From NCBI GenBank assembly GCA_964019135.1, contig OZ025257.1:20983971-21047970 (forward strand): a DNA stretch of 64,000 nucleotides. The letters run 5' to 3'. Position 1 is the stretch's first letter, and each line of letters starts with the position of its first letter. Position numbers and translations under genes: made by a program. This DNA is from Arenicola marina. Its lineage: Eukaryota > Annelida > Polychaeta > Arenicolidae. Shown in pieces: positions 1 through 64,000 of the stretch. Below the pieces are notes generated by a model. The model was not told the origin of the DNA and searched no databases. It saw only the letters and a list, made by a program, of their open reading frames with translations.

Positions 1-1603
1 TATATAACGGCTATCTTAAGCTTATCAAGTGATATGGCACTTGTGAAAAGCCTCATTTAACAATTATTTTAATTTCGTAACAATAATGATATATGATTCA
101 AATTTCCAACTGTTGTGATATTATATTTAATAGGTTTACAACTCAATGATTAAATAAAAAATACTGGGGCAGTGTTACACCATACCTAACGCAAGATTCG
201 CACTAACAGATCTTTATTCTTTTCGCTTCAAGTCTTTCAGCTGATCCATCAATGATCATGAAGTCTGTATACATACATTAAGGATGTGGTGGCAACCTGA
301 ATTTTTTCGATATTATTGAATAATATCTCACAATAGACAGGTGCCTTCCGTCATTGCGATCCGCTCAGACTCTACATTTTATGATAAAAATAGCTGGTAT
401 CCACCCTGTTCATCTTAACGCCAAACTTAAAATATATTTCACAATCACCTGGTTGCTTTTGCTATATTTCTATGTGATATTTGTAAATGTCATCAAACAC
501 ATGTATTATACCCTTGCAGAAAAGGCGACCTTGTGTGTTTTCCACGAATGTACAACTACATGTACATGCACAAACACGCCAGAATCATAAAGTTTAGTAC
601 AAGTACAGTATCAGGTAAAAACACTACAATATATACAGGTTTTTATAACGCGCTCGTTCATGCCATTTTGTGACGTTATCGCAGTATTCGCTAGGGGGCG
701 CAACAATTTCGGAAACCTGCGCAGCGCGAATGCGCAATATAAACTACGCCGTCTCCTTAATACCATCATCTACATTCCACAACAGCTGCGCCGAAATGCG
801 TGTCACAATGCACATCAAAATGACCTGAAACAACCATCCATGTGTAACTTCCACACAAGACTTTTTATCGCCGTGTATGCCGTGAATAAAAGCTCGCAAG
901 ATAATAACGAAGATAAAAGTTCTATCATCCGATGCGTTTTAGGCTTATATACCACTTTCCAATTGTGTCAATCGCTTTATCGGTCATCCTGAATGCAATG
1001 TAATGTAAAGTGAGTTCTTCGTCAAATGTGAAGATATCAGTCCCTTTCTGTGACCATAGTGCTATTGGTGTCCTGGCAATATGTAGAGCCATACGCAATG
1101 GATTCCTCACAAAAGTAATGGGTAAGATATACATTGATACTTTATCTTCAAATGACTTGTTTGACTAAAATGAATTAAAATTAGTTATATACGGACAATA
1201 GCATTGACACAGTTATGTTTTAGCTTCCATTATGCTTTCTTAGTAGAAATGGTTGAATGGTTGGCTGGGTTCATGTCATATGTTACCCATTTTATTAAAA
1301 CAAATTTACTTTTCCATGTTGAACCGATGGAACTTTGAATCAAGCATTTATTGCACGCTGGGAAATTGTGTGCTTTTGGATGCAAGTCTGGTTCACAACC
1401 TTTCTACAGATGACGTGGTTAGACACTAGCGTTCCATTGCAAGAATGCAAATATAACACACACTAAAGCAAAACCAGGGTACCCCGTATCATAGGAACAG
1501 CATATACCGCGCACCACAGAAACAGCATAGTGCCCTACAACATAGACACATCATAGTAAACACCACCATATAAACAGCATAGTACCAGCAATATACGTCA
1601 TGT
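1..1603. other. AT-rich stretch with no recognisable gene
   Basis: The DNA is AT-rich with frequent stops in all frames. The longest open frame, at 660-992 on the plus strand (110 codons), has no recognisable motif, no repeated use of a codon bias and no convincing splice context. I see no RNA gene or transposon end. A distant exon or enhancer cannot be excluded. Confidence 0.5.
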
Positions 1604-1803
1604 AATGCCATATAGTAGTCCACACTACAATTATGCCATATAGTATTCAACACTACAATTATGCCATATATTAATAAACACTACAATTATGCCATATACT
1701 ATTAAAAACTACAATTATGCCATATAGTATGCAATGCTACAATTATGCCATATATTATTCAGCACTGCAAGTAATGTCATATAATATTCAACACTACAAT
1801 TGT
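1604..1803. repeat. 28-bp minisatellite, about 7 copies
   Basis: The core ACAATTATGCCATATA recurs about every 28 bases with variable junctions (TAGTATTCA, TTAATAAAC, CTATTAAAA). The last units are more diverged, so the array is old or has been homogenised only in its centre. Confidence 0.85.
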
Positions 1804-2104
1804 TTCACCTGTTTCATCCACGATGAGTAAGAAGACATGTCGAAAATGATTGCCTGCTATATCTGTTTAACTTGTTTTATGTCGATCGTGGCCAAGACAT
1901 CCGCATCGCACCAGAAACCATTTTATATCCAACAATTCGGGATATCTTGATATCAGTAGTGATTAGGGAACTTATAAATCTTCATGTTCAGTAGCCATTT
2001 GTCTTCTGGTATCTGTCCATCGACAGTTATGTAAATGATTCCTAAGCAAATCGATTTGTGACAGAGAGCATAGCGGCAGAGATTACAGGCGGGTTTGCTG
2101 TTAC

Positions 2105-2330
2105 ATATTGGATATTGGTCGACGATGGGTGATTAATAAATGATTGGTGGATGAGTTGTGAACGACAAAATGATGGATAGATGACGGATTTATCGTTTTA
2201 TCATTCAGTTATTCGGCCATCATCCGTCAAAAAAGTCAAACAGTAATCCAATTCCGAAAAAGCCAAGACCAATAATTAGAAGTATAACTATAAGCATGAC
2301 AAATGAGATAGGAAAACAACGACAGACAAG
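2105..2330 (+). repeat. Dispersed repeat, copy 1 (matches 10,722-10,920)
   Basis: The stretch starting near TTGGTCGACGATGGGTGAT and running through the GGCCATCATCC motif recurs at 10,722-10,920 in the same orientation with many substitutions. The second copy is followed by the GGTAACCCTATACACCC block that here lies at 2,966 and 3,520. The pieces therefore belong to one larger repeat that is rearranged between the two sites. Confidence 0.75.
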
Positions 2331-2622
2331 AATGTACTAAAGATTAATCAGAATGGGTGCAACATGCAGGATGGTCCGCAGAAATCTAAAACAACTGCCA
2401 CTTCATTGCCAAGCAGACACGGTGAAGCTGCTTAATAAAATGACGATATATCGTAAATTATGGTTTCAACTATTCACATTAAACCATCGTACAGTATCGG
2501 GACCTACAAACAGATGGAGAGATACAAGATAACTCAATCGTGGCCCGTTGGTTCCCATCCTGTCCCAAACTCCTGAGGGGCATCCATCAGGCCAACTGTG
2601 TCGTCTGCCATTTCACGCGAGT

Positions 2623-3053
2623 TAAATTTGATCGACTGCTGCCGTGAGTAGGATGTGTACCGATTTTTACGCCATTTGTTCTGCATCATTCTATAATAAA
2701 TACACTCAGAAACAAGGGCTCCATGATAATGAAGTACTTTTTCCTCCACGATCATTAGTCCCTGTGTAGACTGCGGCCTCTCGTCATGTCATACGCGACA
2801 TGACTAACGAAAGATGGAAACGAGAATCGCATTGGGAGGAGAACAACGTGATCTTGTCCAGAAAGTAGTAAACATCTATGGTCTTATTATTACAGTCCAG
2901 TGATTTGTTGACGTACTCGGCGTGTTTGTTGACATTCGACCTTGGACTGTTTGTCTGTGCCCTCAATGTGGGTAACCCTATACACCCATGTTGACACATA
3001 TTTTATGAAGGGCATTAATATTGGTTCGCAAGACGTGCATTCAAAGACGGACA
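2623..3053 (+). repeat. Tandem duplication, unit 1
   Basis: About 430 bases from GTTAAATTTGATCGAC to TTGGTTCGCAAGACGTGCA are repeated as unit 2 at 3,165-3,604, offset about 545 bases, with roughly 10% differences by eye. Open frames of 70-80 codons on the minus strand occur in both units but are not conserved in length or frame, which argues against coding. Confidence 0.85.
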
Positions 3054-3164
3054 CCACAAATTACGACCGCGGGGGCCCAAGCCTCAGATAGCCTTCTTCC
3101 TCAACATGGGGAAGGCTCGCTTGTAATATTAAAAAAAGATTCCCCGAATATTCTGCCAATGTTA

Positions 3165-3604
3165 CAGTTAAATTTGATCGACCGCTGCCGTGAGTAGGAA
3201 GTGTTCCGATTTTTACGCCATTCATTCTGCATAATTCTATAATAAAAACACCCAGAAACAAGAGCTCCAGAATGAAGTACTTTTTCATCCACGATCATTA
3301 GTCCCTGCTTGGACTGCGGCCTCCTGTCATACGCCATGCGCTAACATGACTAACGAAAAGATGGAAACGAGGATCGCATTGGGGGGAAGAACATCGTCAT
3401 CTTGTCCAGAAAGTAGTAAGCATCTATGGTCCAATTATTACGTAGTGAAGCGGTTTGTTGACGTTCTCGGCGGGATTGTTGACATTTAACCTTGGACTGT
3501 TTGTTTGTGTCCTCCATATGGGTAACCCTATATACCCATTATGACACATATTTAATGGAGGGCATTATTATTGGTTCGCAAGACGTGCATTCAAAGACCG
3601 ACGC
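3165..3604 (+). repeat. Tandem duplication, unit 2
   Basis: This is the second copy of the 2,623-3,053 unit. Its last ~90 bases (GGTAACCCTATATACCC to CAAGACGTGCATTCAAAG) also match 10,924-11,012, so the end of the unit exists in at least three places in the window. Confidence 0.85.
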
Positions 3605-4831
3605 TATTTTCCCATCTGTAATCACTCCGAGACTCTTGTTTGTCGTTGGCACCTTACCAGGTCGAGACGCATACTCAAATTGAAGTAATATACTTCAATT
3701 GAAGTAAAACTTGTATTCTTGCCGCATTTTAAGTAATCAGACAATTTCACCTTAATCTAGGTAACTTGTTGAAATGTTACCTCAATCCCAGTACTTCTGT
3801 CTTATGGGGTGCCCTGACCCCATAGGGTAATTTGTATTATGCAAAATTATGTATGTATTGCGTTTTGGTTGGCTCTTTTTTTTAGATCAACACACTTCCA
3901 TATAACCACAGTGCTAAAATTGAAACTTAACATGGCGGGCGAGCAAGCTTTTTTGCCGAGGCAGGATGTTTAGTAGACGAGTATACGTAACAATTTAGCT
4001 TTGTAAGTGCATAAACTGTTGCGCGAAAGTTATATGGAGGTGCCGAAATGTTTTTGCACTTATTATTATTAGTTTAGACCATATTTAATTGTTTATATGT
4101 TCCGGATTTCTACTTCTATGTGAGGAATTGCCACAATTGCACTTAGCAGGCGTGCCCCATTGCCAGTATTGGCCATTCGCTTTGTTTTCAGATGTTTTTG
4201 TGCAATCTCTTTCATCGCAAAAGATTAATTGTTGATGTAAGGTTGTTACTCCTATAAACTAGCATACAATAAATAGGTTCAAATGACTGAGTGTAACGTA
4301 ATGCTATATGTACAACTCTTAACTTTCTTTCCCTGGCTTACTGTCGTCGTTTGTCCGAAAAAAACAAGATTTGGATATAATCTGGCGTTCGTGTCATGTG
4401 CCCAGAAAGAAACGCTGGAACTTTTGGTGGGGTAGAGAGGATTTTAAAGGAAAATGTGGCACAAGGTATGCTTATGAGTAAATAATCAATCTTCACTTCA
4501 ATGGTCGTGTTTAGTTTTTTGTGTATTATTTACCCATATCGCTTCGAATTAAACATTATCATACCCCTTTCGCAATAAAAAAGATAACATAACTAGCTTG
4601 CGGGTTCAACCTACTACCTTTTTTAAAAAGGAAACAACTTTATAATGAACGTTTCTTGATTAGCTCAAAACTCAACGAAAATTAAAAAAACGGAAACAAA
4701 AATAAACGTAATGTCAATTGACTTCCAAAACCACGACTGCCATCAGAAATGCAAAAAGCCATTACTGGCTTTCATCACCAAAGAAGTTCGCTATCTGTGG
4801 TCTCTGGAATAAAAAAAAACAACAGGGACCA
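3605..4831. other. Intergenic; promoter-like ATGGCGG site and one possible small exon
   Basis: No gene is recognised. At about 3,930 the sequence AACATGGCGGGCGAGC resembles a YY1-type promoter motif with a 13-codon open frame. At about 4,410-4,467 (plus) an open stretch rich in Lys, Arg and Trp codons is bounded by CCCAG before it and AAG/GTATGC after it, so it could be a ~58-base exon. Both are suggestions only; no connected gene structure was found. Confidence 0.25.
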
Positions 4832-6729
4832 CTACTGGCATTTCGAGCAAACAAACTTAGCAGACTCTATGTCGTGTTCCGCGATGCCAAGACATTTGGC
4901 ATGACACCATGTTTCGCACCCAATTCACCGTCCACTTTTCATGTTGTCCCGCAACTTGGTGTATCTTTCTCCACAAAGACAGACGGCTGCCATCTGCTTA
5001 GGCACGACTCGTTTCCTGCGCTTGAGTGCATCAAGGACTGCATTTAGTTTTTCTCTGCTGTTTGGTCGCTGGTTGCGGCGGCTGGCTGTTGGTGGCTGAA
5101 TCTGGCTGGTGGTTTGTGGCTGAGGGTGACTGGTGGTTGGTGGCTGAAGGTGACTGGTGGTTGGTGGTTGCGGGTGACTGGTGGTTGGTGGTTGCGGGTG
5201 ACTGGTGGTTGGTGACTGAGGGTGACTGGTGGTTGGTGGCTGAGGATGACTGGTGGTTGGTGGTTGCGGGTGACTGATGGTTGGTGACTGAGGGTGACTG
5301 GTGGTTGGTGGCTGAGGATGACTGGTGGTTGGTGGCCTAGTCTGGCTGGCGGTTTGTGGCTGAGGGTGACTGGTGATTGGTGGCTGAGGGTGACTGGTGG
5401 TTGGTGGTTGCGGGTGGCTGGTGGTTGGTGGCCGAGTCTGGCTGGCGGTTTGTGGCTGGGGTTGACTGGTGGCTGGTGGTTGCGGGTGGCTGGTGCTTAG
5501 AGCTTCTGTCTCTTCCGCCAGTACCGGGTTCACTTGCGGGGTTTCACCTGTGTAAGTGTTGTCAAAGATTGATCCCCGGGGCTGTCCTGATGTGGTGGCG
5601 AGGATTTCAACCTCTCCGAATTGAGAGTACATGTCTGAGGCAAAATGGAATGGTGCCACTGGTTGACGGTACACAGTCCCCAGGGTTAGACAGAGAGAAA
5701 TCACTTTCAATCAACTGTGGGTCAAGTGTGACAAATTGCTGCTTAGCAACTATGGAACGGACATTGAAAACTGGAATAAAATTCAAATCGGCGCGTGAGC
5801 TTTTTGTGGGAGTGGGTTGTAATACCTCTGCTGGCTGCTCTCAAACAAATGAATGTTCATCTCCTGAGTCTTGTGTTGTGGTTGCTGTTGCCGAATGGGG
5901 TATACCCCTAACCACTACGGGGGTTACCCTGAACGACTGTTTTCCTTCGTGATCTAGTTTTGTCCATATTCTTCTTTACTTCAAAGTTCACACTCTGGTT
6001 CGAAGCTATGAGCTGAAACCAGTCATCTCGGTTTGTGTGTGTGTAACTCTTTCCATTTGCATCTCTGTAAAAAAACAGAGCTTCTCCACCACATGCGACT
6101 GTCAGAGAATGTGCCGCCTTGCAAATTGATGTCAGTCTTGTTTTCCTAGCTTTGGCGCGCTCTACACTGGTGTCCTTGTACTCGACTTTCCTCTTACCGG
6201 TCGCATGTGTCCAATTAGGGTTGCTGTAATAAGAAGAGGGGCATTATTGTTAACTATAGTTCTTTGGCTAAAAAGCTCAACTGCATTGAATTAATGTCAA
6301 ACTCATTGTTCGTGGTAGCTATAGATCTACTGGTCTGGGCTGTATTCATAAACCACACCTGCTACATGGAAATGTACTGGGGGGGGGGGATTTTCCCATC
6401 AAAAACCTTCATTTGGTCCAATGTTAAAGTTATACATGTTCAATGTCGATGTCAATTGACTTCCAGAGACTGACAAATTAAACAAAATAACTGATATTAA
6501 AAAAGATCTTGTGTAGATATTGGTGACATATAGGTTTAGAAACTGTGACACACAATGTTATACTAATTAACCTTAGCATGCTTAGGAAATATGGCTTACG
6601 TATTGAAATCAGCTATTTTGATATAATATTTTTTTATTCAAGCAAGTGTAGCGTAGACTTTTGTAATGTTAATATCTCTTTATATTTATTCAGTGCAAAC
6701 TTACCTTTTGGCGGCTCTTAATTGATCAT
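4832..6729 (-). CDS. Multi-exon gene: MADS/SRF-like segment, Pro/Thr-rich repeat linker, basic patch and PHD-like finger (in-frame TGA)
   Basis: Read on the minus strand, a 25-base micro-exon (6,729-6,705, acceptor TTTTTGCAATGCAG, donor AAAAG/GTAAGT) joins in frame to an exon starting at 6,223 after TTATTACAG. That exon stays open for 104 codons to a TAG at 5,908. A donor CAGG/GTAACC at 5,927 and an acceptor TTTTGCCTCAG (exon from 5,634) remove the TAG and restore the frame. An alternative acceptor TTTTATTCCAG (exon from 5,770) is also in phase but runs into a stop. Residues ~10-62 of the second exon (landmarks KRKVEY, CKAAHSL, EALFFY, GKSY) align without gaps to my recollection of the SRF-type MADS domain, about 16 identities in 53. 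The last exon has an acidic/Thr-rich start, about 19 TTSHPQPP-type repeats, KRRKR (possible NLS) and a PHD-like cysteine cluster. A TGA at 4,925-4,927 sits where Trp is expected; the finger continues in frame to a TAG at 4,832. An upstream start, possibly the ATG at 6,902-6,900, is unproven. It is a gene with a fresh stop or a young pseudogene. Confidence 0.5.
4838..4981 (-). pseudogene. PHD-like zinc finger coding segment interrupted by TGA
   Basis: In the frame of the last exon the ligand pattern is C-x-C, 18 positions, C-x3-C-H-x2-C, 14 positions, C-x2-C, with TWCHAKCLGI and FVCSKC at the core. TWCH and the closing C-x2-C are typical of PHD fingers. The spacing between the third cysteine and the histidine is two or three residues shorter than usual, so one ligand may be lost or the fold is a variant. 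The TGA (4,925-4,927) lies immediately before IGCE, where PHD fingers usually have Trp; one base change from TGG would explain it. PHD fingers usually read histone H3 tails; that role is only inferred. Confidence 0.55.
5085..5500 (-). repeat. 24-bp in-frame coding minisatellite (TTSHPQPP)
   Basis: A 24-base unit (on the plus strand GGTGACTGGTGGTTGGTGGC) is repeated about 17 times inside the last exon of the gene above. The unit is a multiple of 3 and gives an 8-residue repeat TTSHPQPP with variants TASQTRPP and TTSQIQPP, so copy number can change without breaking the frame. The plus strand shows open frames rich in Trp and Gly, which are shadows of the repeat. Confidence 0.8.
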
Positions 6730-6902
6730 CTGCATTGCAAAAATCACTTCATTGGGTTTGCTTCAGTAACAGTGGAACAGGAACATATATTGACAAGCAA
6801 CTTTAACATAACAAGAACATGTAACAGAAAAATTTAACAAACTTGAGTAAATGCAATCACTAGATTATACAAATCTTGCCTCTGGGGACCTCGTTTGCTC
6901 AT

Positions 6903-7439
6903 TGCTGTAGCCTTATAATCTAAAACAAGCGACAGGCAACAAAAGAAGTTAATTTTTAATCTTGTAGATTTTTTTTATTAAATATCAAGCAACCTACTAC
7001 TACATTAGTCAGTAACCCATCAGCCCATATGCAGTTATGTACTGACAATAAAAAGTCTATTCAATCCAATTCAATTCTTTTGGGTAATTGGGTAAATTAA
7101 CAATTAATTGCACTGAAGACCTGTTCCGATATATTACATTATAAGCTTACTCTTTATATATTTTGAGCCAATGCTAACCTCTGGTTGACAAAAATTTGCA
7201 CCACCTCACTGCTTCACTGTTCACAGATCGGTACACGCTCAGGCTGCCTCCGCTTGCGTCTGTGCGTAGCGCTACCTAGCGAATGGAAGCTTGAGATTGG
7301 TAAATGTTGGGCGCGCCCTCTAGTGGTATCCAATGTTAATCCAGTTGAAGTAACTTTGTCAAAAATACTAGGATTGAAGTATAAATTATGGAAGTAACCT
7401 CAATTAAAGGAAAACACGAAATTATTTCAATTTGAGTAT
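6903..7439. other. Intergenic, possible 5' region of the minus-strand gene
   Basis: AT-rich DNA with no recognisable element. It lies directly upstream of the candidate ATG at 6,902 of the minus-strand gene and may hold its promoter. No TATA box or initiator could be assigned with confidence. Confidence 0.3.
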
Positions 7440-8220
7440 GCGTCTCGACCTGCTTACTGCGTCTCGTATAATGACATCCGCCGTGCGAGATTTTCGTGTT
7501 ATCTCGCCGCCCCCATGGACACCCTCCTATGCACGCGGCTGACGTAAATACACGACAGCGCGCGACATCTGGCGGCACCCCGCCCCCCCTCCCACGCCAC
7601 CGGCTGTCGTCTGTTCTGTCTGTCCTCCAGGGTAATACATCTTTCGCCCCGCAACTCGTTGGTGTCTTCGGTCCATTCACTGATTGTTGTTTTTTGATGT
7701 GTGACCAGTGACTGATTCTTCCCCAGCCACCCAGCCGGTCCCGCAATAACCTAGGCCCTCTTTAGTGCAGCCTCGATTTGACCTTTTGGACGAGGTCGCC
7801 TGTAAATTAATAGTCCAAGTCTACGCAAAGAAGGGTAATTCTGCGGGACGGAACACGAGAAAAAGTCCTTGCCTAACACGATTTACTGCCCTGCTTGATT
7901 GGGGAAGTAATAATGTCACCCTTTAGGCCCGTTTAGAACTATAGTACGATGGCAGGTTATTATAAACTATAGATGATTTATTTAAGCTATTCTGTTGCTT
8001 TATATTGGATGAATACCATAAAGCTTTGCGCTGGGTGTTATTTCTTTTGGTTGACTACAGACACAATAGGTGGTGAGCGCTTGATGGACACACCGTGTCT
8101 GGTATTAATTGACCCTCTATGACACGTGGTTTCGTGGGATGCCTTATCGACGTATTCTCCAGGGTGACTCTGGTGATCTGCTGGAAACAAGTTCGAGAAT
8201 CGCACTGATTATGCGATATG
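7440..8220 (+). repeat. Dispersed duplicated block E, copy 1
   Basis: From GCGTCTCGTATAATGACATC through TGATTCTTCCCCAG to the GTCTGGTATTAATTGACCCTC region this block recurs in the same order at 11,030-12,330. The second copy carries an extra ~500 bases (11,282-11,815). Part of the middle (AAAGGGTAATACATCTTTC) is also found at 9,018-9,040. Open frames on either strand are not conserved between copies. Confidence 0.8.
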
Positions 8221-8385
8221 TAATTGTGGGGATCGGCCTTTGACAAAGATATCATTGTTGAATTTTATTCCCTTTGAGCACTTACAATGAAACATACATA
8301 CAAACAACAGCCGGCTCTGACCACTGGAAGTGGGTAGCTGCCTCTGCACCTCCAATTCCCCCACACGTCCCCCAATTCCCAGCCT

Positions 8386-9000
8386 ATACCGGCCTGACGT
8401 TAGCCTTGTTATATCGATACACATTTCTCCGTCTTTCCTGTCTTCTTGTTCTCCTATTCGTGTAATCTGGCAATAAGGATTGTCTAAAGCTCGCAGAAGA
8501 AAAATCTTCGTTTTATGTCAGCTCCTTTGTTACGCGTTGTTAAAGGACAGTTTTGTTGTAGGCCCTCCTTTACACGGGCGAATGAGACGTCATACAATAT
8601 CCTGTTCAAAATCAGTCCTCAGCGGGTGTCAGTATTTATTGTGTGACTCGCTTCAAGTCTCCCTTGGGCTGGGTTGCACTGGAAACAGATTTGATGAACA
8701 ACGCCGGTGCCACGTCGACAAGCAATTATATTTTTTTACCATCCTGACATGTCAGCACTTGTATCGCGGCCACTAATTATTAACAATGTATGCAAAAAGA
8801 AAACCAAGACATGTATGTGATCCTGTTGTAAAGCTACTGTGTACCAAGATGCAGAATGTGAATACCAAAAAATGACATTTCTTCACTGCTGGAAACATCA
8901 TGTCATCAACCTAGATATTACGTTGTTCAGCTTGCAATTCTACCCATGGCGACATGTTCCACACACAACAACAAAAGTGACGTTTTGTCTCTGTCCTCCA
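8386..9000 (+). repeat. ~708-bp tandem duplication, unit 1
   Basis: The unit begins at TATACCGGCCTGACGTTAGC and is repeated from 9,094 with about 10-15% differences and small indels. It contains a GTAAT...CAATAAGG...GCTCGCAGAAG stretch that looks like a polyadenylation region. No protein is conserved between units. Confidence 0.85.
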
Positions 9001-9093
9001 GTTCCTCGCCCCATAAAGGGTAATACATCTTTCATCCCGCAGCTCTTTGGTGGCCATTAACGTGACAATTATCCCCGTCTCTCAGCCTCAGCC

Positions 9094-9710
9094 TATACAG
9101 GCCTGACGTTAGCTGTGTTCAATAAACATTTATCCATCTTTCCTGTTTGATGTTTTGCTCTTCGTGTAATCTTAGTCAATAAAGCTTGTCTCAAGCTCGC
9201 AGAAGAAAAACCTGCATTTCATGTGAGCTCGTGTGTTACGCGTTGTTAAAGGACAGTTCGGTTGTAGGCCCCCCTTTACGCGGACGAATGAGACGTGATA
9301 CAATATCCTGTTAAAAATCAGTCCTCAGCGGCTGTCAGTACTTACTGTGTGACTCGCTGAGTGTCCCTTGGGCAGATTTGAACTGGAAACAGATTTGATG
9401 GACAACGCTGGTGCCACGTAGACAAACAATTATATTTCTTACCGCTACACAGCATGACATTTCAGCACTTCTATCGCGTCCACTAATTATTAACAATGTT
9501 TACAAAAAGAAACCCATTCATGTATGTGATAAAGCTACTGTGTACCTAGATGCAAGCTAAAAAATCTTTTTTTCAATCTGCCGTTTCTTTGCAGCTGGAA
9601 GCATCATTTCATCAACCTAGATATTACGCTGTTAGGCTTGTATTTTTTACTCATGGCGACATGTTCCACGTACAAAAAAGTAAGTGACATTTTATCTCTT
9701 CCCTTCTTTC
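9094..9710 (+). repeat. ~708-bp tandem duplication, unit 2
   Basis: This is the second unit of the duplication starting at 8,386. The landmark GGCCTGACGTTAGC opens both, and TGTTAAAGGACAGTT and CACTAATTATTAACAATGT recur in the same order. Comparing the two units shows no preference for silent changes in any frame. Confidence 0.85.
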
Positions 9711-10721
9711 TTTGGCCGTGATTGGGACACGTGAGGGTCGGGTGCATTAATGCACAATAGCTAGCGTTACAGGTTAACGGCATGCCGCACATGAGTGCAA
9801 ATTTTTTTTCACCCATTCTACTCTGCGGACGGATCTAGATTTCCGCCTCAATGACGTCAGCAACACTGGATGTAGCGTGACACGAATGGCGACTGCTGTC
9901 GGGAAATGGAGATATGGGCGTCGTTCATATGCGCCGAGACAAAGAAAATGTTTAATGTTTTAGCAAGCGGATTCGCCCCTATACATTGTGTTCTTTAATA
10001 CGCACAAGTCCTTCCTAAATGCCAGATTGATCTGCCCGCATATGTAAGAGCAAAATGGTGCTTAGTCACTGAGCAGTGATGTAAACCTTATATTAGCAAA
10101 AAGTCCGATCATATTTTTTCTCAAAAGAGAAAATAAAAAAATGCTAAATATTCTTAAACCGGTAAGATACTTCACAGAGACATGTACTGAAAATATTTTA
10201 ATCAGCGTACATATAATCACAGCGGGTTTCAAAACACAAACGGGCCAGAATGAATGGAATTAATGTAGGCTACTGCATAATGTGACGGTCACACAACTCA
10301 TACAGACATTTTTCACGTAGGCCCATAAATGGTATAATAAGATATATTAGATATAAGATATACTCATTCAAGAGAACAATTATGTCGACCTTTGTGCTAA
10401 ACTAGTCGAAACATATCTTTATCCCATATGCGGGATGAGACATGATTTTTACAATAATTCCTTGAGGTAAACAGCCTACTACTTTCTTTTCTTGTATCTG
10501 TATCTTTGAATCTAGTTCTAAAGTTCTACTTTACGTTAGCTCATAAACTTCGGTTTCTGTGGTCTATGTAATATATATTTGTTTACTTGCGATGCATACA
10601 TTTGGACAATAAACACTATTATTATTATTTGTATCTGTTTAATTCGTTTGAAATCAAACTAGGCCGAGCCACAGCAATCAATTTGCGACACACAGGACGC
10701 TTTGCTGCCGCAGATTAGACT
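9711..10721. other. Intergenic; CRE-like TGACGTCA near 9,852
   Basis: Mostly AT-rich with no recognised gene. A TGACGTCA palindrome at about 9,852 is followed at about 9,887 by CGAATGGCGACTGC, an ATG context with 25 open codons ending in TAG. This looks promoter-like but has no supported downstream exon. Confidence 0.25.
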
Positions 10722-11012
10722 ATTGGTCGACGATGGGTGATGAATGGATGATGGGTAAATGATTTATGAACGAGAAAAAGGTGGATCGATGAGGGATTTA
10801 ATCATTATAATCCTTCCGTTATACGGCCGTCATCCAACCATCCTTCGTCAAAAAAAGTTAAAGCCAAGGCCCATAACTAGACCTACAATTATAAGCCTGA
10901 CAAATTGAGATCATGAAAAACAACATGTGGGTAACCCTATACACCCATTATGACGCATATTTCATGGAGGGCATTACTATTGGTTCGCAAGACGTGCATC
11001 CAAGGAGGGACG
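10722..11012 (+). repeat. Dispersed repeat, copy 2
   Basis: Bases 10,722-10,920 match 2,105-2,330, and 10,924-11,012 match 2,964-3,050 and 3,517-3,604. Here the two parts are adjacent, whereas at the left end of the window they are 0.6 kb apart, so one arrangement is derived by insertion or deletion. Confidence 0.75.
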
Positions 11013-11029
11013 CTGTAATCACTCCGAGA

Positions 11030-12330
11030 CTCTTGTTTGTCGTATGCATCTTACCGCGTCTCGTATAATGACATCCGCCGGGCGAGATTCTTGTGTTATC
11101 TCGCCGCCCCCATAGACGCCCACCTATGCAGGTAGATACACGACAGCGCGCGACCTCTAGCGCCCCCTCCCCCACCCCCCCCCCCCCCCCCGCCGGCGGT
11201 CGTTTGTTCTCTCCGTCAGTCCTCCAGATCCTTGCCCCATAAAGGGTAATACATCTTTCGCCCCGCAGCGCTTTGGTGGCATTTTATGACAGTGGTGAGG
11301 CGACAGCATGGGTGCCTCACTGCTTGCTGACTGACCGACCCATGCTGATGCTAATTAAAGCGAGGTCGTGAATAGCGAAATAAGCTGAGCTTTGGTTTGT
11401 TTTGGATCTGTTTTGGCGGGTGCTTTCTCCACTGACAAGGCGTTGTGTTGTATTGTGTTGCGTGGAAAGACCTGTATGGTATATGCATGGTGACAATGGA
11501 ATGGTGGACGCGCGAGGCTAGGTCTCATAATATAATACCGTTTGTCTTAAATTGGGCGTCGGCTATTTGTGTGTATATAAAACTCAAATACGCGCATCAA
11601 CAACACATGTGTTCGGCTCGGATGGTATGAGTCCCAAATCGGCGGCTGACGGTCGTTGCACTCTGTACTAGATCATGACGGAGCCAAGGAAAAGTGCCAC
11701 GCCATGTTAATGATCACCATGGAGTGGCGACCTGTCTCCCAGACCCTCCGGTGCAGAGCTCCCACACCCGTTGTCTCCATGTTCTTTCTTCCCATTGATC
11801 ATCTTGCTGCGTTAGCGTCTTCGGTTCATTTACTGATTAAAATAGGCCAAGATGCAAACGTGTATTTTTTGGTGTTTGACCCGAGACTGATTCTTCCCCA
11901 GACACCCAACAGGTCTCTCATTAACCTAGACCCTCTTCAATGCAGCCTCGATTTGACCTTTGGACGACGTCGCCTGCAAAGTAGCAGTCCAAGTGTACGT
12001 AAAGAAAGATAAATCTCCGTCTGGAATGATGTACTGCCCTGCTTGATTGGGGAAGAAATAATGTCACCCTTTAGGCCCACTTAGCCCTATGGCAAGATGG
12101 CAGGTCGTTATAAACTATGGATGAGTTATTTCAGCTATTCTGTTACTTTATATTGGATGAATACCATAAAACTGTGCGCTTGTGTTAATCCTGTTGGGTG
12201 ACTGCAGACACAATATGTGGTAAGCGGCTGACGGGCACACCATGTCTGGTATTAATTGACCCTCTGTGACACGTGAGATGGTGGGGTGTCTCGTCGACGT
12301 ATTCTCCAGGCTGCAAACAAGGGCGACACT
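11030..12330 (+). repeat. Dispersed duplicated block E, copy 2
   Basis: Matches 7,440-8,220 in the same orientation. An extra segment, about 11,282-11,815, interrupts it; I see no clear terminal repeats or target-site duplication around that segment, so it may be an insertion here or a deletion in copy 1. A long C run sits at about 11,170-11,190. Confidence 0.75.
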
Positions 12331-12411
12331 CACACTTGTTATGCCTTTGATAAGCCCCTATTGTAACCAAAATAAACCTAGCGATGTATTGCTTAGAGCC
12401 ACCTGTTTTGT

Positions 12412-14740
12412 TGTCCTGGTTTGGCGAGGGAAGTGATGATGACCCGAGATGAGGGGGATGAGTCGGTGGTAGGGGGGATGCGTCCCCAGCGCTGGTCTCC
12501 GTGCAAGAAGAGCAAAGATATTATCCATGCTGCCACGTGACGGGTTCAAGACTCCAATTGCCTCACAGGTCGCCGGCGAAATTAATGGACCAACGAAAGG
12601 AAAAGTTCACATGAGACATGGAACAGGATATGGATATATCCGTGAAGCAAAACAAAACTTTCGTTTATGACGCACGTCTAATTGAAGTTCCACTGCATCA
12701 TGCATCGGGACGCCATTGTTAATTGTGGGGATCAATTTTTTGTTGCCCTCGCTGTCTTTCTAAACTGTATAGACACATGGCTGATACAGACGCCTCCTTT
12801 GTTGTTACCACTCCATTCCGATAAATTACAAATGCGTCTTTTGTCCTTACCTGCTGCGTTTTATTCTGTTATATTCCGAAGTGCTGTGTTGTGTGTTGTA
12901 TGCAGATGCCAGCCCTATGGATTATGTGGATGTCTGTAGGCATCTGAAGATGTTCGTAAGTATGTTTATAGACGTTAGTACTGGTTTACAAATATGTTGA
13001 TAGACGTTAGTAGATGTTTACAAATATGTTTATAGACGTAAGTAGATATTTACAAATATGTCTATAGACGGTAGTAGATGTTTACAAATGTTAATGGACG
13101 TTAGTAGTTGTTTACAAATATGTTTATGGACGTTAGTAGATATTGTAAATATGTTTATATACGTTAGTAGATGCCTGCAGATGAATGTCAAGGTGTGTCT
13201 AGATGTCTAAATGGCTAGATAGCTAACGTTATGTCTAGATGTCTAGATAGCTGGATACATATATGTCTAGATGTCTAAATGTCCAAATTTCTAAATGTGT
13301 AGATACGTAGATGCGTAGATGTGTAGATGTGTAGATTTGTAGATGTGTAGATAGATGTGTCCAGATGTCTAAATGCCTAAATACATACATGTCTAAATGT
13401 CTAGATGTCTAAATGTCTAGATGTGTAGATGTCTGTTAAAATCCTACGCGAGCTTTTAGGCGAAGGGGGGATTTTGGAGATGCGCGCTGAGATCAACCCA
13501 TCTCGCACGAGAAGCAATGTCATATGTATTTTCTCGCTCGAATAGAACTTCAAACGTCGCCATTAAGTCAACACGGAGATCTAATGATGACAATAATACT
13601 CACGACTGCACGTAAATATTTGGTTAAAATCATAACAGTGGCGCTCAATAGCACCAGTAACTAAGTGTTGCATAAGTCTAAGTCGTTATTTCTTAACATG
13701 AACCTTTTGTTTAGTAAATAGTAGCTATTATTTCTATAGTTGGAGTTCATATGATTCAGGTCTATAGCTATTAAGTTCGGTGTTGAAATTTACAGATTTA
13801 TGCAAATATCAGTTGCCAGGATTGACAGCGCGGTGAGCACTGACTGACAAGATCTGTAACGTGAATGGCGGCAGTAAAACAACGCACGATTGGAAAACTA
13901 AAATGAATTTTGCAAAGGAAGTTTCAGCTTTTAAGGGCCAAAATTCGCCACATGAACTAATTTATCAAACTGTAACATACACGTATAACGGGATGGTTTT
14001 TCCCGGAACTGGTGTCAACATTGGCCACTGACAACAGAGTGCGAGAAATATGTATAGATTTATGTATTTATAGCGAGGTCCTAAGGTAACATGTATGCGT
14101 AAAATCCAAGTCCATTTCAAGCATAGCTTAGCAAATTTCAGCAGCACCAGAATATTATCATAACAGAAATGTGTTATGTCAAGTCTTTAATATAATTAAA
14201 TTAGCTACCCTAAAAAGATAACTAATAAATTGCTCAAACTTCATTTGCACTTTACATTACAAAACATTTACGAGTTTATCCATCAGCGCCTCGCTAAATA
14301 TTCCTTGCCACGCTCCCCGCTTAACAAAAGTGGCTGATCTGGCTAAGAATGATCAGAAAAGTGTTTTTTCTCATTTCTTGAGCGCTGCTAAAGATAAATG
14401 AAAAACATTAGCATAATTATTATGCATAGTTTAAGAGTGTCACAAAACTAGTGATATTGGCAATTGATATGCCAAAAACCATGTCCATAAACAAATGTCA
14501 ATTATAAACAGACTTCCGTACACAGTCGGTAGAAGCCTGGTAAAAGTACTAAGTGCCTAGGTTGATGTTTGTAGATGTCTGCAGATGTGGGTAGATATCT
14601 CTTGATGTCTGTACACATAAGTTAACGTCTGTAGATGCCTGGCTGTCTAGCTGTCTGTTGATGTCTGTATATGTCTGTAGATTTCTAGATGTCTGTAGAT
14701 TTCTAGATGTCTGTTGATGTCTGTAGATGCCTGTAGAAGT
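12412..14740 (+). repeat. Block D, copy 1 (direct duplicate of 54,228-56,100)
   Basis: Landmarks shared in order with the second copy are CCCGAGATGAGGGGGATGAG, GCAAGAAGAGCAAAGATA, AATTAATGGACCAAC, GCATCATGCATCGGGACGCC, the ACAAATATGTTTATAGACG repeats, the GATGTCTAAAT repeats, TTTACGAGTTTATCCATCAG, and GATGTCTGTAGATTTCTAG. The copies are about 41.8 kb apart and in the same orientation. The 13.44-14.17 kb portion is absent from copy 2, and copy 2 has more 10-bp repeat. Confidence 0.85.
12955..13437. repeat. Mixed ~32-bp and ~10-bp tandem repeats
   Basis: The first part repeats ACAAATATGTTTATAGACG with TTAGTAGATGTTT about every 32 bases. The second part is a degenerate array of GATGTCTAAAT/GATGTGTAGAT units. 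It is an early, degenerate form of the 10-bp satellite that is regular at 56.3-57.2 kb. Confidence 0.75.
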
Positions 14741-14847
14741 ATTGGTGATTTAGGCCACTTTTGTGCACACAAGAGCTAAACTTGGCCAAGAAACCTCCCT
14801 GGACGATGAGGGAAGCATGGCTTAAACATTCCGAAGATTAGGTGCCC

Positions 14848-14915
14848 GGGGCCCTGATTCGAACCCAGGACGTATGGATATGCGGTCTGGTGTGCTAGCC
14901 ACTACACGAGGGCCC
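14848..14915 (-). ncRNA. tRNA-like sequence (SINE head or tRNA pseudogene)
   Basis: On the minus strand the 68-base segment starts GGGCCCT and ends AGGGCCC, a perfect 7-bp acceptor stem. A near-consensus A box (TCGTGTAGTGG, one mismatch) and a B box (GGTTCGAATCA, one mismatch) are present, with a 5-bp T stem including one G-T pair. It is 4-5 bases short of a standard tRNA and the anticodon stem is poor, so it is probably the head of a tRNA-derived SINE or a pseudogene rather than a working tRNA. Confidence 0.5.
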
Positions 14916-14919
14916 CTGC

Positions 14920-16979
14920 CCCCACCCCCTTTGCTTATACTGCACAATACAATGATATTACGGTTAATCCGCACGCCATTTATATAGGTCATGTGAGGAT
15001 CCCGATTATCCTAGTTGTGCACAAACAAAGCATAAGTCTTACATCCATCCATCCTTCACACGCGTCAGTCACCCACAGTCGATGACTGTGACTTCAAAAA
15101 ACAGGCGATTTTCAGCTAATATTGCCGCTTGCTTTAGGCTTTTCACAAGTACCCAACAGGTCACATCTTTCTTGATTTATCAGGCATTTTACAGGTGTCT
15201 TTTTTCGGTTGCAACATGATTTCGGCAAGTTGGCTACAAACTCATGCCAGGAAGTCAACATGTAAGAATATAACATGCATTGAAATCGACGTTATGTCGC
15301 ACTTAAAAAAATGAACTTCTCTTCGCTTTATATAGTGACGGCAGTGAAACTGGTGGACCCCGAAGACGCTAAATCTAAGAGAAATCACCCAGAAGCCGTT
15401 GTGTGACCGACAGGCAGACAGGCACGGGCTGGAGATACTGACAGTACACACGCCAAGCCACCTCTATCGTGGCTCGTTTATTACCTCCCCCCTCCCCCAC
15501 CCCCCCGCCACACAAGTATATATATATATAGATACCCAACCCACCTCCTCTCCACCATGCAGCGGAGACCCACCCCCACCACCACTCCACGGCATGAATC
15601 CGTTATGACCCCAGCCCCAGCCCGACCCCACCCCACCCCCTTCCCTGACGCTTGCTATGATCCTCCTGGAATCACTTCCGGCGCCACTTCACACCCACCG
15701 GAAGCGGAATCACCGGCTTTTTTGCCTTGAAGACACATCATTTGCGCCGCTTCTTTTCTCGTCTCCGCCTCTGCTGTCCCCATCAGCACCCGGCGATCTC
15801 GCTGGCGGTCGCAGTGGCGGTCGCTGACGGTCGCTGGCGGTCACTAGCGCGCTAACAATTGTATTCCGGTTGCGCTCCACATCCGGGTAACGAGGTGGTG
15901 ATGCCCAATGTGGAATGGAGGCGTCAACCTTCTGTTATTAACCGTCTGACTCTCTGCCACGTATTCAGGGTAATGGGAAGCCATATCTTCATCTCTTATA
16001 GCTTTCCAGCTTGGTATCGTTTGATGCAGTATAAGCTAAATTTACGCTATGCACCCTGACCTATGACAGGTTAAAGTATGGTAAACGCTGCTGACGTTTG
16101 GTTTAAAACGGGGTTGGAAGAGTTAAATGGCGAGACACGACGCAGGCATATTGGAAAATCGACATTCGACATTGACCCTCAAATTCCGACCCTGAAAATG
16201 TGAAAAAGCGACATCGACACAGATTTTTGTTGTTAAAAAAACGACACTGAACTTAGCCAAAAATCGACATTCCACATTGAAAATATTGAAAAACCGACAC
16301 TGGACACTGGACCCTCCCCTCCCCCCCCCCCCCTGCCAGACCCCTTTTAAACGTATTTATTTAGCGAGCATACCCCAGAATAGCATGTACGCTAGAAACA
16401 TGGGGGTTACTAACAAAACTGAAAAACAAAATGTTCCAGCATGAAACAAAATATGAAATAGTACAAATGGGAGTAGATCATATATGACGAGCACATGGAA
16501 AGGGAAAACAAGCTGGAAGAGGGAGATACTTTATGGCTCACTCCAAATTGTCGATATTTGATACGTATTTTAATAGATAATACAAATGTAAATATTTCAG
16601 TTAGACCTTCGTAGCCGTAGTCTAGATGAATAAATGTATAATATCTTTTCGATTGAGGTCGTGAGTTATCCACGCCGCTGACGTTTACTTTCTTTTTGAT
16701 TGCTCCAAGTGGCGCCAAAGATGTCATTGGACCATTGAACCAAGGAGGGCAGATCAACTAACTTATCAGTCCGAATAGAATTGGTTTGCGAGGTTTCCAT
16801 GGAAAAAAAGAACTATATGGTTCTGGAAGGGGGACACGCGCCCCCTGTGCACACACCCTGATACACGCCCATGCTTCTTATATGTCAGGTAATGGTGGTC
16901 TCTGTATTGTCGGTAGTAGTGCGGGTGGGAAAGCTGCAATTGCGGTTATGATGACAGGGTTTGTCACGGTGGGGCGGTC
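14920..16979. other. Intergenic with short simple repeats
   Basis: No gene recognised. It holds a (TA)n run near 15,517-15,530, a (GGCGGTCGCT)-type repeat at about 15,795-15,850, imperfect repeats of CGACATT/GACACTG with A runs at about 16,150-16,315 followed by a C run, and a 115-codon minus-strand open frame at 16,410-16,757 without recognisable motifs. Confidence 0.4.
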
Positions 16980-17075
16980 CAGGTGGTACTGGTGGCGGTG
17001 CTGGTGGTGGTGGTAGTGATAGCGGCGGTGGCGGTGGCGGTGGTAGTGGCGGTGGTGGTTGGCGGTGGAGGCGTC
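16975..17075. repeat. (GGT/GGC)n trinucleotide repeat
   Basis: About 100 bases of imperfect GGTGGC/GGTGGT repeats. They read as poly-Gly/Trp on one strand and poly-Pro on the other; no flanking coding context supports translation. Confidence 0.8.
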
Positions 17076-17149
17076 GGTGCTTAGGGCGCAATCCCCGAGG
17101 TGTCGGACTAGCTTAACTGCCGTACCGCGAAAAACTATTTTACTCGTTA

Positions 17150-17590
17150 CCTAAAGAAATGCGCGCGGGTCTGTCACCGGAAGTAGAGTGCCCTGAAGTG
17201 GGTCAGTTTTCCCCGCGGCCATGTTTTGCGGGCCCCTTTATCGCCTTCGCCGCACCGACAAACATAGTCTCGACGATGGTAAGGAGTTCATTGAAGGGGG
17301 CCCCAACGCTCGTTATTGTACGTCATTTCCGGAATATCGCACTGTTTCCGGTCAAGGTTTTTCCGCAGGCGTGAATTGCTAAAACCGCTCCAGATCTCGC
17401 TGCCAACGCCCGTCACTTGACTCAGCGTTCGGATTGCCTCGGTATCCCCCGAGGCTGTTGCAGCGGCGGCAGTACTGTCAGGACGGGAAAAACATCTCCA
17501 TACGATGTTTAACTCTTCAGCGATAATGAAAAACAACATAATTACAATGTCTCGTATGCGAGTGAAACTTGATAAGCTGACAAGCTCCAA
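17150..17590. other. CpG-rich patch with unassigned open frames
   Basis: CpG is clearly denser than in the flanking AT-rich DNA, and a GCGGCCATGTTTTGC site resembles a YY1 motif at about 17,214. GACGATG/GTAAGG at about 17,273 resembles an exon end. A minus-strand frame of 100 codons (17,288-17,590) has a hydrophobic IVIMLFFIIA segment and an Ala-rich stretch but starts at TTG, not ATG. It may be a promoter/CpG island; no gene could be built. Confidence 0.25.
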
Positions 17591-17762
17591 GATGCAAAGA
17601 GTGAGATGTAAAACGATAAAGGGATCTCAATTGGACCGTCAGCTAGCAAATTATGCCGTAAATCATTCAGACTTGATGCTTATCACCTCTCTATTGTTCA
17701 CCTCTTATGATTTGAGTTGATTTGCAAAGCAGACACATGTATACAGATATCTATGATTATTA

Positions 17763-17768
<6 letters not shown>

Positions 17769-17812
<44 letters not shown>
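17769..17812. repeat. (TA)n microsatellite
   Basis: About 22 uninterrupted TA units. Confidence 0.95.
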
Positions 17813-17813
<1 letters not shown>

Positions 17814-19895
17814 GACAACTATATGAGCGGCACGTGCCACGGATTTATAGCGAATTTTCCCTATACTTTTGGGAAGTCATAATTTATCCAATTGACGATT
17901 CTTTGAAGATTTTCTGTAATTGAGTTGGTTAGTAATGTCTATAGCAAGTTCTGCTTAAAACATTGAGCAATAAGCAGATGGAAACAGTGGATACATATCG
18001 TTACCCAACATACCTGAATACCAAGGTTATCTACATTATCTACGGACGAGAATGTGCCACCATGGATGCGATTGGTTCTAAAGTTTCTGCCCGTCAACTG
18101 TGAACAAATGAGCTGATAACATTACCTGTGAATTGGTTCAGCTGCATGGTCCCTGTTCAGTTCGTAAGCAGGCTGCGGGTTCCCGCCTTGGCCGTTTCAC
18201 CCAACCCAATTGCATTGTCCCGGGAGGCTTATTGGCCCGGTTTAGCCGTCATCCGCACACACGTGACTTATGCGTTCCATTTTAATGATCGGTCGGTTGT
18301 TAACAACACGAGTCTGTGCCACATCCGGTTTGATTGGAATACCATATATAAACATGACACAAAGACTATCGCGGACTTCACTTCGGATGCAATCAACACT
18401 AAGCAACGAGCCGTGACCACGACTATTCCACAACAGCTCATTTATTAACCTTTTTCGGCGGTTGATCTTTCGTTATTTCCCGGCGAGCATTATTTAGGGA
18501 AAAAAGTCACAGATATCATTTGTGACAGACAATTCCCTGCCGAGGGCTCTTACGTCCAGCCTTGTTGTGAAGCGTGATTTACCACCGAATGGTGACGCCA
18601 TACTTGCCTGACGCAGAGTAAACAAACCGTCCCCCTGGGCAATATATAACCTGTCATTGCGCATGGCAGCCACGCTCGGTCACGTGACTATGGTGAAGAT
18701 CTCCGGTGGGTGGCGCCATGTGTCCTGTTAACCTCATTTTTGCTCCCTTCTATTGGCTTGGACAGCACCACGGGCAGTGGATCACGTCGTCTACGATGCA
18801 TAACAAATGGCCGACCTCCAGGCGGCTTGTAGCCACCGAGAGCGGTGTGCATTTATAGCTGAAGCGCATTAGCGACATCCGATATGGACGTTGTTGTTGT
18901 CACGTGGCCAAATCTCCATGCTCCGGACATCAAGGTCAAAGCCACAGATGTGTGGATTTCTGTCTGATCTCCACCCTAGTTCCGGCCACCTCACTCGGGT
19001 ACACCTAGGCCAATTGGACAGGATTGTATAAACATTAAGCATAATGAGGATTGAGGTCACTGCTTAATGCTTGGTGGATGGCGTTCTCCAGGCTCAGCAG
19101 AAGGCAGGATATGTTCCAGCACTAGTAGAAATATTGAAATAGTAGTTCATCATGTGTATGTGGACAATTTCAGATATATCTGCTGAAATAGGTCATTATG
19201 TTGCAAGAACAATATATTTTTTATTATTTGTCTTGCTACGAAAATAAATTGTAACAAGTTTGTCAATTTACATTACAGTTCTGTCAAGCATTAAATAGTT
19301 TGAAAGAGGGTCCCATTTCTTTGCAATGATGGAGATTTTGAACGTGTACTTTTTAAATGTATAATGATGTATAATAGTGTTCTTAATACCGATAAAATTC
19401 GGAACTGTAGTTATTCATTTACATCTCTATATATACTTCTTGGATATAAAAAATATATGATTAATGCGTTAACTGTATTATATCTTATGTTCGCATAATA
19501 TTACATGATTGAAGTGGAGTTCTGAGAAATAATACATGTCATACTTGATGACATGTGATGACACTTTGTTACGAGCCACTTAAGGAACGTTAATAATTAT
19601 CATATAACCCAGCGATATGGTCATTACCATTTCAGTATGGGAACGTGGCGGACGTCCCTTCGCCTTCCCTTCTTAGTATGAAGGCAACATCTAGCTTTAG
19701 ATAGCCTTCCTACATATACATAGTGCACTGCATAATATTGTATATATATATATATATCTCTCTCCCTATAAATATATATCAATAAGTATCCTAGAATGTT
19801 CGCCTGACTCTGCTTGCTACAGATGCGGATCACACTTAATTATCATTGGCGATGCGGTTTTTCGCCACATGCTTTTCATTGGCGATTTGTGTTCT
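17813..19895. other. Intergenic; E-box promoter-like motif near 18,680
   Basis: No gene recognised. A GGTCACGTGACTATGG motif (CACGTG E-box) lies at about 18,678 in a GC-richer stretch, and a (TA)n run with TCTCTC at about 19,737-19,780. The 106-codon plus-strand frame at 18,128-18,448 has no motif and no codon pattern that I can support. Confidence 0.3.
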
Positions 19896-20031
19896 CAGGG
19901 GCGGATCTAAGGTGGGTGGGGGGATAGGGGGCATGCATCCCCTTGGGCCTATTCCGACGAAATACATCGAGAAGGAACAATGTGTAGATGAACCCCCATC
20001 CCCCAATGATAAAAGCTAGATCCTTCCCTGC
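19896..20031 (+). mobile_element. Short hAT-like MITE with CAGGG(G/A)(C/A)GGATCTA ends
   Basis: The left end CAGGGGCGGATCTAAGG and the reverse complement of the right end, CAGGGAAGGATCTAGC, agree at 12 of the first 14 positions. The interior has G runs on the left and C runs on the right. CAGGGG-type ends with inner G runs are characteristic of non-autonomous hAT elements, which make 8-bp target duplications. No clean 8-bp duplication is visible here, but a ~26-base direct repeat (CCACATG...TTTCATTGGCGAT) flanks both sides. Confidence 0.55.
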
Positions 20032-20690
20032 TTCCGCCACATGTTTTCATTGGCGATGGCTTTTCCGGCACATGCTTATTATCATGCTTACATGGAGTAT
20101 TGTCATCTATATACAAAACACCAAAATATTTCCCGGAAGTCTTAGCGCCAGTCACGCATATTCCAAGATGGCGTTTAATTGCGCAGTCGTGTATGGCGGA
20201 TGATCGGCATTATCATTTCGAAACCGAATTCTCCAAAAATCATATGGAATAGTCCTCGATCTGGTGTAGGAATTACCCACAACATTATTTTCCCCTTTTA
20301 CGTAAGTGCCATTTACGCTTATGAAGTTTGGCAATGAAAATAAAAAATCGCGTTCCGTTGCTTATTAAAGCATCAATCAAAACCGAAACCCATCCAGCAT
20401 TATGACAATTGCCCTTGCATTAAAGGCATACACTACACGTCATGCGTGACATATTAAAGCTTTTTACACAGACCGCCATCGAACTAAAAGTATGTTTTAA
20501 TCAATTGATTGGCATGCGCCTTTAAGGAAAAGAGTTAGACAGAGTAAAGTGTAACAATTCACATATTTGTGTGTAGTTCACTGTTTTATTGCACAGTTTT
20601 GCGATGCTGCGCAGACAATAAAATTTCGTAACGAGAACAAACCAATAGTATCCCAAGCCGGCCACGTTTTAAATTTTAATCCTTATTTTA
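20032..20690. other. Intergenic; ATGGCG promoter-like site at 20,166
   Basis: CCAAGATGGCGTTTAATTGC at about 20,163 has a YY1-like context and 11 open codons reading MAFNCAVVYGG, faintly like the start of a THAP domain, but the frame closes and no continuing exon was found. The remainder is AT-rich. Confidence 0.2.
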
Positions 20691-20697
20691 TGCGATA

Positions 20698-21131
20698 ATG
20701 TTATTACTGTGGAAGAGAAATTTTTCCGGAGGCCGTCACAAAATATTCTACCGTATTTGGCTTATTCCAGGCGAGGCTGGCTCATGTTCACCGCCGTTTG
20801 ACCTCGTGGCAGCTACAACAAAACACATAGTGTGGCGGGCGTCACGTACGGTAGGCGAGTCGAGTACGCTTGGCCACACCGCCCATTGGACTTTTCTCCT
20901 ACTCACTGCCATCCCAGGTTGGCCAAGCAACCAATTACTCCCTGGCTTATGCCGCGTGGAAGGACACCTCGCCAGTTGTCTAAGCTTTGTACCCCACATG
21001 CCGCACCACACAAAACAGCCGTTTCGCTCGCAGACAAAACTGCCTTCCATCTAGAAGGGATAACTGATTGCGGAGACGGGCTACATGTTAGAAACGCAGC
21101 TGATGTGTTTGCCTTATTTTCCAAAGTCTAA
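20698..21131 (+). other. Overlapping unassigned open frames
   Basis: Four overlapping frames of 73-118 codons, two on each strand, are open here. The stretch is GC-richer than its surroundings. None contains a motif I recognise, and having both strands open is what composition alone can give. One could be an exon (the 118-codon plus frame starts at an ATG), but no splice-linked partner was seen. Confidence 0.15.
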
Positions 21132-21770
21132 TAATGTGTTATCTGAAAACAATAAACAGGACTTTTGGAGAACAGGGACCACAGATTCAGAGCATTACTG
21201 AAGCTCGTCAGTCATATTTTGTTTTTTAACCGAGGGGTCACATGTTCAAAGGAAAAAAACATACCCAAACTAAGTATAAGTTATAAAAAACGGCAGTTAT
21301 ATTAGTCAAATCGGGAATATGTATTATTGAAAGCTGGAGGTTTTTTTCTAGCAGGAATAAATTATTTCAGCAGGGGGGGGGGGTAATTATTTCAGCTGGG
21401 AGTATATTATTAAAATAGAAGTTACATGTTCAAATCGAAATTCATTTTAGCTCGAAGTATATTTTTAAAAGAAGGATTAACTTATTAACCATATCTGTTT
21501 TACTTATGATCCTATAGCAATGTAAACGTAATCATTGGCGTCCACATCTTGATTGGTTGTTAACGATGTAGTTGTTAACATACATAGCTCTCTCCTTGTT
21601 GACAGATCAAGGTCACCAGTTCGTTATGGAGAATTATGCAAATGGAAGCAGACGACAAACGTTATAGAATTGGAGACTGAAAAACTGGGTAAAGGGTTCA
21701 CGATGGCGACCAGTGCAGGGAAGCGGGAGATATGCAAGGAGGCAGGAATGAATAGTGAGACGGAACAAAC
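21132..21770. other. Intergenic, AT-rich
   Basis: Contains a G run near 21,374-21,383 and loosely repeated TATTATT...GGAG phrases at about 21,300-21,470. No gene seen. Confidence 0.4.
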
Positions 21771-22056
21771 GAGATAGAAAGACATAGATGGAGAGAGAAC
21801 GAGAAAGAGAGCGCGCTGGCAGAAGGGATGAAGGGACGGAAACAAAGAGGAGAGGGAGCGTGGCGATGAAGAAACGGAGAGACAGAAAGAGCGAGAGAGA
21901 AAGAGATAAATAAATAGTGAGAGAGGGAGCGAAGAGGAGAGATGAAAAAACGGTGACAGAGAAAGCGCGAGAGAACGATATACACAGATAAAGAGCGAGA
22001 AGCAATGACATAATGTGACAGCGGGATGAAGAAACGCAGAGACAGAGAGAGGCAGG
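21771..22056. repeat. Polypurine (GAGA/GAAA)-rich tract
   Basis: The plus strand is about 85% purine with many GAGAGA and GACAGA units. Minus-strand open frames of 125-188 codons rich in Ser, Leu and Phe are by-products of this low-complexity tract. Confidence 0.8.
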
Positions 22057-22785
22057 GCGATGTGTGTGTGCTTATGGCATGGGGAAGGGGTGTAATTGCC
22101 TGAATAAGGACAAGGTGTCGACGAGATAAAGTGATGAATGCGTCCATTTGTCACGAACAATGACATGTAATTGATGATAGGACTGAGCATATGCCGTATT
22201 GTCCTCGACGACAGCGGTGTATCAGCGCGCTACATCACTGGCAGATTAAACACGGCGAAACATTCAGTCGTTTTGCTGTCCACGATATCGACTATTTGGC
22301 ATATTGTCCATGAGCCAGACCCCTCAATTCTGATATTGACTACCCAATCGAAGCAGGCGCCACTGTATTTCTTAGAGTTCTTGGCATGTCAGGAGTTTGG
22401 AATCAGGTGATGGACTTGCCTAATATACATCAACATATCTCTTTGGTCGCCATTTTCAAAATGTCCCCAAAATCCTGAAATGTTTATGCAAATGGACTTT
22501 CCTTTGACTTTCGAAACTTATATACGTTTGTTCAATATAGCTTGTATAGCCAGACGGGAAAGCACTAGATGGAAACGCGGCCTTATTGGGAAAGACTGAA
22601 CGCCCTATCACATGCGACTGGCTAGTGGGTAGCGGAACGAAGGAAATGGCTACCCAAGACTGCTTAGCATGTCATGAATTCGAAATCAGATGATGGATGA
22701 CATAGGGCACAAATGAATAAAATGTCAAAATGGTTCCAATACTCTGATGGAAGGACCATGCATCGGAAATCCGGATAGGGAGTGC
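22057..22785. other. Intergenic
   Basis: No gene recognised. The phrase GCATGTCA(G/T)GA followed by (T/A)CAG(G/A)TGATGGA occurs at about 22,385 and 22,668, a short direct repeat. Confidence 0.4.
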
Positions 22786-23580
22786 CGGCAACCATATCGC
22801 CTGATACGGTGGGGTGCCTTTACAAGATAGGAAGTGACAGTGACCCCACCCTCTAATGTGGCGGGGTGCCTGAACCAGAAAGGAAGTGACAGTGACCCCA
22901 CCCCCTGATGTGACGGGGTGCCTTTACCAGGTAGTAAGTGTTGGTAACCCACCCCCTGATGTGACGGGTGCTGTTACCAGATAGAGAGTGCCGGTAACCC
23001 ACCCCCTGATGTGGCGGGTGCCTGTGTCGGATAGGGAGTGCCGGTAACCCACCCCCTGATGTAGCGGGGTACCTGTACCAGTTAAGGAGTGCCGGTAACC
23101 CACCCCCTGATGTGACGGGTGCCTGTGTCGGATAGAGAGTGCCGGTAACCCACCCCCTGATGTAGCGGGGTACCTGTACCAGATAAGGAGTGCCGGTACC
23201 TCCATCCCCTGATGTGACGGGTGCCTGTACCAGATAGGGAGTGTCGGTAACTCCACCCACTGATGTGGCGGGTGTCTGTGTCGGATAAGGAGTGCCGGTA
23301 ACCCACCCCCTGATGTGACGGGTGCCTGTGTCGGATAGGGAGTGCCGGTAACCCACCCACTGATGTGACGGGTGCCTGCACCAGATATGGAGTGTCGGTA
23401 ACTCCACCGACTGATGTGGCGGGGTGCCTGTACCAGATAGGGAGTGCCGGTAACCCACCCCCTGATGTGACGGGTGCTGTTACCAGATAGGGAGTGTCAG
23501 TAACTCCACCCACTGATGTGGCGGGTGCCTGTGTCGGATAAGGAGTGCCGGTAGGCCAGCTTCCTGAATTGACAGGGTGC
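22786..23580. repeat. 50-bp minisatellite, about 15 copies
   Basis: Units contain GTGCCGGTAACCCACCCC, TGATGTG(A/G)CGGG and TGCCTGT(G/A)(T/C)C(G/A)GATA at about 50-base spacing. Two variant classes, TGTCGGATA and TACCAGATA, alternate in part of the array. Because 50 is not a multiple of 3, the same peptide phrase (GYRHSLSGTGT) moves through all three minus-strand frames, which shows the 75-201-codon frames here are not genes. Confidence 0.9.
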
Positions 23581-23639
23581 CTTCGGCGCGCACGAAGGCA
23601 GCCGGCACAGCGCCAATAACGTGCAAAACCGTCCTGGCT

Positions 23640-24080
23640 CATCTAGAAAACAAAGTATCCACAATTTATGCATCCATCGTCCAAACGGTTCCTTGATGCA
23701 AATGGCCTGAGAAGAGCACTGTCCGACAACTTCTCCGCACAGGTGCGTGTTGCCTCTGGCAGAGCAGTGAGATTCAGAACTGACAGTTTGGCAACTTTGA
23801 TGGCCATCACAGCTAAATGGGACCAAGAAAGATCACAGGATGCATTGGAAACATCCTCAATATTACATTTGACGATTGGCGTCTGAAGCAAAATGGTGAG
23901 CGTTGTGATGAGATTTCGTTATTGAAGATCTGCCTTGAAGAAGCCGGCCCAGGCTTGCTGCTTCGTGCAAAGTATGCCACACAAAGCCACTCAGCTTATT
24001 GCAGTGTCTTGTTCAGAATCAGAATCAGAAACAGTGTCTTTTATTTGATCAAATATAGTAATACAATATGTAACAGATAA
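23640..24080 (+). other. Unassigned open frames, possible exon remnant
   Basis: A plus-strand frame (23,668-23,886, 72 codons) and an overlapping one (23,817-24,080, 87 codons) have a balanced, protein-like composition unlike the surrounding DNA, with charged stretches such as AKWDQERSQ and FDDWRLKQNGER. GT motifs (CAG/GTGCGT at ~23,741, AATG/GTGAGC at ~23,894) could be splice donors. The minus strand is also open for 82 codons. I recognise no family, and it could equally be a decayed transposon piece. Confidence 0.2.
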
Positions 24081-24984
24081 TATATCCAAAATAGCTTTGT
24101 TGCTCAAAAATAGAATTGTTGACGTTACCAAGTTCATACCCACCCAAGGGATATCAAAAGGCATCGTTCCAAGAGGCTATTCAGTGATATCCATAATTTA
24201 CTTATCAACTGTACTGCAGTAGCAGAGACAATTACTACTTGCAATGGCATATCTAGTAATTTTATACAAAAATACAAAATGACCCAAGATATGCTTATCT
24301 TGACCATAATTAAACAAACTATGTGCAATTATATATTGACGAATGCAGCATTTCATACTGAATAAAGGTATAACTGTTTCGACATGCTAGTTTAAAAATA
24401 AATCACACTGTTCGTACATAACCAATTTAATTTCGAATTTGGCGGCTTTATTCAAAATGGCGACCAAAAAGATCATTAAGATCACTATTGGCTACACCGC
24501 CCTCATCCCCCCCCCCCCCCCGCCGTTATGAGTTCTTCTTGAGAAATGAAGAAACGAACATCACTACCTACAGCTTCAATAACATAAAAACTAAACGGAT
24601 GTCGGGGATTCGCTCAATCAATCCGCACAATTTCCGTCCTTTGTTCTTGTGCGAATCGACCGCATCCCGTTGCTTAACTATAAAGTGTAATAGCGAATGT
24701 GCATCGGTTTTTGCAACTCACCAGAAATCGGAATTAAATGCATGCGCAAGAGATCGAACCAGTATCAGAATGGAAAAAAATATGTACTGAATCGCAAAAT
24801 GAAAGGGCGATAGTCCCTTGCCAATTATGACGTGCTGAAGGTGACGTGGGTAACGAAGGTCCCAAGAGGCTATATCTGGCCTATTACTATATTTGTACAT
24901 TACGTGAGCCAATCACCCGCCCACGATGTATTGGTTGCATGGGCAGAAAAACCCCTACAATATGGTAGAGACAAACATCTGCCT
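24081..24984. other. Intergenic; ATGGCG site at 24,456 and C run
   Basis: TTCAAAATGGCGACCAAAAAG near 24,452 is YY1-like and opens 17 codons before a C run at 24,510-24,522. No gene is supported. Confidence 0.3.
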
Positions 24985-25845
24985 CTCCCCCACCCATCTC
25001 TTTCTCTATATTTGCCTCTCGGTCCTCTCTCACCCCCTCCTCCTTTCCCTTTCTGTCCTTTCTCCTTTCTCCCCTCCTCCTTTCTCTCTCTTTATGTATA
25101 TTTAGATATAGTTTTATGTAAAGATATTCATGCCCTACATCGGTAACACCGCTTTATTCGGGGATGTTGCCCAATATAGAATGTCGATCCGTTCTTCGTC
25201 CACTCCTACGTCTATATATAGCCCTATTTGAATGCCTAAAAGCTGAGGGCTCTGTCAGGGAACGACCATAAGATGACCCAAACCTCCACAATCTGATACT
25301 TTATTGTCCCCATCCACAGCAAAAAGGGACCCATCGTCATAATTGTTTCTTTTGTAGAAAAAATTCCAGTTCGGGATGAACGGCCTGTCCATGCCTTCTG
25401 TGCCCCCCATGTTTCTCTCTTTCTTTCTCCATCTCTAGCTCTGGCTCTGGCTCCCCTCTTTCTTTCTCATCCTCTCTTTTGTCTGTCACCCTCTTTCTGC
25501 CTCTCTCGTTCTCACGCTCTCAGTCTTTCACTACCTCCCTCACCCCTTCTATCTTCTCTTTCTCCTCTCTCCAAATCTCTCCCTTGCTCCCCCTCTCTCC
25601 CCCTTCCCCTCTCTCTTTCTCTCTCTCTTTCAATATATATCTCTCTCTTTCCATATGTATCGCTCTCCCTCTCTCGACAGTTTCTTTCTCCCCTCGTCTC
25701 TCTCTCTCTCTCTTTATTTCCACCCCCCGCCCTCTCCTTGGCCCCTCCCGTCGCCATCTCTCTCTCTCTCTCTTTATATCTCCCCCCCACCTCTCCTTCG
25801 CCCCTCCCGTCGCCATCTCTCTCTCTTCCCTTTTCCTCCCCACTA
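24985..25845. repeat. Polypyrimidine (CTCT/TCTT)-rich tracts
   Basis: Two tracts, about 24,985-25,115 and 25,395-25,845, with an internal ~70-base repeat (CCCTCCCGTCGCCATCTCTC at about 25,746 and 25,805). Open frames on both strands (139-149 codons, Ser/Leu-rich or Arg/Glu-rich) are composition artefacts. Such tracts can form triplex DNA under supercoiling. Confidence 0.85.
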
Positions 25846-25855
25846 ATATCAAGAA

Positions 25856-27806
25856 AAAACGGAAGCAGCGGAAACGTGTTTCTGAAAGAGCGAGAAGAAA
25901 TAATATCAGATCCATAATAAGTAAGTGACATATTTAATAACTATTTCATAGACGTTGCCAAAAAACAATATGACATACCAGATGATCAACCAATAGACGA
26001 AACCCTTCTTTATCACATAGACCATAAATCCGTTACGGCTGTAAAGGAAGGTAACCAAGGCATAACGGAAACCTTTAACTTTCGGGAAGTAAGTAGCCAC
26101 AAGATATACAATGCACTTAAAGGCATTGACGTGTCGAATGCTAGTGCCTACGACAAGATACCTCCGAAGCTTATCAAGCTGGGAGCTGCCATCCTGTGTG
26201 AGCCATTAAGGTCTGTGTTAAATATGACGATTAATTGTAATACGTTTCCAAAAGAACTAAAATACGCTGAAGTCACACCGATTTTCAAGATAAGGACAAC
26301 TTAAATAAGGAAAACTGCAGGCCGGAAAGTGTTTTCCCCTGTATTTCCAAGATATATGAAAAAATATTGTGTGACCAGCTTACGTCCTTTATGGAACCCA
26401 GGTTATCACAAACTATCTGGGTTTAGAAAGGGACACAGCTGTCAAAGCCTACTGATGCGTTTTGTTGAAGACTCAAAAAATGCATTAGATGATAATCAAG
26501 TTATGGGAGCTATACTAATGGATCTCTCCAAAGCATTCGATGGTCTTCCACATAGGTTATTAATTACCAAGATGAACGTTTATGGCATAAGTAAACAATC
26601 ATATACGCTAGTTGCAAGCTATCTTACGAACCGCGAATAGAGGGTAAAACTAGGACATAATCGGAGCAAGTGGCTTTATCTCAAGAAAGGAGCACCACAG
26701 GGATGTGTTTTGGGTCCATATATGTATAATGTATTTACGAATGATCTGCTAGTATCCACCGCACGGGAAACATAAGTATAATTATGCTGATGATAATACT
26801 GTGGCGGCTCAAGGTAAGCAGTTTAACAACGTTAAGGTAACTCTCGAAAAGGCATTATCGGAGATAACATGGTGGTTCACTGATAATTACATGAAAGCGA
26901 AGCCAAGTAAGTACCAGGCAATCGTGTTTAAAAAAGAGAAACGAATTAAGTCAGCACAGATCGTTTTCGATTTCTGGAACAGAACTGGCAGCAGAACAGG
27001 AAGTAACATTACTAGGTATTCAACTGGACGCTAGGTTAACTTTCGGCAACCATATATCAAGTTTATGCAAAAAGGCTGGAAAAAGTATCAATGTTTTAGC
27101 TATAGTTTCTAAATCAATGGATGATGATAGTAAACTTACGTTATTTCATTCTTTTATCCTTTCGCATTTTAATTATTGTCCCGTTGTATGGCATTTGTGT
27201 GATATGAAAAATATGCGTAAGATTGAAAAGATACAGGAGCGGGCATTGAGGTATGTGTTTAATGACTTTAGATCAGAATACGCAGTTGAGGAAGAGATTG
27301 GGTAGACCATTGCGACACGTTGAACGATTTCGCAGCATATCATTAGAAGTTTTCAAGAGTATCAACAAGATTGGCCCCAGTTATCTTAATGACATGTATA
27401 ACGTGAAGGAAAGCAATTACATTTAAAAAAATGGGCCAAATAGATGTATGCCACGCGCTAAGACAACAGCTTATGGCCATAATTCATTGACGTATCAACG
27501 TAGCAAGCTATGGAACATGCTCAACAAGGAAACGAAGTTAGCCAAATCTGTCAAGCAATTTAAAACAACCCTATCAACGTCGGATGTGTCCTTGTGTCAC
27601 TGTAATTCGTGCACATTGTGCAACATAGCTAATGGGTAAGGTTTTATGAGATGCAAAGGTTGTTATATTTTTATTGTCATATGTATTTATATCTCATCCT
27701 CTTATGTAATATTATCATTGTCGGTCAATAGCACGTGTGCTAATGTTTATTGTTGACTTTCACATACCGACGTTAAATAAAACTGTATCTTATCTTATGT
27801 TATCTT
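25856..27806 (+). pseudogene. 5'-truncated, decayed non-LTR retrotransposon (reverse transcriptase), CR1/Jockey-like
   Basis: Successive plus-strand frames give recognisable reverse transcriptase blocks in order: an SNASAYDKIPPKL block (~26,140), an LSGFRKGHS block (~26,415), MDLSKAFD with the first catalytic Asp (~26,518), GAPQGCVLGP (~26,689), and the catalytic YADD box (26,783-26,794). A C-terminal GHNSLTYQRSKLWN block (~27,478) follows, ending in a C-x-C-x4-C-x2-C cluster. The frame changes at about 26,290, between 26,330 and 26,405, at 26,772 and near 27,005, and stops lie at 26,304, 26,640, 27,034 and 27,305, so it is dead. The endonuclease domain is missing, the usual result of 5' truncation. 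The 3' end carries AAATAAA and a short TATCT repeat tail at 27,774-27,806 rather than poly(A), as in CR1-like groups. The clade is uncertain. Confidence 0.9.
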
Positions 27807-28319
27807 TCCATGTGCTGGCCCGTGAAATGCAATTTCGGCTCCGGGATGAATTTTGTAACTTCCACGCCTTCCAGACCAGTTTAAGGGCACACTGACCCTT
27901 AAACGTTTTTTTTTAGTAAACAGCATAAAATGAATTTGCCCATGATATGTGCATGTGAGCGAGGAGCTGTGGCGAGATGGGAGATTCCTTCCATCTATCC
28001 AAATAACACGCTCGCTGATATCTTTTTAAGATGTCAAGACGCAATGCATATTACGTCTAAATCCGAACAGTGATCAAGAAGAGGTTATTGCACGCACAAA
28101 AATGGCCATCTTACATATCTGGGGATATGCTTAATATGTATAGAGCCGCTGGCAGTGGTGCGGTACTCTGTAATGTCTCTTCGTAATGCCTGTTTTTCTC
28201 TGCTAAGCCTAGCCTCGAGGGTGGCGTTCGCACCCCACGCTCACTGACGCCCGTTAACTCAACCGATATCTACCTCGCAGACTGGAGGCCTAAGCCAAAA
28301 TCTCCCTGGGGGTGGCAGC
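27807..28319. other. Intergenic
   Basis: No gene or repeat recognised. It follows the retrotransposon tail directly. Confidence 0.4.
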
Positions 28320-29345
28320 GGGGGTGGGTGCGTGGAGGTGGCTGGGGAGGAGGGTGGGGGGCGGGGGTGGTTGTAGACCCGCGGATTGTGGCTTGGAGGG
28401 TTCCTGTACTCAAAGCTCCCTTAAATCCGTTGATAGTCAATCAGCAGATTTGTCTCAGGTGGGGGTCGGTTGGGTATGGTGACGTAAACACCAAGGCCCC
28501 ATGTACAGGACCCCCCCCCCTCCTTCCTGTCGAACCATCCTGTCGCCCTTCACTGTCTCTGAAGGAGCTCCGCAAGGTCGAGGGATCTATTGAACCCCTT
28601 ACTTGTACCCGGGAAGAGGAGGAGGATGGGGGGGGGGGGCGGGGCGGCGAGGCGGAGCGCTGGAGGAGAGCGTGCCCAAGACGAGGTTGGCACTGGGGTG
28701 GCCCTCCATGGAGCCTGTCACCGCCTTTTGTGTTCCCTTCCATCGACCGCTAACAGAGAGACAAACTAGGTGATATCCATGTCCCCACCACGCCACACCG
28801 CCCCCCCCCCGCCACCCACCCTAGACCGCTAACAGAGAAACAAACTAGGTGATACCCATGTCCCCACCACGCCACATCGCCTCCCCTCTCTCCTCCACGC
28901 CCCCACCACGCCACACCGCCCCCCCCCCACCCTCCACCACGCCCCCACCCCTTTCAATCCCCACCTAACTTCCCCTCTCCTCTTACAGACGCCTGCCTCG
29001 ACCTATATTTGCCTTCGCCTTGAGTCCCTTGAGTCCCTTGAGTGGGACTGACCACCGCTCCGTTTGAACGGTAGTCTGTTATCCCTCGACCCATTCAGTC
29101 TCATTCCCCTCTGCCTTGGCGACCTATTATTGCCCCGCGGGCAGCGGGGTTTGGAGACTTAAAATAGGGTTGGACTGTGGGGGAGGGGGCTGGAGGGGGG
29201 GGGGGGGGGCAGTCCAGTATAAAAAGGGAGAAGAGGGGCACACTTAAGATGGCATCCATTTTATTTCGAAAAAGCGCCATCATCGCTTAAAAGGAAAGGT
29301 GTCGTGTGTGGGGGCAAGGGGGGGGGGTGGGGGGTGGTTCTGGGA
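28320..29345. repeat. GC-rich stretch with homopolymer G/C runs and an ~80-bp tandem repeat
   Basis: G runs at about 28,350, 28,628, 29,195 and 29,320 and C runs at about 28,510, 28,800 and 28,920. At 28,747-28,800 and 28,826-28,880 the phrase CCGCTAACAGAGA(G/A)A plus CCATGTCCCCACCACGCCAC is repeated. Frames of 100-141 codons here are Gly/Pro-rich and not supported as genes. Confidence 0.7.
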
Positions 29346-29805
29346 GAGGGTGTGCGGACCTCCTAGTGCATCCGCCACTTCTCAAATAAGTATACTTATT
29401 TGCAGTGCCAAAGATCCTAATCTGACGAGATTTGTCGTTTGCATCGCTGACCAGGGTCAACAACATTTCAGCAGATCCCCGGAGGTTTCTTGGCCTGCTT
29501 AATTAATGTGTGGATAAAAGTGGCCTATAACGCCAATCCACGATACCGACCGGGAACTTTAAAAGCTAAATATTGTCATCAGGGTCTGGACATGAACATA
29601 ATTCACCATCTTCATTATTTCAAATACATAATGAGTGCTACTTAATCGCTATATTAACTGAAGTCCATATATTGAGCGTTTATCAAGTATACGAAACCAT
29701 GTGTAATATTTCGTGGCTCGCAGAAGCGCTTCACAGTGTTTTTGTCCACGCTCGTTTTTCTATTTCCTCCAGAGCATCCGTCACCTTTCTCGGCCAGCAC
29801 CAGAC

Positions 29806-30070
29806 CAGGGGCCAATCCAGGAATTTGAAAGGGGGAGAAGCCACGCCTACGCTTGAGTCCTTTTTCATTAATCGTCTGAAATTGACAATCATAGTGGGTG
29901 GTAGGTGCAAGTTAGGGCTCATTTCTGAAACTGACAAGAATATGACATGCTGCTTTGTTTGTCCGGCTTGTTTGTCCGACATAGCGCACATGGATGACCT
30001 TTTTTCGCCACATGATAGGATAAAAGCAACAGTGACGTCAGTGAATGATTGACAGCCCGGATCGGTCTAT
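29806..30070 (-). mobile_element. MITE family M1, copy a
   Basis: A 265-base copy of the element found at 44,122-44,387 and 53,219-53,479, here in reverse orientation. Conserved interior landmarks are GTCAGTTTCAGA(G/A)ATGAG, GCATGTCA and CACTGACGTCA when read on the minus strand. The ends are CCAATCCAGG on the left and GGATCGGTCTAT on the right, a ~12-base terminal inverted repeat. No transposase is encoded, so it depends on an autonomous relative. Confidence 0.75.
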
Positions 30071-32112
30071 TGCATAAGTTATATACACATTGATGTATGG
30101 AAGCGGATGTCGTAGTTAGACTGCTGGTCTGGACTCCGAATTCCAGCGGCGCCGACAGGAAACGAAGTAGCAAAAATACCATGTCAACAAACCAGAGTGC
30201 AGTGACCTCATCATCACTTCCACGAAATTGATCGCCTGTGGTTTCCACAAAACTTGCTCTCGGAGATTCAATGCCCTCCGTCGGCCAGTCGTCTCCCTGG
30301 ATACCAATCCCAGGACCCGAGGCATTTATCCTGTGTTTGGCAGACGCCCGCCCAACTATAGAGCATATTCAGCATATCAAAGACAACCCAATTTCGACCA
30401 GAAGGCAACATAAGCCGGTTTGGATAACAAAAAAGCATTTGTCGTTTTTTTTGAATTTCCGGTGTTTGTCGCCGCTGAGTTCGGTGGACTGACGCTAAGA
30501 AACGCTGTCGCTGTCGTGAAACCATACCCATGAAGTCATTCGTGAGGAGTGGAATGCGAGACGTCTACTTCTTGCCACCTTCGTTGGTCTGTTACACTAC
30601 TTTATCGAGAATGATAAAGGCAAATTGTTCTTGATTTCAGACGCAGCCGTAAATTAAGCATAAATGTAAGTATGCGTTATTTGCAATTTATCGAAGAATA
30701 ACAAATAAAAGTTTCTTAAGTACTCAATATAGTTTGTAACAGTCCAGTGGTGGATCCAGGAGCTGGGGGGGGGGGGAAGTTAGTGGGCTTCAGCACTCAA
30801 GCGGGTTTTTGTTAAGGCAAATTATATGGTGGAAAAAAATATAAGACACTGGGAGTCGTATAATTATATAGTTCAGGAATTTGCATAGTTTGGTGTTAAT
30901 GTATAATTGTGGGCGATAATGTGACTGGGAATTTCGTTCCGTTTCTGTAAGAGCTGAATCCATTAGGCCCAAACACACACACCGTTGTCACTGCATCAGT
31001 AAATAGTCGATTTCGTGGGTCCAAGGGTAACAAATGCCATGCCAATTAGCCATAAGGCCTAATAGAGGTATCCAAATACAGGGAAGACAGGCCTCAATAG
31101 ACACTGCGCTCACTCTCCGGGATTATCGGGCTTTATTTTTAGCGAATCAACTTCAAGTGCTTCATTACCAGCACAAAACAACTCCGTCACATACTCTGGA
31201 CAGGAAAACACGTGTTCTGTCTGTGTCGCCCATTACATAGCTGGCTTCGCGTGACTCACAACAAACAGTATCTGGTCTTGCCCTGCAGGCCACCGGTTCC
31301 TAGGCTCGAAGTAGCAATGTGCAAATGTGTCTTGTCAAGATTCGACTGCAAGTTCGTCATTGGCAAAGCAATTTTTATGCTCGAGACATGCACCACTCGT
31401 CCTTATCGTTTTGCCCTTCCACGCCAGTCGCCATAGAGCAAAGAGGAAGCATCCAACGAACCGGCTGTCCAAATATGTCGTAGTTTTGCCTTGTTCCGCA
31501 AGTATCATGCTGCGCCGTAACATTCCCACGGGATGAGCAATCTTCCATTAATGACGTCATGCGTAAATCGCTTGGGACGCCGACTGAGACGCACCGGATT
31601 CGATCGACTGCCGTGGTAACTCAAAGCGACGACTGTTTTAATGTTTTCGCGCTGCACCCCGATGTGTGTGTTTGTTTATGGGATGGCGTTTGTAGGGGAA
31701 TGGCCAAAGGGGTGGAAAACAGTTATTAAATGTAATGAACCTTATCTCGACCGCACCACTTGCATCTATTTATTTAAGTCATTCTGATATCTTGATTTAC
31801 GGTCCTTATATGAAGAAGGGGTACGTCGGGACGCAGAGACTGGGGGTGGGGGGCGGCGATATATTGTGCAGCAATGGCCATAGCCATCATCATTCTGTTC
31901 CGGAGACTGATGTCGTATAGAATCTATGGAAGGGCAAAATCCAGCCTTCAGGAGACAACCTTGATGTCCGCAATGATGGGATGCAGGATTGGCCATCGCT
32001 CAAGTTCCATTCTGCTTTCAGCGCTTCAGGTTCATTCAACGTTCTTCCCAGGGTGATTTTTATAGACGTTTGCTCATTATACGTTCCTGATATTTTAAGG
32101 CTCAAGAAAATG
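30071..32112. other. Intergenic with one partial MITE end
   Basis: No gene recognised; several 60-87-codon frames have no motif. At 30,745 CAGTGGTGGATCCAGGAGCT followed by a 12-base G run matches the left end of the CAGRGG...GGATCCAGG elements elsewhere, without a visible partner end. Confidence 0.35.
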
Positions 32113-32345
32113 CAACGGAAAGACTGCTACCATCCTGTGATTTGTTAATTGATCACAAGGCAGATAAATGTACCTTCCATAGCATATAAGATCCGATGAA
32201 TTCTCTGTCCAGCATAGGAAAACTCGAAATGTTTTGTACGTCATTTCATTTGATTCTAACTACAAAAAAACGATGAAATATGTAGACCTGACTGTGGTAA
32301 TGAACAAATGAACCGCGTGCAGAGGTGAATCCAGGAATTTGCTAG
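32113..32345 (+). repeat. Dispersed repeat R2, copy 1 (matches 50,241-50,500)
   Basis: TTGTTAATTGATCACAAGGC, CATAGCATATAAGATCCGAT and GACGTCATTTC(A/G)TTT recur in the same order at 50,241-50,500, in the same orientation. The match continues into the left end of the MITE at 32,320. The second copy sits inside a left-arm-only insertion. Confidence 0.85.
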
Positions 32346-32440
32346 GAGGGGGGGGGCTGCACTTTGAAAACTTGCGACCGGGGGCGAGGTACTCGGAAAA
32401 AAACTACCCCCCCCACCCCCCCGCGCTAGATCCGCCCCTG
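32320..32440 (+). mobile_element. 121-bp hAT-like MITE
   Basis: Left end CAGAGGTGAATCCAGG and right end CTAGATCCGCCCCTG are imperfect inverted repeats (CAGRGGYGRATCYAG). Inside them lie a G run on the left and C runs on the right. Too short to encode protein. The 8 bases outside the two ends do not match, so the target duplication has decayed or one end is imprecise. Confidence 0.6.
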
Positions 32441-32569
32441 CGAGTGCCCATATGTCAAGTTCAGGATGAAGCGATTTATTGGGGTCCTATCATGATTATT
32501 ACGAGGGCCAAAACTATTGCTCATCTCCCGACATCACAATGCCAGTCATTAACCCTTTTTCACCTGGAC

Positions 32570-32700
32570 GCGACCATATCCGGAAACACGTGACACTTCC
32601 GTTCGACGCTATTTACCTGTCGGTGGTGTAAAAGTCCCTAACGGTTGAAGACAAGAGCTTGACGCAATTTTTTGGTCTCCCATTTATCCGCCACCAAGAT
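32570..32700 (+). promoter_or_regulatory. Promoter-like motif cluster (ETS, CACGTG, YY1-like ATG)
   Basis: Within 130 bases are CCGGAAAC and ACTTCCG (ETS-type), ACACGTGAC (E-box) and CACCAAGATGGCAG (YY1-type). A 32-codon open frame starts at that ATG (32,698) and ends at a TAG overlapping GTAGGC. Clusters like this are common at TATA-less promoters. No downstream gene could be assembled. Confidence 0.3.
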
Positions 32701-33159
32701 GGCAGTTTTGTATTTTTCGTGTCACGTGCTTTATCATCACGAATGTCCAATAGCTCCGTGCGTCATCGTTTCAGTATTTACTACAATTTGGATGTAGGCA
32801 AGCCAAAATGGTGGATGTACGGACTGTATTCAGCATGCTTTCTCCTGTTGGGGTCAAGATAACTTGCGGCGTACTGATTAAAGGAGGCCCCTTCGAAGAG
32901 ACGCCAGACTAAATGGGCCGGGATGCATGCCGTGATAGCAGCACGATAAGTATAGGTCTTCGTTTTGTTCAATCACAGCAAAACTTATTTTCCATTTCCA
33001 TGTGCTATTTTACCAATTTGCCAATTGCCCGTTTCCTTCCCTTCCTCACCATGTGGCTGTTTTTCCCCTCAGAAAAACCCGCAGACGCTGGCCGTCCGTC
33101 GACTATCTTTACAGATGCCCAACATTGAACCTCTTGCCAGTCCCCTCCACTGATATACA

Positions 33160-34590
33160 TCGTCTCGCTCTCTCTGTCTCTTTCTCTCTCTGCCCTCCAC
33201 CTGTCTCTTTGCCCTCTACTTGTCTCTCTGCCCTCTACCTGTCTCTCTGCCCTCTACTTGTCTCTATGCCCTCTATCTGTCTTTCTGACCTCTACTTGTC
33301 TCTCTGCCCTCTACCTGTCTCTCTGCCCTCTACTTATCTTTCTGCCCTGTACTTGTCTCTCTGCCCTCTACCTGTCCCTGTCCTCTGTCTATCTGTCCTC
33401 TATCTGTCTTTCTGATTTCTACTTGTCTCTCTGCCCTCTACCTGTCTCTCTGCCCTCTACTTATCTTTCTGCCCTCTACTTGTCTCTGCTTTCTACCTGT
33501 CTTTGTCCTCTGTCTATCTGTCCTCTACCGGTCTCTCTACCATCTACTTGTCCCTCTGCTCTCTACCTGTCTCTGTCCTCTGTCTATCTGCCCTCTATCT
33601 GTCTTGCTGACCTCTACTTGTCTCTCTGACCTCTACTTATCTTTCTGCCCTCTATCTGTCTTTCTGACCTCTTCTTGTCTCTCTGCTCTCTACCTGTCTT
33701 TGTCTTCTATCTATCTGTCCTCTACCTGTCTTTCTACCCTCTACTTGTCTCTCTGCTCTCTACCTGTCTCTGTCCTCTGTCTATCTGCCCTCTATCTGTC
33801 TTTCTGACCTGTACTTGTCTCTCTGCTCTCTACCTGTCTTTGTCCTCTATCTATCTGTCTTCTACCTGTCTTTCTACCCTCTACTTGTCTCTCTGCTCTC
33901 TACCTGTCTCTGTCCTTTGTCTATCTGCCCTCTGTCTTTCTGACCTCTACTTGTCTCTGCCCTCTACCTGTCTCTCTGCCCTTTACTTATCTGTCTGCCC
34001 TCTACTTGTCTCCTTATCCTCTACCTGTCTCTCTGATCTCTACCTGTCTCTGTCCTCTGTCTATCTGCCCTCTGTCTATCTGTCCTCTACTTGTCTCTCT
34101 ACCCTCTACTAGTCTCTCTGCCCTCTACCTGTCTCTCAGCCCTATAATTATCTCTCTGTCCTCTACCGGTCTCTCTGCTCTCTACCTGTCTCTGTCCTCT
34201 GTCTCTCTGTGCTCTACCTGTCTCTGTCCTATGTATCTCTGCCTTTTACCTGTCTGTCCTCTGTCTCTCTGTCCTCTTACCTTTCCGCTCTCTATCTGTT
34301 ATTTTGCCCTCTCCCTGTCTATCTGCTCTCTGTCTGTCTGTCTGTCTCTCTCTCTCTGCTCATTAACTGTCTCTCTGTCCTCTATCTGTCTCTCTGCTCT
34401 CTACCTGTCTCTGCCCTCTGTCTCTCTGTCCTATACCTGTCTCTCTGCCCTCTATCTGTCTCTCTGCGCTCTATGTGTCTCCGTCCTCTACCTGTCTCTG
34501 CCCTCTACCTGTCTATCTGCTCCCTGTTTCTCTCTTTCTGTCTCTCTCTCTCTGCTCATTAACTCTCTCCCTGTCATCTCCATGACTTTC
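33160..34590. repeat. 19-bp pyrimidine-rich minisatellite, first block
   Basis: The unit is GCCCTCTACCTGTCTCTCT with variants (GACCTCTACTTGT, GTCCTCTATCTGT). Because 19 is not a multiple of 3, all plus frames show the same Leu/Ser/Cys/Pro-rich phrases, so the 117-215-codon frames are not genes. The strand is almost purine-free for 1.4 kb. Confidence 0.9.
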
Positions 34591-34971
34591 AATTCGTTTC
34601 TCGCTTTGCCCTATACCTTTTCATCTCATCTCTACATATCTCGGACCCTCTGATTATCCCTATAAGTTGTCTCCCTTTTTTTTCTCTCTCGCTCTCTCTC
34701 CGCTTTTTGAATGTCCCTCTGTTATCTACTTGTGTGTGTCTCTGCCCTATACCTGTCTCTAAATAAAATTTGCCTTCTAGCTGTCTCTCTTTCCTCTACC
34801 TGTCCTTCAAATTATTTTTTCTTTTTCCCTCAACTCTTTAACTGTCCGTCTGTCCTCAACTTCTCAGTCTGCCCTCGATCTGTCATTCGGCCCTCTGTTT
34901 CTTTCTCTGCCCCTCTGCCTTTGGTGTCTTTATCTTGCTCTCTCTTCTTTAATTTTATCCTTATCATCTTG
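34591..34971. repeat. Degenerate edge of the 19-bp minisatellite
   Basis: Pyrimidine-rich DNA with decayed units; absent between the two blocks' equivalents at about 36,280, where GACTTTCAATTCG joins directly to the SINE-containing block. Confidence 0.6.
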
Positions 34972-35400
34972 ATTTAGTCAAAAGTAGCGAACATAGATAA
35001 ACCTACCTCAGGGCTACTGTGTCTGAACTGTTTGTGCCGCAAAAAGATCCCATGCTTCTCTGTAACGGGTTACTCTATACCTTGATCGTCCCCATTGTGG
35101 CTAGGCAGCCCCATAGGTCAGTGGGTTAGAGTGCTCGCGCTCACATTGAGTGCTCTGGTCACCCGGAAGCCTAACGGCACGTGGATCGAGGGTTCGAGCC
35201 CCGCTGAGGTCATATCTGTGTGGTCGCAGGATAAAGATCCCATGTCATTCTTCGCAAAGAGTAGGGAGTTACTCCCGGGGACATGGTTCCACCCTCTCTT
35301 CCTTCTCCCATTTACGCGATATGATCAGAATTGGCTAAAGCGTCCTGAATATACAACCAACCAACCGATTGTGGCGACAGGACCTGCAGAGGCTATTATC
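34972..35400 (+). repeat. SINE-containing duplicated block, copy 1
   Basis: About 430 bases from ATTTAGTCAAAAGTAGCGAAC to GCGACAGGACCTGCAG are nearly identical (around 97-98% by eye) to 36,293-36,715. The copies are 1.32 kb apart, separated by more of the same 19-bp minisatellite, so this is a recent tandem duplication of a unit of ~1.3 kb made of minisatellite plus block. Confidence 0.9.
35108..35368 (+). mobile_element. tRNA-derived SINE S1, copy 1
   Basis: The head begins GCCCCATAGGTCAGTGGGTTAGAG (A box with one change from TAGCTCAGTGG) and has a perfect B box GGTTCGAGCCC at 35,191. A tRNA-unrelated body (GTGTGGTCGCAGGATAAAGATCCC region) follows and the tail is an (AACC)n run, ACAACCAACCAACC. 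The A-to-B distance is longer than in a standard tRNA, so the promoter region has an insertion. It contains no coding sequence. Confidence 0.85.
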
Positions 35401-36280
35401 TGTTCTCTACCTGTCTTTCTACCCTCCACTTGTCTCTCTGCTATCTACCTGTATCTGTCCTTTGTCTATCTGCCCTCTATCTGTCTTTCTGACCTCTACT
35501 TCTCTCTCTGCCCTCTACTCGTCTCTCTGCCCTCTACTTATCTTTCTGCCCTCTAGTTGTCTCTCTGTCCTCTACCTGTCCCTGTCCTCTGTCTCTCTAT
35601 CCTCTACCTGTCTCTCTGCTGTCTACCTGTCTCTGTCCTCTGGCTATCTGTCCTCTGTCTATCTGTCCTCTACTTGTCTCTCTACCCTCTACTAGTCTCT
35701 CTGCCCTCTACCTGTCTCTGTGCCCCATGATTATCTCTCTGTCCTCTACCTGTCTCTCTGCTCTCTACCTGTCTCTGTCCTCTGTCTCTCTGTGCTCTAC
35801 CTGTCTCTGACCTATGTATCTCTGCCTTTTACCTGTCTCTGTCCTATGTCTCTCTGCCTTCTACCTGTCTGTCCTCTGTCTCTCTGTCTCTCTGTCCTCT
35901 TACCTTTTTGCTCTCTGCCTGTCTTTTTAGCACTCTCCCTGTCTATCTGCTCTCTGTCTGTCTGTCTCTCTGTCTCTCTCTCTCTGCTCATTAACTGTCT
36001 CTCTGTCCTCTATCTGTCTCTCTGCTCTCTACCTGTCTCTGCCCTCTGTCTCTCTGCTCTCTGCCTGTCTCTGTCCTCTGTCTATCTGTCCTATACCTGT
36101 CTCTCTGTCCTCTATCTGTCTCTCTGCCTCTATGTGTCTCCGTCCTCTACCTGTCTCTGCCCTCTACCTGTCTCTCTGCCTTCTACCTGTCTCTTTGCCC
36201 TCTCCCTGTCTATCTGCTCTCTGTTTCTCTCTTTCTGTCTCTCTCTATCTGCTCATTAACTCGCTCCCGGTCATATCCAT
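35401..36280. repeat. 19-bp pyrimidine-rich minisatellite, second block
   Basis: Same unit as at 33,160-34,590. The order of variants (for example GCTCATTAACTGTCTCTCTG, then TATCTGTCTCTCTGC) parallels the end of the first block, as expected from segmental duplication. Confidence 0.9.
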
Positions 36281-36292
36281 GACTTTCAATTC

Positions 36293-36715
36293 GATTTAGT
36301 CAAAAGTAGCGAACATAGATAAACTTACCTCAGGGCTACTGTGTCTGAACTGTTTGTGCCGCAAAAAGATCCCATGCTTCTCTGTAACGGGTTACTCTAT
36401 ACCTTGATCGTCCCCATTGCGGCTAGGCAGCCCCATAGCTCAGTGGGTTAGAGTGCTCGCGCTCACATTGAGTGCTCTGGTCACCCGAAAGCCTAACGGC
36501 ACGTGGATCAAGGGTTCGAGCCCCGCTGAGGTCATGTCTGTGTGGTCGCAGGATAAAGATCCCATGTCATTCTTCGCAAAGAGTAGGGAGTTACTCCCGG
36601 GGACATGGCTCCACCCTCTCTTCCTTCTCCCATTTACGCGATATGATCAGAATTGGCTAAAGCGTCCTGAATATACAACCAACCAACCGATTGTGGCGAC
36701 AGGACCTGCAGTGGT
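36293..36715 (+). repeat. SINE-containing duplicated block, copy 2
   Basis: Second copy of 34,972-35,400. The few differences include the A-box base (TAGCTCAG here, TAGGTCAG in copy 1). Confidence 0.9.
36430..36688 (+). mobile_element. tRNA-derived SINE S1, copy 2
   Basis: This copy has both a consensus A box (TAGCTCAGTGG) and a consensus B box (GGTTCGAGCCC at 36,513), so its internal RNA polymerase III promoter looks intact. The tail ends ACAACCAACCAACC. It moved here as part of the larger duplication, not by its own transposition. Confidence 0.85.
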
Positions 36716-37555
36716 TATTAAAGGGACCTACTTAAACCAACTAACCAGCCATCGACCTACCCCCATGCACCAAGAAACCTGGCGCTTAGTGTGACCTCAT
36801 AGAGGGTAGTAAAGCAGCCATTTCTGCGATATTTAATAACGCGTTCGCATTATGCATTGTCAATTAATTCCTAATAAAGCTCGGCAGGTTCCCTAGGACT
36901 CGTTGGCACAGATTATCTCAGTGATGGACACCCCTTTGTTTTCCTGGATCGCTTTTATCCGCTCATCAGGCATTAATGTTCTTATCGAGAGATAAACGTA
37001 GCGTGAGCCAGGGCGCCTAATAGCAGCAATGAACTAGCGAAAATAGATCAACGTTACTGTAAGCGCCACCTAGCGGCGGAATGCTCGCGTGACATTTAAC
37101 GGCTATCACCCCCCTCACCCTCTCTCACCCGCTAACCCCCCACTTTTTCTTACTGAAATGAATATGTGATAAAGAAGACACGAAAAAGGCTGCTCATACA
37201 GGTATCTTCTACGTCTGACCGTTATCGCCAATAAAGGCCTGAGATTTGCAGATTTCACAGAATTACCCCCAAGGCGATACACCGCTGGCATATACATATG
37301 AATAGGCTTGGGCAATAATAGATGGTCGGAACGTTTCCAGGCTTGCGCATCTACTTCCAAAAAGATTGGCCTACAACACTGATCATTATGAAGTATGTAG
37401 GCCCTACGTGTGAGTAAATGCATCAAGCATTTTAACATAAAACACATATATCATGCTCGTCTAGATATTGGACTTTGTGTCCCACTGTTCAATTATATTG
37501 ACCAGTACCTATGTTATGGAGCAGGACTACAACAACAGTTGGATACCGAGCAGGG
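36716..37555. other. Intergenic
   Basis: No gene recognised. A 110-codon minus frame at 37,115-37,447 lacks motifs. Confidence 0.4.
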
Positions 37556-37945
37556 CCTATCCCACCGACCGTAGACGGCCTATCCATCCGACCAGAGGGC
37601 CTATCTGTGAGACCCGTAGAGGGCTTATCAGCCTGACCGTAGATGACCTAGACAACCGAACGTAGAGGACCTAGGCAACCGACCGTAGAGGGTCTATCCA
37701 AACCGTAGAAGACCTTGGCAACCGAACGTAGAGGGCCTATCCATCCGACCATAGAGGGCCTATATGTCCGACCGTAGGCGGCCTAGCCAACCGATCGTAG
37801 AGGGCCCATCCAATCGACCGTAGAGGGTCTGTCCAACCGTCTGTAGAAGGCCTATCTGTCCGACCGTAGAGGAAATATCCATCCGACCGTAGAGGACCTA
37901 GGCAACCGACCGTAGAGAGTCTATCCGTCCGGATGTTAAACGCCT
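37556..37945. repeat. ~23-bp minisatellite, about 17 copies
   Basis: The core CCGACCGTAGAGGGCCTATC recurs every 22-24 bases with variants (GATCGTAGAGGGCCCATC, GAACGTAGAGGACCTAGG). Unit length varies, so no continuous frame exists. Confidence 0.9.
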
Positions 37946-39654
37946 ATCTATCACAACGTCTATCCGTGCAGCCTATTCGCCCGGCTGTATCATTGTTAAC
38001 TCCTCTTACCGACAGAACAGCGTTAGCGTTTTTTTCTTGGCGATGCCATACGACCGACTGCTGTCGGCAAAATTTCATCAATTACCGGAAGAAAAGACGA
38101 CAGGAATGACCCGCAATGATTGCTGGGAATGAAGCCATTTGACCCTAAACGCACGCGTGGCAGGTAGTCGCCTGGGTAATGGGCCCTTGCTCTCCTCGAC
38201 TGTCGCCCGCAGTCAGCGTCACCTTTGGAGCAGTTGAGGAGACAAAACGCAATGTAACAGTACTACGAAAAACCCACGAAAGCTTACAGTCTAGTCTAGG
38301 CTAGTGTAGGTTGGGTGGGAGAGAGGGTCGGGGTGAGGAGGTCAGGTGGGGTTTTGAAACGATCGCGGGTGAAAAGGTTGTGGATCTCTTGCTGCCATTC
38401 ATATGAGGGAATCTCGAGATTTGTTCTAAATTGTTTTGAGCGTGGGCCACAGATCTGGGCTAGAGATCTTTTGTCTTATTTCCCCCAAAAAAGGCATTTT
38501 CATCAACATACCTATGTAATGACACTATAAGATCTTGTATTTCGATTGTTGCCATACGTGTAACTGTCAAGTATACATTTCACATGCAAAAACTAGGGAA
38601 TTATATAAAAGAAACTAATTAACCCAGTTACTGAACAAAGATGGTGGGATGATGCACGACCATGACTTTTCTAGTGTTTTTAGAAATCGCAGCTTCGGTA
38701 TTAGTGACTCTTTTATCGCAGAGTTGGATCTTAAGTGTTTTGAATAGCTATCTGCCATGTGGTTATAACCTGTTCAAATGGAACAAACGGGAGCATATGT
38801 GTATGCTCATATATATGTGGAATATGTGCAAAGTGACTCACACCGTAACACATATGGTCTTTGATTGCAAAGCCAGCGTGGACTAAATTGAGTGCTCTTT
38901 TAAATATCGAAAGTATTGTAACAAAATTTGTATTTGGGTTCGCTCAGAATAATTCGGTAAATAACTTTATTGTGTCCCTTATATCATATTGCATCTATAA
39001 ATATTGGTAGTTATTGGATAACCAAAATAGTAGAACAAAGCATTTAGCAATATACTATATACTATCTACAGCGAAATAGTAAAGCATTTAAATTAACGAA
39101 ACCATGAGGAAATTGCTCAGATATTCAATCACTAATTAATGCCGGGCTGTCAGAGTGATATTGTTACTATCTAGCGGGTATTTTACAGGAAGAATTGAAA
39201 AAAATGCATTTCACAATGTCTTTAATGCCATTTGATATCTGCATCTATAATATGTATATAAGTCTATTGTCAAGAAAGGATCGTCATGGTAACGTCTCCC
39301 TTCTTATTTATGCTGGAAAACGGTTTGAGCGAGTGATATGGATTTGTGTAAACAACTACTCACAGCCTGGTTGAGATAACCTAATCATTTCTTTTACAAT
39401 TTATATCATGATAATTTTTGTTTATATTCCAACACTTTTGTATTTTTATGTACCTCAGCAAGATTAACTTGTAGGCTATGCCTGATTTTTTTCAATTGCA
39501 AAATAAAAATATGTTTAAACCAACCGGTCATGGGGCCTCGCGCTCTGGCAACAGAAGCTAAAACATGCTTAACTCAGCAGGATGTTAATTGATTCGAGAG
39601 GCTTCGTCGTCCCGCCTTGCCTACATGGGCAAAAGCCGTGGGTGACAACATCAG
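37946..39654. other. Intergenic, AT-rich to the right
   Basis: No gene recognised. Frames of 71-74 codons at 38,315-38,530 and 38,662-38,886 lack motifs and splice partners. Confidence 0.4.
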
Positions 39655-40277
39655 CATTGCGTTTCCATTCCAGTTTCACGCATTGGCGAGAAGCTGGGTG
39701 AAGTCAGGGCAAGACGACACGAGATTACTGGCCACGAACTACGATATCGCAGCCATTCATCTTTAGAAAATGGAGATGAAATATCGGTGGCCATGAAGTG
39801 GTCACGTGAATGTGACGTGAGGTTTTGGTCATGTATGGATGTTGGGGTGATGGGATAGGAGGGGGGTGGTGTCGGGGAAGGGGTGGTGGGAAGGAGGGGG
39901 TGGTGAGGAAGGGGGTGGGGTGGCCGGACGTGTTCTAACGAGAGCGTTTGGAAGACGATGGCCTGTGTAACCTGGTAAACTCAGCGGAGGGATTTATTGG
40001 TACCCCGGGGCACAGAACATTCGGGAGAAGATGGCATTATCATTTTCACTCACTCTCCTCTCTCACTCACTCGCCTTCACTTGCGCTCATTCTTGCTCAT
40101 TCTCAGTTACTATTACTCTCACTCTCACTAACTCATCGTCACTCATTCGCACTCACTCTCACCCTCATTTTCACCCTCACCCTCACTCACTCTCCCTCTC
40201 ACTCATTCGCAGTTACTCTTCTGACCGCTACTCACGTTGACTCACTCTCTCTTACCCTCACCCTCACCCTCACCCTT

Positions 40278-40333
<56 letters not shown>

Positions 40334-40440
40334 CCTTATTCACTCTCACCTTACCTCTCAATCATTTTGGATTTCTGTCACGTTGTCACTTACTCGCAAT
40401 GTCACTGTCACTCACTGTCACTCTGCCACTCACTGTCACT
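39655..40440 (+). repeat. Inverted repeat block A (partner A' at 51,995-52,990)
   Basis: CCAGTTTCACGCATTGGCGAG, ATCGCAGCCATTCATCTT, GAGGTTTTGGTCATGTATGG, GGCCTGTGTAA, GCTACTCACGTT and ATTT(T/C)TGTCAC...CACTTACTCG(C/T)AATGTCA all recur in the same order on the opposite strand of 51,995-52,990. Similarity is patchy (about 75-90% by eye) with indels. It includes a CACT/CCCTCA-rich simple-sequence half from 40,040 onward, in which a 289-codon plus frame starting at 39,948 is a repeat artefact. Confidence 0.85.
40250..40345. repeat. (CCCTCA)n hexanucleotide array
   Basis: About 15 units of CCCTCA with a few CCCTTA/CCCTTAC variants. It sits within block A and shares its simple-sequence origin with the following satellite. 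Confidence 0.9.
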
Positions 40441-40499
40441 CTGCCACTCACTGTCACTCTGCCACTCACTGTCACTCTGCCACACTTACAATCGCTGTC

Positions 40500-43144
40500 A
40501 TTGTCACTTACTGTCACTCTTATTCTCACTGTCAATCTTACTCTCACTGTCACACTTACTCTCACTGTCACTCTTACTCTCACTGTCACTCTTACTCTCA
40601 CTGTCACTCTTACTCTCACTGTCACTCTTACTCTCACTGTCACTCTTACTCTCGCTGTCACTCTTACTCTCACTGTCACTCTTACTCTCACTGTCACTCT
40701 TACTCTCACTGTCACTCTTACTCTCACTCGCACTCTTACTCTCACTCGCACTCTTACTCTCACTCGCACTCTTACTCTCACAGGCACCCTTACTCTCACT
40801 GTCACTCTTACTCTTAGCGTCACTCTTACTCTCACTGTCACTCTTACTCTCACTGGCACCCTTACTCTCTCTGTCACTCTTACTCTCGCTGTCACTCTTT
40901 CTCTCACTCTCACTCTTACTCTCACTGTCACTCTTACTCTCACTGTTACTCTTACTCTCACTCTCACTCTTACTCTCACTGTCACTCCCACTCTCACTGC
41001 CACTCTTACTCTCACTGTCACTCTTACTCTCTTACTGTCACTCTTACTCTCACTGTCACTCTTACTCTCACTGGCACTCTTACTCTCACTGTCACTCTTA
41101 CTCTCACTGCCACTCTTACTCTCACTGTCACTCTTACTCTCAATGTCATTCTTACTCTCACTGTCACTCTTACTCTCACTGTCACTCTTACTCTCACTGT
41201 CACTCTTACTCTCACTGTCACTTTTACTCTCTTACTGTCACTCTTACTCTCACTGTCACTCTTACTCTTACTGTCACTGTTACTCTCACTGTCACTCTTA
41301 CTCTCACTGTCACGCTTACTCTCACTGTCAATCTTACTCTCACTGTCACTCTTACTCTCACTGTCACTCTTACTCTCACTGTCACACTTACTCTCACTGT
41401 CACTCTTACTATCACTGTCACTCTTACTCTCACTGTCATTCTTGCTCTCACTGTCACTCTTACTCTCACTGCTACTCTTACTCTCACTGTCACTCTTACT
41501 CTCACTGTCACTCTTACTCTCACTGTCACTCTTAGTCTCACTGTCACTCTTACTCTCACTGTCACACTTACTCTCACTGCCACTCTTACTCTCACTGTCA
41601 CTCTTACTCTCACTGTCACTCTTACTCTCACTGTCACTCTTACTCTCACTGTCACACTTACTCTCACTGTCACTCTTACTTTCACTGTCACTCTTATTCT
41701 CACTGTCACTCTTACTCTCACTGTCACACTTACTCTCACTGTCACTCTTACTCTCACTGTCACTCTTACTATCACTGTCATTCTTACTCTCATTTTCACT
41801 CTTACTCTCACTGTCACTCTTACTCTCACTGCCACTCCTACTCTCACTGTCACTCTTACTCTCACTCTTACTCTCACTGTCACCCTTACTCTCACTGTCA
41901 CTCTTACTCTCACTGTCACTCTTACTCTCACTCTCACTCTTACTCTCACTGTCACTCTTACTCTCACTGTCACTCTTGCTCTCACTGTCATTTTTACTCT
42001 CACTGTCACTCTTACTCTCACTGTCACACTTACTCTCACTGTCACACTTACTCTCACTGCCACTCCTACTCTCACTGTCACTCTTACTCTCACTGTCACT
42101 CTTACTCTCACTCTCACTCTTACTCTCACTGTCACTCTTACTCTCACTGTCACTCTTACTCTCACTGTCACTCTTATTCTCACTGTCACACTTACTCTCA
42201 CTGTCACTCTTACTCTCACTGTCACTCTTACTCTTACTGTCACTCTTACTCTCACTGTCACTCTTACTCTCACTCTCACTCTTACTCTCACTGTCACTCT
42301 TACTCTCACTGTCACACTTACTCTCACTGTCACTCTTACTCTCACTCTCACTCTTACTCTCACTGTCACTCTTACTCTCACTGTCACACTTACTCTCACT
42401 GTCACTCTTACTCTCACTCTCACTCTTACTCTCACTGTCACTCTTACTCTCACTGTCACACTTACTCTCACTGTCACTCTTACTCTCACTGTCACTCTTA
42501 CTCTCACTGTCACTCTTACTCTCACTGTCACTCTTACTCTCACTGTCACTCTTACTCTCACTGTCACTCTTACTCCCACTGTCACTCTTACTCTCACTGT
42601 CACTCTTACTCTCACTGCCACTCTTACTCTCACTGTCACTCATACTCTCACTGTCACACTTACTCTCACTGCCACTCTTACTCTCACTGTCACTCTTACT
42701 CCCACTCTCACTCTTACTCTCACTGTCACTCTTACTCTCACTGTCACACTTACTCTCACTGTCACTCTTACTCTCACTCTCACTCTTACTCTCACTGTCA
42801 CACTTACTCTCACTGTCACTCTTACTCTCACTGTCACTCTTACTCTCACTGTCACACTTACTCTCACTGTCACTCTTACTCTCACTGTCACACATACTCT
42901 CACTGTCACTCTTACTCTCACTGTCACTCTTACTCTCACTGCCACTCTTACTCTCACTGTCACTCTTACTCTCACTGTCACTTTTACTCTCACTGTCACT
43001 CTTACTCTCACTGTCACTCTTACTCTCACTGTCACTCTTACTCTCACTGTCACTCTTACTCTCACTGTCACTCTTACTCTCACTGTCACGCTTACTCTCA
43101 CTGTCACACTTACTCTCACTGTCACTCTTACTCTCACTGTCACT
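40500..43144. repeat. 18-bp satellite array, about 147 copies (2.6 kb)
   Basis: The unit is CTTACTCTCACTGTCACT. Because 18 is a multiple of 3 and no unit contains a stop, several frames on both strands stay open for very long stretches: TLTVTL, LSLLLS and HSYSHC types on plus, and SDSESK and VRVRVT types on minus, up to 954 codons. Variants recur with higher-order periods, most clearly a 72-bp (four-unit) block repeated about three times at 42,255-42,470. Two CTCTTACTGTCA junctions at about 41,030 and 41,232 shift the frame. No signal outside the repeat supports translation. Confidence 0.95.
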
Positions 43145-43949
43145 CACGAAGGACCTTTAACAAACTCCCTTCCATTTTATTTCAAGCATCGCCCAGCAGC
43201 TGCTGTTTCGCTCTTTGATTTCATGGCCTAGCGACCCATTTCTCCTCCAAACCCCCTACCCCTTACCCCAGCCCCGTACTCGCAGCCCCACCCCCCTCGC
43301 CCCCTTCCTCAACCCCGCCCGAAGCTCCAGCCAGTCAGGGCGTAGTCCTTTCATCTCGACCCTTATTTGACCAAAACAGTCTGGATTACCCTCGCCAGCA
43401 TTCTGATCAGCACAATGAGACGGGAAGCCTGATTACATCTTTGTCGGTGGTATAGTCAAAGGGAGAGGAGACTGCCGCCATTGTGCTGTGCGTTTGTATG
43501 TATCTTCACCCATTGGTCCCTACTACATATCAGGTCCTCGAGGTGGGCAGGACCGTTAGCGTTGAGCTAAGCCCACAAGGGATGAATGACAAGTGACCTA
43601 CTTTTGCCGACGGCATTGTTATGTATTGTATGACGCACACCCATATATATATATATATTCTTCCTGTTGTGTTCGTTACGGTATTTAGACTGTCTGGCCG
43701 CCTGCCTGGCAGGGGTCCGGTACGACATAGCGGCTCTCCGTCGTACTGACCTCCAACAACAATGCGCATGTGAAGTTAGCACGGTAGCGTCAGCGTCTCT
43801 CTGGAACTTGTCGGGGAGAAGGAAGCAAAGAAAGTGGGAACACTTAAGAATTGCAAGTGACTTCTGTTTTGAAATGGCAGTGATTAACGTAAGTTTGAGG
43901 AGGGATAGTTGACCACCGTAAGGTAGGGGAGGGTCAGATAGGATACCTG
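43145..43949. other. Sequence between satellite and block B
   Basis: No gene recognised. C-rich at 43,250-43,320 with a (TA)n run near 43,642-43,658. The right-arm counterpart, if any, lies beyond the window end. Confidence 0.4.
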
Positions 43950-43995
43950 ACCATCATCGTAAGGTAGGGAAAGCCCAGATGGGATAACTGACTAT
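43916..43995. repeat. ~41-bp tandem dimer at the outer end of block B
   Basis: The phrase GTAAGGTAGGG(G/A)A...CAGAT(A/G)GGATA(C/A)CTGAC occurs twice in a row. The second unit is the start of the match to the reverse complement of 63,900-63,966. Confidence 0.75.
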
Positions 43996-44121
43996 CATGA
44001 TAGCTATGATACACGGAACCAAAGCATATTTATGGGGTATATGGGCTAAATAAACCTTTTCCCACCCTTTTTACCGTTATGTATCGCACATCAAAGAAGT
44101 TATCGTGAGCGTCCAATGCCA

Positions 44122-44387
44122 ATAGAGCGATCAAGGCTGTCAATTATTCACTGACGTCACTGTGGCTTTTATCCAATCATGTGGTGAAAAAAGGTATCCT
44201 ACCTGCGTTATGTCGGACAAAAAAGTCCGACAGACATAGTAGCATGTCACTTTGTTGTCAGTTTCAGAGATGAGTACTGCTCACTTGTACCTACCATCAA
44301 CTATGATTGTCAATTTCATACTCACGATTTAAGAAAAACGACTCCGGCGGTATGCGGGGCTTAGTGTCGGAGTGTGGACCGGTCCAT
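44122..44387 (+). mobile_element. MITE family M1, copy b
   Basis: About 266 bases with the same interior as copies a and c (CACTGACGTCA, GTCAGTTTCAGAGATGAG, ACTATGATTGTC). The ends ATAGAGCGATCAAGG and GGACCGGTCCAT are diverged inverted repeats. The equivalent position in the right arm lacks it, so it inserted in the left arm after the arms formed or was lost on the right. Confidence 0.7.
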
Positions 44388-45399
44388 TGCGATAACAGCT
44401 ACATGTTTCACGCAAAGGGGTTAATCGATAAAATGTATCAGTATGTCATCAGCTGATACACATCTTTCACATGTACATCGCAGTGATTGTTTCATGTTAA
44501 GGCTCACCCAAAACCGGGGCCTCATGCCTCTGTAAGAATTATATGCCCTGTCATAACATTAAAACATGTTTTGATGCGTTTTGATGCGATAGCAACCAGA
44601 CGGTTACACTTTTCCATTTTATAAAATGCAAACTACGTCCTCTTATTTAGTGCACATTACATTTTATTTAGTTTTTCCTAAAAAGGGGCATACTTTTGAT
44701 GATAAAAACATATCTCATGGAAAAATAGATTGTACGAGAAGATGTAAGTATATTAAGAATAATGTTTTATTACAAAAAAATTTGAGTGCTAAAATCTCTT
44801 TGCGGCAGAATGACACCTTTTTATGCCGCGAGCAGGGAGACGCGTTATCAGCATCGAGCAACACCTTTCATTGATTCATTGTAATGCCGTCTAGCAAGCA
44901 AAAATTATGTCCCACGGGATTTGAATTAAACCATCGAACCCAGCAATTCGTCTGAGTGCAAATGAAAAATGCACAGAAAGGACTGTTTCGCGCTACGTGT
45001 CGATAGTGAAACTTCAGCATCAACTTTCCGCATGGCACGCAGATGAATGCACCACCACACCACAACGGCATTCGACAACAAGGTTTGGCTGGCAGCTGCA
45101 TGAACTGATATAGAGGTTTTCACGATCCAGGGTTGCCTTCTTCTCGCCTTATGTAATCTCTCCATTGAGCGTGAAATTGCCTTAAGCGAGAAGCAAAGAG
45201 CGCATTGGCTAGCAGAAGCTGGCTACGAGAGAGTGAACTATTTTCAAAGGAGTATAAAACATGTCAGTTCGAAAGGAGGAAGAATGCCTCAATATAGGAA
45301 CTGGTATTTTCCGCTAGATTGCTTTCTCCGGACATTCATTTCAACATAAACTGGCAATGATCAACCAATGAGAAAGCAAGTTCGATGAGAACTAGGTGA

Positions 45400-45600
45400 A
45401 ATAAATGGTGATTTATCCTGGTAATTACCATATTATCAAGGGACTTACCATATTATTTATCATGGTAATTACCATGTTAAATTTGTTTTGCGGTGGTAAA
45501 TATAATGATAATGACCAGGGCCAGTATCACGATAATAACCATGGCCAGTATCATGATAATTATTATGATAAATATCATGATTATCATGATAAGTATGAAC
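45400..45600. repeat. Cluster of nested TCATGATA/GGTAATTACC palindromes
   Basis: Short perfect palindromes (GGTAATTACC twice, ATCATGAT four times, ACCATGGCC) follow each other about every 10-20 bases, and the second half is an irregular ATGATAA/TATCATG repeat. It directly precedes the 39-bp minisatellite and is much reduced in the right arm. Confidence 0.65.
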
Positions 45601-45640
45601 CTTCATGAACATGAACTCTCAATTATCAACCAACAAGAAA

Positions 45641-46143
45641 CAGGTTCGTGGAGGTGATTCGGTTAACGACAAACTGAAACAGGTTCGTGGAGGTGATTCG
45701 GTTAACGGCAAACTGAAACAGGTTCGTGGAGGTGATTCGGTTAACGACAAACTGAAACAGGTTCGTGGAGGTGATTCGGTTAACGACAAACTGAAACAGG
45801 TTCGTGGAGGTGATTCGGTTAACGACAAACTGAAACAGGTTCGTGGAGGTGATTCGGTTAACGACAAACTGAAACAGGTTCGTGGAGGTGATTCGGTTAA
45901 CGGCAAACTGAAACAGGTTCGTGGAGGTGATTCGGTTAACGACAAACTGAAACAGGTTCGTGGAGGTGATTCGGTTAACGACAAACTGAAACAGGTTCGT
46001 GGAGGTGATTCGGTTAACGACAAACTGAAACAGGTTCGTGGAGGTGATTCGGTTAACGACAAACTGAAACAGGTTCGTGGAGGTGATTCGGTTAACGACA
46101 AACTGAAACAGGTTCGTGGAGGTGATTCGGTTAACGACAAACT
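45641..46143 (+). repeat. 39-bp minisatellite, 13 near-identical copies, left arm only
   Basis: Each unit contains CAGGTTCGTGGAGGTGATTC then GGTTAACGACAAACTGAAA. Only one base varies, A to G in GACAAAC, in units 2 and 7. The unit is 13 codons, so several frames stay open (plus strand KQVRGGDSVNDKL, 247 codons with flanks). The right arm has only a diverged single relic (CACGTTCGCGGAGG) near 62,650, so the array arose after the arms split. Units have no spacers, so it is not a CRISPR array. Confidence 0.95.
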
Positions 46144-48559
46144 TACGCTTCCGCTTACTTGCAAACGCATATGTGACGTCATCTATATCAGCAATGTGCA
46201 ACCTTTCATATTAAATCTTGTCGAGTATATGAATTTACACAGGACCCACCAAAAATCTCGCGCTGTGGCGCCTAAAAATCACAAGCCAAACTATTTTTTA
46301 TCGTATAATGTAACCGCAACAAAATTATCATATTTACTCATCTATTAATCATTTATACAAATGTTGAGTCAACGCTATGTATGAAATTATAATAGGAAAT
46401 TAAAATACAATCCATAAAGAGAGCGATGCAGCATTAAAAACGGGAATCATTATATATCAATTCTTTATTTCAATTTAGTTAAATCCGAGAGAGAGAGAGA
46501 GGGGGGGGGGGGCTTTGCTTAGCTGATGGATGCAATAAACAACTTATAGGTTAGTTATATGAACTATGTATAATGATTGTGGTGGTCACATTGCTAAACT
46601 ACCATTGCAGACTTCCCTTCACCTGAAAACTTATCACTACCACACACTTCATATTGGCGGTCACAGCGCATCATGGGGGCTACATCCCCCTATCATCGAA
46701 GCAATTTGGTAAAAACTGCACCCATTAATGGGTGAACCTCACCCCTCCCCGCCACCATCTATGTGGAGAACTGCCTAATCAGCGAGTGTCGACCTCCACA
46801 CCTAAATTAAACCCCACCCTCTCTAAGCCTTTAATTCTATCCCTTTCCCTCTTCATGTCTCTTCATATATCGTTATTTGTGATCAACCTTGCCTCGCTAT
46901 TGTACTATTGCATATTTTGTTTTACATTGTAACATTTTGCTTTTCATTTTTCTGAGGAAGCCCCATGTTGCATGATAAGCGTATGCTGTTCGGGGTATCC
47001 TCGTTAAATAAATATGTTGAAACCAACCCCACCCTCTTCAAAAGTACTGGATCCGCCAGTGAAATAATGCTACCAATTTTTTTCGCATTGACCGTATTTT
47101 TCCGCGATGTCATTCCTTGCATCTAAGCCTATGGCTCTCCAAATCTCTCACTTATTGTTGAAGATCCAAAAGGTTATGCTGAGAATGTACTTGTCTCTTG
47201 TAAACATTTGTCGTGTCATATCTTCTTAATTCGCCATGGCGTGACAATGATCATGCAGAGGCAATAGAAAGTGGCAGCCAATAATGCCCGGATTACTGTG
47301 ATCAGTATGATGAAATGTCTTGAATACGATGTACATTGCCTTTTGCCTCAGGTCAAAAAAACGTGCCATGGCGCCTACTTTCAGTTGCCTGATATTTCGT
47401 ATTTCAATCTTAAATTGATTGTTTTTAAAGTTATTAAATGTGATTTGGATATTATATACAGTGACCTTATGATCCGATTGTTAGTGTACTATTGAATAAT
47501 CATTCGCGTTCCTACACATGTTAGACAGTTAATTAGTTTCTTAATTAGCTTCTTAAATTAGATTTAGGATGTGAGTCATGAACGGGCCTTTAACTAAGTA
47601 TTCACCAGTGCACTTATTCCTTACCAACAAATAATGGAAGAACCTTTATCCCTATCACGAATGACTTACCATGCTACTATACCACTGACCCACTAATGCG
47701 TTGTGTTTTGGCATAGGTGTTCTAACTGCACTATGCCTTCTTAACGTCAGTGTTTCGACGGAGACCAGCATATAAAACTACGGTCCCTGCCACACACAGC
47801 TTCGTAAGAAAGCAGAAGCCAACCAGATTACATGCTTATGACACAGTTTCGGTCGGACGCAACCTTTAGGCACCAAGGTCGAAAAGACGGGTGAGCTCCT
47901 GGTGACCTACTTTCGCGGGGAGCATCTTATGGAAGGGTCCCCAGAGGTACAACCTCAGACAGAGTCTTCGGGCTACACTTCATAATCTCGTCAAGCATGC
48001 GTAAGTATTAAGTGGGCAAAAGCTTAATGGAACTGGCTGTTTCAGCCCGATCCCTACCTGCCTGTATTATCGCTCACAGTTACTTACCTCGCCTCCCCCC
48101 CCCCCCCCCCGCCCCGCTGTCCACCCACCCCTCTGTCCCCACTGACACTCCGGTCACTACATCCTCCCCGGTACGCCCAGCCCTACCCCTATACCATCAG
48201 ATACTCATTGGCACCATTGCGACAATCTACACAGCGCCTCTCCCGCCTGGGCGGCAATTCCTTTAGTCCCGGGCGTCATGAAATCACATTTCGCAGGTTT
48301 CATGATTCCGTAGATGCCGTTAGCAGTTCGCTGGCATCAAATAATGAATGGAATCAACTTTGCATTTGCAAGAATTAGGTCCTTAGAATTCCGGAGGCGA
48401 TATGATTACGGCGAAGTTGCATACGTACATTAACGCCAAGCTAACGTTATAAGGATATTATGTATAGTTTTCCATCTGAGGGAGAACGTCTGGTCAGATA
48501 CGAGTGATGGTAGCATACCGGCATATAAAGAGCGGCCGAACCAAAGCCATGCAGAATGG

Positions 48560-48725
48560 CTGGGCGATAAATGGCCCGTCTAAAGCTTCGTGAAAGGCAG
48601 CACTCGACGCAATGAATCATCCTAAGGCCCTGAAGAGAAAGGCCTCAACCAAATGGCCCAACCATAGCCTCGTCAACGGCAGTACCCGAATCAATGACTT
48701 ACCCTAAATCATTGAAAAGGCAGTT
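48560..48725. repeat. ~82-bp tandem dimer conserved in both arms
   Basis: The motif order AATGGCCC, A(A/T)AGC(T/C)TCGT, GGCAG(C/T)AC, CGA(C/A)(G/T)CAATGA, CCTAA, GAAAAGGC is repeated twice. The mirrored dimer is at about 60,115-60,270, so the dimer predates the inverted duplication. Confidence 0.7.
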
Positions 48726-49681
48726 CCATGACTCCGTTTGGCTAATGTTGAGTAATCAAGGCCTCAGCAAAATATGACAAGATCTGTTTTATTCCTATAT
48801 CTCTCTAGAAAAGGCCAACCCGGCAGGCTGTGCGCCACCAGGTCTAACATGTCATTTGCAAGCAAAGCAATTTAGTAAGAAAGCAACTATAACATGGAAG
48901 GTGTGGATCTGGGAGTTATAAATGACCACTTAAGGTGCAGGTGTGAGGACCTGAGGCCGCCACCGACTAATCGCAATAGCCAGAAGATGAGCTTGAGACT
49001 AAATGGATTGTACAAAAAGGTGTCGCCTTAGCTTACGTGTGCTGACGCGTTGGCACGCACTGTGGCAATACAACTTCCCGAGACAAGAGGATGAAATGTT
49101 TAAAACATGGTCCCGATTAGATTTGCACATTATACCTCATTGGTATGAGTCCGAGCCAGATTTGCAAGTGATGTATCTGTATGAAGAATGGCCTGAATTT
49201 ATTGAGTATTCCATAGGGCAATCCATGCGTTATTCCGGGAGTAGATTCTCCTAAGATGTGGTGCCAGCATTTTACCTCCTGGATTTATACCTACCCTTCC
49301 CCGTGGATGGTTGTAGAAATACGCATATATATATATATACCATTAAACGGAAGAAAAAATTCGTCGTTTTATTAAATTACATGAGGAACATTATAACCTT
49401 CTGTAGATATCTTCAGAAGGCGGGGTTTTACTACCATATAATATGTCAGGATCCGTCGTGCTGGTAAAGTCATGCTCCATGCATTGATAACTTTGGGTAA
49501 CATCAGCCGTCGCTAACTTGAAGTCAGCACCTAGGTCGAAATGGACTTGCAAGAGAAGAATCCCAATATATGTCATCACGATAGAATGGTCGGTAATTAT
49601 ATTTTGGAGCGTCATTACATATATTTGCCATTATCCCATATGACGCTTTAAAACACGAAGATATATTCAGACGCGATCGGT

Positions 49682-49932
49682 GCCGCCTCGATAGCTCAGT
49701 GGGTTAGACCGCTGGCATCAACGTTCTGCCCACCTGAGAGCCTAACGGCACGTGGATTGTTATTTCGCGTGGCTATCTCTGTGTGGTCGCAGAATAAAGA
49801 TCCCGTGTCCCTTTTTGCAAAGAGTAGGGGCTAACCCCTGGGTATATGGCTCCATCCTCCCTTCATTCTCCCATTGATGCGATATGACCAAAAGTGGTTA
49901 AAGCGTCCTGAATATACAACCCCCCAACCAAT
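49682..49932 (+). mobile_element. tRNA-derived SINE S1, copy 3 (left arm)
   Basis: Head GCCGCCTCGATAGCTCAGTG with an intact A box; the B box is lost (ATTGTTATTTCGCGTGG in its place). The body and the ATACAACCCCCCAACC tail match copies 1 and 2 at about 80-85%. The same insertion is present at the mirrored site in the right arm. Confidence 0.85.
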
Positions 49933-50084
49933 CAGAAGCGATGATTCGACGTTTGCGGACGTTATAGTAGGTTCCCCTCCGAAGTGCTGTCGGCACGAAA
50001 CGGGCATACTATTTCTTTCGGCAATAAAATCTCCGCTACAAAAATATCGTAGAATAAAAGGCTGATATTTCAAGGCTTAATAAA

Positions 50085-50530
50085 ATGCAAACGAAGAGAC
50101 TGGTGGAAACTTTAGGCCTGCAGATACTGGGCAGTGAATTAGTACAAGATAAGAACTGAGTGGAAATGTCTGACGGTTAACAAGATATTAAATTCTACCA
50201 TTATTAGTTCCATGTATAATTCAGTATACAAATGGGAAAGGTTTGCTACCATCCTGTGATTTGTTAATTGATCACAAGGCTGATAAATGTACATTCCATA
50301 GCATATAAGATCCGATTTATTCTCTGTCCAGTATATGCAGTGTAAAGGTAGTCTTCAAAATGAGAAAACTTGAAATGCTTTGGACGTCATTTCGTTTTAT
50401 TCTAATGGGGAAAAAAAGATGAAATATTTAGACGTGACTGCGTTAATGAAAAAAATGCACCGCGTACAGGGGTGAATCCAAGAATTTGCTATAGGGAGGG
50501 GTGGGGGGGGGGCTGCACTTTGAAAACTTG
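50085..50530 (+). repeat. Left-arm-only insertion carrying repeat R2, flanked by a direct duplication
   Basis: The right arm lacks this stretch. On both sides of it lies a ~145-base direct repeat (49,935-50,070 and 50,545-50,690; GCGATGATTCGACGTTTGC and GCGATCATTCGACGTTTGC, both ending in ATATCGTAGA). The interior includes repeat R2 (50,241-50,500, also at 32,113) and a CAGGGGTGAATCCAAG MITE end with a G run. Confidence 0.8.
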
Positions 50531-50975
50531 GCTCAAGCGTCCTCCCACTAACCAAACAGAAGCGATCATTCGACGTTTGCTGACATTAAGTTAGGTTCCC
50601 CTTCTGAAGGCACGAAACGGACATACTGTGTCGTTCGGCAGCAAAATCTCCGCTACCAAAATATCGTAGAGTAAATACGCCGTTCCGGATATATAACTCG
50701 TCTGAATATTCAGATAAACCCTGAACCTGATTAAAATGACCATAGTCAACACTTAAACCGTAAGTTGCATATATACGTCAGTGGATCTAGATTAGTGGAT
50801 GCGAAAATTACAGAGTCGGTTGTTCAGAGTTGATGCCAATGTTTATTCAGATTTCGGGACTAAAAAGTGCCACACCAAATCATGAGCCATATATTCTACA
50901 CAGCCATCCAGATCGCTTCAATATTTATTATTATACAGGAAAAATACATTAGTTTTACGAATTGTATACCCGGAA

Positions 50976-51325
50976 CAAGGGCGGATCCGCCTGGGTCCAG
51001 GGGGTCCGCCCCCCCCCCTTGAGGAAGTACGCTATTTTAGGTGGCGTGCCCCCCCCCCCAACCCCCCAGGACACCCAGTCGCAAGTTGTCAGTGCCCCCC
51101 CCCCCCCGGTCCTCAAATAATGGGTCGACCCGCCGGTCGCAATTTGTTCTATTTTAAATTCTTGGATCAGCCTCTGCGGAAGCTGGCCTTTAAAAAAATT
51201 GTTGTTTCTTTTTTTAGATGTGTGGATCGTATTCCATAACGATTCCATACTGTGAATCGGACAGTAATATATGTTCTGCCATCACCCAACAAAACTCAAC
51301 CAGTCAATTGTTTACGTTTGTGGCA
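50976..51325. repeat. GC-run MITE-like sequences, partly left-arm specific
   Basis: CAAGGGCGGATCCGCC followed by C runs at 51,009 is shared with the right arm (58,335-58,393). About 51,045-51,325 is extra in the left arm. The reverse complement of its TTGGATCAGCCTCTG (51,162-51,176) is CAGAGGCTGATCCAAG, matching the hAT-like MITE ends at 32,320 and 50,472. Confidence 0.6.
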
Positions 51326-51639
51326 ATGCGATTTTGATGTTGATCGGGATTTTGTGTCAGTTTTTTTCCCACAGGGACTGTTGGCACTATAGCGGACTGC
51401 CAGATGACGTAGCCTGAAAAACCCTGGGGGGTCCATGCCGTGGGGTGGGTGGTGTCCGTGACTAGCACCACTGATTGGTGCCACTGGGACTATTACAGCC
51501 AGCGACAGGCGCCACAAGTCGCACATCGGCGTGTCCAGGGCGGAGGGTGTGCGGGGGGGTGGGGTGAGCGATTATAAAGTATGCAAATAGTACGTAACGT
51601 GCACCACGGTACATCATGGGCAATGACAGTGACCGTGAA

Positions 51640-51990
51640 TGACGGAGTGACATTGAGTGAAGTGAGTGAAGTGAGTGGAGTGAGTGAAGTGAGGGAATTC
51701 AGTGAAGTTAGAAAATTGAGTGATCTGAGTGGATTGAGTGGAGTGAGCGGAGTGAGTGAAGTGAGTGGGGTGAGTGACGTGAGTGAAGTGAGTGAAGTGA
51801 GTAAATTGATTGAAGTGAGTGGATTGAGTGGAGTGAGTGAAGTGAGTGGAGTGAGTGGAGTGAGTAGGGTGAGTGACGTGAGTGAAGTGAGTGGATTGAG
51901 TGGAGTGAGTGGAGTGAGTGGAGTGGTGTGAGTGGAGTGAGTGGAGTGAGTAGGGTGAGTGACGTAAGTAAAGTGAGTCATGTGAGTGAA
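51640..51990. repeat. 9-bp satellite (GTGAGTGAA/GTGAGTGGA)n
   Basis: About 38 units of GTGAGTG(A/G)A with variants. As a 9-bp unit it gives a VSE/VSG tripeptide frame on plus and a Leu/Thr/Pro frame on minus (up to 162 codons), both artefacts. It occupies the position next to A' that the 18-bp satellite occupies next to A. Confidence 0.9.
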
Positions 51991-51994
51991 GTGA

Positions 51995-52990
51995 GTGAGG
52001 TGAGTGACAATGACATTACGAGTAAGTGTGCCAGTGACAGAAATCGAAAATGGCTGAAAGTAAGTGACAGTGAGTGACAGTGAGTGACGATGACAGTAAG
52101 AGTGAGCGAGGGTGACGGCAAACGAAGGTGAGAGTGAGGGTGAGTGAAGGTGAGAGTAAATGAGAAAGAGGATGAGGGTGACGGAAAAACGAAGGTGAGG
52201 GTGAGGGTTAGTGAAGGTGAGAGTAAATGAGAAGGAGGATGAGGGTGAGGGCGAGGGCGAGGGTGAGTGAAAAAGAGTGAGTGAACGTGAGTAGCGGTGA
52301 GAGTGAGAGTGGGAGAGAGTGAAAGTGAGTAGGGGTGAGGGTAAGAGTAGGTACGAATGAGTTAGAGTGAGTTAGTGCGAGTGAGAGTAATAGTAACTGA
52401 GAATAAATGAGATAGAGTGAGTGAAGGCGAGTGAGTGAGAGTGGAGAGTGACTGAGAGTGAGAATCAAGCATCCTTCAATCCCCTTGTGCACTACCAGGG
52501 CAAGGTTATCTATCGATCTTTTCCCGAATAGCCTGTGCTTTTTCAACAGGACGCAATCGGTATGCCGATGTAATGTGCCGCCACCCGACCCGGGTGAAAG
52601 ACCTGTCGGGAAGTATACCGATGGGTAACCCTTGGGGATATAGCCGGGTACCAAATCAATTAAAGTTTACCAGCTTACACAGGCCTTCGCTTTTCCAACT
52701 CTCTCGTGAGAACACTTCCCGCCACCCACCCCCCCCCCATCACCCTTCTCACCACCCCCTCCTCCTCCCCGCCTCCTGCTCGACACCACCCCAGCAACCA
52801 TACATGACCAAAACCTCATCAGTCACCGGACCACTCCACGGCCAATTTTACCGATATTTATCTCCATTTGCGGAAGATGAATGGCTGCGATCTCGTAGTT
52901 CGTTGACGGTGATCTCGTAGTACGTGGACGGTAATCTCGTGCCGTCTGGCCCAGGTTCTCGCCAATGCGTGAAACTGGAAATGAAAGGGC
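51995..52990 (-). repeat. Inverted repeat block A'
   Basis: Reverse-complement partner of 39,655-40,440 (landmarks listed there). 52,020-52,470 is the AGTG-rich half and 52,470-52,990 the unique half. With block A it flanks the left arm B in inverted orientation. Confidence 0.85.
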
Positions 52991-53019
52991 AAAATCCCTG
53001 GTAACTAAAACCCCCTGGG

Positions 53020-53145
53020 ACAAAATCCCTGGTCACTCACCCCCCCCCCCCTCCTAGGACAGAATCCCTAGTCACTACCCCCCCCCCCTAGGACAGAATC
53101 CCCGGTCACTATAAACGCCCCTAGGACAGAAATTCATGGAGACTA
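53020..53145. repeat. ~43-bp tandem repeat with C runs
   Basis: Three to four units of TAGGACAGAATCCC(T/C)(A/G)GTCACT separated by C runs. Confidence 0.8.
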
Positions 53146-53218
53146 AATCAAAATATGTTAGAATCAACCGTGCGGGTGTTGTTTGTTGTGGTAAATGCTT
53201 TTATTTCTTTGTTTGTGA

Positions 53219-53479
53219 ATAGACCAATCCAGGTTGTCAATCAGTCACTGACGTCATGTTTGTTTTTATCGAATAATGTGGTTAAAATGTGAGTTATGTC
53301 GTACTAACAATTCGGACAAACAAAGCAGCATGTCACTTTCTTGTCAGTTTCAGAGATGAGTACTGCTCACTTGCGCCTACCCTCAGCTATGATTGTCGAT
53401 CTCATACTCAAGGTAAAGGAAAAAGGACTCAAGCGTGGGCGGGGGTGGGGGGGGCGTGTGGGAGCCTGGATCGGTCTAT
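53219..53479 (+). mobile_element. MITE family M1, copy c (best ends)
   Basis: 261 bases bounded by ATAGACCAATCCAGG and CCTGGATCGGTCTAT, a terminal inverted repeat matching at 14 of 15 positions. If the outer TA is the target duplication the element proper starts at GACC, as for Tc1/mariner-type insertions; the superfamily is not settled. It encodes nothing and contains a CACTGACGTCA site. Confidence 0.8.
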
Positions 53480-54227
53480 AGTGTGTCAGCGTTTTACGTC
53501 AAAGCACCCTTAAATGTGTGCAATAACAGGCCCTTTAATCATACGCAGTAGAATGACGCTTTACTTCCGTCTGTGGGATCATCATTGTGCAAATATATGT
53601 CAGTGCCAGGGATTAATGTCCACCGGGGGTTCAGTCCGACATTCGGGTATGACCCGCTAGGGCGCAGCCAGGGCTTGGTAAAAGAACAGGGCCACTCTGG
53701 ATAGGATGACATGTTCGAAGAGCGTGTGGTGGTGGTTGGGGAGTGGGGGAATGGGTTCTACTTGAGAAGGAACTGGGTTTCACAACCAAATAGGAAATAG
53801 AAACCTCAATTAAAAAAAGATAGCTGGGGGAGTTCTCATCAAAAGTGTAATACAATTTGCGCTAAAAACCTTCCCCCACGCCAACAAAATGGGGTGGGGT
53901 GGTCAGTACGTAGTTCCGGACCGCCATCCTCCTCCCTCCCCTTCCCTGAAGGGATAAACGGGTGTACTCCTGTATTTACTCGGACGGAGTCTGGATCGGC
54001 CTCTTACATGATATTCCGGGTTAAAGTTCATACGGTTTGCTGCCCGATAAAATGACGATTTATATATGGTATGTTAAGTTTTCAGAGCCTGTTCTGGGTC
54101 TCAAGGATCCAAACTAAACACCGGACAAAACACTGAGATCTTTGCTTCAAAACCGGGACGTGAAACTGTGATAGTGCAAACACGGTTTATGGTATAAGAT
54201 GGCGACTGGCGAGAATAGTGGGGGAGT
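53480..54227. other. Intergenic spacer DNA
   Basis: No gene recognised. AAGATGGCGACTGG at about 54,197 is a YY1-like site just before block D copy 2. Confidence 0.4.
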
Positions 54228-56100
54228 TGTCTGGCGCGGCGGGAGACGAGAGCGACCCGAGATGAGGGGGATGAGGGGGTGGATGAGGGGATGCGTTTCC
54301 AGCGTGAGTCTCCATGCAAGAAGAGCAAAGATACCATCCATGCCGTCACGGGACGGGTTCAAGACCCCAATTGCCTCATAGGTCGCTCGCGAAATTAATG
54401 GACCAACTAAAGGAAAAGTTCACATGGGATATGGACTCCTCACAGGATATGGATATATCCGTGAAGCAAAAAAAAAACTTTCGTTTATGACGCACGTCTG
54501 ATTCAGGTGCCACTGCATCATGCATCGGGACGCCATTGTTAATTGCGGGGATCAGTTGTTTGTTGCTGCTTGCCGAAAAAAGGCAAATGATGTCTTTCTA
54601 AACTGTAAAAAGACACATGACTGATACAGACGCCTCCTTTGTTGTTACCACTCCATTCCGTTAATTTGCAAACCCGTCTCATGTTCTTACCGTTTCGTTT
54701 TATTTAGTTATATTCCGAAGTGCTGGGTGGAGTGTTGTGTATAGATATCTATGGATTATGTGGATGTTTGTAGGCATCTGAAGATGTTCGTAAGTATGTT
54801 TATAGACGTTAGTAAATGTTTACAAATATGTTTATGGACGTTAGTAGATGTTTACAAATATTTGTATAAACCTTAGTAGATGCCTGCAGATGAATGTCAA
54901 GGTGCGTCTAGATGTCTAAATGCCTAGATCTCTAACGTTAGATGTCTAGATGTCCAGATATCTGGATACTTATATGTCTAAATGTCTTTATGTCCAAATG
55001 TCCAAATTTCTAGATGTGTAGATGCATGTAGATGTCAGTATGTGTCGATGTTGATGTCTGTTGATGTGTGTAGATGTATTTTGATGTCTGTTGATTCCTG
55101 GAGATGTTTGTAGTTGTATTTTGATGTCTGTTGATTTCTGTAGATGTCTAGATGTCTGTTAATGTCTGTTAATGTATGTTGATGTTTGTTGATGTCTGTA
55201 GATGTTTGTAGATGTATTTTGAAATCTGTTGATTTCTGTAGATGTCTAGATGTTTGTTTATGTCTGTTGATATCTGTTGAAGTCTGTAGATGTCGGTAGA
55301 TGTATGTGGATGTCTGTAGATGTCTGTTTATGTCTGAAGATGTATGTGGATGTCAGTAGATGTCTGTAGATGTCGGTAGATGCCTGTAGATATGTCTGTA
55401 GATGTCTGAAGATGTCTGAAGATGTATGTGGATGTCAGTAGATGTCTGTAGATGTCTGTAGATGCCTGTAGATATGTTATGTCAAGTCTTTAATAATTAA
55501 ATTAGCTACCCTAACAAGGTAACGAAAAATTACTCAAACGCTAACACTGGATTTACATCTTACATTACAAGACATTTACGAGTTTATCCATCAGCGCCGC
55601 GCTAAATATTCCTTGCCACTCTCCCAGCAGAGGGCGCTCGGACTGTTTGTTTTACTAGACTGGTGCCCGACCTGCAACTGACTTCCCGTTTTGCACTGAC
55701 TGGTTTGCGTCCACTGTCGCTCCCCGCCTAACAAAATGGCTGGTCTGGCCAAAAATGATTCGAAAAGTTTTTTTTTCGATTTTTTTCAGTCTAGATGTCT
55801 GTAGATGTCTGTATATGTATGTTCATGTTTGCTGTAGACGTATGTAGACGCCTGTAGATTTCTAGATTTCTTCTGATGTCTGTTGATGTCTGTAGATGCT
55901 TGTAGATGTCTGTTGATGTCTGTAGATTTCTAGATGCCTGTAGATTTCTAGATTTCTGTTGATGTCTGTTGATGTCTGTAGATGCCTGTAGATATCTGTT
56001 GATGTCTGTAGATTTCTAGATGTCTGTAGATGTCTGTAGATGTTTGCCGATGTCTACAGATGTCTGTTTATGTCTGTATATATCTAGATGTCTTTTGATT
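54228..56100 (+). repeat. Block D, copy 2
   Basis: Direct duplicate of 12,412-14,740 (landmarks listed there). It lacks the 13.44-14.17 kb portion of copy 1 and has extra GATGTCTGTA repeats at 55,020-55,480. About 55,620-55,740 (AGAGGGCGCTCGGACTG to CCACTGTCGC) is absent from copy 1. Confidence 0.85.
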
Positions 56101-56105
56101 GTTGA

Positions 56106-56284
56106 TGTCTTTATTGAGGCATATTGATGTAATCTCACATTTCGTCTAACAGGTGAGTGTTTCAATATGTTGCACAAAATATGTATTGCTAACAGAGCCC
56201 GGGCGGATTTCAGACGTTACCATCTCGTCCCATCCCCTAACGGCCTTACGGCTGTAACGTCTTGTTTTCAGGCTATAGATGGCT
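56106..56284. other. Short non-repetitive spacer between 10-bp arrays
   Basis: Includes TTTCGTCTAACAG/GTGAGTG, which looks like adjacent splice signals by chance; no coding sequence around it. Confidence 0.4.
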
Positions 56285-57245
56285 GTAAATGTTTGTAGAT
56301 GTCAGTAGATGTCAGTAGATGTCAGTAGATGTCTGTAGATGTCTGTAGATGTCTGTAGATATCTGTTGATGTCTATTGATGTCTGTAGATGTCACTAGAT
56401 GTCTGTAGATATCTGTATATGTCTGTAGATGTCTGTAGATGTCTGTAGATGTCTGTAGATGTCTGTAGATGTCAGTAGATGTCTGTTGATGTATGTAGAT
56501 GTCTGTAGATGTCAGTAGATGTCTGTAGAAGTCTGAAGATGTCAGTAGATGTCTGTTGATGTCTGTAGATGTCACTAGATGTCTGTAGATGTCTGTAGAT
56601 ATCTGTAGCTGTCTGTAGATATCTGTAGATGTCTGTAGATGTCTGTAGATGTCTGTTGATGTCTGTAGATGTCTGTAGATGTCTGTAGATGTCTGTAGAT
56701 GTCTGTAGATGTCAGTAGATGTCTGTTGATGTCTGTAGATGTCACTAGATGTCTGTAGATATCTTTAGATGTCTGTAGATGTCAGTAGATGTCAGTAGAT
56801 GTCTGTAGATGTCTGTAGATGTCTGTAGATGTCACTAGATGTCTGTAGATATCTGTAGATGTCAGTAGATGTCTGTTGATGTCTGTAGATGTCACTAGAT
56901 GTCTGTAGATATCTGTAGATGTCTGTAGATGTCTGTAAATGTCTGTAGATGTCTGTAGATGTCTGTAGATGTCAGTAGATGTCTGTTGATGTCTGTAGAT
57001 GTCTGTAGATGTTAGTAGATGTCTGTAGATGTCTGTAGATGTCAGTAGATGTCTGTAGAAGTCTGAAGATGTCAGTAGATGTCTGTTGATGTATGTAGAT
57101 GTCACTAGATGTCTGTAGATGTCTGTAGATATCTGTAGCTGTCTGTAGATATCTGTAGATGTCTGTAGATGTCTGTTGATGTCTGTAGATGTCTGTAGAT
57201 GTCTGTAGATGTCTGTAGATGTCTGTAGATATCTGTAGATGTGTG
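56285..57245. repeat. 10-bp satellite (GATGTCTGTA)n with higher-order repeats
   Basis: About 96 units in strict 10-base register. Variant units (GATGTCAGTA, GATGTCACTA, GATATCTGTA, GATGTCTGTT) occur in a fixed order that is repeated as multi-unit blocks; for example the run CAGTA-CTGTT-CTGTA-CACTA-CTGTA-ATCTGTA appears several times. The minus-strand STDIYRHLQT frames (87-107 codons) follow from 30 bases making 10 codons and are not genes. Confidence 0.95.
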
Positions 57246-58094
57246 TTGACGGGCGACGCTAGTTGGAAACCGCTGACACGTCACGTATCACACGGCAAGA
57301 TGGATGACACAGACGGCGGCGACGTCGTTAGGACGTCTGACCCCAGGGTCCGGCGTCAACGTGTGTGTCACTGGGTTGGACAAATGTGGGTGGGGCGCAG
57401 AGGGAAGGGGAGGGGGGTGGGGTGGGATAACGTGGACTGGGTCTAGAGGTGGGGCATATATAATACAGCATGAAGGTGACCCGCAAGGGGTAATGGGCAC
57501 GTTTCAAGTCGTTACGAGTACATCGCTTGATCCTTACCCCGCCAGCCTATTGCCCCCCCCCCCCCGAGACCGTTTCCCCTATCGCTTCCCGGCCGATATG
57601 CCCATACCACCCCCCCTCCCCCCACACACACACACCTGTGATGTATGACCGTCTTTCCGTAGACCCTGCGACTCTCTACTTTAGTACCTCCTCGGGCCGC
57701 CCAGCATCATCCCAGTCATCCCACCCATTCCTTATTACCCCCACACCCTCCTCGGGCCGCCCAGAATCACCCTAATGATCCCACCCATGCATTATTACCC
57801 CCACACCCTCCTCGGAGCCAAAGAAGGCCAGAGTTCAGTCTGCGACAGCCTTACGTTTATCCATTGCCCCGCCCCCAACCCCATACCCCTACCCCATCAC
57901 CCCCACACCCCTACCCCCCCCCCCCTTCCGTGACCATGTACTCTCACCGCCTCAGGGAATTTCACCACCTGTATGTGAACCCTTACATTGCCCATGAATT
58001 ATATATACACACCTCAAATCTAATATGTCTCCTGTAAAATTAAAGGTACCGTGAAGGAGACACCATCAAGTGGCAAATAGCCGGGGGGTTCTGG
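57246..58094. other. Spacer with C-rich minisatellite and no gene
   Basis: A ~60-bp unit (CCTCCTCGGGCCGCCCAG, then ATTACCCCCACAC) is repeated about 2.2 times at 57,686-57,815. Several C runs follow. The 114-codon plus frame at 57,304-57,648 has no motif. Confidence 0.6.
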
Positions 58095-58875
58095 TGGCAC
58101 CTGTCTGCGACTTGTGGCGCCTGTCGTTGGCTGTAATAGTCCCAGTGGCGCCAATCGGTGGTGCCAGCCACGGACACCACCCACCCCATGGCATGGATCC
58201 TCCAGGCTTTCCCAGGTTGTCATCTGGCAATCAGCTATAGTGCCAACAGTCCCTGTGGGAAACAAAAACCTTAAAACCTTACAGAAAATCCCGATCAACA
58301 TCAAAATCGGGACCTAAAATAGCGTACTTCCTCAGGGGGGGGGGGGCGGGGAGGGGGCGGACCCCCTGGACCCAGGCGGATCCGCCCTTGTTCCGGGTAT
58401 ATGATTCGTAAAACTAGTGTAATTTACCTGCATAATAATAAATATTGAAGCGATCTGGATGGTTGTTTAGAATATATGGCTCATAATTTGGTAAGTATGG
58501 CACTTTTTACTCCCGAAATCTGAATAAACACTGGCATCAACTCCCGACCGAACAACCGACCTTGTAATTTTCGCATCCACTAATTTAGATGTACTGACGT
58601 ATATATGCAACTTACGGTTTAAGTGTTGGCAATGGTAATTTTAATCAGGTTCAGGGTTTATCTAAATATTCAGATGAGGTAGTGTTTTTGAGGCAAGAGG
58701 TAACTAGTACGTGTTCAGTGTGTTGCATCTAATATATCTGGAATAGCCTTTTACTCTATGATGTTTTTGTAGCGGAGATTTTATTGCCCAAGGCAATGGT
58801 AGGCCCGTTTCGTGCCTACAGCACTTCAGAGGGGAACCTACCTTAACGTTAGCAAACGCCGAATGATCGCTTCTG

Positions 58876-59127
58876 ATTAGTTGGTGGGTTGTATATTCAA
58901 GACGCTCTAACCATTTTTGATCATATCGCATCAATGGGAAAGGGAAGGGCGAGTGGAGCCAATTCCCCAGGGGTAAGCCCCTATTCTTTACGAAAAGGGA
59001 CATAGGGTCATTATTCTGCAACCACACAGACATGGCCACGCGAAACACCTATCCACGTGCCGTTAGGCACTCAGGTGGCCAGGGCTTTGAATGCCACTGC
59101 TCTAACACACTGAGCTATCAAGGCGGC
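58876..59127 (-). mobile_element. tRNA-derived SINE S1, copy 4 (right arm)
   Basis: On the minus strand GCCGCCTTGATAGCTCAGTG opens the head, with an A box as in copy 3; the B box is degenerate (AGGTGTTTCGCGTGG). The tail reads ATACAACCCACCAACT. The position mirrors copy 3, showing the insertion is older than the duplication. Confidence 0.85.
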
Positions 59128-62100
59128 ACCGATCGCGTCTGAATATGTCATGTTTTAAAGCGTCATATGTGATAATAGTGGCAAATATTTGTAATGACGC
59201 TCGTAAATAAATTACCGAGTATTCTATCTTACTGGTACAATATATTTGGATTCTTGTCTTGCAAGTCCATTTCGACCCAAGAGTTGACTTCAAGTGAGCG
59301 ACGGCTGATGCTACCCAAAGCGATCAATGCATGGAGCATGACTTTACCAGCACGACGGCTCCTGACATATTATATGGGAGTAAAACCCCGTCTTCTGAAG
59401 ATATCTAACGAAGATTAAAATGTTCCTCATGCAATTTTATAAAACGACGAATGTTTTATTCTGTTAGATGGCAAACATATATGCGTATCTTTACATCCAT
59501 CCACGGGGAAGGGTGGGTATAAATGTTATAAGGGACGATTCCAGGTGGTAAGATGCTGGTACTCAAATCTTAGGGGAATCTACTCCCGGAATAACGCATG
59601 GATAGCCCTACGGAATACTCAATGAATTAAGGCCATTCTTCATACAGATACAACACTTGCAAATCTGGCTCGGACTCACATCAATGAGGTATAATGTACA
59701 AATCTATTCGGAACCATGTTTCCAACATTTAATTTTCTTGTCTCGGGAAGTTTTATTGCCACAGTGCGTGCCAACACGTCAGCACACGTGAGCTAAGGCG
59801 ACACCTTTTTGTACAGTCCATTTAGTCTCAAGCTCATCTTCTGCCTTGTGCAATCCCATTAGTCGGCGCCGGCCCGTGGTCATTTATGGCGCCCAGATCC
59901 GCACCTTCCATATTATAGTGGCTTTTACTAAATTGCTTTGCTTGTAAATGACATGTTGGACCCGATGGCGCCCAACCTGCCGGGGTGGCCATTTCCGGCC
60001 AGATATCCACACATGCGATATTTTTACAAAGGCCTTTATTACTCAATATTAGCCAAACGGAAAAAACAGTTGCCGCAGTAAATGGAACAGTCATGATACT
60101 ACCTTTTTAATGATTTATTGCGAGTCATTGTTTCGAGTACTGTCTTTGACGAGGCTATTGGCGGGCCATTTTGTCGAGGCCTGTCCCTTCAGGGTCTTAG
60201 TGTTATTCATTGCTTCGAGTGCTGCCTTTAACGAAGCTTTATATGGGCCATTTATCGCCCAGCCACTCCGCATGTCTTTGGTTCGGCCACTCTTTATATG
60301 CCGGCATGCTTCCATCACTAGTATCTGACCAGAAGTTCTCCCTCGGATGGAAAACTCTCCATAATATCCTTATAACGTTGGCTTGGCGTTAATGTACGTA
60401 TGCAACCTCGCCGTAACCATATCGCCTCCAGAATCAATAATCGATCTAATTCTGGCCAATAGAAAAAAGTTAATTCCATTCATTATATGATGCAAGCGAA
60501 CTGCTAACGGCATCTACGGAATCATGAAACCTCCGAAATGTAATTTAATGGTGCCGGGGGAAAAAACCCTTACGTAGGCCTACCAGGTACGCAGGTCATT
60601 GTTACCCAGAAGCTAAAGGAATTGCCGCCCAGGCGGGAGAGGCGCTGTGTAGATTGTCGCAATGGTGCCAATGAGTATCTGATGGTAGAGGGGTAGGGTT
60701 AAGGGAAGCAGCGTGGGCGGGGGGGGGGGGAGGGGGAGGTCTGACGCGGGTGTCTGTGGGGACAGCGGGCGAGGAGAATAGCTGTGGGCGATATTACAGG
60801 CAGGTAGGGATCGCGCTGAAGCAGCCAGTTCCATTAAGCTTTTGCCAACTTAATTCTTAGGCATGCTTGATGAAATTAAGAACTGTAGCCCGAAGACACC
60901 GAGGTTGTACCTCTGGGAAACCCTTCCATAACACGTTCCCCGTGAAAGTAGGTCACCAGGAGCGCACCCGTTTTCTCGACCTTGGTGCGGAAAGGTTGCG
61001 TCCGACCGAAACTGTGTCATGTAATCAGCATGTAATCCGGTTGGCTTCTGCTTTCTTACGAAGCTGGGTGTGGCAAGGACCGTTGTTTTATATGCCTTTC
61101 TCCGTCGAAACACTGAAGTTAAGAAGGCATGGTGCAGTTAGAACACCCATGCCAAAACCCAACGCATTAGTGGGTCAGTGGTATAGTAGCATGGTAAGTC
61201 ATTCGTGATAGGGATAAGGGTTCTTCCATTATTAATTGGACCGATAATTAATCGGACTTCCTGATGATGCGAGAAGTACATGGATATTGAGATCAAATGA
61301 TCAATTAACAACCTTGCGAATCCCGGGCTGGCAGGATACGTTTTTAATTCCTATACTGAATTATACAATATCATATATTGTCGGTTAACCACAGACTCTT
61401 TCAATGGCCCTTTATTTCAACTCAATTCTTAAGTCGAGCAAATTCACTGTCCAGTATCTGTAGGTTTTCGATAGTACGACAACAATCGGATCATAAGGTC
61501 ACTGAAATATCTATGTAACACCTACATAATAATTAATTACTTCACATGCAATCAATTCAAGACATAGGCCTACGACGTATCAAGCAACTGAAAGACCCAA
61601 TGGCAAAACGTTGGAAAATGAAGAAGATTTAATGGGGCCAATGTTTAGCCAGCATAACCTCTTGAAACTTCAACAGTCACTGCCAGATTTGGAGATCCAT
61701 ATGAGATGGATTCATGCCTTAGAATGCCATCGGAGAAAAGTACCAGCAATGCGAAAAGTTTTGGGCCACGATTGAGGTAGCATTATTTCAATGGCGGGCC
61801 CAATAACTTTGATTTGATTCGATATGATTTGACTGGGGTTTAACGGCACTTTCAGCCTGTCAGGCCATATTTTGCCATACTGGTTTTTCAATCCAAATAA
61901 CTCGGCAGTCAATGCTAAAACTTTGAAGAGAGTGGGGTTTAATTTCGGTAGGGGGGGGGAGGGGATAGGCAGGTCTCCCCATAGACGGTGGGGAGAGGGG
62001 TGGCATCCAGCCAGTATTGGTTTGTAGTTTTCACCAAATTGCTTCGATGATAGGGAGATGTAGCCCCCAGAACGGGCTGTATCCGCCAATATGAAGTGTG

Positions 62101-63963
62101 TGGTAGCAATGTGCCCACCACAATCACTATATATAGTTTATATATCTAATCCATAAGTTGTTTATTGCATCCATCTTCTCTTGTCTCTGATTTAATTAAA
62201 TTGAAATAAGGAATTGATATATTATGATTGCTATTTTTATTGCTGCATATCTCCCTATATTGAGTGTATTGTAATTTCATATTATAATTTCATATATAGC
62301 GTTAACAGCAATTTTGTATGCTAATACTGTTGCGATTATGTTATAAGACAAAAAAATTGTTCCCCTTGTGATAATTAGGCGTCACAGCGCCAGATGTGTT
62401 GGTGAAACCTGTGTAAATTCACACACTCGATAAGATTAAATATGATAGGGGTTGCACATTGCTGATATATATGACGTCACATAGGCGGTTACACGTAAGC
62501 TGAAAGTTGCATATCGAGCTCTTTCCCGCCAAACCTAAGCCCAGACTAAATTGATATCAAAATTTGCAGAAAGTTCGATTGTTTCATTCCATAAATTCAG
62601 AAAATGGTAATCACCATGATAAATCCAGTTTTTTCACCTGGGCCTCCGCGAACGTGCTTCTCATTGGTTGACAATTGAGAGTTAAAGTCAATGTCCGGAG
62701 AAAGCAATCTAGCGGACAATACCAGTTTTTATATTGAGGCATTCTTTCCTTATTTCGAACTGACATGTTTTATACTCCTTTGAAAACAGTTCACTCTCTC
62801 GCAGCCAGCTTCTGCTAGCTAATTCATTCTTTGCTTCTCGCTTAAGGTAATATCACGGTCAGTGGAGAGATTACATAAGACGAGAACAAGGGAACGATGG
62901 ATCGTGATATCCTCTATATCAGTTAATGCAGCTGCCAGCCAAACCATTGTCATTGTCGAACGCCGTCGTGGTGCGGTGGTGCATTCATCTGCGTGCAATG
63001 GTAAAACGGAAAGTTGCTGAATTTTCACTGTCGAAACGTAGCGCGAAACAATCCTTTCCGTGTATTTTTCATTTGCACTCTGACGAATTGCTGGGTTCGA
63101 TGGTTTAATTCAAATCTCGTCTGACATTATTTTTGCCCGCTAGGCGGCATTACATTGAATCAATGAAAGGTGTTACTCGATGGTGATAATGTGTCTCCCT
63201 GGTCGCAGCATAGAAAGGTGTTACTCTGCCGCAAAAGGGATTTTAGCACTCGAATAGTGGCAATGAAACATTAATTTTAATATGTTTAAAGATTCGCATA
63301 CAGCATATTGTTCTATGAGACGTGTGCCTTATTTAAGAAATTAGGCCTCCCTCCCCCCCCCCCCTCCCTCCCCCGCCCCTTTTTGAAACAATATTATAAG
63401 TAAGAGGATAGGTAGTGTGAAGTGTAGTGTAGGCGTCTGGCGTGATATCTCATCAAAACGTTCGGACATATTTTAATGTTATGACAAGGCATATAATTCT
63501 TAAAGCGGCAACACTGTCAAGATGAGGCATGACACACTGTTTTAGTGGGCTTTTAGATAGAAGATAGAACAACCACTGTGTGGAATATGTCTATCTGCTG
63601 ATGACATACTGATGAGTTCGAACGATGAACCTCTTCGCACTCTCCTCTCAAGGACGGATCTAGAGAGGGGGAAGGAAGGGGGAGGGGGGGGAGGGATCTG
63701 GGAGAGGGGAGGGTGACTGCAAAATACATCGCAAAGTGACACTTTTTAGTGCGGAGTAAATTGGGCGACCACGAGAAATCAATTCTTTGGATACCTAAAT
63801 GGCGCACGTTTATTTAGTACATATACATATGAAAAACATAAATGAATCCACAGGGAATTTAATTGACAAGAAGGGAGGGGCGCCGCTGCCCCCATTTGTG
63901 CTTCGATATTATGGTATCATAACTATCATCCTGGTCAGTTATCCTATCTGGCCCTTCCCTACC

Positions 63964-63987
63964 TTAAGATAAGATAAGATAAGATAA
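63964..63987. repeat. (GATAA)n microsatellite
   Basis: About four to five AAGAT/GATAA units, interrupting the 41-bp motif at the arm end. Confidence 0.85.
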
Positions 63988-64000
63988 TGATGGTTACTTA

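Follow-up and report, generated by a model that had tools for sequence, protein, structure and literature searches.

A decayed gene with MADS-like and PHD segments inside an internally deleted DNA transposon of Arenicola marina

Some DNA transposons encode a second protein beside their transposase. Among PIF/Harbinger elements, Nuwa families carry genes for both a transposase and a Myb/SANT protein, as stated in part of PMC12730594, and a section of PMC3158080, citing other work, describes the Myb-like protein of Harbinger3_DR as required for nuclear import of its transposase. Target-site duplications (TSDs) of 5 bp mark hAT5 according to passages in PMC12730594 and PMC9004415, and subterminal repeats, which occur in hAT elements, are reported to matter for the hAT-derived Kat1 nuclease in PMC4763223, whose text is in part speculative. 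PHD fingers and minisatellites have been found together in one element, Rehavkus, in an excerpt of PMC6446971. Among the papers listed by a literature search, none describes a transposon with MADS or PHD parts in its title or abstract opening; word counts in PMC10027918, on transposon-derived transcription factors, gave no SRF, MADS or PHD, and PMC9004415 holds no SRF or MADS.

We analyzed a stretch of 64,000 nucleotides from contig OZ025257.1 of Arenicola marina (hereafter, the window), in which a preliminary description had pointed to an unrecognized multi-exon gene joining a MADS/SRF-like segment to a PHD-like finger (Table 1). We give a probability of about 0.78 to the reading that this feature once served as the accessory gene of a two-gene cut-and-paste transposon and has since decayed, the copy in the window being internally deleted and non-autonomous. 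The element is most likely an unclassified two-gene DNA transposon. It shares 5-bp duplications and subterminal repeats with hAT5, and its ends, CAGG...CCTG, are ones that we take to fit hAT. However, a search of the 721-aa ORF of its long copies, which may be incomplete, gave no match to a hAT or BED domain at E-values up to 1, and we have left the element outside hAT5 because this large ORF shows no hAT domain. If the role that we propose below holds, it would resemble PIF/Harbinger in having a second transposon-encoded DNA-binding protein that serves the transposase, but it differs in its 5-bp duplications, where those of Harbinger and its relatives are 0, 2 or 3 bp (part of PMC12730594), and in having a MADS-like/PHD protein instead of a Myb/SANT partner. 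Rehavkus, which also unites a PHD finger and a minisatellite, differs in its 9-bp duplications, its PHD finger within the transposase and its minisatellite before the 3' terminal inverted repeat (TIR), as described in the same excerpt of PMC6446971.

Table 1. Features of the transposon copy and its surroundings, in window positions
Feature	Position	Strand	Basis or remark
TSD, left copy (CTTAC)	3653..3657		flank and empty-site alignment
DNA transposon copy, read as internally deleted (non-autonomous)	3658..7452		3,795 bp; TIRs, TSD, empty site, genomic copies with other TSDs
Left TIR	3658..3689	+	starts CAGGTCGAGACGC; 97% complementary to 7421-7452
Subterminal repeats ATACTCAAATTGAAGTAA and ATACTTCAATTGAAGTAA, left end	3671..3707		second with 16-nt palindrome at 3691-3706
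Leftover of left edge of the L010-type ~3.2-kb part	4381..4397		deletion junction 4397/4398
Decayed gene, read as accessory: MADS-like segment, middle part, proline-rich repeat, PHD	4832..6748 (provisional 5' limit)	-	
Degenerate PHD finger, in-frame stop 4925-4927	4835..4981	-	PF00628, E 1.4e-4, 22.3 bits
24-bp tandem repeat coding for TTSHPQPP-type (8-residue) linker	5088..5495	-	17 copies
Intron 2 of the preliminary description, read as decayed coding sequence	5635..5927	-	ORF in sister copies
SRF/MADS-like segment (KRKVEY...YTHTNR)	6028..6195	-	alignment, profile, structure comparison
Probable intron 1	6224..6704	-	donor AAG|GTAAGT; acceptor after pyrimidine tract
Subterminal repeats, right end	7336..7382		two looser copies (78%) of left-end motif
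Right TIR	7421..7452	-	inverted-repeat search
TSD, right copy (CTTAC)	7453..7457		flank and empty-site alignment
Empty site (uninserted paralogue of flanking host repeat)	10924..11217	+	sequence match

The gene is enclosed by TIRs, which the preliminary description had missed. An inverted-repeat search gave arms of 32 nt that are 97% complementary, and the first 21 nt match the window in two places (at most 3 mismatches; 0 expected by chance), which are the TIRs themselves. The host flanks at 3515-3658 and 7453-7624 match adjacent parts of the empty site at 83% and 81%, respectively. Both signs of cut-and-paste insertion, inverted ends and a target duplication with an empty site, are present, and the host sequence into which the window element inserted is itself a repeat. 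Older duplicated host repeats of 81-88% identity lie at 2620-3602, at 8380-9702 and at 7690-8163 with 11865-12310, and their relatives supply the empty site. Elsewhere, the window holds what reads as a broken non-LTR retrotransposon at 25921-27302 (plus strand), whose ORF at 26305-26637 matches RVT_1 (E 4.5e-7), and long tandem arrays at 40389-43145 and 33185-36222 (18-bp unit, 153 copies; 19-bp units).

To place this copy among its relatives, we searched the source genome (867 Mb in 762 contigs) at the DNA level and scored 40 of 214 candidates, which makes all counts lower bounds. At least eight places, the window and L010-L016, match the gene-bearing part at 92-100%, and all eight of these matches among the scored candidates are parts of element copies; at least 17 places match the left 0.5-0.6 kb of the element at 70-75%. 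We compared these gene-bearing loci with three short relatives (L017-L019) and with a locus carrying a similar tandem repeat (L020). A perfect 5-bp duplication flanks 7 of the 11 copies checked for ends (the window and L010-L019), namely CTTAC, TGTAA, GTAAA, ATTAA, CTAAA, TCCAG and ATAAA, with A at position 4 in all seven and T at position 2 in five. The duplication is imperfect in L019, and one or both ends are absent or rearranged in L012, L013 and L016. The short relatives, two of which have a perfect duplication, are 881 bp each and consist of nothing but the two ends of the element.

Comparison of the gene-bearing copies revealed a long and a short form. L010 is a long copy of 7,038 bp, with TIRs and the duplication TGTAA, in which an extra part of 3,193 bp lies between element positions 723 and 741. 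The window, L012, L014, L015 and L016 have one deletion junction in common, three of these five copies are flanked by different 5-bp duplications, and L012, L014, L015 and L016 retain the initial 29 nt of the extra part. L011 keeps 30 nt of it, followed by other sequence with a 356-codon ORF at 2145-3215 (minus strand) that is presumably Harbinger-transposase-like and nested in the element copy. On inspection, we found no inverted ends belonging to the extra part of L010 itself. Since the short copies hold the first 29 nt of a part that itself shows no inverted ends, we regard the long form as most likely the ancestor, of which one deletion derivative probably spread afterwards.

Of the previously described components of the gene, we found on the minus strand the open segments, the GT...AG ends as they had been placed, the repeat, the KRRKR motif and the PHD-like tail. 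The proposed two-intron model, on the other hand, can be kept for one intron at most. Intron 1 is plausible, with a donor that fits the consensus at 9/9 positions, as do only two of the 7,852 GT sites in the window, an acceptor preceded by a good pyrimidine tract, and GT and AG kept in all eight aligned copies. The supposed intron 2 was rejected, since the stretch is coding in L010, where one ORF connects the end of the MADS-like exon to the repeat across its equivalent, and, local lesions aside, in L011, L012 and L013, which read through it likewise. Its donor fits the consensus at only 6/9 positions and sits at a frameshift of the window copy, which, unlike the other copies, has a 1-nt insertion immediately ahead of the stretch and a stop and an 8-nt deletion within it. 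The first exon, which had been started at the ATG at 6902, was also rejected, since a stop follows its first 22 codons and the frame leading into exon 2 opens only at 6748. We considered one further candidate, an intron ending at the poly-T/ACAG in the MADS-like segment, prompted by a run of eight Ts in five of the eight copies, but do not favor it because the best upstream donor within exon 2, at 6197 (7/9), does not, by our own reading, keep phase with the frame that follows. Frameshifts in a transposon gene can make it look like a new multi-exon gene, as happened here with a proposed intron that is decayed coding sequence.

In sum, the window gene carries two frameshifts and one stop each in its middle part and its PHD finger, and in none of the eight copies does the frame that opens the MADS-like segment stay uninterrupted throughout. 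Silent and replacing differences among the eight copies (6 versus 32 in 187 codons) give no sign of purifying selection on the protein between them, which is expected because copies decay after insertion; four replacing changes among the 32 come from a misaligned indel in L010, and the result is the same without them. The MADS-like segment and the PHD finger are both present in seven of the eight copies, the exception being L011, where a larger gap has removed the PHD part, so the two ends belong to one gene. The other reading offered beforehand, that of a decayed transposon protein, is borne out by what we found, a gene inside a multicopy transposon that is broken in the window copy. ORFs of the gene in sister copies include an N-terminal one in L012 (5618-6313, minus strand) and one with the PHD finger in L013 (2746-3426). 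We found no homologues in a large protein collection, no PDB match for the middle part of the protein, and no match in NCBIfam or, at gathering scores, in Rfam. Exon 2 had no match in viral contigs and a single 21-residue match in prokaryote contigs, which we take as chance.

The MADS-like segment had been aligned to the SRF type without gaps in the preliminary description, at about 16 of 53 identical residues, and our computed alignment gave 17 of 56. Its score of 68 compares with at most 56 in 10,000 shuffles (z 10) and is the best of the 516 ORFs in the window, with the runner-up at 34, and SRF is the best match to the segment among 177,635 distinct PDB sequences (E 0.052). However, the segment missed the curated cut-off of PF00319 (SRF-TF), at 11 bits versus 26 (E 0.29), it falls below every curated or library-wide threshold, and a two-sequence profile built on it failed. 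The best structure model, which is of poor quality, predicts the order helix-strand-strand-helix. With Foldseek, which also uses sequence, nine of the ten top matches were SRF or MCM1, all structurally weak, while a further structure comparison gave a weak match and did not rank the favored family first. The segment has T, S and T at the positions of R143, K154 and K163 of SRF, which we take to be DNA contacts. A run of Ts in the segment is seven long in the window, L010 and L012 and eight long, and thus out of frame, in the other five, a real weakness of the MADS reading. Together, the segment resembles the SRF/MCM1/MEF2 MADS-box factors in its gapless 56 residues and in the order of helices and strands in the best model, but it differs from them in falling below all cut-offs, in its changed contact residues and in being joined to a PHD finger.

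These findings leave the MADS likeness suggestive, weak but non-trivial. The missed thresholds, the failed profile, the weak structural matches, the residues at the presumed contacts and the five frameshifted copies all favor an alternative that is independent of the others considered here, namely that no MADS domain is present at the N-terminus, that the likeness of the segment to SRF is due to chance or convergence, and that the gene encoded a PHD protein with some other N-terminus. Against this stand the first place of SRF in the PDB, the score that no shuffle reached and the SRF and MCM1 chains among the Foldseek matches, which are partly sequence-based, and we consider this alternative a real contender at somewhat under even odds. 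For the domain pairing proposed in the preliminary description, this means that the union of both ends in one gene stands, while its MADS half is a suggestive likeness below thresholds.

The PHD half fared better in the Pfam comparison that had been proposed for both ends. Whereas the window piece alone, at the score in Table 1, stays below the PF00628 cut-off of 24 bits, the L012 copy passes it with 26.4 bits, and at the sequence level a PHD finger is established in this sister copy. Three residues, including one zinc ligand, are missing from the finger in the window copy and in L010 but present in L012-L016. Read by eye, all eight zinc ligands of the C4HC3 pattern are in place in four of the seven PHD-holding copies (L012-L015) and incomplete in the window, L010 and L016, the last of which lacks the first ligand. 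The closest PDB sequence is that of BPTF (E 1.7e-4), and the finger resembles the BPTF type in this C4HC3 pattern and in tryptophans that align with a Y and a W of BPTF, but differs in being transposon-borne and, in the window copy, broken. The 24-bp repeat coding for the linker showed no silent-site bias, with 18 of 41 changes silent versus 16.1 expected, a value reached in 29% of 300 shuffles. L020 holds large tandem arrays whose reading is proline-rich (PPATSHQ) and which are about 74% like the linker repeat at the DNA level.

The extra part of L010 holds, at positions 1236-3398 of that locus, an ORF of 722 codons (721 aa) that is convergent with the MADS-PHD gene. L013, a rearranged copy, matches residues 136-621 of it at 96% and residues 1-148 at 89%, with 23 further residues, so the ORF is seen in two of the eight gene-bearing copies, and the shared deletion removes it from five, the window among them. 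The ORF of L010 gave no Pfam or PDB match and no match to viral contigs or phages, and a Pfam scan of six ORFs from L010 and L012 gave no match to a Harbinger transposase or to Myb/SANT. Its motifs FDNNQ (from 290), YCDGSP (from 549) and GHVEMN (from 611) would, as judged by eye, resemble an Asp/Asp/Glu triad, and we infer that the ORF is a candidate transposase.

Pack-TIR elements of animals offer a comparison, since they too are TIR elements that can hold an intron-bearing gene without a transposase, and a part of PMC8277862 documents 370 animal cases, 208 of them in hAT elements. Under this explanation, a non-autonomous transposon would have captured part of a host gene with its introns, as cargo without a role in transposition. 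The intron retained in the gene would fit, as would the window copy, in which none of 26 ORFs of at least 36 codons beside the gene has a Pfam match up to E 0.1. However, the gene recurs in long copies with a large second ORF, which makes it look like the element's own, and all eight gene matches lie inside element copies. The DNA search yielded no parental copy outside the element among the 40 of 214 candidates scored, a search in which a diverged parent would be missed. We consider cargo capture improbable.

Another explanation is that the large ORF belongs to a separate, nested element and that the accessory gene's own transposase is a different one. Its presence in just L010 and L013 and its lack of a transposase match speak for this, but the insert has no inverted ends of its own and the short copies hold its first 29 nt, as a deletion leaves, and we think nesting very unlikely. 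That the feature is a working or domesticated two-intron gene of the host is hardly credible despite the strong splice sites of intron 1, given the lesions of the window copy, its multiple copies and the enclosing TIRs, and nothing in this analysis points to a working chromosomal host gene.

Having weighed these explanations, we return to the accessory gene of a two-gene transposon and to the DNA that its product may have met. One subterminal repeat contains a perfect 16-nt palindrome, TACTTCAATTGAAGTA, of which the others retain only half. The motif TTGAAGTA, counted on either strand, occurs six times in the element, of which five are close to its ends and the sixth lies within the gene at 5977, and nowhere in the remaining window; it was picked after the repeat families had been viewed, and a shuffle figure for its count is therefore not a fair test. 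A motif search of the element found no CArG or MEF2 boxes. An exact 17-nt direct repeat with the palindrome GTCAATTGAC lies at 4711-4727 and 6449-6465 and is absent elsewhere in the window. Matches to what we take to be the CTCF core consensus lie at 7313-7326 (minus strand), inside the transposon near its right end, and at 55624 (plus strand).

Taking other transposons with a second DNA-binding protein as a model, we propose DNA-binding and histone-reading roles for the accessory protein. It would have dimerized through the MADS-like segment, and the dimer could have bound the subterminal repeats, the palindromic one included, while the PHD finger, whose closest solved relative is that of BPTF, may have read a mark on a histone tail. 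Such a protein might have joined the transposase and the transposon ends in permissive chromatin, or prevented silencing of the element, and the deleted copies would have been mobilized in trans by the long ones. The pairing of a MADS-like segment with a PHD finger may in this way have aided movement of the element.

A bolder reading, which we put forward tentatively and consider rather unlikely, is that these copies represent an unrecognized lineage of animal DNA transposons, perhaps a superfamily, with its own SRF-type MADS-PHD protein, a dimeric reader that would hold a histone mark and palindromic subterminal sites simultaneously, and with a transposase outside the described families. If the role proposed above for the accessory protein holds, animal mobile DNA would have united a MADS-like DNA-binding segment with a histone reader, and the element would be a concrete case of a cut-and-paste transposon finding permissive chromatin or escaping silencing. 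It would also offer a possible origin of MADS-PHD genes through domestication.
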